DNA of 64,000 nt from assembly GCA_016125585.1 (NCBI GenBank), contig WGLL01000005.1, positions 744,001-808,000 on the forward strand, in the 5' to 3' direction. This document shows, piece after piece, positions 1 to 64,000 of this stretch (its first letter is position 1; each line of letters opens with the position of its first letter). The position numbers and the translations under genes are program-made. A model generated the notes under the pieces. The model saw only the letters and a program-made list of their open reading frames with translations. It searched no databases and was not told the DNA's origin. This DNA comes from Caulobacter sp. (GTDB lineage: Bacteria > Pseudomonadota > Alphaproteobacteria > Caulobacterales > Caulobacteraceae).

Positions 1-1331
1 GGGTTCCAGCCTTGCCGGCTGCCGCCGTCCGCCGCCCGTTCGCGGTCCCAAAGCCGGCCGGGCAGGGCGGGCGCGGTCGGGTCGGCGGCGAAGGGGCGCA
101 GGCCGTCGGCGCGTTCGATCCAGGTGCGTCCGCTGACCTCGAGCAAGGTTTCGCGCGGCTCGACGACCGGGACCGAGACGGACGCCGGGCCGCCGCGAAG
201 CCAGACCCTGTCGCCTGCGGCGGTGCGGACCTGCGCCACCGGTTGTCCCGCGCTCCAGCCGGCGCGGGCGATGGGGATCCTGCCGACCTCGGCGTCCAGC
301 CAGGGGCGCGCCTCGCCGAGCCGGAGTGGTTCGGCCGCTCCGCGACGAGCGAGAGTCCAGAACCGGCCGTCTGCCCACTCGCCGCCGGCGTCGCGGGCGA
401 AGGCGATCAGCCGACGGGAGTCGGGCGACCAGGACAGCAGGTGCGAGAGGAAGTCCTGGTCGGGCAGGGGCTCGACGGCCGCGCCCCGGTCGAGGTCGAC
501 CAGAAGCAGGCGACGCCGCCGGCTCGGCGTGCCGACGTCGACCGGCGTCTCCCCGCCGGCCTGCAGGTCCTCGGCGTTGAGCAGGGCCGCGACGGCGCCG
601 CCGTCCGGGGAGAGCTCCAGGTCGAAAAGCTCGCCGCGCGCCAGCACCCGCTCCTCGTCGCGGGCGAGATCGAAGAGGACCAGTCGCGCCGCGGCCGACC
701 GGTCGCGGCTGTCGCGCGCCGCGCCGCTGGGAATGACCACGGCGGACGGCGCGTGGCCGGCCGCGAAGGCCCGCCACAGCCCCGTCTTGCGGGCTTCGGT
801 CTGGGCGCCGAGGCGGAACACCAGGGGCAGGTCGCCGTCCGGACGGGCGATCGCCACCAGCTGCGTCTCCGAGCGCCAGGCGACGGTGCGGCCCAGTTCG
901 GTGAACTCCGGCGTCAGCGGCAGCCAGCGCACCTCGCCGGTGGCCAGGGTCATGACGCCCAGGGTGCGGGCGGTCTCGCGCAGACGGACGACCAGCATCT
1001 GCTCGCCGCTGGGCGAGAAGGGGCCGGAGACGTAGCCGCTGGCGTGGCCCGGGTCCTCCAGCCGGCGCACGAGGTCCCCGGCCGGCGTGTGGACCTCTAG
1101 CCCGCTGAGCAGGTGCGAGGTCATCAGCCCGAAGCGGTAGGTCGCCGCCGATGACCAGGCGGCCCGGCGCTCGACCACGATCCAGCGCCCGTCCGGGCTG
1201 ATCCGCACCGACCCCAGGCTTTCCTGGCCCAGCAGGGCCTCGAGGGTGACCGGCGCCCGCGCCTGGCCCATGACCGGGACCGCCGTCGCCAGCAGCGCGA
1301 CGGCCAACCCGCAACCCACTATGCGGCGCAT
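1..1331 (-). CDS. S9-like peptidase, N-terminal propeller part (partial, runs off left edge)
   Basis: About 443 codons are visible, from an ATG at 1331; the frame stays open to base 1, so the catalytic alpha/beta-hydrolase half is outside the window. Residues 1-25 look like a signal peptide ending near GQA. What follows resembles the beta-propeller of prolyl-oligopeptidase (S9) enzymes, with WD40-like strands such as ISPDGRW, LSPDGG and WSPDSRR. The start codon overlaps the stop of the upstream TonB receptor gene (ATGA), so the two are translationally coupled in a fecI-fecR-receptor-peptidase operon. The same gene order occurs around lasso-peptide isopeptidases of Caulobacter and Asticcacaulis, so a periplasmic enzyme opening or degrading an imported peptide is a reasonable inference. 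The catalytic Ser/Asp/His cannot be checked here, and a generic S9 peptidase is equally possible. Confidence 0.65.
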   Translation of the reverse strand, partial: MRRIVGCGLAVALLATAVPVMGQARAPVTLEALLGQESLGSVRISPDGRWIVVERRAAWSSAATYRFGLMTSHLLSGLEVHTPAGDLVRRLEDPGHASGYVSGPFSPSGEQMLVVRLRETARTLGVMTLATGEVRWLPLTPEFTELGRTVAWRSETQLVAIARPDGDLPLVFRLGAQTEARKTGLWRAFAAGHAPSAVVIPSGAARDSRDRSAAARLVLFDLARDEERVLARGELFDLELSPDGGAVAALLNAEDLQAGGETPVDVGTPSRRRRLLLVDLDRGAAVEPLPDQDFLSHLLSWSPDSRRLIAFARDAGGEWADGRFWTLARRGAAEPLRLGEARPWLDAEVGRIPIARAGWSAGQPVAQVRTAAGDRVWLRGGPASVSVPVVEPRETLLEVSGRTWIERADGLRPFAADPTAPALPGRLWDRERAADGGSRQGWN

Positions 1332-4297
1332 CACCAGGCCCGGGTCAGCTGCAGCGAGATGAAGCGGCCGATGACGTTGGTGTTGGCCGCGTCGTAGCCG
1401 ATGCCCTCGGGGGCGTTGTAGAAGGGCGGGTCGCGGTCGAAGGCGTTCTGGACGTTGAGCGCAATGGTCGTGCCCTGCAACGGGCCGGACTGCGGTTCAT
1501 AGCGGACCTGCAGGTCCAGGGTGACCCAAGCGTCGATCCGGGCGCCGGCCAGGTCTTCGTAGCCATCGACATAGTTGACCGAGGAGGACAGGCCCCAGTC
1601 GCCGCGCGACCAGGCCACCGTGCCCCGGCCGCGCAGCCCGACCGGATAGTTGGGACGGTTACGCAGAGACACGGCCGCCGACTTGGGCGTGGCCTGGCTG
1701 TCGAACCGGCCGAGATATGAGAAGGCCAGGTTCAGGTCGAAGGCGTTGGCCCCGACCTCGAAATCGTAGCCGGCGCTGACGTCCACGCCCTCGACCTCGA
1801 CGCGGGCAGTGTTGACGTAGCGGGCGTCGACGATCGCGCCATAGGACGTCGCTGGAAAGGCGTCGGCGAAGCCGGTGGTCGGCAGGTCGAGGATGGCCTG
1901 GACGGCGGCCCGGTCGTCGGCGTTGTTGAGCGGATCGACCAGCTGGATGAACGGCGACAGGGCCGGGTCGGTCAGGGCCGTGAGGATGTTCTCGAAGGTC
2001 GGCTGGCCGATCCGGTTGTCGAAGTCGGTCCGGAACCAGTTGGCGCTGAGGCGCAGGCCGTCGATGAAGGCGGGCCGATATTCCGCGCCCAAGGTCCAGG
2101 TGTCGGCCTGTTCCGGCTCCAGGTCCGGGTTGCCGCCGTAGAGGATCATCGACAGGACCTGCTGCGAGCCGCGCGGCAGGAAGGTCGGGCTGGCCCGCGC
2201 CGCGTCATTGAGCTCGCGCAGGGCCGGCGCCCGGTAGGAGGCGCCGTAGTTGGCGCGCAGGGTCAGGTCTCCGGTCGGCCCCCAGACGACCCCGATCTTG
2301 GGGCTGGTCGTCTGGCCGATGTCTTCATAGTCCTCGAACCGCGCCGCCATCGACAGCTCCAGCCGCTCGAAGCCGGGCCGGCGGTTGTCGGCCCCGAACA
2401 GCGGGATGCGCAGTTCGCCGAACACGGCCGCCACCCGCCGGCTCGAGTCCGTGGGGACGCCGGTCGTCGGCGTCACCCCCGAGGTGAAGCTGTCATTGCG
2501 ACGCCAGAAGGTCTCCTCGCGAAAGGAGAGCCCCGCGGCGAGCCGGAGCGGACCGCCGGGCAGGGTGAGGACGGTCCCGTCGACCTGCAGATTGGCCGAG
2601 GCGACGCTGGTTTCGCTCAAGGTGGCGGTGCGGCCCGAGCTGATGAAGGCGAGCACCGCCGCCGGGCTGCCGCCGCCGTCGCCGAACGGATTGAAATAGC
2701 CGTCGCGCGGGGCGCTGAACGGGGTGGCGGGGTTGTCGGCGATGGCGCCCAGGGCCTCGCGCAGGAAGGTCGAGTTCAGCGTGCCGCGGGTGCGGTTCTC
2801 GCCCGCCTCCGAGGCGTAGGCGACATAGGCGTCAAGCCGCCAGTCATCGAAGAGGTCGACCTTGACCCCGACCGAGGCGCCGAAGCTTTCGGCCTCGCCG
2901 GTGATCTCGGGATTGGGCAGGTCGTCCTCGAAGGAATAGGCGATGGTGTGCGAACTCGCCCCGGTCGGGGAGACGAAGTACGGATTTCCGCCGTTGACGG
3001 TCAACAGGGTGGCCAGCGGCGTCGAGACGGTCTCATATTCGCGCAGGCCGTAGCGGGCGTCGGCGGAGAGCACGACCCGCGCCCCGAGATTCTGCCGCAG
3101 CGCCGCGAACAGGCTGTGGCGGGTCTGTTGCGGCAGGACATTCATGCCGAGCCGCTGGTTGCTCAGATTGGTCTGGCCGGCGAGGAAGTCGCCGGGCTCC
3201 AGGTCCGTCCCGTTCTGGCCGGCGGGGATGGCGTAGGCCGAAACATAGCCGCCGCTGACCGGATCGAAGACGACGATGTTGCCGGGGCTGGCGTAGTTGA
3301 GCCGGCGGTCGGAACCGCCGCGCCATCGTAGGTCCGCGTCGCCGGCCAGGCGCCGTTCCGACACGGGCAGGGCGCCGCGCTCGTAGAACTCATAGGTTCC
3401 GAGCAGGCCGCCCGAGGACCAGCGCCGACCGAAGGTCTGGCCGAACTGGAACTCGTCGCTGGCGCCGTCGGCGGTCTGGCCGACCCGGACCCGGGTCTCG
3501 GCGCCGTCGTAGTCGTCGCGCAGGATGATGTTGACGACGCCGCCGACGGCGTCGGCGCCGTACAGGGCCGAGGCCCCGTCCAGCAGCACGTCGATGCGCT
3601 TGATGGCGCTGGTCGGCAGGGTCGAGACATCGGCGAAGTCGCCCATGGCGCCGGTGCCGGCCATCCGGCGACCGTTGACCAGCACCAGGGTAGCGTCGCT
3701 GCCCAGACCGCGCAGGTTGACGCCCGAGGCGAAGGTGCCGTTGGTGGCGCTGCGGTCGGCCCCGTTCTGCAGGGCCCCTTCATTGGCGGTTCCGCCGAAA
3801 TTCTGCGGCAGGGCGGCGAGGGCCTGGGCGACGGTGGCGTAGCCGCCGCGATCGATCTCCTCGCGGGTGACGATGACGACCGGGGAGGGGCCGTCGGCCA
3901 CGCCCCGGATCAGGCTGCCGGTCACCACCACCTCGTCCAGCATAGTGGGCTCGGCCTCCGGCGCGGCGCCTTCGGCCCGCGCGGCCGGGTCGTAGACGAC
4001 GAAGACGTTGGGGCGGCTGCGGCGCCAGGCGAGGCCCGAGTCCTTGAGCACCGCCGCCAGGGCCGCTTCGGGGGTGTGGGTTCCGCTCAGCCCCGGAGAC
4101 CGGCGCCCGGCGACGAGGGCGGCCGGATAGAGAATCTGCTGGCCGCTCTGCCGGGCAAAGGCCGGCAGCGCCTGGTCCAGCGGGCCGGGCGCGATCTCGT
4201 AGCGCCGGGCGGCCTCCTGCGCGGCCTGTGCGAAGGCGGGCGGCGCCGAGGCCAAAAGCAACGCGGCCAGCGCGGATGAACTCAAACCGATACGCAT
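1331..4297 (-). CDS. TonB-dependent outer-membrane receptor with N-terminal STN signalling domain
   Basis: The protein has 988 residues. A signal peptide (about 1-24) is followed by an STN domain (about 33-102; YEIAPGPLDQALPAFARQSG), the periplasmic domain by which FecA/FpvA-type transducers signal to FecR. The TonB box/plug region starts near 119 (LDEVVVTGS), with plug motifs such as DVLLDGASALYGADAVGGVV, and the beta-barrel ends in a terminal aromatic residue (TRAW). The gene lies 86 bases downstream of fecR and overlaps the start of the peptidase gene. Receptors of this type carry a large substrate across the outer membrane using TonB energy and report its presence to the FecR/FecI pair. 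The substrate is unknown; the attached peptidase suggests a peptide rather than a siderophore. Family assignment is secure; the ligand is inference. Confidence 0.93.
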   Translation of the reverse strand: MRIGLSSSALAALLLASAPPAFAQAAQEAARRYEIAPGPLDQALPAFARQSGQQILYPAALVAGRRSPGLSGTHTPEAALAAVLKDSGLAWRRSRPNVFVVYDPAARAEGAAPEAEPTMLDEVVVTGSLIRGVADGPSPVVIVTREEIDRGGYATVAQALAALPQNFGGTANEGALQNGADRSATNGTFASGVNLRGLGSDATLVLVNGRRMAGTGAMGDFADVSTLPTSAIKRIDVLLDGASALYGADAVGGVVNIILRDDYDGAETRVRVGQTADGASDEFQFGQTFGRRWSSGGLLGTYEFYERGALPVSERRLAGDADLRWRGGSDRRLNYASPGNIVVFDPVSGGYVSAYAIPAGQNGTDLEPGDFLAGQTNLSNQRLGMNVLPQQTRHSLFAALRQNLGARVVLSADARYGLREYETVSTPLATLLTVNGGNPYFVSPTGASSHTIAYSFEDDLPNPEITGEAESFGASVGVKVDLFDDWRLDAYVAYASEAGENRTRGTLNSTFLREALGAIADNPATPFSAPRDGYFNPFGDGGGSPAAVLAFISSGRTATLSETSVASANLQVDGTVLTLPGGPLRLAAGLSFREETFWRRNDSFTSGVTPTTGVPTDSSRRVAAVFGELRIPLFGADNRRPGFERLELSMAARFEDYEDIGQTTSPKIGVVWGPTGDLTLRANYGASYRAPALRELNDAARASPTFLPRGSQQVLSMILYGGNPDLEPEQADTWTLGAEYRPAFIDGLRLSANWFRTDFDNRIGQPTFENILTALTDPALSPFIQLVDPLNNADDRAAVQAILDLPTTGFADAFPATSYGAIVDARYVNTARVEVEGVDVSAGYDFEVGANAFDLNLAFSYLGRFDSQATPKSAAVSLRNRPNYPVGLRGRGTVAWSRGDWGLSSSVNYVDGYEDLAGARIDAWVTLDLQVRYEPQSGPLQGTTIALNVQNAFDRDPPFYNAPEGIGYDAANTNVIGRFISLQLTRAW

Positions 4298-4383
4298 GGT
4301 CTTCCCCCTGTTTTCTACCCGTCGTCATGCGGGTTGGGGAAGAGACGACCGGGCGCGCGGGGCCCCCTAAGTCCGTAGGCGAT

Positions 4384-5373
4384 TTATTTTGAGGCGCCGT
4401 CCGAGAGGATGATGCTCCCGTCCGCCGAGCGGGTCGCCCGCAGGGGATAGAGATCGGTCAGGGCGGCCACGAAGCCATCGACGTCGCCGGTGTCGAAAAC
4501 GCCGCTCACCCGGATGGCGGCGAACTCGTTCGCCTGCAGCTCGATCGGGCGCGGGCTGTAGCGGTTGACCTCGGCGACGGCCTCGCCGATCGGCGTCTCT
4601 TGGAAGGTCAGGCGGCCGCTGGCCCAGCTCGTCGCCGTCGGCACGTCGACGACGGCGACCGCCGGGCGCGAGGCGGCGGTCAGGACCTGCTGCCCCGGCG
4701 CCAGCGACCAGGACCGATCGGCTCCTTTGCCGTCCCGCACGGCCACGCGGCCCTCGATGAGAACGACCCGGGCCCCGGAGCCGAGGCGGCGCACGTCGAA
4801 GCGCGTGCCGAGCGCCGTCACCCGCGTGTCGCCGGCGGTGACCACGAACGGCCGGTCCGCGTCGCCCTCGACGTCGAAGAGGGCCTGGCCCTCGACCAGC
4901 ACGACCGATCGCCGGTCGCGGCCGAAGCGCACCTCGACCTTGGAAGCGGTGTCGAGCGTGATCCGCGAGCCGTCGTCGAGCCGCACCGTGCGCTGCTCGC
5001 CGATCGCGGTCGCGTATGGCGTCGGCCGCGAGAGGCTCCAGACGGCGATGCCGACGACCAGCACGGCCACCAGAGCGCCGGCCGCGCCCAGCGGCTTGAG
5101 GACGTCCGAGAACAGCGCCCGGGCTCGGGCGGGGGCAGAGGCAGCGTCTCTGGCTTGTTTGGTCAGGGCGGCGATCTCAGGATCGTCGGCCAGGGTCTCG
5201 GTCGCCTCCCAAACCGCCTGCATGCGGTCGTAGGCCTCGGCGTTCTCTGGAACGCGGCGCCAGGCGCTGAACGCCTTGATGTCGGCGGCCGAGACCTTGC
5301 GCTGGTTCAGACGTGCGAACCAGGAAGCGGTCTCCTTGCGTCGGATGTCGGCGTCCTCGTCGACCGTCATCAT
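4384..5373 (-). CDS. fecR: FecR-family anti-sigma factor / signal transducer
   Basis: The protein has 329 residues. Residues 14-57 form the cytoplasmic FecR N-terminal domain (ETASWFARLN, WRRVPENAEAY). One membrane helix follows at about 94-114. The periplasmic FecR domain has the usual pattern (GEQRTVRLDDGSRITLDTAS, VTALGTRFDVR), and the C-terminal STN-like DUF4974 segment (LTFQETPIGEAVAEVNRYS) is thought to meet the receptor's signalling domain. It starts 7 bases after the sigma-factor stop, as expected for a fecI-fecR operon. By family knowledge it holds FecI inactive until the outer-membrane receptor binds its substrate. Nothing unusual in length or motifs. Confidence 0.93.
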   Translation of the reverse strand: MMTVDEDADIRRKETASWFARLNQRKVSAADIKAFSAWRRVPENAEAYDRMQAVWEATETLADDPEIAALTKQARDAASAPARARALFSDVLKPLGAAGALVAVLVVGIAVWSLSRPTPYATAIGEQRTVRLDDGSRITLDTASKVEVRFGRDRRSVVLVEGQALFDVEGDADRPFVVTAGDTRVTALGTRFDVRRLGSGARVVLIEGRVAVRDGKGADRSWSLAPGQQVLTAASRPAVAVVDVPTATSWASGRLTFQETPIGEAVAEVNRYSPRPIELQANEFAAIRVSGVFDTGDVDGFVAALTDLYPLRATRSADGSIILSDGASK

Positions 5374-5380
5374 GTCCCGC

Positions 5381-5869
5381 CTAAACGTCCAGCCGCGACG
5401 CGCAGTGTTCGAGCGCCTTCGACATCCGCCACTCGACGGTCTTGACGCTGATCCCTCGCGCGCGGGCGATCTCCGGGTAAGTCATACCGCCAAAGCGGTT
5501 CAACACGAAGATGTCGCGGTAGAGCGGCGGCATGGTCAGAACGATCTGCTTGAGCAGGACCTGGTCCAGCTGCGAAGCGGCCTCGGCTTCGGCCGCCGGT
5601 TGCTGGTCGAGGAATCTGGCGCGGCGTGCCCTCCGGCGGCGGTCGTCCCGCACGAGATTGAGCGCCACCCGCAGCAGGAACGCCTTCGGATGGCGGATGC
5701 TGTCGCCGTCATAGGGGGCGATCCGCAGGTAGGTTTCCTGGACCATGTCGGCCGCTTCGTCCGGCCCGAGCCGGGTCCGCAGACGCCCGTCGAGCCAAGT
5801 CGCATAGCGGCGGAACAGGCTGTCCAGCCTGTCCGCTGCTCCCGCCTCCAGCTCCTTGGCGTTGCTCAC
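5381..5869 (-). CDS. fecI: FecI-type ECF RNA polymerase sigma factor
   Basis: The protein has about 162 residues. Region 2 is present (ADMVQETYLRI) and region 4 is a clear helix-turn-helix (MTYPEIARARGISVKTVEWR). The frame is open much further upstream, but the start was set at GTG 5869 because GGAGGAG lies just ahead of a GTG-GTG pair (5872 and 5869) and homologues are about 160-170 residues long; GTG 5872 is the alternative. It is followed at once by fecR and then by the receptor. FecI-type factors direct transcription of their own receptor operon when the extracellular ligand is bound, so an inducible loop is inferred. No promoter could be assigned with confidence. Confidence 0.9.
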   Translation of the reverse strand: MSNAKELEAGAADRLDSLFRRYATWLDGRLRTRLGPDEAADMVQETYLRIAPYDGDSIRHPKAFLLRVALNLVRDDRRRRARRARFLDQQPAAEAEAASQLDQVLLKQIVLTMPPLYRDIFVLNRFGGMTYPEIARARGISVKTVEWRMSKALEHCASRLDV

Positions 5870-6360
5870 CACGCTCCTCCGGCCACAAGGGCGAGGCCGG
5901 AATCCGCGGGCGCGACAGCTCAGCCGATCTGCGCCGTGCGACGCACGGGCTCGGCCGCTGGACAAGCGACGACCGCGCGGCGCGCGGGTCGTTGGGTTTT
6001 GATATCGCACAGGGGATTCCAAGCCCCTATCGGCGCGAACGCCGACTCGGCGACCATGAATCAAATGGAATCAACACGCAAGGCGGAGGGGTCGGGCGTT
6101 GGAATCCTCTGCGATCGAGAGGCCCGCTACTTCGCCGCGGAGCGCCGCCTCCGCCATTGGCGAACCCCGGCTCATGCCCCGCGCCTATCTCACGGCGCCC
6201 GACGCGGTCGGTTTAGGCGCCGTCGGGACCGGCCGCAAGCGATGCCGTCCAACCGGACCGGAGAAGCCAGTTCCCGACCCGCAAGAAAGTCGCGGACAGC
6301 CCGCAAGACTCTGACGTTGCTTGCAAAACCGACGCGATTTACGGGGAGTGGGGCGCAACC
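5870..6360. other. Intergenic region between divergent fecI and luxR-like genes
   Basis: About 490 bases with no convincing gene. Several short open frames exist on both strands, but they lack a credible ribosome-binding site or recognisable protein features. I looked here in particular for a lasso-peptide precursor (short leader, Thr two residues before a Gly/Ala core start, Asp/Glu at core position 7-9) and found none. The region must hold the fecI promoter and the promoter of the small regulator at 6361. Confidence 0.6.
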
Positions 6361-6612
6361 ATGAGGTTATGCTCCATGCATCCGGAACTCATCCCGAAAC
6401 CCGAAGAACCCCCGGCGCTCAGCCAGCGCGAAGCCGAATGCCTGGCCTGGGTCAGCCGCGGCAAGAGCTCCTCCGACATCGGCGCCATTCTTGGGCTGTC
6501 GCCGCGAACGGTCGACAGCTACCTCGAAAAGGTCTGCGCCAAGTTGCGCGTTCGCACCCGCATCGAGGCGGTCGCGCTGGCGGTCCGCACGGGTCTGATC
6601 GATCCGGCCTGA
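6361..6612 (+). CDS. Single-domain LuxR-type DNA-binding protein
   Basis: An 83-residue protein that is almost entirely a LuxR/GerE helix-turn-helix (about residues 19-79: LSQREAECLAWVSRGKSSSD, LGLSPRTVDSYLEKV). There is no receiver or autoinducer-binding domain, so it is either a stand-alone regulator or the surviving end of a longer one; I could not see a degraded sensor domain upstream. The ATG at 6361 follows a purine-rich GGGGAGTGGGG stretch; an ATG at 6376 is possible. It is divergent from the fecI operon. Its targets are unknown. Confidence 0.8.
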   Translation: MRLCSMHPELIPKPEEPPALSQREAECLAWVSRGKSSSDIGAILGLSPRTVDSYLEKVCAKLRVRTRIEAVALAVRTGLIDPA

Positions 6613-7006
6613 AAGGGAGGGGGCGGGCCTGGAACTTCTGTACGGAAGCCCGGCGTTTCACAGCCGATCGCCGCCGACGTCAAAGACGTCCCCTGGCTCA
6701 AGATCGACCGCTATCGTTCCGGAACCCGCCGCGCTCTTCCTACACCCTGTCTGCGGTTGGCGCATGTGTATGGGTCGATTGGTTCTTGGCGTGCCTGCTG
6801 GGGAGTTCCCGCTCGGCCAACGCTGAGTTTATCCGGGCGCAGCGCTTCTACCTGCAAGCAGACCGGTCTGTTCGTTCTGATCAGCCGGCGGAGGAACGAA
6901 GCGGAAATCTGTGGTCACCCAGTTTCCTCAACGTTCCCCAGAGTGGCCTTCACGCGGATGGTGGGGCCCGACAATCTGATCGGGTGGCCGAGCTTGGAGG
7001 ACCAGC
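6613..7006. other. Non-coding stretch at the left edge of a lower-GC segment
   Basis: About 390 bases between the small LuxR gene and the symporter. I see no gene with a supported start and no tRNA. Base composition begins to fall from about 6750 onward, marking the likely left border of a foreign segment that continues to about 10960. The symporter's ribosome-binding site (TTGGAGGA, about 6994-7001) lies at its right end. Confidence 0.5.
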
Positions 7007-8437
7007 ATGCCCATAGATGCATCTGTCGCCGTATTCGTAGCGACGCTCGCCGCGACGTTTGTCGCGTCCCTTCTGGGCAGAATACATGCGAAGCGCTCCC
7101 GATCAGAAGGCTTGGCTGGCGAGCGGCTTAACAAGTGGCTTGTCGGCCTGAGCGCCGGAGCGACTGCCAACTCGGGATTTGTGGTGACCGGGGCGGTGGG
7201 TCTTGGCTACGCGTTCGGCGCACAATGGCTGTTGCTTCCCCTTGCTTGGCTGATCGGAGACATGTTGTTTTGGACGTTGTTTCCAGGCCGAATTAATCGT
7301 CTTGGCCGGGAGGCGAACGCCTCTACACTGACGGACGTGCTTGGGGCAGGGATGCGGCCAGTCGCCAAGCGGGTACTCCAAATCCTAGCATCCATAGTGA
7401 TTCTCGTTTGCCTGACGGGGTATGTAGCTGCCCAGTGGATTGCCGGTGAGAAGTTCCTCGAGGGCGCGTTTGGGTTCGAGGGATACGTGGCGCTGGCGAC
7501 TTTCGCAGGCCTCATCGTTCTCTACACGGCGATTGGGGGGTTTAGGGGCTCAGTTTACGCCGATTCCTTTCAGGCAGTTTTGCGCGTGGTCGGGACTGCT
7601 CTAGCTCTCGGCGCGATCATTATCGTGGCGAGGCAAGATGGTGGCGCGTTCGCAGCGAATATTGGAGCCGCCGGCGCGGGCTTCCTGCAGATTTTGCCAA
7701 ATGCCTCGTGGTTGGCCGGGGGAGCGTTCGTCGCTGGCTATGCTGCCGCCTCGCTAGGATTTGGGTTGGGCCAACCGCAAATCGTCTCCAGATACTTGGC
7801 CGGAGCAAGTCCAGAGGAAACCCGCGCAGCCTGGTGGATTTACATCCTCTTCGTTCAGTTCACTTGGATCGCAATGACGGTCTTCGGGATGATGCTGCGC
7901 GGGGTCATGCCTGCCCTAGGCGACCCTGAGATGGGGCTCAGTATCTTCTTCAGAACTTACGCAGGGCCTCTTCTCACGGGACTAATCGTAGCCGATGTCT
8001 TTGCGACAATAGCGGCCACATCGAACAGCTTGCTTGTCGCGATGGCTCAGACGGTAAAGCACGACCTTTTCGGCCAACGGGCCGGAACGGTCGGTCTACC
8101 CCTTTGGCCGATCACACTCGTGGTGGGCGGTCTAACAATGGCGCTCGCGTCCATGCTGAACGCAACCGTGGTCGGCTTGGCGCTATCTTCGGTCTCGCTC
8201 ATGGGCGCGGGGCTCGCGCCGGCGATGCTCATACGACTGCTGAGCTGGAAGCAGAACGACTTCTCGCTGATCGCATCCATCATTGCAGGCCTAACAGTGG
8301 CAATCGCCTGGAAACTGTCAGGCATTGGGGCCACGCTCAATGAAGCTCTTCCTGGCCTCGTTGCCGGCTTGCTAGCAAATTTTCTCGTCTGGGTTCTTAC
8401 TCACGGCCGCACAACTAAAATGGGCGGGCGGGGTTGA
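7007..8437 (+). CDS. Sodium:solute symporter (SSS family)
   Basis: The protein has 476 residues and about 12-13 hydrophobic helices, with the SSS fold signature seen as LSAGATANSGFVVTGAVGLG near residue 48 and YTAIGGFRGSVYADSFQAV near residue 175, the latter matching the conserved sodium-site segment of PutP-like transporters. The ATG is preceded by GGAGGA. The stop overlaps the start of the EgtD-like methyltransferase (TGATG), implying joint translation. By family it imports a small organic solute such as an amino acid, betaine or carboxylate using sodium. The substrate cannot be read from the sequence, but the partner gene suggests an amino acid or its methylated product. Codon use is less GC-rich than in the flanking genes. 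Confidence 0.85.
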   Translation: MPIDASVAVFVATLAATFVASLLGRIHAKRSRSEGLAGERLNKWLVGLSAGATANSGFVVTGAVGLGYAFGAQWLLLPLAWLIGDMLFWTLFPGRINRLGREANASTLTDVLGAGMRPVAKRVLQILASIVILVCLTGYVAAQWIAGEKFLEGAFGFEGYVALATFAGLIVLYTAIGGFRGSVYADSFQAVLRVVGTALALGAIIIVARQDGGAFAANIGAAGAGFLQILPNASWLAGGAFVAGYAAASLGFGLGQPQIVSRYLAGASPEETRAAWWIYILFVQFTWIAMTVFGMMLRGVMPALGDPEMGLSIFFRTYAGPLLTGLIVADVFATIAATSNSLLVAMAQTVKHDLFGQRAGTVGLPLWPITLVVGGLTMALASMLNATVVGLALSSVSLMGAGLAPAMLIRLLSWKQNDFSLIASIIAGLTVAIAWKLSGIGATLNEALPGLVAGLLANFLVWVLTHGRTTKMGGRG

Positions 8438-9873
8438 TGAGCGGGATCACAGATTGGGACGAAAAGATTGCTGTCTTGAAGGTGCTGTTGAACGCAGTGG
8501 GCCTGATCGACATTACTGACGCCGTCTATCCCAGCGACGACGAGGCAGCAGAATCTCTCCGGATAGCCGGTCTGTTTCGAAAATGGAGAAGGCACGTCCC
8601 GCGCCAGCGAAATGTGCGATTCTTCGACGATCTAGCGCGAAGGCTCGGCTGCCCGCCAGAGGTGTCGGGCATAAGGCTGATAGCGTCGGACATAGATTCG
8701 TTTATTGCCCTCCTCCCGGCGGCCTCCCAGGCGGCTGCGAAGTCTTCACTGTGTTCTATTCAAGATGGGACGCCTCCCGACTTGCTTGTAAGGGCTCCCC
8801 GGTCTTTAGTCATGGATGAAGACTCCGTGATAAAACAAGCCGATCCCGTACGCCATCGTTTTGCAGAATCCAAGGATCCCCAGTTCGCACCCATGCAGTT
8901 CTTAAGAGAAGGGGTCCTTCAGTCTGTACGAGATGGAATAAAGGCAGGGAAGATTGATCAAAAGCACTATTACCTCGCGCCAGACGCGACGGAAATATGG
9001 TACAATTTGGTCGGATCGGAAGCGTATCCAACGTATGACATATGTAAGACCGGACTTCGTGCTCTAGCGAATTCGACGGAATGGACGGAGGCTATCGAAA
9101 AACACGTTCCTAGTACGGTAGTCATGCTGGCGGGCGGTGGTTCGCCAACAAAGGATCTTGTAATTCTTCAGGGTCTTCTGCAGCAGCAATGTCTAAAGAA
9201 CGCATACCTTACATATCTACTTGTCGATATCAGCCCATACATGTTGGTAAACTCATTCCGTTACCTCGACCGCTTGAAGGGAACGATACCTGGAGGAGAG
9301 CGGGTCGATGTAGGAATTATATCCGCTGATATGCTCGGTCTTCACGAGCGAGGTTCCTCGTTTCGGTCTACTGGAAACGTTCTCTTCGGCATAACTGGTG
9401 GCACGATCGGAAACATAAGCGAGAACGCTTTCTTCGCTTCTCTAAATAGCATGAGCGATAAGGGTGATTTGCTTATACTAAGTGCGGATACTATTGGAGG
9501 AGACTCGTTCCAAGACGTAGAGAGTCGCCTAAAAGGGAAATATGATCACGAGCATATGAGAAAGTTCATATCTCCGGCGATGCGAATGCTTATGGCTGAT
9601 CTTGACCTCAAGGAGTCTCTGAGCGATCTCTACGGTCGGATGGACATTTCGTTAGCCATGGGTCACGAAGCTGGCCTCAGCGATGTTGCCGGCAGCATGT
9701 CAGTAAGAATTTCGTTGAACGAGGACGGCCGAGACATCACCCTCCTCAGTTCGACCAGGTACGACCAAGACCGCCTACTGTCGTTTGCCAAAGGAAAGGG
9801 ATGGTCTCTGATCGTCGCTACGCACAGCCCGCTTGACGCAAAGTACGTCCAATTTTTCCTCCGGAAAGACTGA
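8437..9873 (+). CDS. EgtD-like SAM-dependent amino-acid N-methyltransferase
   Basis: The protein has 478 residues. After about 150 N-terminal residues of unknown kind comes a segment matching the histidine N-alpha-methyltransferase (EgtD, Methyltransf_33) fold. HYYLAPDATEIWYNL plus EAYPTYD (about 177-200) parallel the EgtD start; MLAGGGSPTKD (about 230-240) is the SAM-binding loop in place of ELGSGTS; YLLVDIS (about 260) is next; and FGITGGTIGN (about 318-327) matches the GSTIGN substrate loop. Near the C-terminus, where EgtD has its imidazole-binding Glu in a T-E-x-S context, this protein has L-L-S-S, so histidine is probably not the substrate. The gene overlaps the symporter stop (TGATG; ATG at 8437). 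Codon use is AT-richer than the surroundings (ATA, AGA, TTA appear), a sign of transfer. The fold is fairly sure; the substrate is unknown. Confidence 0.72.
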   Translation: MSGITDWDEKIAVLKVLLNAVGLIDITDAVYPSDDEAAESLRIAGLFRKWRRHVPRQRNVRFFDDLARRLGCPPEVSGIRLIASDIDSFIALLPAASQAAAKSSLCSIQDGTPPDLLVRAPRSLVMDEDSVIKQADPVRHRFAESKDPQFAPMQFLREGVLQSVRDGIKAGKIDQKHYYLAPDATEIWYNLVGSEAYPTYDICKTGLRALANSTEWTEAIEKHVPSTVVMLAGGGSPTKDLVILQGLLQQQCLKNAYLTYLLVDISPYMLVNSFRYLDRLKGTIPGGERVDVGIISADMLGLHERGSSFRSTGNVLFGITGGTIGNISENAFFASLNSMSDKGDLLILSADTIGGDSFQDVESRLKGKYDHEHMRKFISPAMRMLMADLDLKESLSDLYGRMDISLAMGHEAGLSDVAGSMSVRISLNEDGRDITLLSSTRYDQDRLLSFAKGKGWSLIVATHSPLDAKYVQFFLRKD

Positions 9874-10015
9874 CCAATTCCGACTTATTAGGCTTTGTTC
9901 CTATCGCGGCCGACTCGTAGATTCCGGCACATACTAGGAACTTGTCGTATTCCGACCCGTGGCCTCGCGGTTCAGGCAAGGTTCAGGTTTGCTCCTCACC
10001 GAGAGGAGACGGGCT

Positions 10016-10498
10016 ATGACCACCGCGCAGTTTCTCGACCTTCTGCCGAAGCTGAGCATTTTCGCAGTCCTCCTGGGGGCGGCGGTGGCGGCTCTGGCGC
10101 TCTACCTGAATCGGCGCCATGAGCGGCGGAAGCTGCTGGCCGACGAGTTTCAAAAGTTCTGGGCTTCGGATCTCGCCCATCGAGTCCATCAAATTCTGGC
10201 GGCCACGGCCACGGACCTCACTTCAGATCCAGCCACAAGGAAGTTCACGCTCGAGACGCTGAGCGCTCTTCAGCGTATCGCCTTCCAAGTGTCATCTCGA
10301 CCCGCCGACTGGGATCGGGTCCTGAGGTATGACCAACATCAACAGTTGGTTGATGCCGTCACGGTCTGTGGGCCGCTCCTGCAGATTCTTAGAAATACCA
10401 CGGTCCCAGTCGAAGTGCGTGCATGGAACGGGCATCGGGCCCGTGCCATGTCTGCTCTACTGCGGGCGCTGAGAGTCAGGCTGGACCGTCCGAAATAG
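10016..10498 (+). CDS. Hypothetical protein with one N-terminal membrane helix
   Basis: About 160 residues from the ATG at 10016, chosen because GAGAGGAG sits just upstream; the open frame extends to 9959 without a better site. Residues 12-32 form one hydrophobic helix (LSIFAVLLGAAVAALALYL), followed by a charged cytoplasmic-looking stretch (NRRHERRKLLADEFQKFW) and a mostly helical remainder. I recognise no family. It lies about 140 bases downstream of the methyltransferase inside the lower-GC segment and could be a third member of that cassette or unrelated cargo. Confidence 0.6.
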   Translation: MTTAQFLDLLPKLSIFAVLLGAAVAALALYLNRRHERRKLLADEFQKFWASDLAHRVHQILAATATDLTSDPATRKFTLETLSALQRIAFQVSSRPADWDRVLRYDQHQQLVDAVTVCGPLLQILRNTTVPVEVRAWNGHRARAMSALLRALRVRLDRPK

Positions 10499-11038
10499 GC
10501 GCTGGTCGTCGTGCAACCATTCGGCGCGAGGAATGGCCTCTGGCGGTCTTGCGTGACCGCTACAGCTGTACGACTTTTGTGATAATATGAAAGAGGTAAC
10601 TCACTCTCGTACTTCGATAGCTTCTCGGGTATTCGCCGTTGTCAATACATCTCGAAAGATGTCGTGATCACGCGGTTTTTACATCGAGCTATATCGTCAG
10701 TGTTTTCAGAATACTAGAATTTCGTCGGCTTGCTGATCGGCATAGTTGGCCGCGCATACAAAAAAGGCGCTTAAAAACAAGCACCTAAGAGATTTCGAGT
10801 AATCGAGTGGGAATAGTCCGGTCCTTTCGAGGCCTTTCGGAAACGCCCTCTAAGTCACTGACAAAAAAGTAAACTCTCTCGAAATGCTTCTGAGCCTTTC
10901 AGAGGGGCTTGAAAGCGTGGCGCCGTCATTTCTGACGGTATGGCCCGTTTAGGTTCGGGCGATCATCAGCGCCGCTTCCCTTGACGACGCCGGCGACGCG
11001 GCGCGGGAGCTCGAGCCGTTGCGCATAAGCTTGGCGGC
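10499..11038. other. AT-richer non-coding region at the right edge of the low-GC segment
   Basis: About 540 bases with no supported gene. Composition is distinctly AT-richer than the rest of the window until about 10960, where high GC resumes. It contains a hairpin with a T-run on the minus strand (see 10759-10786). No tRNA, integrase or insertion-sequence ends were recognised. Confidence 0.55.
10759..10786 (-). terminator. Probable Rho-independent terminator
   Basis: Read on the minus strand, AGGTGCTT and AAGCGCCT form an 8-bp stem with one G-U pair around a short loop, followed directly by TTTTT. It lies about 250 bases past the stop of the membrane LuxR/cytochrome operon (11039), which it could terminate. 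Confidence 0.45.
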
Positions 11039-11584
11039 TCAAGGCCTCTGGGGAGCGGCTGGGTCGGCCCGACGGTCCGATGCGGTGACGCAGGGCGCCG
11101 CGATCAGGTCCTCAAGGAACAGGCTCGCCAGCGCCGGGCGCGAGTTCACGCCGGCCTTCTGATAGACCCGCGCCAGCTGCGCCCGCACCGTGCCGGGCGC
11201 CGCCTCTCGCAGGCGGGCGATCTCGGCGATGTCGCAGCCCTTGAGCGCGAAGACCGCCACATCGGCCTCTGCCGGGGTGAGGCCCCACTCCCTGGCGCGC
11301 GCCTCGATCACCTCGCTGAGCGCGCCCGCCGCCACCGCCAGCGCGGCGCTCTTGCGCCGGTCCGCGGCGAGCAGGCCGCGCAGCTGGAGCAGGCCGATCG
11401 CGACGCCGGCCAGCAGGCCCAGCGCCGCGAGCGCTTCGACGGCGACGTGGGCGCTGACGCCCTCGGCCACAACGTCGCCAGCAGCATCGGCGACGAAGAA
11501 GGCCACGGCGAGGGACTGTAGGACCACCACGCCGGCGATGAGGCCGGCGTGGGGCTCAAGTCCGAAAGGGGGCCGTCGGCTCAT
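11039..11584 (-). CDS. Membrane-anchored LuxR-type transcriptional regulator
   Basis: The protein has 181 residues. Two hydrophobic helices (about 13-33 and 47-67) are followed by a charged linker and a C-terminal LuxR helix-turn-helix (about 100-162: LTPAEADVAVFALKGCDIAE, then APGTVRAQLARVYQKAGV). Its ATG overlaps the stop of the cytochrome b561 gene (ATGA), so the two are made together. The arrangement suggests a regulator tethered to the inner membrane that may read a state of the neighbouring cytochrome, but this is inference from gene order only. Confidence 0.82.
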   Translation of the reverse strand: MSRRPPFGLEPHAGLIAGVVVLQSLAVAFFVADAAGDVVAEGVSAHVAVEALAALGLLAGVAIGLLQLRGLLAADRRKSAALAVAAGALSEVIEARAREWGLTPAEADVAVFALKGCDIAEIARLREAAPGTVRAQLARVYQKAGVNSRPALASLFLEDLIAAPCVTASDRRADPAAPQRP

Positions 11585-12246
11585 TCCCGCGGGCGGCGGT
11601 TGCGTCCGCCCGGCAGCATGGCCATGAGGATTCCCCGGCCGCTGCGCCGCGTCTCGAACGCCACGCCCAGCAGATGCAGCGCGGCCAGGACGAAGAGCAG
11701 GTTCGCCGCCGCCTCGTGGACCTCTTCCATCAGTTCGTCGCCCTCGCCACCTGCGCCGTCTTCGGCGCCGTCCTTGTCGGCGTCATCGTCATCCGCTTCT
11801 TTCGCCTCTTCGTTCGCCTCGGCGGCCGGACCCGACCGTTGCCCAGTAGACGCCGCCTCGGGGGCCGGTGTCGAGATGCCCGGAAGCCCGGTCATGGCGA
11901 TCCCGGAGCCGATGACGACGGCGAGCGTCGCCCACAGGGCGTAGACCATCAGCGCGCCGAGGGGGTTGTGCGACCGGTGCGCGGTCTTCTCGCCGCGCGC
12001 GATCTCCCGCACATGGGCCGCGGCTTTGCCGAGACTGGGGGGAAAGGCCGTAAACCTTGCCTCGGGCGAGCCGACCAGACCCCAGACCCAGCGCAGCGCC
12101 AGCAGGGCGGCGACGCCGTAGCCGACCCAAAGGTGCGCCCCGGAGCCTTCCCTGGTGAATACGCCGTTGATCAGGACGCCGGCCGCCACGCCCCAATGGG
12201 TCAATTGAACCAGCGGATCCCACCGCCGGGGCTGTACAGTCTGCAT
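11581..12246 (-). CDS. Cytochrome b561 family membrane protein with acidic insertion
   Basis: The protein has 221 residues with the four-helix layout of bacterial cytochrome b561/hydrogenase b-type subunits: QLTHWGVAAGVLING (His17), LWVGYGVAALLALRW, NPLGALMVYALWATLAVVIG (after His93) and EEVHEAAANLLFVLAALHLL (His177, His191), which supply candidate haem ligands. Between helices 3 and 4, residues about 142-175 are a strongly acidic insertion (EADDDDADKDG), probably on the periplasmic side. Such proteins pass electrons in the inner membrane, often to a diheme or other c-type partner; none is encoded next to it. It is the first gene of a two-gene operon with the membrane LuxR protein. Confidence 0.87.
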   Translation of the reverse strand: MQTVQPRRWDPLVQLTHWGVAAGVLINGVFTREGSGAHLWVGYGVAALLALRWVWGLVGSPEARFTAFPPSLGKAAAHVREIARGEKTAHRSHNPLGALMVYALWATLAVVIGSGIAMTGLPGISTPAPEAASTGQRSGPAAEANEEAKEADDDDADKDGAEDGAGGEGDELMEEVHEAAANLLFVLAALHLLGVAFETRRSGRGILMAMLPGGRNRRPRE

Positions 12247-12482
12247 GGTCGTCTCCTGTGATCGGATCGACCTTCAACTCGCGCCGATCCGCCGGAACGG
12301 CCATTGCAGCCGCGCTTACGGCGCGCGTTGTAAGCGCCTGCTGATCGCGGTCAGGAAACCTCCAGGGACTGGCGCGGCCTGTTCTGTTTCCTGCGACACG
12401 GCGAAGACTTTCATCTCGGACCGGGATCGAATTTTGATCGCCGCGCCAGGCGATCGCCCGACATCTCAAGGCCAGGGCCTGA
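12247..12482. other. Upstream region of the cytochrome b561 operon
   Basis: This is the left part of the 373-base gap between 12246 and 12620. It holds the cytochrome ribosome-binding site (GGAGACG on the minus strand, near 12247-12255). No gene is supported. The right part of the gap contains the rpiB remnant listed separately. Confidence 0.5.
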
Positions 12483-12641
12483 GTCGCGGGCATCCGCCGC
12501 AGCGTTTGCGCCGATGTCTGGTCGGCGGAAATGATCCGCCGGCACAACGACGCCAATATGCCGGCCATCGGCGCGAAGGTCGTCGACGAGGCGCTTGCGC
12601 TCCGGGTCGTCGAAGCGCCTCAGGAACAGCCTTCGACGTAA
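12483..12641 (+). pseudogene. C-terminal remnant of a ribose-5-phosphate isomerase B-like gene
   Basis: This frame has no start codon and is closed upstream by a TGA at 12480. It reads V-A-G-I-R-R-S-V-C-A-D and then SAEMIRRHNDANMPAIGAKV before stopping at TAA 12639. It matches the C-terminal half of RpiB/LacAB isomerases (GIRAAVC, SAxxxRxHNDxNVLxxGxRVV). The N-terminal two thirds are absent, and the last bases overlap the 3-prime end of the convergent lipoprotein gene. It is a gene fragment with no expected activity. Confidence 0.65.
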
Positions 12642-13237
12642 CCCAGCACCGGCATCATGCCGACGTGGATCAGCTTGACCTTGCCGTCCCGGCCGATCTC
12701 GAAGCGCAGGGCGGGCTCGCCGCTCTCCGCGTTGGGCGCGGTCAGGTATTTGGCGGGGGCGGCCTCATACTTGTGCGGCGTCTCGCGGAAGCCGCCGAAC
12801 CATGACTTGACCTCGGCCTCGGTCGCGCCGACGCCGATGCCTTCGGCCAGTTTCACATCGGAGCGCTGGCCGACGGTGATGCGCTGGACCTTGCCGCCGA
12901 CGACGATGGCGTAGACGCCCGGGTAGTCCGGAGAGGTGATGGTGCGGCAGGCGTCGCTCTCCTGGGCGCCGCGTTCGGCCCATGAACTCCCGGCCGGCGG
13001 GGGCTGTCCGATCCTCAGATCGCCGAGGCCCTCGAGGCCAAGGGTTCGGTCGGAGCGCACAGGCGTGGACGGCGCCGGCGCGGTCGGGGCGGGCGTCGCC
13101 GGGGGCGGGACTGGCGAGTCCGGGACCGATCCCGTGGCGGAAGGCGCGGGCGCGGGCTCCTTCGGTTCGGGGGAGCAGGCGGCCAGGGTCAAGGCGAGGG
13201 CCAGGGCGGAGACGGCGAAGAGTGAGGTGTTCGGCAT
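12620..13237 (-). CDS. Putative lipoprotein of unknown function
   Basis: The protein has 205 residues. A lipoprotein signal (TLAAC, Cys21) is followed by a Pro/Ala-rich spacer to about residue 60 and a globular region of about 140 residues with repeated G-x-G-D and beta-strand-like patterns (GLGDLRIGQPPPAGSSW). The C-terminal YVEGCS and an internal DACRT could form a disulfide. The start is the ATG at 13237. Neighbours give no hint of function. It is anchored in the envelope by inference from the lipobox. Confidence 0.75.
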   Translation of the reverse strand: MPNTSLFAVSALALALTLAACSPEPKEPAPAPSATGSVPDSPVPPPATPAPTAPAPSTPVRSDRTLGLEGLGDLRIGQPPPAGSSWAERGAQESDACRTITSPDYPGVYAIVVGGKVQRITVGQRSDVKLAEGIGVGATEAEVKSWFGGFRETPHKYEAAPAKYLTAPNAESGEPALRFEIGRDGKVKLIHVGMMPVLGYVEGCS

Positions 13238-13396
13238 CTTCCGTGAACGACGCTCGTCCCGCTTGGTTGCGTTCGGTGGGCGCCCGGGACCCGCGATTGC
13301 GGTCGCCCGACGTGACGGCCATAGTCGATCCGCGACCTGTCAACGACCTTGCGGCCCCTCGCGACGTCGAGGGCGGGTTCGCGAAAGGGGCGAAAG

Positions 13397-14032
13397 ATGA
13401 GCAGGCCACGAACGTTACGCGGCGGGGCCATCGCCGGCTTTGAGATCGCGGTCAACGGCAAGGTGCTGGACAGCAGCGTCCAGGTCGAAGGGATCACTGT
13501 CCGGCTCGCTCTGGACCAGGCCCAGACAGCGAGGATCATCCTGCTCGACGGCGACGCCGCAGGCGGCGCCTTTACGCTCAGCGAGAGCAGCGCCTTCATG
13601 CCCGGAGACTCCCTCACCATATCGATCGGCTACGACGGCCAGCTGAAGCGGGTCTTCTCGGGCGTTGTCGGCGGGCTGGGGATACAGGCGTCCGAGTCCT
13701 CCGGCGGCCGGTTGATTGTATCGGCGACCGGAGAGACGCCGTCGCCAGCGTCGGGATCGTCACCGGTCATGGCCCTCGTCTACGGCGTGTCGATCTTCGA
13801 GCTGGACCTCGCCATCGCGCCGGGGAGCCACGGCCATTGGGCGGAGCCGGCGACCTGCGACGGGAGCTTGCGCATCCAGGGCAGCGCCCTGGCGACGCCG
13901 GGCTGCACGGTCACCCTGAGCGGCCTGGGGGCGCGGTTCGAAGGCGATGCGCCGGTCCATGGGGTCCAGCACGACCTGGCCGAGGGAAACTGGCTCACCC
14001 GGCTCGCGTTTGGCGAAGCTGACCTGACCTGA
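13397..14032 (+). CDS. Miniature phage-tail-hub (gpD/VgrG-like) protein
   Basis: The protein has 211 residues. The first 105 or so resemble the N-terminal domain of late-control-D/VgrG hub proteins of contractile injection systems (FEIAVNGK, ILLDGDAA, FTLSESSAFMPGD, then ISIGYDGQLKRVFSGVV). The remainder (residues about 135-208) resembles the end of the tail-hub part of these proteins (GSLRIQGSALATPG, LSGLGARFEGDAPVHGVQH, LAEGNWLTRLAFG). The central hub segment and the gp5-like spike are missing; full-length relatives are two to three times as long. The ATG at 13397 was chosen for the similarity start. No sheath, tube or baseplate genes lie nearby, so it is a stand-alone or relic protein. Confidence 0.68.
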   Translation: MSRPRTLRGGAIAGFEIAVNGKVLDSSVQVEGITVRLALDQAQTARIILLDGDAAGGAFTLSESSAFMPGDSLTISIGYDGQLKRVFSGVVGGLGIQASESSGGRLIVSATGETPSPASGSSPVMALVYGVSIFELDLAIAPGSHGHWAEPATCDGSLRIQGSALATPGCTVTLSGLGARFEGDAPVHGVQHDLAEGNWLTRLAFGEADLT

Positions 14033-14047
14033 GCCCTGGGACGCCTG

Positions 14048-16234
14048 TCAGGAGACGGCGGGCAATCTGTCCAGATGCTTGTCCAGGGTGACCGGGTAGT
14101 CGCGCACCCGCACGCCGGTCGCGTTGTAGACCGCGTTGGCCACCGCCGCGCCGACGCCGCAGAGGCCGAGCTCGCCGATCCCCTTGGCCTTCATCGGCGA
14201 GACCTTGTCGTCGGCCTCGTCCAGGAAGATCACCTCCTGATGGGGGATGTCGGCATGGACCGGCACCTCGTAACCGGCGAGGTCGTGATTCACGAAGTAG
14301 CCCAGGCGCTTGTCGACCTCGAGTTTTTCCATCAGGGCCCCGCCGACCCCCATGGTCATGGCGCCGATGACCTGGCTGCGGGCGGTGACCGGGTTGAGGA
14401 TGCGGCCGGCGGCACAGACGGCCAGCATGCGCCGGACGCGGATCGCGCCGGTGTAGCGGTCGACGCCGACCTCGACGAAGTGTCCGCCGAAGGTCGACTG
14501 CTGATAGGTCTCGTCCAGATCGCCCCAGGTCATGGCGTCCTCCGCGACGAGTTCCCCGGCCTTGGCGGCTTCGGCGAGCGGCGCCGACCGGCGGGCGCCC
14601 TTCACCTTGCCGCCCTCGAAGACGGCCTCGGCCGGATCGAGACCCAAGTTGCCGGCGACCGCCTCGCGCAGCTTGACGCAGGCCGCGTAGACGCCTGAGG
14701 TCGAACTGCCGGCTCCGAACTGGCCGCCGGACCCGGCTGAAACCGGAAAGCTGGAATCGCCCAGTTTCACCGTCACCCGGTCGAGCGGCACGCCCATCAT
14801 CTCGGCCGCCGTCTGGGCGATGATGGTGTAGCTGCCGGTGCCGATGTCGGTCATGTCGGTCTCCACCGTGATCCGGCCATCGGTCGCCAGCCGGACGCGG
14901 GCCCCGGAGGTGACATTCAGATTGTTGCGGAAGGCCGCCGCCACGCCCATGCCGACCAGCCAGCGGCCATCGGTGACGCTGGCGGGCCTGGCGTTGCGGC
15001 GGGCCCAGCCGAACCGCCGGGCCCCGTCCTCAAGGCAGCGAACCAGGTTGCGCTGCGAGAAGGGCCGGTCCGGGTTTTCCGGATCGACCTGGGTGTCGTT
15101 CTGCACCCGGAAGGCGATGGGGTCCATGCCCAGTTTCTCGGCCATCTCGTCCATGGCGATTTCCAGCGCCATCATGCCGGAGGCCTCGCCCGGCGCCCGC
15201 ATGGCGTTGCCCTCGGGCAGGTTGAGCACGGCCAGGCGCAGGGAGGTCAGGCGGTTGGCGCCGGCGTAGAGCAGGCGGGTCTGGTTGACGGCGGTCTCGG
15301 GGCCGCCGTCCGGCAGGTCGCCGGAGCTGCTTTCATGGGCGATGGCGATGATCTCGCCGTCCGGCTTTGCGCCGATGCGGATGCGCTGGCGGGTGGCCGG
15401 ACGGTGGGTCGAGTTATTGACCAGCATCGGCCGGGTCAGGGCGACCTTGACCGGTCGCTGCACCAGCCGGGCGCCGAGCGCCGCCATCAGGGCGTCGGCG
15501 CGGAGGAACAGCTTTCCGCCGAAACCGCCGCCGATATAGGGCGAGATCAGCCGCACCTTGTCCTTGGGGATGTTCAGGGTCTTGGCCAGGTCGCCGCGCC
15601 CCCAGTCGATCATCTGGTTGGAGGTCCAGACCGTCAGCTGGTCGCCGTCCCAGGCGGCGAGGGTGGCGAAGGGCTCCATCATCGCGTGGCTCTGATCGGG
15701 CGTGGTGTAGAGGGCGTCGAGCTTGAACGGCGCGGCGTCGAAGGCCTGTTCGAACTGGCCGAGCCGGTCCTCGTCGGGCGCCGGCGCCTTGTCGAGGGCG
15801 GCGGCCAGATCAAAGTCGCCCGGCGTGCGGTTGTAGTCGACCTTGACGAGGGCGGCGGCGGCGCGGGCCTGCTCAAAGGTCTCGGCCACCACCACGGCGA
15901 TGGCCTGGTGATAGTGATCGATCTCAGGCCCGCCGAGCAGCGGCGCGGTGTTGTAGTCGCCCTTGCCGAGCTTGCCCGCTTCCCTGGCGGTGACGATGCC
16001 GAGCACGCCGGGGGCGGACCTGGCTGCGCCGAGGTCCATCGACCGGATGCGCCCCTTGGCGATGCCCGCGCCGATGACGTGGCCATAGGCGGCGGTCGGC
16101 GCCTCGCGATGATGCTCATAGGCATAGGTCGCCCGGCCGGTGGTCTTCAGCGGGCCGTCGATGCGGCTGTGCGGCCGCCCGACCACGGTCATGCGGTCGA
16201 TGGGGTTGTCGCCAGCAGGGGTGTCGAACTTCAT
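14048..16234 (-). CDS. paoC: Aldehyde oxidoreductase molybdenum-binding subunit (PaoC-like)
   Basis: The protein has 728 residues, the usual size for PaoC/YagR. It has the xanthine-oxidase-family pattern: [20 protein letters not shown] at the start, [10 protein letters not shown] and [19 protein letters not shown] in the cofactor region, and a GIGELGLCG segment near the C-terminus carrying the catalytic glutamate. It is the last gene of a three-gene operon in which each start overlaps the previous stop by 4 bases. The enzyme oxidises aldehydes to acids in the periplasm with molybdopterin-cytosine-dinucleotide; export is as a folded complex with the Tat-tagged PaoA. The exact substrate cannot be read from sequence. 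Confidence 0.92.
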
Positions 16235-17184
16235 GCCGCCCTCGTTTCATCCAGAATGGCCGCAAGGGTTCGCTCGACGAGCGGGATCTTGAAGGCGTTG
16301 TCGGGCGCCGGCCGGGCGTCGGCCAGCAGGCGGGACGCCACGGCGCGCGCGCCATCGGGCAGCTGGGCCTCCGCGGCCTCGCTTCTCCAGGGCTTGTGCG
16401 CCACCCCGCCGACGGCGACGCGGCCCGCGCCGTTCTTGTGGACAATGGCCGCCACCGACACCAGGGCGAAGGCGTAGGAGGCGCGGTCGCGGACCTTCTC
16501 ATAGACATGCCGGCCGCCCACGGGCTTTGGCAGGGTGACGGCGGTGATCAGCTCGCCGGCGGCGAGGGCGGTCTCGATGTGCGGCGTCTCGCCGGGCAGG
16601 CGATGAAAGTCGGCGATGGGAATGGCGCGGGTCTCGCCCCGCGGCGTGATCGTCTCGACCGTCGCATCGAGCGCCCGCATGGCCACGGCCATGTCGGAGG
16701 GGTGGGTGGCGATGCAGGCGTCGCTGGTTCCGATCACCGCAAGCTGCCGGGCAACGCCGCCGATGGCCGCGCACCCGGCGCCGGGGGTGCGTTTGTTGCA
16801 CGGCTGGTTGGTGTCGTAGAAATAGGGACAACGGGTCCGCTGCAGCAGATTGCCGGCGGTGGTCGCCTTGTTGCGCAGCTGGCCCGAGGCGCCGGCCAGC
16901 AGGGCGCGGCTGAGCACCCCGTAGTGCCGGCGCACGGTCATGTCGGCGGCGAGATCGGTGTTGCTGACCAGGGCGCCGATCCGAAGGCCTCCGTCATCGG
17001 TCTTTTCGATGCGGTCGAAGCCCAGGCCGTTGACGTCGATCAGATGGCCGGGCGTCTCGATTTCCAGCTTCATCAGGTCGAGCAGATTGGTGCCGCCGGC
17101 GATGAATTTCGCGCCCGGCGTGGAGGCGGCCCTGGCCGCGGCGTCCGGGGCGGAGGCGGCGCGCTCGTAGGTGAAGGCCTTCAT
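16231..17184 (-). CDS. paoB: Aldehyde oxidoreductase FAD-binding subunit (PaoB-like)
   Basis: The protein has 317 residues. The FAD-binding motifs of the xanthine-dehydrogenase medium subunit are present ([14 protein letters not shown] near 26, [20 protein letters not shown] near 109). The cysteine-rich loop (C-P-Y-F-Y-D, Q-P-C-N-K-R, P-G-A-G-C) is the hallmark of PaoB-type subunits, which hold an extra [4Fe-4S] cluster. It overlaps paoA upstream and paoC downstream by 4 bases each, so all three are co-translated. Confidence 0.93.
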
Positions 17185-17819
17185 CCGGCGTCTCCCGCGA
17201 TCTCGGCCATGGCCTCGGCGATATTGGAATAGGCGCCGCAGCGACAGATGTTGCCGCTCATCCGCTCACGCATCTCGAGGTTGGTGGCGCGGGGCTTGTC
17301 GGTGAGGCTGGCCGAGACGTGGCTGGGAACGCCGCGTTTGATCTCGTCGAGGGTGGCCACGGCCGAACAGATCTGGCCCGGCGTGCAATAGCCGCACTGA
17401 TAGCCGTCGTGCCTGATGAAGGCCGCCTGCATAGGATGCAGAGCGTCCGGCGCGCCCAGCCCCTCGATGGTGGTGACCTTGTCGCCCTGGTGCATGACGG
17501 CCAGGGTCAGGCAGGAATTGATACGGACGCCGTTGACCAGCACCGTGCAGGCGCCGCACTGGCCATGATCGCAGCCCTTCTTGGTCCCGGTGAGATGCAG
17601 ATGCTCGCGCAGGGCGTCAAGCAGGGTGGTGCGGGCGTCCGGCGACAGGTCGCGGACCTTGCCGTTGACCTCAAGGGACACCGGAAGCGGCGCGGGATCA
17701 GCGGTCATGGCGGGTTTTCCCTGAGCAGCGCCGGCGGGCGCGGCGGCGACGGCCGCGGTCGCGGCCCCGGTGGCGAGAACGCCGCGCCGCGACAGATCGA
17801 GGTTGGGCGGTGGCGGCAT
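17181..17819 (-). CDS. paoA: Aldehyde oxidoreductase [2Fe-2S] subunit with Tat signal (PaoA-like)
   Basis: About 212 residues from the ATG at 17819. That start gives a twin-arginine signal ([13 protein letters not shown]) and has AAGGA about 8 bases upstream; the open frame continues further but adds an implausible N-terminus. Cysteines for two [2Fe-2S] clusters are present: [16 protein letters not shown] with a later NSC, then CGYCTPGQ and GNICRCGAY. It carries electrons from the molybdenum site to FAD and its Tat signal would export the whole PaoABC complex. It is first in the operon. Confidence 0.93.
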
Positions 17820-17993
17820 GGTCAGGGTCCTTTCGCGAGGGTCCGGGGCGACGGTGGCGGGATGGCGCACGACCGCCGGGGCCCTCGCCTGTTGCGACGG
17901 TGCAAGGCTTTCGGTTCGGGCATCCGACATCCGAACGCGCGCCGGACGGACAACGTTTCACCGCCCCGTCGGCTTTCGGCGGGGCCGGCCTGA

Positions 17994-18725
17994 TCAGTCG
18001 GCGGATTTCAGGGTCGCGGAGGCGAGTTTCCAGCGCAGCTGTTCCGGCGTCGCGCCATCGACGCCATTGACCCGGCGCAGGTCGTAGCTGCCCTTGAATC
18101 GCTGGCGGGTTCCGTCATCGAGGACCGCGTCGACGGTGACCGGAATGGTGACATAGAGGGATCCCGCGGCGCCTTCGACATCCCCGGCCGAACCGAGCGT
18201 GACGACCGTCGAACGGGTATGGGCGAAACCGGCGCTGAAGTCGGCGAAGGTCTTGCCGCTGCCCTCGCCGTCAGCGCGCCACTGGCTATAGGCGGTGGCG
18301 TAGTCGCGCGCGTTGAGCGCCTCGTAATAGCGCCGGACCACATCGGCCGCGCCCTCGGCCCCGCGGGGATCGACGGCGCAGCCGGCCCTGGCGGCGTCAT
18401 CGCCCAGCAGACCGCAGCCTCGGGCGATCTCGTCGCGGATCAGGGCGCAGCTGTTGGCGATGTTGCACGGTGGTCGGGTGGCGGGCGAGACGTTTCGGCA
18501 CTGGTCGGCCAGGGTTCGGGCCGGTCCGACGCCAAGCTGGGTCTCGCAGGAAATCAGGCCGGTCGAGGGCGGGGCCTCGCCGGCGTCGACGGACGGACTT
18601 TTGACCGCAGTCGCGGGCGGGGAGGGCGCGGCCTCGGGTCCGGAGGGCGGAGGCGCTGAGGGCGCCAGGCCGCAGGCGGCCAGCGCCAGGGTGATCGACA
18701 ACAGGACGGCGGACCTGATCATCAT
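17994..18725 (-). CDS. Putative lipoprotein
   Basis: About 243 residues from the first of two adjacent ATGs (18725, 18722). The signal ends in LALAACG, a lipobox. A Pro/Ser-rich spacer is followed by a cysteine-containing segment (SCETQLGVG, ADQCRNV, PCNIANSCALIRDEI, RGCGLLG) and a domain of about 110 residues starting VVRRYYEALNARDYATAYSQ, similar to NTF2-like/SnoaL-type small folds. It stands alone between the pao operon and an FAD monooxygenase, all on the minus strand. Function unknown. Confidence 0.75.
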   Translation of the reverse strand: MMIRSAVLLSITLALAACGLAPSAPPPSGPEAAPSPPATAVKSPSVDAGEAPPSTGLISCETQLGVGPARTLADQCRNVSPATRPPCNIANSCALIRDEIARGCGLLGDDAARAGCAVDPRGAEGAADVVRRYYEALNARDYATAYSQWRADGEGSGKTFADFSAGFAHTRSTVVTLGSAGDVEGAAGSLYVTIPVTVDAVLDDGTRQRFKGSYDLRRVNGVDGATPEQLRWKLASATLKSAD

Positions 18726-18805
18726 TTGCGTCTCGCTTGGCAAGATTGGTGACGCGACAACGGGCGGCGCCCGGAAATGATCCCCGGGGCCTGCCGGGCG
18801 CCGGC

Positions 18806-19990
18806 TCAGAGCCTGTAGTCGGGCAGCTCGAAATCGTCCTTTACGCTGCCGCCGAGGAACAGGCCCGCCAGGCCGGGCAGCGACATGAGGCGGGTGACCT
18901 GGTTACGGACCCAGACGCCCAGCGATGTGCGGGGCACGAAGGACGCCGCCATGCCCTCGGCGGCCTTCTGCTTGCCGGAGATGAAGGGCCGCAGGCGCGC
19001 CTCGTGCGCCGCGAAGGCCTGACGATGGTCTCCGTTGGCGCGGGCGAGTTCGCCGGCCAGAACATAGGCCTCGGTCATCGCCAGACCCGTGCCTTCTCCC
19101 GCCAGAAGCGAGACGGCGGAGGCCGCGTCGCCCAGCAGGATCACCCGGCCCTCTGACCAGCGGTCCATGCGGATCTGGCTGACCCGGTCGAAATAGAGAT
19201 CCGGCGCGGCCTCCATGGCGTCGAGGATCGCCGGCGCTTCCCATCCCACCTCGCCATAGATGCGGCGCAGGACCGCCCTTTGCGCCTCGGCTGAGCGGGG
19301 CTCAGGACCGTCGATCAGTTCGGCGCCGAAGACCAGCATGAAGACGGTGCGGTCGCCATCCAGGGCGAAGCGCGCAATCTGGCGTCCCGGTGGGGAATGG
19401 GCGAGGTAGACCCGTTCGTCGCGCGGCCGGTAGCCAACGGTCTCGAAAGCGGCGACGCGATAGCCGAGGTCCTTCTCGAACCGCTCCTGGGGGCCGAACA
19501 CCAGTCGCCTTACATTGGAGTGCAGGCCGTCGGCGCCGATGAGCAGGTCAAACGCACCGGGCGTCGAGCGGTCGAAGGTCAGCCGCACCGCGTCGGGCCC
19601 CTGGTCCACGCCGGTGATGCTGTCGCCAAACCGGGTTTCGACCCGGCCACCCAGGTCATCGAAGATGATTTGCGCGAGGTCGCCACGGGGCAGGCTGGTC
19701 AGGCGCTCGCCGGTCAGCCGGCGCAGGGGCCTGGTGGAAAAGCCGCCGACCTTGCGGCCCTTGTCGTCAACCAGCCGAAGGGACTCGAAATGGTAGCCCG
19801 CGCGCAGAACCCGGGGCAGAAGCCCCATGCGTTCGGCCACCGAGTAGCCCACGCCCCAGAAGTCGATGACATAGCCGCCGGCCCGGAATGCCGGGGCGCT
19901 TTCGATCAGGGTGATGTCATGCCCGGCCCTGGCGAGCCACCACGCCAGGGTCGGGCCGGCGACCCCGGCGCCGCTGATGGCGATTCTCAT
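18806..19990 (-). CDS. FAD-dependent aromatic-ring-type monooxygenase
   Basis: The protein has 394 residues with the p-hydroxybenzoate-hydroxylase fold: the dinucleotide motif GAGVAGPTLAWWLARAG at 7-23, the DG motif in LLIGADGLHSNVR, and the GD motif ILLGDAASAVSLLAGEGTGL that binds the FAD ribityl chain. Such enzymes use NAD(P)H and oxygen to hydroxylate aromatic or related compounds; TetX-like antibiotic-modifying members also belong here. It is divergent from a second FAD monooxygenase, with a 232-base gap that must hold both promoters. The substrate is unknown. Confidence 0.85.
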   Translation of the reverse strand: MRIAISGAGVAGPTLAWWLARAGHDITLIESAPAFRAGGYVIDFWGVGYSVAERMGLLPRVLRAGYHFESLRLVDDKGRKVGGFSTRPLRRLTGERLTSLPRGDLAQIIFDDLGGRVETRFGDSITGVDQGPDAVRLTFDRSTPGAFDLLIGADGLHSNVRRLVFGPQERFEKDLGYRVAAFETVGYRPRDERVYLAHSPPGRQIARFALDGDRTVFMLVFGAELIDGPEPRSAEAQRAVLRRIYGEVGWEAPAILDAMEAAPDLYFDRVSQIRMDRWSEGRVILLGDAASAVSLLAGEGTGLAMTEAYVLAGELARANGDHRQAFAAHEARLRPFISGKQKAAEGMAASFVPRTSLGVWVRNQVTRLMSLPGLAGLFLGGSVKDDFELPDYRL

Positions 19991-20222
19991 GATGTGTCCC
20001 TTTGCTGTGCGCTGCGGCGGTCATCCCGTCGGGCCGGGTGCGGGCAGGCGCTCCGCGGGACAGGAGCGGCGAGGCGAACGCCCGGCGGCGAGAGGGCCGA
20101 TCCGGTGATCCGCTTCAATCATAGGCCCTGAGGATGTCGACCTCAAACGACGCGGCCGCGCCGGACGCCGTCGGCGGCCGAACAGGGATGCGGTCGGCGG
20201 CAGGCGCGACTAGACTGCCGCC

Positions 20223-21317
20223 ATGTCTCAGGTCCTGCCCAGCATCCTGATTGTCGGGGCCGGTCCCACCGGGTTGACCGCCGCCGTCGAGCTGGCGCGG
20301 CTGGGGTTTCGGCCCAGGGTGATCGACCAGGACGACGGCCCGACGCCCTTGAGCAAGGCGGTCGGCATCAGTCCTCGCAGCCTCGATCTGCTGGGCCCTT
20401 CCGGCGTCGCCGAGGCCCTGCTGGCCGAAGGGATCAGGGTGAAGGGCGGGCAGGTCCATTATGAAGGTCGGCGGATCGGCGCCGTCGATTTCGGGGCGCT
20501 GGCCCATCGCTACAATTTCCTGCTGTCCCTGCCGCAGAGCCGGACGGAGACGGTGATGGACCGGTCGCTGGCGGGGTCCGGCGTCGCGGTCGAGTGGGGC
20601 GTCCGGCTGATCGATCTCGACCTGGGGAGCGACAGGATCGCCGCCGTGACCGAGGGCCGCTCCGGCCGGCAAACCACAGGCTTCGACTATGTGTTTGGCG
20701 CCGACGGCGTGCACAGCCGGGTTCGGCAGGCGGCCGGGCTGGCGTTCGATGGCTATGACCATCGCCGGCGGTGGAGCATCGCCGACGTCCAGATCAGCAA
20801 CTGGGCCCACGCGCCGGATCAGGCGCAGGTCTTCTTCCATGCCAGCGGCGACGTCGGCTTCATCATTCCGGTCGGCGAAGGCCGCTTCCGGGCGGTGTCC
20901 AACACCCCCGAGGCCATGGCGCGGATACCGGGCGACTATCGCATCGACCGCCTGTTGCGATCCGACATCTTCGCCCTGCCGGTCCGGCAGGCGTCGAGCT
21001 ATCAGAGCGGCAGGGTGTTTCTCGGCGGCGACGCGGCGCATGTCCATTCGCCGATCGGCGCCCGGGGCATGAACCTGGGGATCGAGGACGCAGCGGCCTT
21101 CGCGCGTCGGCTGGCGGGCAACGCCCTGGACGGCTACTCGGCCGAGCGTCGGCCGGTTGGCCGACGCTGGATCCGGCTCAGCGAGCGCGCCCTCTCGGCC
21201 GCCCAGGCCCATCATCCGCTGGCCATCACCGCGAGAAACCTGGCCATCCGGCTGGCGACGGCCTTTCCTGGTCTCCTGACCCCGGCCCTGGAACGGGTCG
21301 CGGGATTGAAGGAATAG
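20223..21317 (+). CDS. FAD-dependent monooxygenase (PheA/TfdB-like)
   Basis: The protein has 364 residues. Motifs: GAGPTGLTAAVELARLG at 11-27, FDYVFGADGVHSRVR, and GRVFLGGDAAHVHSPIGARG followed by MNLGIEDA, typical of phenol-hydroxylase-like flavin monooxygenases. It is shorter than two-domain members (over 500 residues) and lacks the thioredoxin-like C-terminal domain. A glutathione transferase gene follows 77 bases later in the same direction, consistent with a small detoxification or catabolic unit. The substrate is not known. Confidence 0.85.
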   Translation: MSQVLPSILIVGAGPTGLTAAVELARLGFRPRVIDQDDGPTPLSKAVGISPRSLDLLGPSGVAEALLAEGIRVKGGQVHYEGRRIGAVDFGALAHRYNFLLSLPQSRTETVMDRSLAGSGVAVEWGVRLIDLDLGSDRIAAVTEGRSGRQTTGFDYVFGADGVHSRVRQAAGLAFDGYDHRRRWSIADVQISNWAHAPDQAQVFFHASGDVGFIIPVGEGRFRAVSNTPEAMARIPGDYRIDRLLRSDIFALPVRQASSYQSGRVFLGGDAAHVHSPIGARGMNLGIEDAAAFARRLAGNALDGYSAERRPVGRRWIRLSERALSAAQAHHPLAITARNLAIRLATAFPGLLTPALERVAGLKE

Positions 21318-21394
21318 CGGAAGGGCGCGGCCTTTCTGCCCGCCGGGCGGCTGCCTATCTGATGACCGACCCTCGTCGACATCCGGACCTTCCC

Positions 21395-22102
21395 ATGACC
21401 GATCTCTCCGCCTTTCCGATCACCCGCCGCTGGCCGGCGAAGCACCCTGATCGCCTGCAGCTCTACGGCCTGCCGACGCCCAACGGGGTCAAGGTTTCGA
21501 TCATGCTGGAAGAGATCGGCCTGCCCTATGAGCCGCATCTGGTCGATATCGGCGAGGACGAAAGCCACACCCCGGAATTCCTGTCGCTGAATCCAAACGG
21601 CAAGATTCCGGCGATCCTCGACCCCGATGGTCCGGGCGGCAAGCCGCTGGCCCTGTTCGAGTCCGGCACCATCCTCGTCTATCTGGCCGAGAAGACCGGC
21701 AAGCTGCTGCCGGCCGATCCGGCCGCGCGCTATGAGACCCTGCAGTGGGTGATGTGGCAGATGGGCGGGCCGGGTCCGATGTTCGGCCAGCTGGGCTTTT
21801 TCCACAAGTTCGCCGGGCGGGACTACGAGGACAAACGACCTCGCGACCGCTACGCCGCCGAGAGCAAACGGCTGCTGGGCGTGCTGGAACAGCGTCTGGA
21901 CGGCCGCGACTGGATCATGGGCGACGACTACACCATCGCCGATGTCGCGATGCTCGGCTGGGTGCGCAATCTGATCGGCTTCTATGGCGCCGCCGCACTG
22001 GTCGACTATGACGCTCTGGTCGAGGTTCCTGCCTGGCTGGAGAGGGGTCTGGCGCGCCCTGCGGTTCAGCGGGGCCTGAAGATTCCGGCCCGGCCCGAGT
22101 GA
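21395..22102 (+). CDS. Glutathione S-transferase (YghU/YfcG-like)
   Basis: The protein has 235 residues. The N-terminal thioredoxin-like domain has LYGLPTPNGVKVSIMLEEIG and the glutathione-binding segment NPNGKIPAI followed by ALFESGTILVYLAEKTG, as in the disulfide-bond oxidoreductase group of GSTs. The helical C-terminal domain contains DWIMGDDYTIADVAMLGWVR. The ATG at 21395 is used; an in-frame ATG at 21362 would add 11 residues and cannot be excluded. Its stop abuts the stop of the convergent gene at 22103. Confidence 0.87.
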   Translation: MTDLSAFPITRRWPAKHPDRLQLYGLPTPNGVKVSIMLEEIGLPYEPHLVDIGEDESHTPEFLSLNPNGKIPAILDPDGPGGKPLALFESGTILVYLAEKTGKLLPADPAARYETLQWVMWQMGGPGPMFGQLGFFHKFAGRDYEDKRPRDRYAAESKRLLGVLEQRLDGRDWIMGDDYTIADVAMLGWVRNLIGFYGAAALVDYDALVEVPAWLERGLARPAVQRGLKIPARPE

Positions 22103-22669
22103 TCAGAAGCGCAGGCTAAAGGCGGCGGAAATGGTGTCGCCGTTTTCGCCCGGCGCGTCGATCTCGCGATACCACCGCAGCGAGACGGTGGCCGGCTTGC
22201 CGCCGACCTCGGTGTCATAGCCGACGACCGGTCCGACCGCGCTCCCTTGCCACCGCATGGGCCCAAGCTTTGGCGCCTGCCTGCCCTTGTCGCCGACTTG
22301 CCGTGCGGAATAGCCTGCCGCGCCAATACGGAAATCGCCGACCTTGCGGACCAGCGCGGCCTCGGTCTCGAACAATCCGGGGGTCTGGAAATCGGCCGCA
22401 TTGGCGCGAGACTCCTCCACCAGCCGGCTGGCGGCGGAGAGGTTCCAGTCGCCGCCCTCGTCACGCCAGCGCACTTCGAAAGACGGAGCGGAATCGAAGT
22501 CGGACGAGAACCGATCGCTCGCTCCGGGACGGGTCATAAGCGGTTGCAGCCGGCCATCGGCGGGCGCCAGGCGGACGGCCGAGGCCGCGGGGGGCGCGGC
22601 CGTCTGGGCCGAAGCGGCGGTCGCGCAGACCGCGGCCAGCAGAATGATCGAATGTCCCAACAGCCTCAT
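22103..22669 (-). CDS. Secreted or outer-membrane beta-rich protein
   Basis: The protein has 188 residues with a signal peptide ending near SAQ (about residue 22). The mature part alternates polar and hydrophobic residues, and the end (SLRWYREIDA, then TISAAFSLRF) finishes in phenylalanine, a typical last residue of outer-membrane barrel proteins. The C-terminal pattern recalls the transporter-like proteins of phenol meta-pathway operons, but it is short for a full barrel of that family. Function is unassigned. Confidence 0.65.
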   Translation of the reverse strand: MRLLGHSIILLAAVCATAASAQTAAPPAASAVRLAPADGRLQPLMTRPGASDRFSSDFDSAPSFEVRWRDEGGDWNLSAASRLVEESRANAADFQTPGLFETEAALVRKVGDFRIGAAGYSARQVGDKGRQAPKLGPMRWQGSAVGPVVGYDTEVGGKPATVSLRWYREIDAPGENGDTISAAFSLRF

Positions 22670-22707
22670 GCCAGATCAACGACCATCGGCGCCGTCGGTT
22701 GCATGCC

Positions 22708-22737
22708 AACGGCGCCGCCCGGGCGGACGGCGCCGTT
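22708..22737. terminator. Strong hairpin between convergent/tandem gene ends
   Basis: A perfect 10-bp inverted repeat, AACGGCGCCG and CGGCGCCGTT with a 10-base loop, lies 20 bases past the stop of the PQQ dehydrogenase gene (minus strand). There is no T-run, so classical Rho-independent termination is uncertain; it may act as an mRNA 3-prime end structure. Confidence 0.4.
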
Positions 22738-22756
22738 GCTGCCGTGTGGCGCCGGA

Positions 22757-25195
22757 TCAGGTTTCCGGCGACAGGGCGTAGGCGACCAGTTCGTCGCCGA
22801 TCGGGGTTTCCATGAAGTGGTGACCGCCGGCCATGATCACCAGATACTGCTTGCCGCCGACCGAATAGGTCATTGGCGTCGCCTGGCCGCCGGCGGGAAG
22901 CGTGTCCTGCCAGACGGTCTTGCCGGTGCGGATATCGATGGCCCGGATCAGGTCATCGGTCGCCGCCGCGATGAAGATCAGACCGCCGGCGGTAACCACC
23001 GACCCGCCGTTGTTGGGCGTGCCGATGTTGACCGGCAGCATCGAGGGAATGCCGAACGGGCCGTTCTTGCGGGCCGTGCCCAGCGGCCGGTCCCACAGGG
23101 TCTTGCCGGTGCGGATATCGATGGCCCGGATGCCGCCATAGGGCGGGGCCTTGCACAGCAGGCCGGTGAAGGGCATCCGCCAGCCGGCGTTGACCTGGAT
23201 GCCGTAGGGAACGCCGACCTGAGGATCGCCGGCGCCTTCGGGACCGGCCTTCAGTTGGTCCGGCTTCATCTGGTTGCGCGGGATCCAGCCCTTCTCGTTG
23301 ACCACCTTGCGGGGAATCAGGCGGTTGTAGTTGGGCATGTCGTTGTAGTTGGCGACGATCAGGCCGCGCACCGGATCCACCGCGACGCCGCCCCAGTCGG
23401 AACCGCCGTTGTAGCCAGGATACTCGATCCACGGCCTGTCGCTGGTCGGGGCCGTGTAGAAGCCCTTGTAGGACGCCTCGCGGTACTGGATGCGGCAGAT
23501 CATCTGGTCGATCGGCGACATGCCCCACATCGACCGCTCGGTCAGGTCCGGCCGGCGCAGGTTGTGGAACAGCGAGAACGGCTGGGTCGGCGAGCGCTCG
23601 TCCGGCTCGACGCCGCCGCCGGGCACGCGCCGCTCCTCGACGCCGGTCAGCGGCTGGCCGGTGCGCCGGTCGAGGATGTAGATGTCGCCCTGCTTGCTGG
23701 GCAGCACCAGCGCCGGGATCGAACCGGTCTTGGCCGGATAGTCGATCAGGGTGGCCTGGGAGCCGAGGTCGTAGTCCCAGACGTCCTTGTGCACGGTCTG
23801 GAACGACCAGGCCGGCTTGCCGGTGGTCGCGTCGAGGGCGACCAGCGAGGAGGAATACTGGTTTTCGACCGGCGAGCGCGTGCCGCTGAAATAGTCGGCG
23901 GCCGAGTTGCCCAGCGGGATATAGACCAACCCCAGCTCCTCGTCGGCCGAGGCGGTGGTCCACATGTTGGGGGTGCCGCGGGAGAAGGTCTTGCCGTCCT
24001 TCGGGGCCGGGCCGATGTCGGGCTGCTTCATGTCCCAGGCCCATTTCGGCTCGCCGGTGACGGCGTCGAAGCCCTGGATGACGCCCGAGGGGGCCCAGCG
24101 GTCCTGGCCGTCCAGCACCTGCTGGCCGGTGACGATGACGCCGCGCACGATGGTCGGGGCCGCGGTCATCGAGACCATGCCGGGATGCACCTTGCCCATG
24201 CCGACCTTGATATCGACCTGGCCGTTGTCGCCGAAGCCGGCGCAGGGCTTGCCGTCGGCGGCGTCGACGGCGATCAGCCGGCCGTCCAGGGTGCCTTCGA
24301 TGATGCGATTGGCGCAGGCTGCGGTCGTTTCCGGCGCGGCGCCGGCGGGCGCGGCGCCTTGCGGAACCGAGAAGTAGCTCACCCCGCGGCAGGCGGCGGT
24401 GTAGGGGATCCAGTTGTCCGAGACCTTGGGGTCATGCCGCCAGATTTCCTTGCCGGTCGCGGCGTCCAGGGCGATCAGGATGTTCTTGGCCGAGCACAGA
24501 TACAGGCGGTTGCCGACCTTGAGCGGCGTGGTCTCGGCCCCGTATTTGCCCTTGGCCTTCTTGCTGGGCAGATCGCCGGTGTGGGCGACCCAGACGCGTT
24601 TCAGCTCGCTGACGTTCTGCGGCGTGATCTGGGTGAGGGTGGAATAGCGGCGGGCGCCGTAGGTGGCGCCATAGGCGGTCCAGTCGACGCCGGCGTTGGC
24701 GCCGCTTCCGCTCTGGCTGACGGACGGCATCAGGGCCGCGTCCGGGCGGGGATTGGCGATGTTCACGGCGATGACGCCGATGACCAGAACCGCCAGCAGC
24801 CCTCCGCCGGTGGCCAGCGCCGGGGCGCGTCCGGCCCGTCCGGCCTTCAGCAGCGGCATGGCGGCGGCGACCAGCGCCAGCAGCACCATCGGCGCCACCA
24901 CCCGCGGAACCAGCGGCCAGGCCTGCAGCCCGACCTCCCACAGCGCCCAAAGCACGGTGACGACGAAGACGCCGACATAGATCCAGGCGCCGAGCATTCG
25001 CTTCAGCGCGATCAGGACGCCGGAGGCCACGAGCCCGATGCCGGCGAGAAGGTAGTAGGGCGAGCCCCCGACCGAGATCAGCTTCGCCCCGCCCACCACC
25101 AGAACCAGACCGATCAGGGCGAGGATGACGCCGAGGGTGATCAGATAGCCGGAGGCGAACGCCCCCCGCTGTGGTTGGGACAGGCCGTGGGTCAT
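22757..25195 (-). CDS. gcd: Membrane-bound PQQ-dependent dehydrogenase (glucose/quinate type)
   Basis: About 812 residues from the ATG at 25195 (start MTHGLSQPQRG); the open frame reaches 25264 but homologues begin near here. Residues about 15-135 contain five hydrophobic helices, the ubiquinone-side membrane anchor of mGDH. The periplasmic eight-bladed PQQ propeller follows (YGATYGARRYSTLTQITPQN; NLYLCS-like blades; GTPNMWTTASADEELGLVY), with tryptophan-docking repeats such as IRAIDIRTGKTLWDRPLG and IRAIDIRTGKTVWQDTLPAG. The enzyme oxidises a sugar or cyclic polyol in the periplasm and delivers electrons to the respiratory quinone pool. Glucose versus quinate/shikimate cannot be separated by eye. 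No PQQ synthesis genes are in the window. Confidence 0.9.
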   Translation of the reverse strand: MTHGLSQPQRGAFASGYLITLGVILALIGLVLVVGGAKLISVGGSPYYLLAGIGLVASGVLIALKRMLGAWIYVGVFVVTVLWALWEVGLQAWPLVPRVVAPMVLLALVAAAMPLLKAGRAGRAPALATGGGLLAVLVIGVIAVNIANPRPDAALMPSVSQSGSGANAGVDWTAYGATYGARRYSTLTQITPQNVSELKRVWVAHTGDLPSKKAKGKYGAETTPLKVGNRLYLCSAKNILIALDAATGKEIWRHDPKVSDNWIPYTAACRGVSYFSVPQGAAPAGAAPETTAACANRIIEGTLDGRLIAVDAADGKPCAGFGDNGQVDIKVGMGKVHPGMVSMTAAPTIVRGVIVTGQQVLDGQDRWAPSGVIQGFDAVTGEPKWAWDMKQPDIGPAPKDGKTFSRGTPNMWTTASADEELGLVYIPLGNSAADYFSGTRSPVENQYSSSLVALDATTGKPAWSFQTVHKDVWDYDLGSQATLIDYPAKTGSIPALVLPSKQGDIYILDRRTGQPLTGVEERRVPGGGVEPDERSPTQPFSLFHNLRRPDLTERSMWGMSPIDQMICRIQYREASYKGFYTAPTSDRPWIEYPGYNGGSDWGGVAVDPVRGLIVANYNDMPNYNRLIPRKVVNEKGWIPRNQMKPDQLKAGPEGAGDPQVGVPYGIQVNAGWRMPFTGLLCKAPPYGGIRAIDIRTGKTLWDRPLGTARKNGPFGIPSMLPVNIGTPNNGGSVVTAGGLIFIAAATDDLIRAIDIRTGKTVWQDTLPAGGQATPMTYSVGGKQYLVIMAGGHHFMETPIGDELVAYALSPET

Positions 25196-25326
25196 GATGT
25201 CATCTGCAGCTGGAGTTGCACCGAAAGTCGCGAAGGGAACGGGCGAGACGCCGCACCGTTCCAAATCGGGTCGACCATCCGCCCGCCGCCGCGCTATCAG
25301 GGCCGCTCGCCACCGGGAGCCGCGCC

Positions 25327-25668
25327 ATGAAGATGTACGGGATCAAGAATTGCGACACGGTCGCCAAGGTCCGCCGCTGGATGGACGAACACGGTCAGGC
25401 CTATGACTTCCACGACTACAAGGCGCTGGGCGTCACGGCGGAGCGGCTGAAGGCCTGGTGCGACGAGGTCGGCTGGGAGGTGCTGCTGAACAGGGCCGGG
25501 ACCACCTTCCGCAAGCTGCCCGAGGCCGACCGCCAGGATCTCGACGAGGATCGGGCCATCGCCCTGATGGCGGCCCAGCCGTCCATGATCAAGCGGCCGG
25601 TGCTGGAGGGCGCCGAGCCGCTGCTGGTCGGTTTCAAGCCGGAGCGCTACGCCGCCGCGCTGGGCTGA
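25327..25668 (+). CDS. ArsC/Spx-family protein (YffB-like)
   Basis: A 113-residue thioredoxin-fold protein with the family start MYGIKNCDTVAKVRRWMDEH and a later IKRPVLEG motif holding the arginine conserved in ArsC-like proteins. Only the single Cys in the N-C-D-T context is present, as in YffB-type members, rather than the CxxC of Spx. YffB relatives bind glutathione, and a thiol-reductase role is likely but unproven. ATG 25327 opens the gene; it is divergent from the PQQ dehydrogenase. Confidence 0.85.
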   Translation: MKMYGIKNCDTVAKVRRWMDEHGQAYDFHDYKALGVTAERLKAWCDEVGWEVLLNRAGTTFRKLPEADRQDLDEDRAIALMAAQPSMIKRPVLEGAEPLLVGFKPERYAAALG

Positions 25669-25787
25669 AGCCGATGGCCGCGGCCGCGGCGCGAATATTT
25701 TGACCGCCCCTGCATCCAGGACGGGTTTCGGCGGCGACTATCCTGCAAAACCGGGCGATGATCGCCCCGGGCTGGAGGATCCTGACG

Positions 25788-26225
25788 ATGGAAGACCTGT
25801 TCCGTTCCTACTGGTGGCTGCTGTTCCCGCTGGCCTGGTTCGTGGCCGGGTCGGTGGACCAGATTCTGCGCTATCAACGGCATCGCGACACCCTGAACCT
25901 GATCAAGACCTATGCCGACAAGGGCCAGGAGCCGCCGGCCGAACTGATGAAGCGGCTGGGTGGGCGCGACGCGGTTGCCGATGATTTCGACGACGATGAC
26001 GGCGACGACCGCGCCAGCCGCCGCCGCCGTCGCCGCTACTACCGCTATGGCCGCAACGGCGGCTGGTATTCGGTGGTGCTGTTCGGGGTGATGGCGGTGG
26101 GCTTCGGCTACGCCAGCTTTCAGGACATCTACGGCGCCGGCGAGGCCTTCGTGATCGTGACCTTTGTGATGACGGCCCTGTGCCTGGCCTCGCTGGTCAC
26201 GACCCTGACCACCCGGCGTGACTGA
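25788..26225 (+). CDS. DUF6249-like small membrane protein (module 1)
   Basis: The protein has 145 residues. An N-terminal hydrophobic helix (about 8-24) is followed by a cytosolic segment with the motif TYADKGQEPPAELMKRLGG, then an acidic run (DDFDDDDGDD), a basic run (RRRRRRYYRYGR) and two membrane helices. The start at 25788 has GGAGG 9 bases ahead. Its stop overlaps the sigma-factor start (TGATG). A related protein lies at 27160 with the same D-K-G-Q-x-x-P motif, so the family is duplicated here. Function unknown. Confidence 0.75.
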   Translation: MEDLFRSYWWLLFPLAWFVAGSVDQILRYQRHRDTLNLIKTYADKGQEPPAELMKRLGGRDAVADDFDDDDGDDRASRRRRRRYYRYGRNGGWYSVVLFGVMAVGFGYASFQDIYGAGEAFVIVTFVMTALCLASLVTTLTTRRD

Positions 26226-26746
26226 TGGACGCCGCCCTGGTGCGGGCGGCGAGGGACGGGTCCCAAGCCGCCTTCGCCCGGCTGGTGGACCGCCACCAGC
26301 AGGCCCTGCGGAGCTTTCTTCGCCGTTCTCACGGCCACTGGGTTGATGCCGACGATGTGGCCCAGGATGCCTTTGTGGCTGCCTGGACCGGCCTGAGGCG
26401 GCTGAAGGACGATGCGGGATTTCGCCCCTGGCTGTTCGGCATTGCGCACCGCAAGGCCCTGTCGGCCGCGCGTTCGGGTCAACGGGCCGCGCGGCGCGGC
26501 GGTCAGTGGGTCGAGGCCCGGGATCTGGAAACCTCCGCCGGCCTGGCGCCGGAAGATCGCCTGGCGCTGGAAAAGGCCCTGTCGGCGCTTCCGGCCGATC
26601 AACGGGCGGCGGTGGCCTTGTGCCTGGGAGAAGGCTGGTCCCATGCCGAGGCCGCCGAAACCCTGGGCCTGCCGCTGGGGACGGTGAAGTCGCATGTGAC
26701 GCGGGGACGCGATAGACTGCTTGCTGAACTGGGAGCCTGCTCATGA
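26225..26746 (+). CDS. ECF RNA polymerase sigma factor (module 1)
   Basis: The protein has 173 residues. Region 2 is clear (FARLVDRHQQALRSFLRRSH, DDVAQDAFVAAWTGLRRL) and region 4 has the helix-turn-helix (GWSHAEAAETLGLPLGTVKS). It overlaps the preceding membrane-protein gene by 3 bases and the following small membrane-protein gene by 4, so the three form one translational unit. ECF factors act on envelope or stress regulons; the signal here is unknown. It resembles the second sigma factor at 27574 in the region 4 wording. Confidence 0.9.
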   Translation: MDAALVRAARDGSQAAFARLVDRHQQALRSFLRRSHGHWVDADDVAQDAFVAAWTGLRRLKDDAGFRPWLFGIAHRKALSAARSGQRAARRGGQWVEARDLETSAGLAPEDRLALEKALSALPADQRAAVALCLGEGWSHAEAAETLGLPLGTVKSHVTRGRDRLLAELGACS

Positions 26747-27045
26747 CCGCGCCGATGACGCCTGATGAAAAGCTCGCGGCCTTCTTCGACGCCGGCCGCC
26801 CGCCGGTGGCCGAGCCGGCCTTCAACGCCGCGGTCATGGAGCGTGTCGCGCGGCGGGAGCTGGTCGGGGCCCTGGTCACCGGCGCCGGCCTGGCGGTGAG
26901 CGGCGGGGTGGTGCTGTGGGCGACGGCCCCGATCCTGGCCACGGCGCTGGAGCCGCTGTCGCAATCGCTGCTGACCGGGACCGGACTGCTGGTCGCGACC
27001 CTCAGTCTGGTCGCGCTCGGCGAGCGCCTGTTGCGCAAGGCCTGA
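26743..27045 (+). CDS. Small membrane protein, possible anti-sigma factor (module 1)
   Basis: The protein has 100 residues. About 40 cytoplasmic residues (DEKLAAFFDAGRPPVAEPAF, FNAAVMERVARRELV) precede two hydrophobic helices (about 41-61 and 73-92). It starts 4 bases inside the sigma gene, the usual place for an anti-sigma factor, but no zinc-binding anti-sigma motif (HxxxCxxC) is present. Its role as sigma antagonist is inferred from position and topology. Confidence 0.7.
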   Translation: MTAPMTPDEKLAAFFDAGRPPVAEPAFNAAVMERVARRELVGALVTGAGLAVSGGVVLWATAPILATALEPLSQSLLTGTGLLVATLSLVALGERLLRKA

Positions 27046-27159
27046 GCCTTACGAACTATTCATGCGCCCCGCCGCATCCGAACACCGCCCTCGGCGCCTC
27101 TCATGGTCATAAGGCGCACGCAAGGCGCGGCGTCATGCAAGTTTCCAAGGAGCTAACTG

Positions 27160-27534
27160 ATGGAAGTCTGGATCCCCATTGTCTTCTTCGCGATGATCGC
27201 GGCCATAGTGATCGTGCCGTCCTACCTGAAGAGCCAGGAACGTCGCGAGATGCAGGCCACCCTGCGCAGCGCCATCGACAAGGGTCAGCCGGTGCCGCAG
27301 GAAATGATCGAGGCGATGACCAAGCCGGTGAAGTCGCAGCCGACGGCGCTGAACGACATTCGCACCGGGGTCATCTGGGTCGCGATCGGGGCGGGCCTGG
27401 GCCTGTTCGGGTTCATGGTCAGCTACGAGAGCGCGGACGCCTACTACCCGCTGATCGGCATCGCCGGCATCCCGGTGATCATCGGCCTGGCCTACATCGT
27501 CCTCAGCTTCTTCAACCCCAACAAGGGCAAGTAG
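27160..27534 (+). CDS. DUF6249-like small membrane protein (module 2)
   Basis: The protein has 124 residues: an N-terminal helix (about 4-22), the cytoplasmic motif LRSAIDKGQPVPQEMIEAMT, and two further helices starting DIRTGVIWVAIGAGLGLFGF. It matches the layout of the protein at 25788 and of DUF6249 proteins. AAGGAG lies upstream of the ATG at 27160. A sigma-factor gene follows after 39 bases, mirroring module 1. Confidence 0.78.
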   Translation: MEVWIPIVFFAMIAAIVIVPSYLKSQERREMQATLRSAIDKGQPVPQEMIEAMTKPVKSQPTALNDIRTGVIWVAIGAGLGLFGFMVSYESADAYYPLIGIAGIPVIIGLAYIVLSFFNPNKGK

Positions 27535-27573
27535 GCCCGAGCTGGCGCTGAACAGCGAGGGGGAGACTTCGCA

Positions 27574-28149
27574 ATGGCCCCATCAAGGGCTGTCACAGGA
27601 CTGCATGATGTCGAGCTCGCCGCCCTCGCGGCGGCGGGCGACCGGGCGGCCTTCGGCGAACTGGTTCGTCGCCATGGGTCGGCCGTCCGGGGCCTGCTGA
27701 GGCGGATGGGGGCGCAGGCCTCCACCGCTGACGACATCGCCCAGGACGCCTTCCTGACCGCTTTCGAGCGGATCGCGGAGTTCCGGGGCGAGGGCGCATT
27801 CGCCGCCTGGGTCAAACGGATCGCCGCCCGGCTCTATGTCCGCCGTTGGCGCAAGGACAGCCGGATGACCGAGGAAGTCGAGGCTGACGACGAAGGGCAC
27901 GGCGGCGAGATCTCGGCCGCCCGCCGCATCGATCTGGACGAGGCCATGAAGAGCCTGTCCGAACAGGAACGTTTGTGTGTGTCTTTATGCTACGGCGCTG
28001 GACTTTCTCACGCGGAAGCGGCGGAAACCATCGGCGCCCCCTTGGGAACGGTGAAGTCCCATGTCAAACGTGGTTTGGATAAACTCCGGCTCCGACTTGC
28101 GCCTGCTGAAGGCGCGGGGCGCGATGCGGAAAGGCAGGGTCATGTCTGA
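27574..28149 (+). CDS. ECF RNA polymerase sigma factor (module 2)
   Basis: The protein has 191 residues. Region 2 (GELVRRHGSAVRGLLRRMGA, TADDIAQDAFLTAFERIAEF) and region 4 (LCYGAGLSHAEAAETIGAPL, GTVKSHVKRGLDKLR) are intact. The ATG at 27574 follows GAGGGGGAGA. Its stop lies 8 bases inside the next gene. It is probably an old duplicate of the sigma gene at 26225, given the shared SHAEAAET / LGTVKSHV wording and gene order. Confidence 0.9.
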   Translation: MAPSRAVTGLHDVELAALAAAGDRAAFGELVRRHGSAVRGLLRRMGAQASTADDIAQDAFLTAFERIAEFRGEGAFAAWVKRIAARLYVRRWRKDSRMTEEVEADDEGHGGEISAARRIDLDEAMKSLSEQERLCVSLCYGAGLSHAEAAETIGAPLGTVKSHVKRGLDKLRLRLAPAEGAGRDAERQGHV

Positions 28150-28525
28150 TCTTGAGTTTGAAACCCGGCTGGACCGGTTGTTCGCCGAGCCGCCGTATTT
28201 CGAGGACGCCGAAGGCTTCGCCCGCAAGGTCGAATCCCGGCTCGAGCGCGGCTGGTCGATCCGCCGTCTGTTCATCGGCGCCGCCGGCGTCGTCGCCGGT
28301 CTGTTCGGCGCCAGCCAGCTGATGGGCGCCGGGATCTTCCTGAAGGCCGCCGGGGTCGAGGCCTCCGAACAGGCCAGCATGGCCGGCAAGGTCTGGCATC
28401 AGGTGGTTTCGGCGAGCTCCAACATGGGCGCCCTGCCGGTCAGTCCTGAAGTGCTGTGGATGACGGCGGCCCTGGGTGTTACAGCCCTTGGCTTCGCCAT
28501 TACCCGGGCCACCCAGGAGTTCTAG
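28142..28525 (+). CDS. Small membrane protein, possible anti-sigma factor (module 2)
   Basis: The protein has 127 residues from the ATG at 28142, chosen because it overlaps the sigma-factor end by 8 bases and gives a plausible cytoplasmic start ([20 protein letters not shown]). Two hydrophobic segments follow (about 42-64 and 103-122). Like its module-1 counterpart it has no HxxxCxxC motif. Anti-sigma function is inferred from position. Its stop codon is only 2 bases before the proposed panB start. Confidence 0.72.
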
Positions 28526-28527
28526 TT

Positions 28528-29355
28528 CTGTCTTCGCATCGTCAGGAAAGCGTCCGGCGTCTCGCGGCGCCGGATATCGCCGCCCGCAAGGGCGGCGATC
28601 CCATTGTCTGCCTCACCGCCTACACCGCCCCGGTGGCGGCGATCCTCGATGATCACTGCGACCTGCTGCTGGTTGGCGACAGCGTCGGGATGGTGGTCTA
28701 CGGCCTGCCCAACACCGTCGGGGTGACGATGGAGATGATGATCCTGCACGGCCAGGCGGTCATGCGCGGCTCGCGCCGGGCCATGGTCGTGGTCGACATG
28801 CCCTTCGGCTCCTATGAGGGCAGCGCCGAGGCGGCCTATGACAACGCGGCGCGGATCATGAAGGAGACCGGGGCCCAGGCCGTGAAGGTCGAGAGCGGTC
28901 CGACGGTGCCGGACACCATCCACTACATGGTCCAGCGCGGCATTCCCGTGATGGGCCACGTCGGGCTGCGGCCCCAGGCGGTTCTGGTCGACGGCGGCTT
29001 CAAGGCCAAGGGGCGCGACGAGGACGGCCGGGCGAAGATCCTGGCCGAGGCCCGCGCCACGGCCGAGGCCGGCGCCTTCGCGGTCGTGGTCGAGGGGGTG
29101 GCCGAAGGGCTGGCCCGGGAGATCACCGCCGCCATTCCGCAACCGACCATCGGCATCGGGGCCAGCGCCGGCTGCGATGGCCAGATCCTGGTCACCGACG
29201 ACATGCTTGGCCTGTTCGACTGGACCCCGAAATTCGTGCGCCGCTACGCCGACCTGAGGGGCGAGATCGGCGAGGCGGCGGCGAAATACGCCGCCGACGT
29301 CAAGGCGCGGACCTTCCCGGCGCAGGCCGAGACCTATTTTTCGAAGAAGGGTTGA
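28528..29355 (+). CDS. panB: 3-methyl-2-oxobutanoate hydroxymethyltransferase
   Basis: About 275 residues. Ketopantoate hydroxymethyltransferase, first committed step of pantothenate synthesis. Metal and substrate residues are in place: [30 protein letters not shown] and VVEGV, with a typical C-terminal [18 protein letters not shown] block. The start is unusual. No in-frame ATG, GTG or TTG lies between the upstream stop at 28525 and the conserved core. A CTG at 28528 lies 8 bases after AGGAG (28515-28519) and would give a normal N-terminus ([20 protein letters not shown]). The next upstream ATG (28456) is inside the previous gene. panC is not adjacent. Confidence 0.9.
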
Positions 29356-29434
29356 GGTCAGCCGGTCCCAAGGGCTTCCCCGCCTTGCCGACGCGCACTA
29401 GACAGAAGCCGCTTTCCTCAACCGGCCAAGACCC

Positions 29435-30712
29435 ATGCACGACATCAAAGCCATCCGAGACAATCCCGCCGCTTTCGACGCCGGCTGGAGCTCGCGTGGC
29501 CTGTCGCCGCAGACCCCGGCGATCCTGGCGCTGGACGAGCAGCTTCGCGCCGCCCAGACCGCCCTGCAGGCCGCCCAGAGCCGGCGCAATGAGGCCTCCA
29601 AACTGATCGGTCAGGCCAAGGCCAGGAAGGACGAGGCCGGCGCCGCGGCCCTGATGGCCGAGGTCGAGACGCTGAAGGGCGAGATGACCGCCCAGGCGGA
29701 GGTCGAGGCCCGCATCGGCGGCGAGCTTCGCGATCTGCTGACGTCCCTGCCCAATATCCCCGATCCGCAGACCCCGGCCGGCGCCGATGAGGCCGGGAAC
29801 GTCGAGGTCCGCCGTCATGGCGATCCCCTGCGGCTGAACAACGCCCGCGATCACGTCGACCTGGGCGCGGCGCTTGGCATGGACTTCGAGGCCGCCGCGA
29901 AGATGAGCGGTTCGCGCTTTGTCGTGCTCAAGGGCCAGATGGCGCGGCTGGAGCGGGCGCTCGGCCAGTTCATGCTCGACGTCCAGACGACCGAGAACGG
30001 CTACACCGAAATCAGCCCGCCCTTGCTGGTCAAGGACGACGCCATGTTCGGCACCGGCCAGCTGCCCAAGTTCGCCGAGGACCTGTTCCGGACCACCGAC
30101 GAGCGCTGGCTGATCCCGACCGCCGAGGTCTCGCTGACCAACATCGTCCGCGAGGCCATCACCGCCGAGGAAGAGCTGCCTCTGCGGATGACCGCCCTGA
30201 CGCCCAGCTTCCGGTCCGAGGCCGGGGCCAGCGGGCGCGACACCCGCGGAATGATCCGCCAGCATCAGTTCTACAAGGTCGAGCTGGTCTCGATCACCAC
30301 GCCCGAGGAATCCGACGCCGAGCATGAGCGGATGGTCGCCTGCGCCGAGGGCATTCTGAAGAAGCTGGGCCTGTCGTTCCGGACCATGCTGCTGTGCACC
30401 GGCGACATGGGCTTTTCGGCCCGCAAGACCTTTGACCTCGAGGTCTGGCTGCCGTCGCAGAACACCTATCGCGAGATCTCGAGCTGCTCCAACTGCGGCG
30501 ACTTCCAGGCCCGGCGGATGGACGCCCGGTCCAAAAAGGCCGGCGAGAAGGGCACGCGCTTTGTCCACACCCTGAACGGCTCGGGCCTGGCCGTCGGCCG
30601 CACCCTGGTGGCGGTGATGGAGAACTATCAGGACGAGAACGGCCGGATCGCCATTCCCGAGGTGCTGCAGCCCTATATGGGCGGGCTGACCCACATCGGC
30701 GGCGAGGCCTGA
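29435..30712 (+). CDS. serS: Seryl-tRNA synthetase
   Basis: The protein has 425 residues, standard for bacterial SerRS. The N-terminal antiparallel coiled-coil arm (about 35-105: [20 protein letters not shown]) is followed by the class II catalytic core with motif 2 ([28 protein letters not shown]) and motif 3 ([18 protein letters not shown]). It charges tRNA-Ser with serine. Its stop overlaps the surE start (TGATG), and surE and pcm follow, a common alphaproteobacterial order. Confidence 0.97.
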
Positions 30713-31494
30713 TGCGTATCCTGCTGACCAATGACGACGGCATTCACGCCGAGGGACTGGCGGCGCTGGAGACCATCGCCCGGGCCCTGACTGATGACGT
30801 CTGGGTCGTCGCCCCCGAGTACGAGCAGTCGGGGGCCAGCCGGGCCCTGACCCTCGCCGACCCCCTGCGGGTGCGGAAGATCAATGATCGCAAATGGGCG
30901 GTCACCGGGACCCCGACCGACTGCGTGATGCTGGCCGTTCGCAATCTGGTCGAGGGCAAGGCCCCGGATCTGGTGCTGTCGGGGGTCAATCGCGGTCAGA
31001 ACATCGCCGAGGACGTGACCATGTCCGGCACCGTCGCCGGCGCCATCGAGGGCATGGCGCTGGGCATTCCCTCGATCGCCCTGTCGCAGTCGATGCTGGC
31101 CTTCCATGATGAGGTGAAGGCCTATTGGGAGACGGCCGAGGCCTACGGTCCCGGCATCGTCAAGCGGCTGCTGGAGATCGGCTGGCCCAGGGACGTGATC
31201 ATGAACGTCAACTTCCCCTCGCGGCCTCCCGAAGAGGTCACGGCGGTGGAAGTCACCCGTCAGGGCTTCCGCGACATGCATATCCGCAGCGCCGAGAAAC
31301 GCACCGACCTTCGCGGGCGCGACTACTACTGGATGGGCTTTTCCGGAAAGCTGTCCAACCCGGCGGAAGGCACCGACTTGCGGGCCACCTATGAGGGGCG
31401 CATCTCCGTGACGCCGCTGCACATCGACCTGACCCACAACGAAACCGTTCACGCCATGAAGGGCGTGCTCGGCGGAGCGCCGCCGAAGCTCTGA
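30712..31494 (+). CDS. surE: 5'-nucleotidase SurE
   Basis: The protein has 260 residues. The metal-binding start [16 protein letters not shown] (DD pair) and [37 protein letters not shown] and NVNFP are the SurE signature. The enzyme removes phosphate from nucleoside monophosphates and other substrates. It sits between serS and pcm with one-base overlaps of stop and start on both sides, so all three are likely one transcript. Confidence 0.96.
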
Positions 31495-32159
31495 TGACCA
31501 GCTCAACGCCCGACGATGACACCGCCGAAACCCGGGCCGCCCGCCTGATCCTGGCGCTGCGCGAGCAGGGCGTCACCGACATGAAGGTGCTGGGCGCACT
31601 GGAGAAGACGCCCCGCGAGATGTTCACCCCGGATCTGTTCAAGGAACGGTCCTGGGAAGATTCGGCCCTGCCGATCGCCTGCGGCCAGACCATCAGCCAG
31701 CCCTATATCGTCGGCCTGATGAGCCAGGCCCTGACCCTGGATCGCCGCTCGCGGGTTCTGGAGATCGGCACCGGCTCCGGCTACCAGACCGCCATCCTCA
31801 GCCGGATGGCCCGTCTGGTCTATACGGTGGAGCGCTATCGCACCCTGCTGGGCGAGGCCGAGGAGCGGTTCCGCAAGCTGGGCCTGACCAATGTGATCAC
31901 CAAATTCGGCGACGGCGGGATCGGCTGGGCCGAGCAGGCGCCTTTTGACCGCATTATGGTCACAGCGGCGGCGCCGGATGAGCCCAAGGCTTTGCTCGCG
32001 CAACTGAAACCGGACGGGGTTCTGGTGGCGCCGGTGGGAAAGGGGCCCGTCCAGCAACTCATCCGCTATGCGGGCGATGGCGCCGGAGGCTTCCACAAGG
32101 AGACTCTTTGCGAGGTCCGCTTTGTTCCCTTGCTGGACGGCGTGGCCCGCGAGTTGTGA
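31494..32159 (+). CDS. pcm: Protein-L-isoaspartate O-methyltransferase
   Basis: The protein has 221 residues. The SAM-binding motif LEIGTGSGYQTAIL and the family segments ISQPYIVGLMSQAL and YTVERYRTL, plus DRIMVTAAAPDEP, identify protein repair methyltransferase, which starts repair of isoaspartyl damage. Translation is coupled to surE (TGATG). The 87-base gap to the next gene contains a CtrA box, so the NlpD-like gene can also be driven on its own. Confidence 0.95.
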   Translation: MTSSTPDDDTAETRAARLILALREQGVTDMKVLGALEKTPREMFTPDLFKERSWEDSALPIACGQTISQPYIVGLMSQALTLDRRSRVLEIGTGSGYQTAILSRMARLVYTVERYRTLLGEAEERFRKLGLTNVITKFGDGGIGWAEQAPFDRIMVTAAAPDEPKALLAQLKPDGVLVAPVGKGPVQQLIRYAGDGAGGFHKETLCEVRFVPLLDGVAREL

Positions 32160-32188
32160 ACCGAATTCTTGCCGGCGAGGCCGTGTGC

Positions 32189-32204
32189 TTAACGCGAGAT
32201 TAAC
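32189..32204. promoter_or_regulatory. Consensus CtrA-binding box
   Basis: TTAA at 32189-32192, seven bases, then TTAAC at 32200-32204 is an exact match to the Caulobacter CtrA consensus TTAA-N7-TTAAC. It lies 43 bases upstream of the NlpD-like gene (ATG 32247), a position suited to overlap its promoter. Confidence 0.65.
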
Positions 32205-32246
32205 GCGCATCACGCCAGGTGTGCTGTTTGACCGAACGGAGCGGCG

Positions 32247-33665
32247 ATGACCCACTTCCTACCCCGAGCGATCCTGATCGCGGCGTCCACGGCGGCTTTG
32301 GCGGCCTGCGCCACTTCGCCGGAGCCCCGCTATCCGATCGAGGAGGGTCGGGAAGCCGGCGCGGGGCCGCAGGGCATTGAGTTGCGCCAGCCGGCCTATC
32401 CGATCCGCCAGCCCGAGACGGCCGAACCGGAAGCCGCCTACGGCGACGATCCGGCCCCGACCGCCGCGCCGGCCGGGGACGTCGAGGTCACCACCCTGGC
32501 CCCCGCTCCGTCGGCGGGCAGGGTCGAGGTTGCCCAGATGCCGCCGCCGCCCGAGCCGGAGCCCTATGTCCCGCCGCCGCCGCGCACCGAGACCCGCACC
32601 GTCACCACCATCGAGGGCCCGGTGGTCGCCGTCGACGGCAAGCCCAGGACCTACACCGTCAAGCCGGGCCAGGGCCTGGACGCGGTCGCCCGCGAGATGG
32701 GCTCGACCCGCAAGCAGCTGGCGGCCGACAACGATCTGAAAGAACCCTACCGCCTCAAGCCCGGCCAGGTGCTGAAGGGCCCGGCGACCAAGGGCAAGGC
32801 CTATGTCGTGCAGAGCGGCGACACCCTCTACGCCATCGCCCGCCGCTTCGGCGTCAGCGGCGGGGCCATCGCCGAGGAAAACGGCTTCGAGGTCGATGAC
32901 CCAATCCGCCCGGGCCAGAAGCTGCGTCTGCCGGAAGGCTTCAAGGACAGCGGACCGATCAAGAAGACGGTGACGGTGACCATCGAGGCGCCGCCGCCTC
33001 CGCCGCGGCCCCGTCCGACTCCGCCGCCGGTTGAACGGCCCCCGGTCCAGGCTCCGCCGGTCGCGACGCCGCCCGCCGCTACGCCCCCCGCGGCTACGCC
33101 GGTCGCCAAGCCGCCGGTTGCCAAGCCGCCCGTCAAGACGACGCCGCCGAAGGCCCCGCCCGTGACCGTTCCGCCGGTCCAGACCCCGCCGCCGGCGGTC
33201 AGCAAGCCGCCGCCGCTGCAGGACGACAAGCCGCCGGTCTATACCGACGCCGACTACGCCCGAATGGCCGCCGGCCGCTTCGAATGGCCGGTGCGCGGGA
33301 CGATTCTGTCGGGCTACGGCCCCAAGGCCCTCGGCCAGCGCAATGACGGGGTCGATATCGGCGCCTCGGCCGGCACGCCTGTGCGCGCCTCATCGGACGG
33401 CACCGTGGTCTATTCCGGCGGCGATGTGCCCGGCTTCGGGGTGACGGTGCTGATCCAGCACGCCGACGGCTGGGTGACGGTCTACGGCCACCTGCAGCGG
33501 GCCGATGTGAAGATGCAGCAGCAGGTCTCGAAGGGTCAGCAGATCGGTCTGGTCGGCCAGAGCGGCGACGCGCCCAAGCCGCAGCTGCACTTCGAGGTGC
33601 GTCACTCGCCGTCGCCGAAGTTCAAGGCGCGGGCGATCGATCCGCAGATCGTCCTGCCCCGGTAA
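32247..33665 (+). CDS. nlpD: NlpD-like lipoprotein with two LysM domains and a degenerate M23 domain
   Basis: The protein has 472 residues. The lipobox is LAAC (Cys21). After a Pro-rich stretch come LysM repeats at about 135-178 (YTVKPGQGLDAVAREMG) and 185-229 (YVVQSGDTLYAIARRFG). A long Pro/Ala/Lys/Val linker follows, then an M23/LytM domain from about 345 to the end. In M23 enzymes zinc is held by H-x3-D and H-x-H. Here the first His position is Asn366 (RNDGVD, Asp370 kept), while His415 and His448 remain. As in E. coli NlpD the domain is probably not hydrolytic and may activate an amidase during division. The gene follows serS-surE-pcm and has its own CtrA box. Confidence 0.88.
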   Translation: MTHFLPRAILIAASTAALAACATSPEPRYPIEEGREAGAGPQGIELRQPAYPIRQPETAEPEAAYGDDPAPTAAPAGDVEVTTLAPAPSAGRVEVAQMPPPPEPEPYVPPPPRTETRTVTTIEGPVVAVDGKPRTYTVKPGQGLDAVAREMGSTRKQLAADNDLKEPYRLKPGQVLKGPATKGKAYVVQSGDTLYAIARRFGVSGGAIAEENGFEVDDPIRPGQKLRLPEGFKDSGPIKKTVTVTIEAPPPPPRPRPTPPPVERPPVQAPPVATPPAATPPAATPVAKPPVAKPPVKTTPPKAPPVTVPPVQTPPPAVSKPPPLQDDKPPVYTDADYARMAAGRFEWPVRGTILSGYGPKALGQRNDGVDIGASAGTPVRASSDGTVVYSGGDVPGFGVTVLIQHADGWVTVYGHLQRADVKMQQQVSKGQQIGLVGQSGDAPKPQLHFEVRHSPSPKFKARAIDPQIVLPR

Positions 33666-33715
33666 GGACCCAAGATTTCATCCGGCGGCGCATTTCGGCG
33701 ACGCCGGGCGAGCGG

Positions 33716-34555
33716 TCAGGGGAGGGGCTTGCCCAGCTCTCCGGCCAGGTCGCGGATGAACTGCCAGGCGACGCGGCCGGAGCGCGAGCCCCGCGCCTGT
33801 GACCACTGCAGCGCGCGACGGTCGAGGTCGGCGACGGCGAGGTCGAAGCGCTCCGCGTAGCTGCGCACCGCCGAGAGGTAGGCCGCCTGGTCCATCGGCG
33901 GAAATCCGATCCACAGACCGAAGCGATCGGAGACGCTGACCTCTTCCTCGGCGTCCTCGGCGGCGGCGATCAGGCCGCGCCCTTCAGCATGGTCGCGGGG
34001 CATCAGGTGGCGGCGATTGGAGGTGGCGGTGAACAGTACGTTCTCCGGCGGCCCGGCGACGCCGCCCTCCAGCGCCGACTTCAGCGCCTTGGCGGCGGCG
34101 GCGCCGTCCTCGAAGGAGAGATCGTCGCAGAGGACGACGAAGCGCTCGGGGCGGCCCCGCAGGGCGTCGAACAGGGCGGGGAGGGCGGTGACCTCGTCGC
34201 GGTCGACCTCGACCAGCTTCAGGTCCGGGTCGGCGCGGGCGGCGTCCATGAAGGCGGCCTTGGCCAGGGAGCTCTTGCCGGTCCCGCGCACGCCCCACAG
34301 CAGGGCGTGGTTGGCCGGCAAGCCGGCCGCGAAGCGGGCCAGGTTCTCGACATAGCGCGCCTTCTGGCGGTCGACCCCGACCAGCAGGTCCAGCGGCAGG
34401 CCGTAGTCGGGGGCCGGCAGGAAGGCGGCGGCGGCGGGATCGTGGCGGAACAGGCGGGCGACCGAGAAGTCGACCGCCGGGGGCGCGGGCGGGGCCAGCC
34501 GTTCAAGCGCCTCGGCGATCCGGGCGAGCAGGGGGGCGATTTCAGGCGTCGTCAT
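33716..34555 (-). CDS. DUF815-like AAA+ ATPase
   Basis: The protein has 279 residues. Walker A is GVRGTGKSS, Walker B is FVVLCDDLSFE, and TATSNRRHLMPRDH with VSVSDRFGLWIGFPPMDQ follow, the pattern of the DUF815 family. The N-terminal 60 residues are a helical extension and the C-terminus ends in a short lid (RVAWQFIRDLAGELG). Its function is unknown across bacteria. It is transcribed against the nlpD and yajC genes on either side; 50 bases separate its stop from that of nlpD. Confidence 0.88.
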   Translation of the reverse strand: MTTPEIAPLLARIAEALERLAPPAPPAVDFSVARLFRHDPAAAAFLPAPDYGLPLDLLVGVDRQKARYVENLARFAAGLPANHALLWGVRGTGKSSLAKAAFMDAARADPDLKLVEVDRDEVTALPALFDALRGRPERFVVLCDDLSFEDGAAAAKALKSALEGGVAGPPENVLFTATSNRRHLMPRDHAEGRGLIAAAEDAEEEVSVSDRFGLWIGFPPMDQAAYLSAVRSYAERFDLAVADLDRRALQWSQARGSRSGRVAWQFIRDLAGELGKPLP

Positions 34556-34720
34556 CGGTCACAGGTCCATCGAACACCCCGGCCATGACGGAGAAATGCC
34601 ACAGGGTCCAGCCTGCTTTGCCCCGGCTCATTGCAAACAGGAGGGTCAAGCCCTAGTTTCCGCCGACCTGAAAACCGGCGCGCCCTTGCGGCTGCGCCCG
34701 ACCAAGACTTTGGAGTTGAA

Positions 34721-35029
34721 ATGACTGGAGACGCCTCTGGCCTCCTGCAGGCCATCGGTCTGCCGATCCTGCTCATCGTGCTGTTCTATTTCATGATCCT
34801 GCGGCCGCAGCAAAAGCGCGCCAAAGAGCATCAGACGATGGTCAGCAACCTCAAGCGCGGCGACATGGTCGAGCTGTCGAGCGGGCTGATCGGCAAGGTG
34901 GTCCGTGTCGAGGATCGCGAAGTCGGCGTCGAGGTGGCGCAGGGCGTCACCGTCAAGGTGGTCAAGGCGATGATCGCCGTGGTCCGCACCAAGGGCGAGC
35001 CGGCCCCGGCCAACGACGCCAAGAGCTGA
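34721..35029 (+). CDS. yajC: Sec translocase accessory subunit YajC
   Basis: A 102-residue protein with one N-terminal membrane helix (GLPILLIVLFYFMILRPQQK) and the family core NLKRGDMVELSSGLIGKVV. The ATG at 34721 gives the standard length. YajC associates with SecDF at the inner membrane, and secD and secF follow directly. Confidence 0.94.
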   Translation: MTGDASGLLQAIGLPILLIVLFYFMILRPQQKRAKEHQTMVSNLKRGDMVELSSGLIGKVVRVEDREVGVEVAQGVTVKVVKAMIAVVRTKGEPAPANDAKS

Positions 35030-35177
35030 TCGTCGCTGGACCCGTCCCGCGCCGGGTGGCATCACCTGACGCGGGCAACACGGGTCCGACCCCCTATTCT
35101 TGGGGCGCGACGGCCGACGGGCGTTTCATCCGCCAGCGCCGTCCGCGTCCCAGCGACGTCCGAGGAACTGTTCCGCC

Positions 35178-36764
35178 ATGATGCAGCTGTCGCGCTGGAA
35201 GCTCATTGTCGTGATCACGACGGTGGTCTTCGGCATCCTTTTCGCCTTCCCCAACGTCCTGCCGCCCGACGTGCGCGCCGGCATGCCGGGCTTTCTGCCG
35301 AAGAACACCCTGAACCTGGGTCTCGACCTGCAGGGCGGTTCCTACCTCCTGCTCGAGGTGCAGACCGAGGTGCTGCAGAAGGAAAAGGTCAACAACCTGG
35401 GCGAAGAGGTGCGCCGCAGCCTGGAGCAGGAGAAGATCCCCTATTCCGGCATCTCGCCACTGGAAAACGGCGTCACCGTGCGGATCAACGATCCGGCCAA
35501 GGTCGACGCGGCCTATGGCCTGCTCAGCCGGCAACTGACGACCGCGACCAGCGCCGGCTCGGCCGACATCAAGATCGGTCGCGAGAACAACCAGCTTATC
35601 CGGCTGACCTATACCGACACCGCCCTGAACGACATGTCGACCAACGCGGTCAATCAGGCGATCGAGATCATCCGCCGCCGCATCGACGAGATCGGCACCA
35701 AGGAAACCTCGATCACCCGCCAGGGCGCCAACCGCATCGTCGTCCAGGCCCCTGGCGAGAGCGATCCCGAGAAGCTGAAGAACATCATCGGCAAGACCGC
35801 CAAGCTGACCTTCCAGATGGTCGATGTGGCCGGCCAAGATGAACTGCGCGACGGCATCGTGCCGCCAGGCTCGGAGCTGCTGCCCAACCGGGACGGCGGC
35901 CAGACCCTGGTCAAGAAGCGGGTCGAGGTCTCGGGCGACATGCTGACCCACGCCGGGGTCGGCACCAACCAGAACGGCCAGACCGTCGTTGATTTCCGCC
36001 TCAACAGCGAGGGCGCGCGACGCTTCGGCTCGGTGACGACCCGCAACGTCGGCAAGCCCTTCGCCATCATCCTCGACGGGGTGGTGCAGTCGGCGCCGGT
36101 GATCAACGACGCGATCACCACCGGCCAGGGCCAGATCAGCGGCAGCTATACGGTGCAGACCGCCAATGAGCTGTCGATCCTGCTCAACGCCGGCGCCCTG
36201 CCGGCGCCGCTGAAGGTCGAGGAACAGCGCACGGTCGGCGCCGAACTGGGCGCCGACGCGGTCAAGGCCGGACAGATCTCGACCCTCGTCGGCTTCGTCT
36301 CGATCCTGGTGTTCATGTTCCTGGCCTACGGGGCGCTGTTCGGCGGCATCTCGATCATCGCCCTGCTGGTCAACTGCCTGCTGATCGTCGCGGCCATGAG
36401 CCTGACCCAGGCGACCCTGACCCTGCCCGGCATCGCCGGACTGATCCTGACCCTGGCGGTGGCGGTCGACGCCAATGTGCTGATCTATGAGCGGATGCGC
36501 GACGAGGTGAGGGCGGGCAGGCCGCTGCTGGCCTCGATGGACGCCGGCTTCTCGCGGGCCATGTCGACCATCGTCGACGCCAACCTGACGACCCTGATCG
36601 CCGCGGCGATCATGTTCGGCGCCGGCGCCGGCCCTGTCCGGGGCTTCGCCTGGACCCTTTCGATCGGCGTGTTCACTTCGGTGTTCGCGGCTGTCCTCAT
36701 CACCCAGGTTCTTCTGGCGGTCTGGTATCGCACCGCCCGCCCCAAGACCCTGCCGATCGCCTAG
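35178..36764 (+). CDS. secD: Protein translocase subunit SecD
   Basis: The protein has 528 residues from ATG 35178 (an adjacent ATG at 35181 is equivalent). One helix at the N-terminus leads to the large periplasmic P1 domain containing LGLDLQGGSYLLLEV, and five more helices follow; FVSILVFMFLAYGALFGGIS and the VDANVLIYERMRDE motif of helices 4-5 carry the Asp/Arg of the proton path. SecDF pulls secreted proteins across the membrane using proton-motive force. It lies 148 bases after yajC and 10 bases before secF. Confidence 0.97.
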   Translation: MMQLSRWKLIVVITTVVFGILFAFPNVLPPDVRAGMPGFLPKNTLNLGLDLQGGSYLLLEVQTEVLQKEKVNNLGEEVRRSLEQEKIPYSGISPLENGVTVRINDPAKVDAAYGLLSRQLTTATSAGSADIKIGRENNQLIRLTYTDTALNDMSTNAVNQAIEIIRRRIDEIGTKETSITRQGANRIVVQAPGESDPEKLKNIIGKTAKLTFQMVDVAGQDELRDGIVPPGSELLPNRDGGQTLVKKRVEVSGDMLTHAGVGTNQNGQTVVDFRLNSEGARRFGSVTTRNVGKPFAIILDGVVQSAPVINDAITTGQGQISGSYTVQTANELSILLNAGALPAPLKVEEQRTVGAELGADAVKAGQISTLVGFVSILVFMFLAYGALFGGISIIALLVNCLLIVAAMSLTQATLTLPGIAGLILTLAVAVDANVLIYERMRDEVRAGRPLLASMDAGFSRAMSTIVDANLTTLIAAAIMFGAGAGPVRGFAWTLSIGVFTSVFAAVLITQVLLAVWYRTARPKTLPIA

Positions 36765-36774
36765 AGGTATGACC

Positions 36775-37764
36775 ATGTGGCCGATGATCAGAATTCTTCC
36801 CCTCAAGACCGACTTCCGGTTTGTCGCCTTCTCCAAGTATGCGGCGGTGATTTCGGTGCTGGCGGCGATCGCCTCCATCTATCTGGCGGTCTTCCCGCTG
36901 AAACCGCCGTGCGGCGGTCTCAACTGCGGCATCGACTTCAAGGGCGGCACGGTGCTGGAGTTCAACACCGCGCCCAAGCTGGCCGACCCGGCGGCGACGC
37001 GGGCCCTGCTGATCAGCCAGGGCGTGGGCGATCCGCAGGTGCAGACCTTCGGCAGCCCGGCCGATCCCAAGGGCGTCTACAACGTCTCCACCCGCTTTGA
37101 GCCGGGCGCCAACCCGGCGCAGAAGGTGGAGGAGATCAAGGCGGCCCTGACCCAGAAATTCGGCCTGACCGACAAGTCCTTCACCCGCACCGAGGTGGTC
37201 GGTCCCAAGGTTTCCGGCGAGCTTTTCCAGAAGGGCATCTGGGCCCTGCTGGCGGCCATCGGCCTGATGCTGCTCTACATCTGGTTCCGGTTCGAACTGC
37301 AGTTCGGCCTGGGGGCGGTGGCGGCCCTGTTCCACGACGTGCTGCTGACCTTCGGCATGATCGCCCTGTTCAAGCTGGAATTCAGCCTGACCACCGTCGC
37401 CGCCATCCTGACCATCATCGGCTATTCGATGAACGACACCGTCGTGGTCTTCGACCGGCTTCGCGAGAACCTGCGCAAGTACAAGCGCATGCCGATGCGG
37501 GAGCTGATCGACCTGTCCATCAACGAGACCCTGTCGCGGACGGTCATCACCGGCCTGACCGCCGTGGTGGCGCTGGCGGGCCTGGCGATCTTCGGCGGGG
37601 CGGCGCTGTTCGGCTTCTCGATCATCATGATGTTCGGCATCGCCCTGGGCACCTATTCCTCGATCTATGTGGCGGCGCCGATCATCCTGCTGTGGAATGG
37701 CGGCCAGCGCAGCGAGGACGAGGAAGCCACGCCGGTGGTGCTGGGCCCGGCGTCGCGGCCCTAG
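36775..37764 (+). CDS. secF: Protein translocase subunit SecF
   Basis: About 329 residues. ATG 36775 is preferred over 36769 because the GAGG ribosome-binding site ends only 1-2 bases before the earlier codon. Motifs: GIDFKGGTVLEF in the first periplasmic loop and SMNDTVVVFDRLRENL in the proton-path helices. It pairs with SecD and YajC. The C-terminal tail ends at 37764, where a dispersed repeat begins. Confidence 0.96.
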   Translation: MWPMIRILPLKTDFRFVAFSKYAAVISVLAAIASIYLAVFPLKPPCGGLNCGIDFKGGTVLEFNTAPKLADPAATRALLISQGVGDPQVQTFGSPADPKGVYNVSTRFEPGANPAQKVEEIKAALTQKFGLTDKSFTRTEVVGPKVSGELFQKGIWALLAAIGLMLLYIWFRFELQFGLGAVAALFHDVLLTFGMIALFKLEFSLTTVAAILTIIGYSMNDTVVVFDRLRENLRKYKRMPMRELIDLSINETLSRTVITGLTAVVALAGLAIFGGAALFGFSIIMMFGIALGTYSSIYVAAPIILLWNGGQRSEDEEATPVVLGPASRP

Positions 37765-37856
37765 AGCGCGTTCCGAAAAGTGGCAACCGGTTTTCGGATC
37801 AGACGCGCGACCAGGGAAAATCTGGAGCGCCCCGATTGGAGACCTTCAGATCGGGG
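37763..37856. repeat. Alphaproteobacterial dispersed repeat / hairpin mosaic
   Basis: The segment contains CCGAAAAGTGGCAACCGG followed by TTTTCGG, a palindrome-like core common between genes in alphaproteobacteria, framed by GAGCGCG and CGCGCGAC. A second hairpin, CCCCGAT / ATCGGGG at 37831-37856, follows at once. It lies between secF and the Mth938-domain gene and may act as an attenuator or mRNA-end structure. Confidence 0.65.
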
Positions 37857-37868
37857 TGAGCTCTGGTC

Positions 37869-38222
37869 ATGAGACAGCCGCCATCCATCGACGCCTGGGG
37901 CGGCGGCGGGTTCCGCGTCTCGGGCCTGTGGCGTCCAGGCTCCCTGTTGATCATCGATGACCAGCCCCGGGACTGGAGCGTGACCCGGCTGGCCGACCTG
38001 ACGCTGGAGGCCTTCAGCGAGGTGTTCGCCGCCGGCCCGGCGGTGGAGTTCGTCCTGCTGGGGACGGGCCTGACCCAGGCCCTGCCGGGGCGGGAGATTC
38101 GCGAGGGCCTGCGGGCCCGAGGGGTGGGTCTGGAATTCATGTCCAGCGAGGCCGCCGCGCGCAGCTACAACGTCCTGGCCTCGGAGGGCCGACGGCTCGC
38201 CGCGGCTCTGATAGCGGTGTGA
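37869..38222 (+). CDS. Mth938-like domain protein (DUF498)
   Basis: The protein has 117 residues with the Mth938 fold pattern: FRVSGLWRPGSLLIIDDQP, then FVLLGTGLTQALPGREIREG, and a Asn-containing EAAARSYNVLASEGRRLAAA end. Bacterial members are often found after secDF, and the human relative NDUFAF3 helps assemble complex I; whether the bacterial protein does so is unknown. It is downstream of a repeat, so co-transcription with secF is uncertain. Confidence 0.88.
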   Translation: MRQPPSIDAWGGGGFRVSGLWRPGSLLIIDDQPRDWSVTRLADLTLEAFSEVFAAGPAVEFVLLGTGLTQALPGREIREGLRARGVGLEFMSSEAAARSYNVLASEGRRLAAALIAV

Positions 38223-38297
38223 TGCGACCCTATTTGCAGGCCCCGCGAACCGGCCTATAGCTGAGCGCCTGGGTAGGACACTACGAGGGGCGATACC

Positions 38298-38906
38298 ATG
38301 ACGGCGCTGCTGTCCAATTTCCGAAACACCATGATCGTCAGCGTGATTCTCGCGCTGGTGATGATCTTTGCCTACTTCCAAAGCAATGCCGGCACCCCGG
38401 TCGATTTCGCGATCGCCGTGCTGCGCTGGCTGCACGTCTTCGTCGGCATCCTGTGGATCGGGCTGCTCTACTATTTCAACTTCGTGCAGATCCGGAAGAT
38501 GCCCGACATCCCGGCCGAGCTGAAGCCGGCGGTGTCCAAATACATCGCCCCCGAGGCGCTGTTCTGGTTCCGCTGGGCGGCGCTGCTGACCTTCGTTTTC
38601 GGCGTCATCCTGGCGGCGCACAGGGGCTATCTGGTCTCGGCCTTCACCCTGGGCGCCAGCGAGGGCTTCGTGAACAAGGGCCATATGCTGATCGGCATCG
38701 GCATGTGGCTGGGCACCATCATGTTCTTCAACGTCTGGGCCTTCATCTGGCCGGCGCAGAAGATCGCCCTGGGCATCAAGGAAGGCTTTGACGCCGACGC
38801 CAAGGCGGCGGCCGGCAAGAAGGCGATGCTGTTCTCGCGCATCAACACCCTGCTGTCGCTGCCGATGCTGACGGCGATGACGATGAACCAGACCATCTTC
38901 GGATAG
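38298..38906 (+). CDS. PuuD-like membrane protein (urate hydroxylase membrane-domain family)
   Basis: The protein has 202 residues and about five hydrophobic helices. RWLHVFVGILWIGLLYYFNF (about 43-62) carries a candidate haem-ligand His, and FWFRWAALLTFVFGVILAAH and GHMLIGIGMWLGTIMFFNVW give further His residues. These features match the membrane domain of PuuD-type urate oxidases. The cytochrome-c-like C-terminal domain of full PuuD is absent, so urate oxidation by this protein alone is unlikely. It is followed by a clear terminator. Confidence 0.75.
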   Translation: MTALLSNFRNTMIVSVILALVMIFAYFQSNAGTPVDFAIAVLRWLHVFVGILWIGLLYYFNFVQIRKMPDIPAELKPAVSKYIAPEALFWFRWAALLTFVFGVILAAHRGYLVSAFTLGASEGFVNKGHMLIGIGMWLGTIMFFNVWAFIWPAQKIALGIKEGFDADAKAAAGKKAMLFSRINTLLSLPMLTAMTMNQTIFG

Positions 38907-38928
38907 GCCGGGAGTTCAGCTAGAACGG

Positions 38929-38956
38929 AAGGCCCGCCGGCGACGGCGGGCCTTTT
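38929..38956 (+). terminator. Rho-independent terminator
   Basis: AAGGCCCGCC and GGCGGGCCTT form a perfect 10-bp stem around a 6-base loop, followed by TTGCTTTT. It ends the PuuD-like gene 23 bases after its stop. Confidence 0.85.
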
Positions 38957-38974
38957 GCTTTTCCCAGGGCCGCC

Positions 38975-39643
38975 ATGACCGCCGAACCGCCTGTCGATCT
39001 CGACGCCCGCCTGGCCGCGCAGGACCCCGACCGCTGGCTGTCGAGCCGGTTCGTCGAGGATGAGGCGGCGCGGGCCGATCTGGTCGCCCTCTACTGTCTC
39101 GACAATGAACTGGCGGCGGTGGCGGGCAAGGTCAGCACGCCGCTGGTCGGGGAGATGCGTCTGGCCTGGTGGCGCGAGGCGCTGGAGGGGCTGATGGCCA
39201 CCGGCGCCACCCGGGGCCACCCGGTGCTGGAGGCGCTCAAGACCGCCAGCCTGCCGATGGACACGGTGGCGGGTCTGCCCGATCGCTATGTCGCGGCCCT
39301 GGAGCCGGCGGACGGCGACGAGGCGCTGCTGGCGCGGATCGACGAGACGGCCGCGGTGGTGATGGCCCTGGCCGCGTTGCGGCTGCATCCGGAGGCCCGG
39401 GTCGAACAGGTGGCGGACGCGGCCCGGGCCCTGGTCCTGGGCCGGACCGGACAGGCCGACGCGGCGGCGGTGCGGGACATCCTGTCGCGGGGGCGGGAGG
39501 CGCTGGCGAAGTTGCCGGCGGCGGCCTTCCCGGCGGTCGCCCATGCGGCTCTGGCGAGGCCCTATGCGCGAGGCGCACGGCCCGGACCACTGGCCAAGCG
39601 GCTGCGGCTGACCTGGGCGGTGATGCGGGGGCGGCTGGACTGA
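38975..39643 (+). CDS. Squalene/phytoene synthase-like protein
   Basis: The protein has 222 residues. Helical segments match the trans-isoprenyl-synthase fold (RWLSSRFVEDEAARADLVAL, MRLAWWREALEGL, HPVLEAL). It is shorter than true phytoene or squalene synthases (about 280 residues), and the two aspartate-rich metal-binding motifs are not evident, a trait shared with the NDUFAF6-like subgroup. Prenyl transfer is therefore doubtful. The ATG is 19 bases after a terminator, so it has its own promoter. Confidence 0.8.
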   Translation: MTAEPPVDLDARLAAQDPDRWLSSRFVEDEAARADLVALYCLDNELAAVAGKVSTPLVGEMRLAWWREALEGLMATGATRGHPVLEALKTASLPMDTVAGLPDRYVAALEPADGDEALLARIDETAAVVMALAALRLHPEARVEQVADAARALVLGRTGQADAAAVRDILSRGREALAKLPAAAFPAVAHAALARPYARGARPGPLAKRLRLTWAVMRGRLD

Positions 39644-39671
39644 GGGGGGGTGAGTTTGAGCCTTCGCGGCT

Positions 39672-39727
39672 GGCGCCGCCCTCATCCGAGCCCTTCGGGC
39701 CACCTTCTCCCGGCGAGCGGGAGAAGG
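39672..39727. repeat. Dispersed REP-like repeat, copy 1
   Basis: This copy contains CCCTCATCCGAGCCCTTCGG and CTTCTCCCGGCGAGCGGGAG, with a CTCCCG/CGGGAG hairpin. The same sequence recurs in the same orientation at 41925-41981, on the other side of the interrupted S9 peptidase gene. Confidence 0.85.
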
Positions 39728-39741
39728 GGCCTTGAGGGGCT

Positions 39742-41808
<2,067 letters not shown>

Positions 41809-41924
41809 TTCAGGGCGTTCCCGCAGGTGTTGTGATTGTTGCGGCGGAAACTAATCCCGTGCGGGACGCGATACCAGAGGGGCAGTCCTTCTCCCGGCAA
41901 GCGGGAGGGGGACTCTTTGAGGCC

Positions 41925-41981
41925 GGCGCCGCCCTCATCCGAGCCCTTCGGGCCCACCTTCTCCCGGCGAGCGGGAGAAGG
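41925..41981. repeat. Dispersed REP-like repeat, copy 2 with an extra half-unit
   Basis: Nearly identical to 39672-39727 (one extra C after GGGCC). A further partial unit, CTTCTCCCGGCAAGCGGGAG, lies just upstream at 41888-41907. It sits between the S9 peptidase start and the trmFO stop. Confidence 0.85.
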
Positions 41982-41983
41982 GT

Positions 41984-43363
41984 CTAGGATGCCGCCAGCC
42001 AGGCGTCGAGGTCGTCGAGGGCCCGCTGGCTCATCAGCTGTTTCTTGGCGCGGCCGCGTTCCTTCATCGGGATCTTGCCGCCCCCGGCGTCCGTCTTCGG
42101 GGTCTCCATCGGCGGCAGCAGGCCGTAGTTGATGTTCATCGGCTGGAACTTCGCCCCGCCCTCGAGAAAGCCGCCGGTGATGTGAGCCGCCAGGGCGCCG
42201 AGCGCCGTGGTGGCGGGCGGGGTCTCAAGCGGCCTGCCAAGACGCTCCGCCGCCGCCAGACGGCCGGTGAGCAGGCCGATGGCGGCGCTCTCGACATAGC
42301 CCTCGACCCCGGTCACCTGTCCGGCGAAGCGCAGGCGCGCATCGGCCTTCAGGCGCAGCTGGCTGTCGAGCAGCCGGGGGCTGTTGAGGAAGGTGTTGCG
42401 GTGCAGGCCGCCGAGGCGGGCGAACTGGGCGTCCTGCAGGCCCGGGATCATGCGGAACACCTCGGCCTGGGCGCCGTGCTTCAGCTTGGTCTGGAAGCCG
42501 ACCATGTTCCACAGGGTGCCCAGCGCATTGTCCTGCCGAAGCTGGACGATGGCGTGGGCCTTGACGGTGGGGTCGCGGGGATTTGTCAGGCCGACCGGCT
42601 TCATCGGCCCGTGGCGCAAGGTCTCGCGACCCCGCTCGGCCATCACCTCGATCGGCAGGCAGCCGTCGAAATAGGGGACGTTTTCCCAGTCCTTGAACTC
42701 GGCCTTGGGCCCCGCCAGCAGGGCGTCGATGAAGGCCTCGTATTGTTCGCGATTCATCGGGCAGTTGATGTAGGCGGCCGCGTCGCCGCCGGGGCCTTCC
42801 TTGTCATAGCGCGACTGGCGCCAGGCGATGTCCATGTCGATCGACTCGAGATGGATGATCGGGGCGATGGCGTCGAAGAAGCTCAGGGAGTCCTCGTCGG
42901 TCAGGGCCAGGATCGCCTCGGCCAGGGCCGGGGAGGTGAGGGGGCCGGTGGCGACGATGACGTTGTCCCAGTCGGCCGGCGGCAGGCCGGCGACTTCCTC
43001 CCGGGCGATGGTGACCAATGGATGGGTTTCCAGCCGGCGGGTGACCTCGGCGGAGAAGCCGTCGCGGTCGACGGCCAGGGCGCCGCCGGCCGGCACCTGG
43101 TGCTGGTCGCCGGCCGAGAGGATCAGACTGTCGCAGCGCCGCATCTCGGCATGCAGCAGGCCCACGGCGTTGAAGCGCCAGTCGTCGGAGCGGAAGCTGT
43201 TGGAGCAGACCAGCTCGGCCAGGCCGTCGGTGCTGTGGGCGTCGGTGCCGCGCACAGGGCGCATTTCGTGCAGCACGACGGGGACGCCGGCGCGGGCGAT
43301 CTGCCAGGCGGCTTCGGAGCCGGCAAGGCCGCCGCCGATGACATGAATGGGTTGGCTGTTCAT
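41984..43363 (-). CDS. trmFO: Methylenetetrahydrofolate-tRNA-(uracil-5-)-methyltransferase
   Basis: The protein has 459 residues from ATG 43363. It starts with the FAD motif [20 protein letters not shown], followed by [13 protein letters not shown]. The two catalytic cysteines of TrmFO are visible in [12 protein letters not shown] and [18 protein letters not shown]. The enzyme makes ribothymidine-54 in tRNA using methylene-THF and FAD. Its 3-prime end abuts the dispersed repeat; it is divergent from the membrane-protein gene at 43470. Confidence 0.96.
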
Positions 43364-43469
43364 GGCGGACACATAGGCCGACGCGGGCCGCCGGGAAACC
43401 GTTTCCGGTGGCCTTCCGGACAGGGTTGTGATGTGGTTAGCGACGATTGTGGTCCCTGGGGAGGTGATC

Positions 43470-44378
43470 TTGGCAAGCTTCAATATCAGTGACGCGGCCC
43501 TGTCGGGGTTCGGCGTGATCAAACGCAATCCCGTGGCGCCGGCGGTGTGGGGCCTGGTGCAGATGGCGCTGGTGGCTGTGCCCCTGCTGCTGATCCTGCC
43601 GGCGATGATCGAACTGTTCGGGTTGGCGGCGCATGCCGCCCAGACCGACCAGGAGCCGGAGATGGCGCAGATCATGGCCATCCAGAGCAGGATGATGATG
43701 GTCTCGCCCCTGTCGTGGATCGGTCAGCTGGTCGGCACCGGCCTGATCATCGGGGCGGTGTTCCGCGCCGTGCTGTCGCCGGGCGACAGCCGCTGGTTCT
43801 TCATGCGCTTCAGCATGGCCGAAGTGATGCTGGTGGCGGTGAGCATCGTCTTCAAGATTCTGCTGGCCGTGGCGATCCTGGTCGGGGTGATCATTGTCGC
43901 GATCGCCGGGGTGGCCCTGTACCAGGCGTCGGAAGCGGCGGGGATCATCGTCGGGGTGGTCGGCGGCCTGGTGCTGGTCGGCGTCGCCATCTGGGGCGGC
44001 TTGAGATTCTCTCTGTCCTGGCCGATGAGCTTTGACCGCAAGAACTTCCTGCTGTTCGAAAGCTGGGCCCTGACCCGGAGCCAGGCCGGCAGCCTGTTCC
44101 TGATGGGGCTGTTGAATGTGGTCCTGGTGACCATCATCCAGAGCGTGGTGTTCGGGGTGGTGCTGGGCGTGGCCGCGGCGCTGCTGTTCGGCGTCGGCGG
44201 CCTGGATGTCACCAATGAGGCCGAGTTCTTCAAGCCTGAAAATCTGAAGGGGCTGATCCCCTGGGGCATCGGGCTGATGGTGATCAGCGGGGTGATCTCC
44301 GGCTATCTGATGGCCATCATGGCGGCGCCCTGGGCCGCGGCCTACAAGGCGCTGCGGCCGGAAGAGGTTGCGCCGTAA
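43470..44378 (+). CDS. Multi-helix membrane protein, paralogue 1
   Basis: About 302 residues. I place the start at TTG 43470: GGGGAGGT ends 5 bases before it, and the resulting N-terminus ([20 protein letters not shown]) aligns with that of the paralogue at 46483 (ATFSATDAGLVGFKLARDHP). Six or so hydrophobic helices occupy most of the length, with a conserved [20 protein letters not shown] segment after helix 4. Function is unknown. Two relatives lie at 44481 and 46483. Confidence 0.75.
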
Positions 44379-44480
44379 CGCCTTACCTGTCGCCTTGGAG
44401 GGGCAAGCTGGCGTAGGCTGGCCCCGTCCTCGGGTGAAGCGAATCAGCCGACCCGAGGCAGGGGATAGAGCGGTCTTACA

Positions 44481-45395
44481 ATGTCCTTTTCGCCCGTACA
44501 GGCGTCCCTGGAAGGTTTCCGGTTCATTCGCGACCGGCCGCGCCCGGTCACCATCTGGATGGTGGCGCTGCTGGCGCTGAACCTGGCGGCGACGCTGTTC
44601 AACCTGTCGCCCTGGGCCCGACGCCTGGAGGCGCTGAAGCAGCATTTCGCCGTCGACTGGTCGCTGGCGGGTCTGGCCGACCTGGCGCTGCAACTGCTGC
44701 CGGCGGCGATCATCGCCCTGTTCCTGACCTTCGCCGGGCTGTGCATCATCGCGCCGTCGATCTTCCGGGTCATGCTGGGCCAGACCAAGGGACCGGTGTT
44801 CCGGCTGGGCGCCGACGAGGCGCGCATGTTCTGGCTGTTCCTGGCGGTGCTGGTGCTGATCACCCTGGCGGCGATCCCGTCCGGCGTGGTGATCGGCTAC
44901 AGCCGGGTGTTCGCCGGGCCGCTGGCGGCGTCCATGGGGCTGACCTGGGTGGTCACCCTGCTGAGCCAGCTGGCCTCGTTCCTGCTGTTCGCCTTCATCG
45001 TGCTGCGATCCTCCATGGCCGCCCTGATCGAGGTCGACACCCATCGGCTGGATATCCAGGCGTCATGGAAGCTGACCAAGGGGGCCTTCTGGCGCCTGTT
45101 CGCCACCGCCCTGCTGGACGCCATCCTGGCGCTGCTGGTGATCCTTGTGGCGCGGGGGCTGTTCTATCTGCTGGGCACGGTGATCGCCTTCGTCATGGGC
45201 TTCGACCAGCAGCAGTTCTACGACTTCATGTGGCCGTCGGACGGCGGCGTCCTCAGCCACTTCGCCCCCGGACCGTTGATCTGGATGTTGCTGTCGTCGG
45301 CGGAGATGACGGTGGGCTTCTGCGTGGCCTGCGGCAGCCTGGTCTACGCCTACCGCGGCCTGTCGGGCACGGCGGCGGCGCCGTCTGAAGACTAG
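44481..45395 (+). CDS. Multi-helix membrane protein, paralogue 2
   Basis: The protein has 304 residues with the same plan as its neighbours: an N-terminal SFSPVQASLEGFRFIRDRPR segment, then about six membrane helices, a mid-protein polar segment (SSMAALIEVDTHRLDIQASW) and a helical end. It begins 102 bases after paralogue 1. Its TAG stop shares bases with the convergent GST stop (CTAG, 45392-45395). Function unknown. Confidence 0.77.
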   Translation: MSFSPVQASLEGFRFIRDRPRPVTIWMVALLALNLAATLFNLSPWARRLEALKQHFAVDWSLAGLADLALQLLPAAIIALFLTFAGLCIIAPSIFRVMLGQTKGPVFRLGADEARMFWLFLAVLVLITLAAIPSGVVIGYSRVFAGPLAASMGLTWVVTLLSQLASFLLFAFIVLRSSMAALIEVDTHRLDIQASWKLTKGAFWRLFATALLDAILALLVILVARGLFYLLGTVIAFVMGFDQQQFYDFMWPSDGGVLSHFAPGPLIWMLLSSAEMTVGFCVACGSLVYAYRGLSGTAAAPSED

Positions 45396-46012
45396 CTGTT
45401 GGCCGAAGCGCTGGGCCGGGCGTCGACGCGGGCGTGCCAGTCGCGCAGGGCGGCGGCGCTCTCGGGCATCTCGAGCCCGGTGAAGCTGGCGAAATCGATG
45501 GTGGTCTGGGCGACGATGTCGGCCATCGAATAGGCCGCGCCGGCGATGAAGGGGCCGCCGGCCGCCAGTTCCCGGTCCAGCCAGCCGCAGGCGCGGGCAT
45601 AGGCCTCGCGGTTGGACTCGCCGAAATCCTTGTATTGCGTCAGCAGTGATGCGGTCAGGGGATGGGCGTGGCGCCAGAACATGCCGACCGGCGTCATCAG
45701 CTGAAACTCGATGCGGCGAATCCACATGTCGATCAGCGCCGCCTCGAGCGCGTCGCGCCCGAACATCGGCGGATCGGGATACAGCCGCTCGAGATAGCGG
45801 CAGATGGAGACGCTCTCGGAGATGGCCGTGCCGTCGTCCAGCACCAGGGTCGGCAGCTGGCCAAGGGAGTTGCGGGCGCGGTGAGCCTCGCTCTTGTGCT
45901 CGCCGCGCCGTATCTCGACGCGCGTCTCGGGAAGATCAGCGCCCTTTTCGGCGATGAAGATACGCACCCGGCGCGGGTTGGGCGCCGGGTTGCGCTCGCC
46001 GTAGAGGATCAT
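45392..46012 (-). CDS. Glutathione S-transferase family protein
   Basis: The protein has 206 residues. The thioredoxin-like domain starts MILYGERNPAPNPRRVRIFI and carries the glutathione segment LGQLPTLVLDDGTAISESVS (Glu-Ser of the gamma-glutamyl site). The C-terminal helical domain has GPFIAGAAYSMADIVAQTTI. It is 4 bases downstream of the small secreted-protein gene on the same strand, so the two probably share a transcript. Confidence 0.87.
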   Translation of the reverse strand: MILYGERNPAPNPRRVRIFIAEKGADLPETRVEIRRGEHKSEAHRARNSLGQLPTLVLDDGTAISESVSICRYLERLYPDPPMFGRDALEAALIDMWIRRIEFQLMTPVGMFWRHAHPLTASLLTQYKDFGESNREAYARACGWLDRELAAGGPFIAGAAYSMADIVAQTTIDFASFTGLEMPESAAALRDWHARVDARPSASANS

Positions 46013-46016
46013 GCGA

Positions 46017-46310
46017 TCAGCTGCAGGGGTTGGTGCCGCAGGTGGCCAGGCCGCTGCGCTGGGCGTTGTCCAGGTCCTGCTTGTCCAGTTCGGCCTGCTT
46101 TTCCCAGTCGGCCGCCGTGCGGCAGGACTTGATGGGGAAGCGGCTGCCGGTCACCGCGGTCTTCTTGCAGACCATCCGGTTGGGGTCCTTCTTGGCCTCG
46201 GGCTTCTTGGCGGTGGTTTCGGAGGCCGCCTTGTCGGCGGCGAGGGTCGGCGCGGAGAAGGAAACGGTAGCCAAGGCGGCGCAGGCCGCGGCGGCGAGGA
46301 GGGCTTTCAT
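46017..46310 (-). CDS. Small secreted cysteine-containing protein
   Basis: A 97-residue protein from ATG 46310 with a signal peptide ending near LAA (about residue 25), a Lys/Ala/Glu spacer, and a compact C-terminal region (MVCKKTAVTGSRFPIKSCRT, then ATCGTNPCS) with four cysteines that could form two disulfides. The K-T-x-V-T-G-S-R-x-x-x-K-x-C pattern is one I have seen in other small alphaproteobacterial periplasmic proteins of unknown function. It is first in a probable operon with the GST. Confidence 0.75.
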   Translation of the reverse strand: MKALLAAAACAALATVSFSAPTLAADKAASETTAKKPEAKKDPNRMVCKKTAVTGSRFPIKSCRTAADWEKQAELDKQDLDNAQRSGLATCGTNPCS

Positions 46311-46482
46311 CTTGAACTCTTCAACTGTGGATCGAGGAGGACCGGCGACCCCGCAAGGAACCGTCCGACAGCCAAGGCTAGCATGGCTGCGTCGATAGCG
46401 CCAACCGGGCGCGTCTGGACGGTGGCCTGACCGGCCGTCTCTGCTATTTGTAGGACCGAATGCGGCTACGCAAGGGACGGAC

Positions 46483-47385
46483 ATGGCGACCTTTTCAGCA
46501 ACCGACGCGGGCCTGGTGGGCTTCAAGCTGGCGCGGGACCATCCGAGGGTGATTCCGGTCTGGGCCGGGCTGGCGCTGGTCAACATGGTGCTGAGCATGG
46601 GCATCATGCTCACGCTGGCCGGCCCCGCCCTGATGGAGTTACGGGCGCTGGGGACCAACTCCAGCGCGATGGACCCGCAGGAGGCGACGCAGCTCTATTC
46701 GCGCCTGGGTCCCGCCTATGGTCTGATGTTCCTAGTCTCGATGCTGTTCTCGGGCGTGCTCAACGCCGCGGCGGCGCGGATGGTGCTGCGGCCCGCGGAT
46801 CAGGGACTGGCCTATCTCAAGCTGGGCGTCGAGGAGTTGCGGCAGATCTGGCTGGCGATCCTCGTCGTCCTGATCATGTTCGCGGCGCTGTTCGCCGCCT
46901 CGTTCGCCATGGCCGTGGTCGTCGGACTGGGGTCGCTCATCCATCCGGCGGTCGGCGGCCTGCTGGGGGTGCTGGGCGTGTTCGCGGCGATCGGGCTGTT
47001 CGTCTTCCTGGGGGTGCGGCTGTCGCTGGCGGCCCCGATCACCTTCGCGACGGGAAAGATCGGCATCGCAGCCTCGTTCCGGGAAACGCAGGGCCATTTC
47101 TGGAACCTGGTCGGCGCCTTCCTGCTGGCCGGGGTGATGGCGATGATCGTCTCGGTGCTGGGCATGGCGATCGTCACCGGGATCATCGCCGCCGGCTTTG
47201 GCCTGAAGGGCGTGGGATCGATCTTCTCGCCCGATTTCTCGTCGTTCTCGGCGCTGCTGAGCCCGCCGATGATCATCTACTACCTGGTGATGTCGGTGAT
47301 CAGCGCGCTCAGCTACCTGATCATGCTCTGCCCCGCGCCGACCATCTACAAGGCCCTGACCGGCGAGCCCGACGTCTTCGACTGA
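46483..47385 (+). CDS. Multi-helix membrane protein, paralogue 3
   Basis: The protein has 300 residues. It begins MATFSATDAGLVGFKLARDH, close to the start of paralogue 1, and has about six hydrophobic helices plus the mid-protein LRLSLAAPITFATGKIGIAA-like segment (here VRLSLAAPITFATGKIG) and ASFRETQGHFWNLVGAFLLA. The set of three suggests local duplication. The stop is 4 bases from the convergent uvrA stop. Confidence 0.77.
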   Translation: MATFSATDAGLVGFKLARDHPRVIPVWAGLALVNMVLSMGIMLTLAGPALMELRALGTNSSAMDPQEATQLYSRLGPAYGLMFLVSMLFSGVLNAAAARMVLRPADQGLAYLKLGVEELRQIWLAILVVLIMFAALFAASFAMAVVVGLGSLIHPAVGGLLGVLGVFAAIGLFVFLGVRLSLAAPITFATGKIGIAASFRETQGHFWNLVGAFLLAGVMAMIVSVLGMAIVTGIIAAGFGLKGVGSIFSPDFSSFSALLSPPMIIYYLVMSVISALSYLIMLCPAPTIYKALTGEPDVFD

Positions 47386-47388
47386 CGG

Positions 47389-50283
<2,895 letters not shown>

Positions 50284-50364
50284 GCTGTCCATGAAAGCTC
50301 GGGCCGCCCCGGAGGGTTGCGGCGCAACGCCAATATGTAGTGCCTGACGCGGCCATTAACACAA

Positions 50365-50379
50365 GAACAAGATGCGAAC
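50365..50379. promoter_or_regulatory. LexA (SOS) box of the alphaproteobacterial type
   Basis: GAAC at 50365-50368, seven bases, GAAC at 50376-50379 matches the alphaproteobacterial LexA direct-repeat consensus (GTTC/GAAC-N7) exactly. It is about 82 bases upstream of the uvrA start on the minus strand. Confidence 0.75.
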
Positions 50380-50476
50380 AAACGCCGCGCCGCCACGGTC
50401 TGTTGCCATCCTGTGGCAACAGGGGGCCGGGCGGACGTCGGCCTCCCGCAGGCCAATCGCCCGTTCCCTTCGCTTT

Positions 50477-50593
50477 CCGTCATCCCGGCCGGAGGCCCGC
50501 GAGGCGGGCTGGAGCGCCGGGACCCAGGGCGGCGACAGCCGCGCCCGGCCGTCTCCGGGGCCCGGCTCGCCCTGCGGGCGTCCGGGATGACGG
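50477..50593. repeat. Palindrome-ended intergenic repeat
   Basis: The outer ends CCGTCATCCCGG and TCCGGGATGACGG are inverted copies about 117 bases apart. The interior is GC-rich with secondary hairpins. This layout is common in intergenic repeats of proteobacteria (the 'GTCATCCCGG ... CCGGGATGAC' type). It lies between the convergent ends of the uvrA control region and the thioesterase gene. Confidence 0.7.
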
Positions 50594-50640
50594 GTTTGAT
50601 CGTCCGCGCTGAACCCGCTCCACCATGGTCGCGGTCGAGA

Positions 50641-51072
50641 TCAGGCCGCCCGCGCCACCGAAAACGTCGCATTGGCCCGGGCGCAGGGCTTGCCGTCGGC
50701 GGTGACGAAGCACTGGGCGAAGCAGATCGATCGGCCGATCTTCACGAAGCTGGTGGTGAACTCCAGCCACTGGCCGAGCTTGGCCACCCCCACATAGTCG
50801 GTGGTCATGCTGGCGGTCAGCAGGCCGGAGACCGTCTCCCGCCCGGCCTGTTCGATACAGGACAGGCCCATGGCGTTGTCGGCGAGGGCGGCGATCAGGC
50901 CGCCGTGGGCCAGGCCGCGGCTGTTCGCATGCGCCGGACCGATGCGCAGGCCGAGGATCACCGCCTCGCCGGGGACCACCTTGCTGAAGATCGGCTCCCA
51001 GGGATCGGTCGGGCCGCTCTTGCGGAAATGCGGTTCGAAGCCTTCTGGCGTTTGCATCGGTTCAGCTTTCAT
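50641..51072 (-). CDS. PaaI-family hotdog-fold thioesterase
   Basis: The protein has 143 residues (ATG 51072; Met6 at 51057 is an alternative). The hotdog signature HANSRGLAHGGLIAALADNA and the later SMTTDYVGVAKLGQWLEFTT mark the PaaI acyl-CoA thioesterase family. It is divergent from a TetR gene, and the palindrome TAGACCGGTCTA sits 1 base upstream of its start, so it is probably the regulator's target. Its acyl substrate is unknown. Confidence 0.88.
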   Translation of the reverse strand: MKAEPMQTPEGFEPHFRKSGPTDPWEPIFSKVVPGEAVILGLRIGPAHANSRGLAHGGLIAALADNAMGLSCIEQAGRETVSGLLTASMTTDYVGVAKLGQWLEFTTSFVKIGRSICFAQCFVTADGKPCARANATFSVARAA

Positions 51073-51073
51073 T

Positions 51074-51091
51074 TAGACCGGTCTATATAAT
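51074..51091. promoter_or_regulatory. TetR-type operator palindrome overlapping a -10 element
   Basis: TAGACCGGTCTA (51074-51085) is a perfect 12-bp palindrome, similar to operators of NemR/LmrA-type TetR regulators. A TATAAT (51086-51091) follows directly and would be the -10 box of the tetR gene. The operator also covers the leader of the thioesterase gene, so one site can control both. Confidence 0.7.
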
Positions 51092-51117
51092 TTCCGATCC
51101 AAACGAGATTGCAAGCC

Positions 51118-51699
51118 GTGTCCGCCAAGCCCAAGCATCGTCAGGCCATCGTCGCCGCCGCCGTGCGCCTGTTCCGGCGGCAGGGATTCGCCGCCACGGG
51201 CCTGGCGCAGATCGTCGAGGCCAGCGGGGCGCCGAAAGGCTCGCTTTATCACTACTTTCCGGCCGGCAAGGCGGCGATCGGCGAGGCGGCGGTGCTGGCG
51301 GCGGGGGAGACCGTGAGCGCGACCATCGCCGGCCTGCCGACGGGGGAGCGGCCCGGCGACTTCCTGCGCGAGTATGGGCGGATGATGGGCGGCTGGCTGC
51401 GGGCGTCGGGGTTCCGGGACGGATCGCCCATCGCCTCGGTCGTGCTGGAGCAGGCCGCGGGGGACGACGCCATCGCCGCCGCCGCCCGCGCCGTCTATGA
51501 CGCCTGGCGCGCGGCGATGGCGGCGCGTCTCATGGCCGGCGGCCTCGGCGAAGAGGCGGCGTCGCGCATCGCCCTTCTGGCCATCACCAACCTGGAAGGG
51601 TCCCTGATCCTGGCCCGCGCCGACCGCTCCGAAGCGCCCGTCCTGGCCGCCGCCGAAGCTCTGGCCTCACTCGCGGACTCCGCCCGCCAGACCCCCTGA
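51118..51699 (+). CDS. TetR-family transcriptional regulator
   Basis: About 193 residues. The helix-turn-helix is at the N-terminus (RQAIVAAAVRLFRRQGFAAT, then IVEASGAPKGSLYHYFPAGK). The C-terminal ligand domain is typical of the LmrA/YxaF-like group. Start: GTG 51118 is favoured; TTG 51109 is an alternative that lies too near the purine stretch. It probably represses itself and the thioesterase through the shared palindrome until a ligand binds. Its inducer is unknown. Confidence 0.9.
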   Translation: MSAKPKHRQAIVAAAVRLFRRQGFAATGLAQIVEASGAPKGSLYHYFPAGKAAIGEAAVLAAGETVSATIAGLPTGERPGDFLREYGRMMGGWLRASGFRDGSPIASVVLEQAAGDDAIAAAARAVYDAWRAAMAARLMAGGLGEEAASRIALLAITNLEGSLILARADRSEAPVLAAAEALASLADSARQTP

Positions 51700-52072
51700 C
51701 CCGCCTTCCCGACGACACGAGGTGCGGCGAAGCCAAAGTCGGGACCCAGTGTCCACCTGCGGATCGGGGTCAGCTGCACTCAGCGCAGGCCTGTCCTTCC
51801 TGATTGCCGACCGGGCCCGGGCCGTCGCCTGCATCACCGCCGTCCCCCCTGTCAGCGTCTCGCGAACCGCCGCTGAAGGGCTCGCCCTACACCGGCGCGT
51901 TGCCGACCTGCATTCCCCGCGCATCGACCCACGCTGGACCTACGCCGCAACCTACATCCACAGCGCCCGAACCCACGCAAACGCCAACGGGGGCTGGCGT
52001 TTGCGCGGAGTCGGAAGGTCACCGCCCCTTTTTGTGGGTCGGTCGGCCGCTGCTATAATGGCCCCGCTTCGA
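51700..52072. other. Non-coding stretch with a strong hairpin
   Basis: About 370 bases between the convergent tetR and DUF1203 genes, with no gene supported on either strand. It contains the 11-bp stem hairpin at 51976-52005 and a sequence near 51735-51755 that resembles worn intergenic repeat ends (AAAGTCGGGACCCAGTG). Confidence 0.5.
51976..52005. repeat. Perfect inverted repeat (hairpin)
   Basis: CGCAAACGCCA (51976-51986) and TGGCGTTTGCG (51995-52005) pair perfectly over 11 bp with an 8-base loop. There is no adjoining T-run; a CCCCTTTTT tract begins 17 bases to the right. It could be a bidirectional mRNA-end structure for the two convergent genes. Confidence 0.7.
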
Positions 52073-52555
52073 TCAGCCGGGTCCTGCCGCGCCCCGGTCG
52101 ATCCGGGCCGCGAAGCAGCCGCGCCGGGCATAGTGGGCGTGAAGGTAGGCGACCCGGTCGTCGGCCAGCCAGGCCTCGATCAGCGGCGCGGCCTCGCGAC
52201 CCTCGATCACCTCGGCCTCGACCATCATGTCGTCCCGGTCGAAGGCGCGGATCGCCAGCAGGCGGCGGTGCAACGCCAGGGGCAGGGCGCCCTTCACCAC
52301 CGCGGTCTCCCGCGCCGTCTCACGGACATAGATGGCGTGACAGCTGCGGTAGGGACTATCGACAGGGAGATGCTCGTGATTCAGCAACAGGACGGATTCG
52401 CCGGGCTCGGCGTCCTCCAGGGTGACGCGGCAAGGGGCGCTGGCCGGGGCGTCGACCTTGACGCGACGAACGCCCCGTTCGGCGAGTTCCGCCTCACTCA
52501 GGCCGAACAGGGGGCGGAAGGCGCCGGGCGAAAGGCCGGTGACGGTAAAGGGCAT
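52073..52555 (-). CDS. DUF1203 domain protein
   Basis: About 160 residues from ATG 52555 (MPFTVTGLSPGAFRPLFGLS). The DUF1203 pattern is clear: a Cys-containing PCRVTLEDAEPGESVLLLNH, PYRSCHAIYVRE, and the C-terminal RVAYLHAHYARRGCFAARID. A short sequence upstream extends the open frame but lacks homologous character. Function is unknown. Confidence 0.88.
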   Translation of the reverse strand: MPFTVTGLSPGAFRPLFGLSEAELAERGVRRVKVDAPASAPCRVTLEDAEPGESVLLLNHEHLPVDSPYRSCHAIYVRETARETAVVKGALPLALHRRLLAIRAFDRDDMMVEAEVIEGREAAPLIEAWLADDRVAYLHAHYARRGCFAARIDRGAAGPG

Positions 52556-52759
52556 CAGGGATCTCCTTGCTGTCCCTCCGCTTGGCCCCGCTACCGGGCT
52601 TCCGCACTCCGATCCTTGCTCCGGTTTCATTTGCACCGCGCCGGCCGGCTTTCTATATCCGGGCCAAGCCGGCAATCGGGCCGCAGGTATTGGAGAGCGC
52701 CTTGATCATCGCGACGGACCCCCGTTTCGCCCTGAACGCCTCCCTCGCCGTGAGCTCCG

Positions 52760-54355
52760 ATGTCCGCCCTGATCACCCTGGATTCCGTTTCCGCCGCCGC
52801 CCCTGACGGCCGCGTCCTCTTCGAAAACCTGACCCTGGCCATTGGCCGCGAGCGCACCGGGCTCGTGGGCCGCAATGGCGTCGGCAAGACCACCCTGCTG
52901 CGGATCATCTCCGGCGAGGCGGCCCCGCGCGCCGGAACGGTCAGCCTCGACGGCCGCTTGGCCGTGCTGCGCCAGAGCCTGCCGGCCGATCCGGACGCCA
53001 GCCTCGCCGGGCTGCTCGGGGTGGAGGCGGCGATGGCCCGCCTCGCTCGCATCGAGGCGGGAGAGGGGAGCGAGGCCGATTTCGCCGAAGCCGACTGGAC
53101 CCTGCCGACCCGCCTCGAACAGGTCCTGGCGGAGGTTGGCCTGGAGGGGCTGGACCCCGGCCGTCCGGCCGCCTCCCTGAGCGGCGGCCAGGCCACCCGC
53201 GCCGCCCTTGCCGCCGTGCTGCTGGCCGAGCCGGACGTCATCCTGCTGGATGAGCCGACCAACAACCTCGACGCCGAGGCGCGCGGGCTGGTCGCCGATG
53301 TCCTGCGCCGCTGGAAGGGGGGCGCCCTGGTCGTCAGCCATGATCGCGCCCTGCTGGAAGAGATGGACCGCATCGTCGAACTCTCCCCGCTCGGGGCCAG
53401 GCTCTATGGCGGCGGCTACAGCCTCTATGCCGAGCGCAAGGCCGAGGAAGCCGCCGCCGCGCGGCGTGATCTCGAGGTCGCCAGCCGCGACGCCGCCCGC
53501 GCTCGCCGCGAGGCCCAGGCCGCCCGCGAACGCCAGGAGCAGCGCGACGCCGCCGGCCGCAGGTTCGCCGCCAGGGGCAGCGAGCCGAAGATCCTGCTGG
53601 GCGCCATGAAGCGCCGCGCCGAGGCCACCTCCGGCCGCCTGGACCGTCTGGGCGAGCGCAAGCTGGAAGACGCCCGCGAGGCGCTCGAAACCGCCCAGGT
53701 CCGGGTCGAGCGCACCCGCGCCCTGGCCTTTGACCTGCCGCCCAGCGGCCTGCCGGCCGGCCGATTGGTGCTCGACCTGGAAGATGTCGCCTTCGGCTGG
53801 CCTGGGGCCGATCCCCTGTTCGAGCATCTCGACCTGACCATCGCCGGTGCGGAGCGCATCGCCGTCTCCGGACCCAACGGACGGGGCAAGTCGACCCTGA
53901 TCCGGATCGCCGCCGGTCAGCTCGAACCGACCGCAGGCGCTGTTCGCCGTCCGGTCCCGGCCCTGATGCTCGACCAGCGCACCGACCTGCTGCACGACGG
54001 AGAGACCATCCTGGAGGCCTTTCGCCGCCTCAACCCCTCGGCCGACCGCAACGCCGCCCAGGCGGCGCTGGCCCGCTTCCTGTTCCGCAACACCGCCGCC
54101 GACCAGACGGTCGGCTCGCTGAGCGGCGGCGAGCGCTTGCGCGCCGCCTTGGCCTGTGTCCTGGCCGGCGAAAGGCCGCCGCAATTCCTGATCCTGGACG
54201 AGCCGACCAATCACCTTGACCTCGACTCCCTGCAGGCCGTCGAGCAAGCCCTGGCCGGCTATGACGGCGCCCTGGTGCTGGTCAGCCATGACGAGGCTTT
54301 TCTTGAGGCGGTCGGGATCGAACGGCGTCTGGAGCTGACGCCGGCGCCTGTCTGA
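52760..54355 (+). CDS. ABC-F family ATP-binding protein
   Basis: The protein has 531 residues with two ABC domains and no membrane helices: Walker A GRNGVGKTT and GPNGRGKST, signatures SLSGGQATRAALA and SLSGGERLRAALA, Walker B LLDEPTNNLD and LILDEPTNHLD. A charged linker of about 80 residues joins the domains (AARRDLEVASRDAARARREA). ABC-F proteins act on the ribosome rather than as transporters; subgroup assignment (Uup/YheS-like or an antibiotic-protection type) needs a tree. Neighbouring genes give no clue. Confidence 0.92.
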   Translation: MSALITLDSVSAAAPDGRVLFENLTLAIGRERTGLVGRNGVGKTTLLRIISGEAAPRAGTVSLDGRLAVLRQSLPADPDASLAGLLGVEAAMARLARIEAGEGSEADFAEADWTLPTRLEQVLAEVGLEGLDPGRPAASLSGGQATRAALAAVLLAEPDVILLDEPTNNLDAEARGLVADVLRRWKGGALVVSHDRALLEEMDRIVELSPLGARLYGGGYSLYAERKAEEAAAARRDLEVASRDAARARREAQAARERQEQRDAAGRRFAARGSEPKILLGAMKRRAEATSGRLDRLGERKLEDAREALETAQVRVERTRALAFDLPPSGLPAGRLVLDLEDVAFGWPGADPLFEHLDLTIAGAERIAVSGPNGRGKSTLIRIAAGQLEPTAGAVRRPVPALMLDQRTDLLHDGETILEAFRRLNPSADRNAAQAALARFLFRNTAADQTVGSLSGGERLRAALACVLAGERPPQFLILDEPTNHLDLDSLQAVEQALAGYDGALVLVSHDEAFLEAVGIERRLELTPAPV

Positions 54356-54445
54356 ATGGCGATCAGCGTTAAAAGTCCAGCGTGGCGCCCGGGCCCCTGT
54401 CGTCATTCGCCGCACCATGTTACCCCGACGCGGGGAGGGCATGGC

Positions 54446-56197
<1,752 letters not shown>

Positions 56198-56237
56198 CGC
56201 CCTTTTCCGGTCCGGCGCGGGGGCGATTGGCGGACCT

Positions 56238-56903
56238 GTGAAGACCCTGGCCATCCTGTCGCGCAAGGGCGGCACGGGAAAGACGACCCTGGCCGTCCAT
56301 CTCGCCGTGGCCGCCTGGCGCTCCGGGCGGGGCGTTCTGCTGGCCGACTGCGACCGGCAGGGCTCGGCGGCGGAATGGCGGCGGGAGCGGACGGTTCCGG
56401 GGCCCTCGATCTTCGCGGCCAAACCCGCGGCCCTGTTCGCCACACAGCTGGCCGCCGAACGGGCGGGGCGCGACCTGCTGCTGATCGACACCAGCCCCAG
56501 CGCCAATGAGGATCTGGCCGACGCCGTCCGTTGCGCCGACTACTGCCTGATGGTGCTGCGGCCCAGTTTCCTCGATGTCCGCGCGGTGCGGGAGACGGCC
56601 GAGATGGTGTCGCGGTTCGGCAAGCCCGGGGCCTTTGTCATCAATCAGGCCCCCTCCCGCCGGAACGGCAAGGAAATGGCCTGCGTCGGCGAAGCGGTCA
56701 GCCAGCTGTCAGGCATGGGTCATCCGATCCTGCCGATCGGCCTGCGGGCGCGGGTGGCCTATCAACAGGCGGTGGCCGAGGGCCTGTCGGTGCAGGAGAC
56801 CGCCCCGTCGAGCGCCGCGGCGCTGGAGATCGGCGGGCTGTGGCGGCTTGTCGAGGCGCGGCTTTGGCCGGCCCCGGAGCCGGAGCTGGGGCCGGATTTC
56901 TAG
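56238..56903 (+). CDS. ParA/MinD-like P-loop ATPase
   Basis: The protein has 221 residues. It starts with GTG 56238 (KTLAILSRKGGTGKTTLAVH), giving the deviant Walker A KGGTGKTT, then LLADCDRQGSAAEWRRE and LLLIDTSPSANEDLADAVR. It is shorter than chromosomal ParA and resembles plasmid- or cargo-positioning ATPases. No ParB partner is adjacent. It is co-oriented with the membrane protease upstream, which may be its cargo or simply a neighbour. Confidence 0.87.
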   Translation: MKTLAILSRKGGTGKTTLAVHLAVAAWRSGRGVLLADCDRQGSAAEWRRERTVPGPSIFAAKPAALFATQLAAERAGRDLLLIDTSPSANEDLADAVRCADYCLMVLRPSFLDVRAVRETAEMVSRFGKPGAFVINQAPSRRNGKEMACVGEAVSQLSGMGHPILPIGLRARVAYQQAVAEGLSVQETAPSSAAALEIGGLWRLVEARLWPAPEPELGPDF

Positions 56904-56913
56904 AGGCCGCCGG

Positions 56914-57354
56914 TCAGGCGCTGCGGTTCAGGGTCACCGCCCGCGCATCGGCGCCGACCGTGGTCGCGCCGGGGCCATAGCCGGTTCCGGCGTTGCGCTG
57001 GTTGACCACCTCTTCGGCGATGGCCTTGACCAGACCCTCGGTGACGGTCTTGGCCGCTTCCAGAGCGCGGCCCTGGCGAGCGAGGACGGCGTCGAAGCCT
57101 TCGGTGGCGCGCATCAGGGCGACACGTCTTTCCAGGCTGGCGCCGGCGATCAGCTCGGGCTGGGCGCGCACCCGGGCGGACTCGTGGCGGTAGAGGTTGG
57201 CCAGGCGGGAGGTTTCCTCCAGCTGTCCGGCGGCGTCCTGCGGCCGGCGCTGCTCGAAGGCCAGGGCCTGGTCGGCGATCAGGCCGGTGAGGCGCTCGGT
57301 GAGGATGATGAGCTGTTCAACGCGGTCGGCCGCGTCGCGGGCGTCAAGCGCCAT
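56914..57354 (-). CDS. flbY: Flagellar protein FlbY-like
   Basis: A 146-residue helical protein ([40 protein letters not shown]), at the 3-prime end of the flgI-cheL operon, which it overlaps by 11 bases. The sequence has no membrane helix or signal peptide, consistent with a cytoplasmic flagellar accessory or chaperone-like role. The name FlbY is from the position in Caulobacter flagellar clusters, not from a known function. Confidence 0.7.
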
Positions 57355-57694
57355 GGGGAGCCTCCTGGGATTGGACGGGCGCCTCTTGCAGGCCCTGAAG
57401 TTTGAGCATTTCGCGTTCGACGCTGCTGGCCAGGCCGATGCCGCCGGACTTGCTGACCTGTTTGGCGATGGCGTCGGTGTAGAAGGACTTGAACATCTGC
57501 TCGCCCTCGCCGCCGCCGAAGGGGGCCTCGGCGTCGACGCCCTGGAACATCTGGGCCATCATCACCGACAGGAAGCTGGCCTCGAAGGCCTGGGCGCTGT
57601 CCTTGATGCGCGAGCGGGTGGCGGCCGAGGCCGGGGTCTGGCCCTGGGCCAGAAGCACGTCGACCGGCGGCGCCGCGGCGGAAAAGCTGGCCAT
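57344..57694 (-). CDS. cheL: Rod-binding (FlgJ N-terminal-like) protein
   Basis: A 116-residue protein with the rod-binding domain: [20 protein letters not shown], then [20 protein letters not shown] and GGIGLASSV. It lacks the muramidase domain of enterobacterial FlgJ, as usual in this lineage (CheL in Caulobacter). Its ATG overlaps the flgI stop (TAATG). It helps assemble the flagellar rod in the periplasm. Confidence 0.88.
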
Positions 57695-58794
57695 TACATC
57701 ACCTCGATATCGGCTTGCAGGGCGCCGGCGGCCTTGATCGCCTGCAGGATGGAAATCATGTCGCGCGGGGTGACGCCCAGGGCGTTGAGACCGGACACCA
57801 GGCTCGACAGGGAGGCGCCGCTGTTGAGGGTGATCAGCTGGCGGCCGCGCTCCTCCTCGACATTGACCTGCGACTGCGGGACCGTCGTCGTCTGGCCCCG
57901 GCTGAAGGGCGCCGGCTGGCTGACCCCGGGGGATTCCTGGACGCTGATGGTCAGGTTGCCCTGGGCGATGGCGACGGTGGAGACCCGCACATTCTCGCCC
58001 ATGACGATGACCCCGGCCACCTCGTCGATCACCACCTTGGCGCCGTAGTCGGGATCGACCGGCAGGTTCTCGATGGAGGTGACGAAGCTGACCACCGACT
58101 GGCCCGGCGGCGGGCGCAGGGTGATCACGGTGGGATTGTCGGCCGAGGCGGTGCCGGGGTAGCGGGCGTTGACGGCGTCGGCGATGCGGCGGGCGGTGGT
58201 GAAGTCGGGATTGCGCAGGGTCAGGCGGACCTGCCCCATGCTGGCCATCTGGAAGCCCAGTTCCCGCTCGACGAAGGCGCCGCCGGCGATGCGGCCCGAG
58301 GTCGGCACGCCCTTGGAGACCGAGGAGCCTGAGGCGCCGGAGGCCGAGACCGATCCGGTCTGCACCGTGCCCTGGGCCAGGGCATAGGCCTGGCCGTCGG
58401 CGCCCAGCAGGGTGGTGACCAGCAGGGTCCCGCCCATCAGGCTCTTGGCGTCGCCGATGGAGGAGACGGTGACGTCGATCGGGGTGCCGGCCGAGGCGAA
58501 GGCGGGCAGCTTGGCGGTGACCATCACCGCCGCGACGTTCTTGGAATTGAGATTGGCGTCGCGGATGTTGACCCCGAGCCGCTCCAGCATCGCCTCCTGG
58601 CTCTGCTTGGCCTGGGGCGTGTTGCGCAGATTGTCGCCGGTGCCGTTGAGGCCGACGACCAGGCCGTAGCCGACCAGCATGTTCTCGCGGACGCCCTCGA
58701 CCTCGACGATGTCCTTGATGCGAGACGCCGCGAAGCTCTGGCCCGCCACCGACAGGGCGAGGGTCAGAACGATCGCTGAGATAAGCCGCTGCAT
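57694..58794 (-). CDS. flgI: Flagellar basal-body P-ring protein FlgI
   Basis: The protein has 366 residues from ATG 58794 ([18 protein letters not shown] signal). Family segments are [39 protein letters not shown], and the C-terminal [20 protein letters not shown]. FlgI forms the periplasmic P ring around the flagellar rod. The promoter just upstream has a sigma-54 type -24/-12 element (58834-58848), fitting late flagellar gene control in Caulobacter. It is divergent from fliX. Confidence 0.97.
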
Positions 58795-58833
58795 GAACTT
58801 CCACCCGAAACGCACGTACCGTCAGGCAGGAAT

Positions 58834-58848
58834 GCCAGAACCGGGCCA
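58834..58848 (-). promoter_or_regulatory. Candidate sigma-54 promoter of flgI
   Basis: On the minus strand TGGCCC-GGTTC-TGGC has the GG/GC pair separated by 10 bases, close to the consensus TGGCAC-N5-TTGC. It lies 40 bases upstream of the flgI ATG, giving a leader of roughly 28 bases. Confidence 0.55.
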
Positions 58849-58918
58849 ACGGGTTTATTCAGCAAAAACAATATCCTGTGTCGGAACGGCGAGGTGCGGC
58901 GGCAGAAATTGCCCGGCA

Positions 58919-58926
58919 TTAACCAT
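58919..58926 (+). promoter_or_regulatory. CtrA half-site upstream of fliX
   Basis: TTAACCAT, a Caulobacter CtrA half-site consensus, is found 56 bases upstream of the fliX start codon. fliX is an early (class II) flagellar gene under CtrA in Caulobacter. No full TTAA-N7-TTAA pair is present. Confidence 0.5.
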
Positions 58927-58981
58927 ACGGCAAAGCTGCGGGAGGAGATTCGCAGCCTGAGAGTTGGAGTGTCTGGACACC

Positions 58982-59416
58982 ATGAAGGTTGGCGCATCGA
59001 GCGGACTGACGGCCAAGGGCGGCGCCGGTGCGGCGCGGCCGGCCGCGGGCGGGGCGTCCTTCAGCCTGCCGGGCGCGAGCCAGGCCGGCGGCGCCGAGGC
59101 GGTGGTTCGAACCGCGGGTATGACCGGAGTGGCGTCCCTGGACGCCCTGCTGGCCCTGCAGGAGACCGATGGCCCGACGGAGCGGCGGCGCAAGGCCGTC
59201 CGCCGCGCGGGGCGGATTCTCGACGTCCTAGAGGACCTGAGGATCGCGGTGCTGGACGGCGAGGTTTCCGGGGCCAATCTGGACCGGTTGATGCGCGCGG
59301 TCCGCGACCAGCGGGACCACACCGACGATCCGGGCCTGGAAGGCCTGCTGAACGACATCGAGACACGAGCGGCGGTTGAACTGGCCAAACTCGAACGCGC
59401 GAAAATTGCCGCATGA
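58982..59416 (+). CDS. fliX: Flagellar assembly regulator FliX
   Basis: The protein has 144 residues. The C-terminal helical part (RRAGRILDVLEDLRIAVLDG, LERLMRAVRDQRDHTDDPGL-like text here DRLMRAVRDQRDHTDDPGLE) is the FliX core; the first 45 residues are Ala/Gly-rich. In Caulobacter FliX couples basal-body assembly to activation of FlbD and hence of sigma-54 flagellar genes, such as the adjacent flgI. ATG 58982 is used. Its presence supports the Caulobacteraceae assignment. Confidence 0.92.
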   Translation: MKVGASSGLTAKGGAGAARPAAGGASFSLPGASQAGGAEAVVRTAGMTGVASLDALLALQETDGPTERRRKAVRRAGRILDVLEDLRIAVLDGEVSGANLDRLMRAVRDQRDHTDDPGLEGLLNDIETRAAVELAKLERAKIAA

Positions 59417-59439
59417 ACGCGCTTTGAACGCGAGGTTCA

Positions 59440-59466
59440 TTGTCTGGCCTAGCGCTTTTGTTATAA
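59440..59466 (+). promoter_or_regulatory. Candidate promoter for dksA
   Basis: TTGTCT (59440-59445) and TTATAA (59461-59466) are spaced 15 bases apart, 43 bases before the dksA ATG. The spacing is slightly short for a housekeeping promoter. Confidence 0.35.
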
Positions 59467-59508
59467 GGCCCCGCTCACTGTGAGCGGTGTAGGGGGCGTG
59501 AGGCGTCA

Positions 59509-59937
59509 ATGCAGACGGCTACGGTTCTAGAAGTGACTGCGGACTACCGTCCTTCCGAGGACGAGGAGTTCATGAACGAGCGGCAACGCGAGTATTTCAA
59601 AAAGAAACTGCTCGCCTGGAGAGAGGACCTTCTCCGAGAATCTCGTGAGACGGTCGCCGTTCTCCAGAAGGAAACCGAAAATCATCCTGACCTGGCCGAT
59701 CGCGCCTCGTCGGAGACTGATCGGGCTCTTGAGTTGCGCACCCGGGATCGTCAACGGAAGCTTATTTCCAAGATCGAAGAGGCCATGCGCCGGATCGAGG
59801 ATGGCTCCTATGGCTATTGCGAGGAAACAGGGGAACCCATCGGTCTGGCGCGTCTCGACGCCCGACCGATCGCCACCCTGAGCCTTGAGGCCCAGGAGCG
59901 GCATGAGCGCCGCGAACGGGTTCACCGGGACGACTGA
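59509..59937 (+). CDS. dksA: RNA polymerase-binding protein DksA
   Basis: The protein has 142 residues. The coiled-coil tip (DLADRASSETDRALELRTRD) and the C-terminal YGYCEETGEPIGLARLDARP match DksA. The zinc finger has only one cysteine: the CxxC of classic DksA is C-E-E-T, and the second pair is L-S-L-E-A. One-cysteine DksA proteins are known from Rhodobacter and act without zinc. It regulates rRNA and stress promoters with ppGpp. It lies between fliX and gltX. Confidence 0.95.
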   Translation: MQTATVLEVTADYRPSEDEEFMNERQREYFKKKLLAWREDLLRESRETVAVLQKETENHPDLADRASSETDRALELRTRDRQRKLISKIEEAMRRIEDGSYGYCEETGEPIGLARLDARPIATLSLEAQERHERRERVHRDD

Positions 59938-59944
59938 CGAGCCT

Positions 59945-59972
59945 GCCCGGACCGGTCAAATGACCGGCGGGC
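59945..59972. terminator. Hairpin after dksA
   Basis: CCGGTCA / TGACCGG form a 7-bp stem with a 2-base loop, extended by GCCCG/CGGGC with a small bulge. No T-run follows, so the terminator role is tentative. It lies 8 bases after the dksA stop. Confidence 0.4.
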
Positions 59973-60108
59973 CCGTGGATCGACCGGCCGCCCACCGCCG
60001 GTGGCTCGGCGCGTGATCGGCGCGCGGTCTGCGCGTTGAGCGCGCTCGCGGGTTGACTTCATACCCCCGAAGGACGACCTAGCCCGCCTTCGTCAGGGAA
60101 ACACCTTC

Positions 60109-61443
60109 ATGACCGTCAAGGTCCGCTTCGCGCCGTCGCCGACGGGTCGCCTCCACGTCGGAAACATCCGCGCTGCCATCGTCAACTGGGTGTTCGCCCG
60201 GGGGCAGGGCGGCAAGTTCGTGCTGCGCATCGACGACACCGATCTGGAACGGTCGACCAAGGAATACGAACAGGGGATCGAGACCGATCTGACCTGGCTG
60301 GGTCTGACCTGGGACGAGCGCCACAATCAGTCGGCGCGCTTTCCGCTGTACCATCAGGCCATGGAGCGGCTGAAGGCGCAGAATCGGCTCTATCCCTGCT
60401 ACGAAACCCAGGACGAGCTCGATCGCCGCCGCAAGGTGCAGCTGTCGCGCGGCCAGCCGCCAATCTACGACCGCGCCGCCCTGAAGCTGACCGACGAGGA
60501 ACGGGCCGCGCTGGAAGCCGAGGGCCGTCGGCCGCACTGGCGCTTCCGGCTGGAAGGCAAGCGCGTCAAGTGGAACGACCTGGTGCGCGGGCCCTGCGAG
60601 GTCGATACCGCCTCGATGTCGGACCCGGTGCTGATCCGTGAGGACGGCGCCTTCCTCTACACCCTGCCGTCGGTGGCCGACGACATCGACATGGGCATCA
60701 CCCACATCATTCGCGGTGAGGACCACGTCACCAACACCGGCGCCCAGATGGAAATCTTCGAGGCCCTGGGCGCGCCCACGCCGGTGTTCGCCCACTTCAG
60801 CCTGCTGGTCGGGGCCGAGGGCGAGGCCTTGGGCAAGCGCCTGGGCTCGCTGTCGATCCTGCAGCTTCGCGAGCAGGGCCATGAACCGCTGGCGATCACC
60901 TCCCACATCGCCAGGCTGGGCACCTCCGACCCCCTGGAAGCGGCGGACAGCCTGGCCGACCTGGCCGGGTCCTTTGCATTCGACAAGATGGGCCGCCATC
61001 CGGCGCGCTTCGATCCCGTCGATCTGTCGCGCATCAACGCCGGCGTGCTGCACGCGATGGACTATGAGACCGCCCAGCCGCGACTGAGCAATCTTGGGGC
61101 CGACCTTGGCGAGGCCTTCTGGCTGGCAGTGCGGCAGAACCTGGTGCTGTTCAGCGATGTCACCATTCTGGCCCGGGTCGTCGGCGGGGCGGTGACGCCC
61201 TTGGTCGAGGACCAGGCCTTCCTCGATCAGGCCGCCGGCCTGCTGCCGGAAACCATCGACGGCGAGACCTGGGGCCGCTGGACCGCCGCGGTGAAGGAGG
61301 CCACCGGGGCCAAGGGCCGGGCGCTGTTCATGCCGCTGCGCAAGGCGCTGACCGGAATGGATCACGGCCCGGAGATGGGTCCGTTGCTGGCGCTGATCGG
61401 GCGGGAGAAGGCCGCCAGGCGGCTTGCCGGCGAGACGGCCTGA
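60109..61443 (+). CDS. gltX: Glutamyl-tRNA synthetase
   Basis: The protein has 444 residues. The HIGH-type motif is APSPTGRLHVGNIRAA and the KMSKS-type motif is ALGKRLGS, where the first Lys and the Ser of KLSKR are replaced while the ATP-contacting Lys is kept. The anticodon-binding end is helical and shorter than in E. coli. A TTGACT lies 51 bases upstream. The enzyme charges tRNA-Glu; in genomes with two GltX copies one may charge tRNA-Gln, so this could be either copy. Confidence 0.94.
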   Translation: MTVKVRFAPSPTGRLHVGNIRAAIVNWVFARGQGGKFVLRIDDTDLERSTKEYEQGIETDLTWLGLTWDERHNQSARFPLYHQAMERLKAQNRLYPCYETQDELDRRRKVQLSRGQPPIYDRAALKLTDEERAALEAEGRRPHWRFRLEGKRVKWNDLVRGPCEVDTASMSDPVLIREDGAFLYTLPSVADDIDMGITHIIRGEDHVTNTGAQMEIFEALGAPTPVFAHFSLLVGAEGEALGKRLGSLSILQLREQGHEPLAITSHIARLGTSDPLEAADSLADLAGSFAFDKMGRHPARFDPVDLSRINAGVLHAMDYETAQPRLSNLGADLGEAFWLAVRQNLVLFSDVTILARVVGGAVTPLVEDQAFLDQAAGLLPETIDGETWGRWTAAVKEATGAKGRALFMPLRKALTGMDHGPEMGPLLALIGREKAARRLAGETA

Positions 61444-61572
61444 TCCCTGCCGTCGGCTGTTGCGCCGGCGCCGCCCCGACGACGGCGACAGGCGCCGATC
61501 ATCATCTCGCGCTTGCCGCGTAGAGGCTGATCGCGCAAGTTGACCGCCGAGTAGCGTTTATCGGGGGATATC

Positions 61573-64000
61573 ATGCGGTCATTGCTGGTCGGGCTCGTCG
61601 GCCTCATGTCGCTCTGGGCCGCTGCGGCCTGGGCGGCGCCCGAGCCGGTGCTGGGGCCGCCGGCCGCCTGGGTGAAGCCGCTCGGGCCGCTCAAGCTGGA
61701 CGCACCCAGGACCGCCGCGCCCTACCGGCAGCTGCGCCTGGATCAACAGGTCCATTTCGGACCCGAGGGCGACAGCGTCTATCTGGAAAGCGTCGTGCAG
61801 ATCCAGACGGCCCAGGGTCTGTCGGTCATGGGCACCATCGCCCTGCCATGGAACCCGGACTCCGTCACCCTGACGGTCCACAAGCTCGAGATCCGGCGCG
61901 GCGACCAGGTGATCGACGTCCTGGCCGATCAGGTCTTCACCGTGCTGCGCCGGGAGAACCGGCTGGAATACGCCATGCTTGACGGCGTGCTGACCGCGAC
62001 GATCCAGCCCGAGGGGATCGAGGTCGGCGACATCATCACCCTGGCCTTCACCATGACGCGCAATGACAGCGTCACCGGCGACTTCTCCGAAAGCTACATT
62101 CCCGCCATTTCGGCCGGTCAGGTCGATCAGGTGCAGCTGCGGGTGCTGTGGGACCCGAAGGCCAAGCCGATCCGCTGGCGGCTGGTGCAGGGCCTGAACC
62201 CGCCCAAGGTCGGCAAGACCCGCAACGGCGAGACCGAGCTGCTGTTCGATCTCAAAAGCCAGAAGGACTACAAGCCGCCGGCCGGGGCGCCGGCGCGGTT
62301 CCTGCGGGGCCGGGGGGTGGAGTTTACCCAGTTCGACAACTGGTCCCAGGTCTCGAGCTTGCTGGCGCCGCTCTACGACAAGGCCGCGACGCTGAGCCCC
62401 ACCTCCCGGCTGCGGGCCGAGGTGGACAAGATCCGCGCCGCCTCCAATGACCCGCGCGTTCAGGCCGGCATGGCCCTGGCGCTGGTGCAGGACCGCACCC
62501 GCTATGTCTTCCTGGGCATGGACGCCGGCAATCTGACGCCGGCGCCCGCCGACGCCACCTGGGCCCGCCGCTATGGCGACTGCAAGGCCAAGACAGCCCT
62601 GTTGCTGGCCCTGCTGCGCGAGCTGGGCATCAAGGCCGAGCCCGCGGTGGTGCACAGCGAGGACGGCGACGGGATGGACGAGCGCCTGCCGATGGTCGGT
62701 CTGTTCGACCATGTGATCGTCCGGGCCGAAATCGAGGGCAAGGTCTACTGGCTGGACGGCACCCGGATCGGCGACAAGAGCCTGGCCGAGCGGGACGTCC
62801 CCGGCTTTCACTGGGCCCTGCCGCTGAGGGCCCAGGGCGGGGCGCTGGAAGCGCTGAAGCCGGAGCCGCCGCCGCAGCCGCAAATGACGCTGTCGCTCGA
62901 TATCGACGCCAGCGCGGGCCTGTTCGTGAAGGCGCCGGTCAAGGCCGAGCAGATCTTCCGGGGCGATATGGCGCGAGAGCTGGGCGTGGCGGTGGACGCG
63001 GTTCCGGCGGAGGAAATCGAGAAGAATTTCAAGCAGTACTGGACCGGGATGTATGGCTTCATCGAGGTCGAGAAGACCTCGACCGTCTATGACGCGGCGT
63101 CCGGCGAGTTCCGTCTGACCATGGAAGGCAAGGCGGAAATGGGCTGGTCGGAATCCAGCACCTCATCGGCGGTTCGCTATCTGACGGACGGCTATCTGCT
63201 GGGCGGCAAGGTCAGCTACAAGCGCGAGGACGGCAGCGACAACATCGACGCTCCCTACGCCATCGACTATCCGATGCATGTCCTCTATCGGGAGACGATC
63301 CGTCTGCCGGACGGCGGCAAGGGCTTTACCGTCGACGGCAAGGACGAGAACCGCGTCACCGGCGGGGTCTCCTACTATCGCAAGAGCGAGATCCGCGACG
63401 GGGTGTTCATCATGGAGGCCCGGGGCCGCAGCCTGGCCCCGGAGTTCCCGGCCTCGCAAGCCAAGGCGGTCGAGGAGGCCATGGCCGAGATGGGCGAGGT
63501 CAAGGTCTATGTGGTCGGTCCGGTCGGCTATCGCTGGACGAAGGCGGACCGCGACGCCCGCATCGCCGACATGGACAAGGCCATCGCCGAGGATCCCAAG
63601 TCGGCTCCGTCGTTCCGGGCGCGCGGCTGGCTGAACATGGAAAACAAGGACTACGCCAGGGCCGAGGCCGACTACACCGCGGCGATCGCGCTGAAGGACG
63701 ATGTCGCCGACTACTACACCATGCGCGGCAGCGCGCTGCTGCGACAGGGCCGGGCCGAGGCGGCGATGGCCGACTACGCCACGGCGCGCAAGAAGGCCGG
63801 CAAGGACGCCGGCAGCCTGAACGGCCTGTGCTGGGAGCAGGGGACCAACAACGTCGCCCTGGAAGCCGCCCTGTCGGACTGCGACGCGGCCCTGCAGGTC
63901 GAGCCGCGCAACGCCGCCATTCTCGATAGTCGGGGATTTGTGCTGATGCGGCTGGGACGGTGGTCGGACTCGATCGCCGACTACGACAAGGCCATCAGCA
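61573..64000 (+). CDS. DUF3857/transglutaminase-like protein with TPR repeats (partial, runs off right edge)
   Basis: At least 809 residues from ATG 61573. The signal peptide (about 1-22) is followed by a DUF3857 beta domain (YRQLRLDQQVHF, EYAMLDGVLTATIQ), a transglutaminase-like core with candidate triad Cys337 (RYGDCKAK), His380 (LFDHVIV) and Asp395 (YWLDGT), a second beta-rich region, and TPR repeats from about residue 680 (ARAEADYTAAIALKDDVADY). Periplasmic enzymes of this layout are found widely but have no assigned substrate. The gene continues beyond the window. Confidence 0.88.
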   Translation, partial: MRSLLVGLVGLMSLWAAAAWAAPEPVLGPPAAWVKPLGPLKLDAPRTAAPYRQLRLDQQVHFGPEGDSVYLESVVQIQTAQGLSVMGTIALPWNPDSVTLTVHKLEIRRGDQVIDVLADQVFTVLRRENRLEYAMLDGVLTATIQPEGIEVGDIITLAFTMTRNDSVTGDFSESYIPAISAGQVDQVQLRVLWDPKAKPIRWRLVQGLNPPKVGKTRNGETELLFDLKSQKDYKPPAGAPARFLRGRGVEFTQFDNWSQVSSLLAPLYDKAATLSPTSRLRAEVDKIRAASNDPRVQAGMALALVQDRTRYVFLGMDAGNLTPAPADATWARRYGDCKAKTALLLALLRELGIKAEPAVVHSEDGDGMDERLPMVGLFDHVIVRAEIEGKVYWLDGTRIGDKSLAERDVPGFHWALPLRAQGGALEALKPEPPPQPQMTLSLDIDASAGLFVKAPVKAEQIFRGDMARELGVAVDAVPAEEIEKNFKQYWTGMYGFIEVEKTSTVYDAASGEFRLTMEGKAEMGWSESSTSSAVRYLTDGYLLGGKVSYKREDGSDNIDAPYAIDYPMHVLYRETIRLPDGGKGFTVDGKDENRVTGGVSYYRKSEIRDGVFIMEARGRSLAPEFPASQAKAVEEAMAEMGEVKVYVVGPVGYRWTKADRDARIADMDKAIAEDPKSAPSFRARGWLNMENKDYARAEADYTAAIALKDDVADYYTMRGSALLRQGRAEAAMADYATARKKAGKDAGSLNGLCWEQGTNNVALEAALSDCDAALQVEPRNAAILDSRGFVLMRLGRWSDSIADYDKAIS

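Follow-up and report, generated by a model that had tools for sequence, protein, structure and literature searches.

A sodium:solute symporter gene overlapping a divergent EgtD-like methyltransferase gene in Caulobacter sp.: a candidate unit for amino acid uptake and N-methylation

We identified in a 64-kb stretch of Caulobacter sp. DNA (hereafter, the window) a gene for a sodium:solute symporter (SSS/SLC5; SSS) whose stop codon overlaps the start of a gene for an EgtD-like (Methyltransf_33) SAM-dependent methyltransferase. Tentatively, and with confidence that falls a little short of even, we interpret the two genes as a rare mobile module that couples import by the SSS to the N-methylation of an amino acid other than histidine. 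The carrier would draw on the gradient of sodium (or protons) to bring in an amino acid or a comparable zwitterion. The EgtD-like enzyme, co-translated with the carrier, would then methylate the alpha-amine of this compound once or more in the cytoplasm, with SAM as the donor. The product would be an N-methyl amino acid or a betaine, not hercynine. We infer the mobility of the unit, its transport direction, substrate, product, catalytic activity and physiological role, including the import of the methyltransferase substrate by the SSS and a betaine as the product. The features that define the pair are the following:

6996..7000, + strand: Shine-Dalgarno-like GGAGG, six bases 5' of the SSS start (read directly)
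7007..8437, + strand: SSS gene, 476 aa (SSF, 110.2 bits)
8435..8439, + strand: TGATG overlap of the SSS stop and the methyltransferase start (read directly)
8437..9873, + strand: EgtD-like (Methyltransf_33) methyltransferase gene, ATG at 8437, 478 aa (PF10017, 30.1 bits; hhalign)

Direct reading confirmed the initial annotation of a complete SSS gene joined at its stop to the methyltransferase start: TGA (8435-8437) and ATG (8437-8439) have one A in common, a one-base overlap, and both frames are intact. The methyltransferase start is backed by a homologue from Asticcacaulis, which retains G-I-x-D-W near the N-terminus. The assignment of the pair to a lower-GC segment also held, as the GC3 values of the methyltransferase (0.55) and the SSS (0.66) are the two lowest among the 53 gene-like window ORFs of at least 150 aa (mean, 0.857; sd, 0.079). 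Because of this low GC3, a foreign origin of the pair is likely on compositional grounds. Within the low-GC island there is also a 179-aa ORF (9959-10498, + strand; GC3 0.68) with one apparent membrane segment and no Pfam match; a counterpart is absent from the 20-kb Asticcacaulis stretch that we compared. Upstream of the island is a small stand-alone ORF of the LuxR-type helix-turn-helix class (6361-6612, + strand; GerE, 59.2 bits), possibly a regulator or a remnant. Genes for a TonB receptor with an STN domain, FecR and an ECF sigma factor follow one another at 1331-6064 (- strand), an ordinary surface-signalling set. Near the pair we recognised no gene of a mobile element, the repeats around the low-GC island were weak and revealed no insertion ends, the window contained no tRNA, and PADLOC returned nothing for it.

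Both genes are also carried by a second member of the family Caulobacteraceae, Asticcacaulis sp. AC460 (NZ_AWGD01000020.1), in reversed order: the methyltransferase comes first and is followed, after a 109 bp gap, by the SSS ORF. Adjacency in other genomes, which the initial annotation had treated as decisive for the pairing, was thus borne out in the sole other carrier found, a single case. The SSS proteins of the two genomes are 52% identical and the methyltransferases 25%; at that level of identity, the two enzymes may not share one substrate. The Asticcacaulis methyltransferase (450 aa) scored 50.6 bits for Methyltransf_33 (cutoff, 23). A blastp comparison (E<=1e-5) of the ORFs in window positions 1-20000 with those of the 20-kb Asticcacaulis stretch retrieved only the SSS and the methyltransferase as common to both. 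As these are two examples only, the adjacency could be the legacy of one ancestral unit. The arrangement also bears on whether the genes lie together by chance, in a low-GC insertion of foreign origin and without a joint function. Although a patchy distribution and a foreign composition would fit such an origin, the genes adjoin in two genera, in opposite orders and with no other common neighbour, and their frames are open, intact and overlapping by one base in the window. We therefore regard chance proximity as most improbable.

The distribution of the two genes is consistent with a rare unit. The methyltransferase was detected in 2 of 249 genomes of the family, own genome included, and the SSS subfamily (E<=1e-50) in 2 of 249 as well, the identical two (own genome and Asticcacaulis sp. 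AC460). Assuming independence, the chance of both genes picking the same pair of genomes is 1 in 30,876. In genome draws that overlap one another (family, genus, class and phylum), the methyltransferase was found in 1 of 385 class genomes and 1 of 398 phylum genomes, and the SSS profile in 1 of 75 genomes of the own genus (E<=1e-50) and 1 of 299 of the phylum (E<=1e-60), always the own genome; the methyltransferase profile matched 1 of 25 genomes of the genus of Asticcacaulis sp. AC460, AC460 itself. We also scanned a collection with one genome per species (84,980 species) using two short patterns, an approach low in sensitivity that returned 109 stretches with one confirmed relative, the Asticcacaulis sp. 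AC460 contig. Scanning the collection with the methyltransferase alone retrieved no relative. Searches of plasmids, phages and viral contigs with the methyltransferase returned nothing, as did a search of viral contigs with its Asticcacaulis homologue; the SSS had no match in plasmids or phages at E<=1e-40, and neither the SSS profile nor the own EgtD matched viral contigs. Based on the patchy distribution and the composition, the two-gene unit is probably mobile.

To place the pairing in context, we surveyed other genes of the Methyltransf_33 family, which matched in 77 of 314 phylum genomes. We analyzed 38 of these loci: the 30 best, each with ~1.5 kb on either side, and 8 in longer stretches, most of them around divergent, broken or second copies. 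An SSS profile (A8) detected no SSS protein among their 964 ORFs (E<=1e-3), and 27 of the 38 had an egtB-like ORF. The same profile recovers two distant SSS proteins of E. coli, PanF (2.2e-51) and ActP (7.4e-36). An SSS gene is, therefore, not a usual neighbour of the Methyltransf_33 fold in this control, in which divergent members are under-sampled, as the whole-genome Pfam search did not pick up even the window methyltransferase. In the phylum sample, the one Methyltransf_33 gene that is both divergent and near-complete (G884; 44.9 bits) had no SSS neighbour in a 10-kb stretch. The survey also brought up a second EgtD-like paralogue in genome G758 (L051:4517-5464, - strand) with Trp, Ala and Asp at the positions of EgtD Tyr39, Met252 and Glu282. 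It adjoins a methyltransferase-like ORF, not an SSS, and is another candidate for altered specificity. Another locus (L050, G905:C8; match 10211-10995) has an EgtD-like gene in pieces, the longest of which carries one in-frame TGA.

The assignment of the window enzyme to the EgtD fold is supported by profile comparisons. It passes Methyltransf_33 with 30.1 bits (cutoff, 23) over residues 217-458 only, and hhalign related both pair enzymes to an alignment of EgtD-like proteins with E=3.5e-10 and a probability of 96.7. This alignment (32 rows made, 31 reported by hhalign) was assembled from best-scoring matches and is, thus, biased to true EgtD. The residues of interest map to the window as follows:

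9412..9414, + strand: Asn326, equivalent of EgtD Asn166 (three alignments)
9541..9543, + strand: Tyr369, equivalent of EgtD Tyr206 (three alignments)
9745..9753, + strand: Leu437-Ser438-Ser439, with Leu437 at EgtD Glu282 (two alignments; gap in the third) and Ser439 at Ser284 (three alignments)

In the EgtD of M. tuberculosis, Asn166 holds the substrate amine, and Tyr206 and Ser284, together with Tyr56, hold the carboxylate (PMC8593015). Both pair enzymes retain the equivalents of Asn166, Tyr206 and Ser284, which are invariant in the 31 full-length EgtD-like rows (a count that excludes the 82-aa fragment L017). At the Glu282 position, these rows have Glu (30 rows) or Asp (one row); the Asticcacaulis enzyme, too, has Leu there, with a gap in the hhalign alignment. 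In work by Vit et al. in 2015, EgtD Glu282 reportedly contacts the imidazole, and the changes in PDB 4pip, an EgtD variant, were reportedly made to favour tryptophan. The printed alignments of 4pip and 4pim show these to be M252 to V and E282 to A. Thus, 4pip resembles the window enzyme in having no Glu282 (Ala in 4pip, Leu in the window enzyme), yet it is a changed laboratory protein, and the Met252 equivalent of the window enzyme depends on the alignment. A review also relates EgtD structures to L-tryptophan specificity (PMC9103826). Because of the Leu at the Glu282 position and the tryptophan precedent of 4pip, we favour a substrate amino acid whose side chain is not that of histidine and is perhaps hydrophobic. 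Two other assignments were set aside. A reading of the Met252 position as Val or Ile was demoted, because one alignment places I/V there and another a different residue. Equivalents of Tyr39 and Tyr56 chosen by eye were dropped after a segment scan put the best matches at other places and the best score was attained by 142 and 31 of 1000 shuffles, so that they did not stand clearly above chance. The AlphaFold model of the methyltransferase was unusable (mean pLDDT, 37) and a phmmer search of PDB sequences with the protein returned no match at E<=1.

The genetic context further separates the pair enzymes from EgtD. The own genome carries an ordinary egtB-egtD pair (egtD, 349 bits) at a separate locus ~524 kb away on the same contig and, therefore, ergothioneine synthesis does not need the window methyltransferase. 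As the initial annotation had proposed, egt partners are missing nearby: tblastn searches with the own EgtB found no egtB in the 64-kb window or in the 20-kb Asticcacaulis stretch. The pair enzymes are like EgtD (PF10017; PDB 4pim, 4uy6 and 7scf) in their Methyltransf_33 domain and amino acid backbone-binding residues, and the ergothioneine locus likewise holds an EgtD-type methyltransferase. They differ from EgtD in their length (478 and 450 aa, where the own EgtD has 316 aa and the EgtD chains in the PDB have 321-329), in their extra N-terminal region, in the Leu that replaces Glu282 in two of three alignments and in having an SSS rather than egtB as partner. The separate canonical EgtD, the N-terminal extension and the Leu at the Glu282 position thus support, at the level of sequence, the earlier view that the window enzyme may not be an ordinary histidine methyltransferase. 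A greater departure is conceivable, with the enzyme methylating, for instance, the end of a peptide, a different amine or a nucleophilic sulfur or oxygen instead of the amine of a free amino acid. This would agree with the loss of the glutamate, with an N-terminal region that has no recognised fold and with the low (25%) identity between the pair enzymes, but not with the retention in both proteins of equivalents of the Asn, Tyr and Ser with which EgtD binds the backbone of its amino acid substrate. We consider such targets distinctly unlikely and favour a free amino acid as the substrate.

The extra N-terminal region was delimited by comparison with the own EgtD:

8437..8898, + strand: N-terminal region of about 110-160 residues that the own EgtD (316 aa) lacks; the 3' limit is approximate

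Its first part recurs in the Asticcacaulis homologue, to which it is 26% identical over 117 columns, and the conserved region has tryptophan and basic residues. Such features could be expected if the methyltransferase served chiefly to regulate the carrier or to act as its sensor, through an N-terminal region that binds DNA or protein. A precedent for joining transport and sensing is CbrA, which combines an SSS domain with a sensor kinase (PMC7918813). Against this regulatory role, searches of the region against Pfam, PHROGs and PDB sequences returned no significant match to a helix-turn-helix or any other family, and we regard the role as very unlikely. An initial helix-turn-helix reading of the region, made by eye, was dropped for the same lack of support in the three databases.

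The carrier belongs to the SSS family and is distinct from its sodium/proline symporter, PutP. The window SSS passes SSF (PF00474) with 110.2 bits (cutoff, 22.8) over residues 36-417, and its profile reaches the solved SSS structures weakly (SGLT1, E 8.4e-4). Like the proline transporter PutP, it retains the G-Q-P-x-I-x-x-R motif and the equivalent of Thr341. Unlike it, the window SSS is 27% identical to the E. coli protein and scores 122.3 bits for the PutP equivalog TIGR02121, below the cutoff of 515.5, and is therefore not PutP itself. Further, the position of PutP Asp55 is Ala in the window SSS and Gly in the Asticcacaulis protein, and Tyr248 falls at an alignment gap. Asp55 and Tyr248 are described as crucial to PutP function (PMC7918813), and the replacement of one and the gap at the other make proline an unlikely substrate, as predicted from the alignment. 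The substrates of the SSS family further include sugars, vitamins and ions (PMC7918813), a point that weighs against the proposed import of an amino acid.

The direction in which the two activities are connected could also be the reverse of the one proposed, with the SSS re-taking or scavenging the methylated product, such as a betaine-type compatible solute, rather than the substrate of the enzyme. The presence of both genes in one pair of genomes, adjacent in each, fits this equally, and a normal cytoplasmic amino acid could serve as the substrate. Moreover, PutP-type carriers such as OpuE can contribute to proline accumulation under osmotic stress (PMC7918813). Yet inspection by eye of the ORFs around the pair revealed no osmotic-stress gene in either genome, and we judge product re-uptake to be unlikely. 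We retain substrate import followed by N-methylation as the preferred function of the pair.

The novelty of the pair is in the unusual combination of known parts, not in a new kind of system. We found no paper linking EgtD with a sodium solute symporter in the open-licence literature, and publication elsewhere is possible. The most ambitious form of the proposal is that the pair is an unrecorded mobile uptake-methylation module. In it, a dedicated SSS carrier would supply an environmental amino acid to an enzyme of a new subfamily derived from EgtD, set apart by an N-terminal domain of its own and by a hydrophobic pocket, and the product would be a bacterial amino-acid betaine, or an N-methyl amino acid, not described so far. 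We hold this form to be somewhat unlikely in full. Relatives of EgtD are readily mistaken for ergothioneine genes. If our interpretation is correct, the pair would represent a bacterial branch of the EgtD fold that acts on another substrate and is served by a carrier of its own, and would provide a simple test case for shifts of substrate choice in the EgtD pocket. It would also offer a possible route to a new betaine-type metabolite in the Caulobacteraceae.
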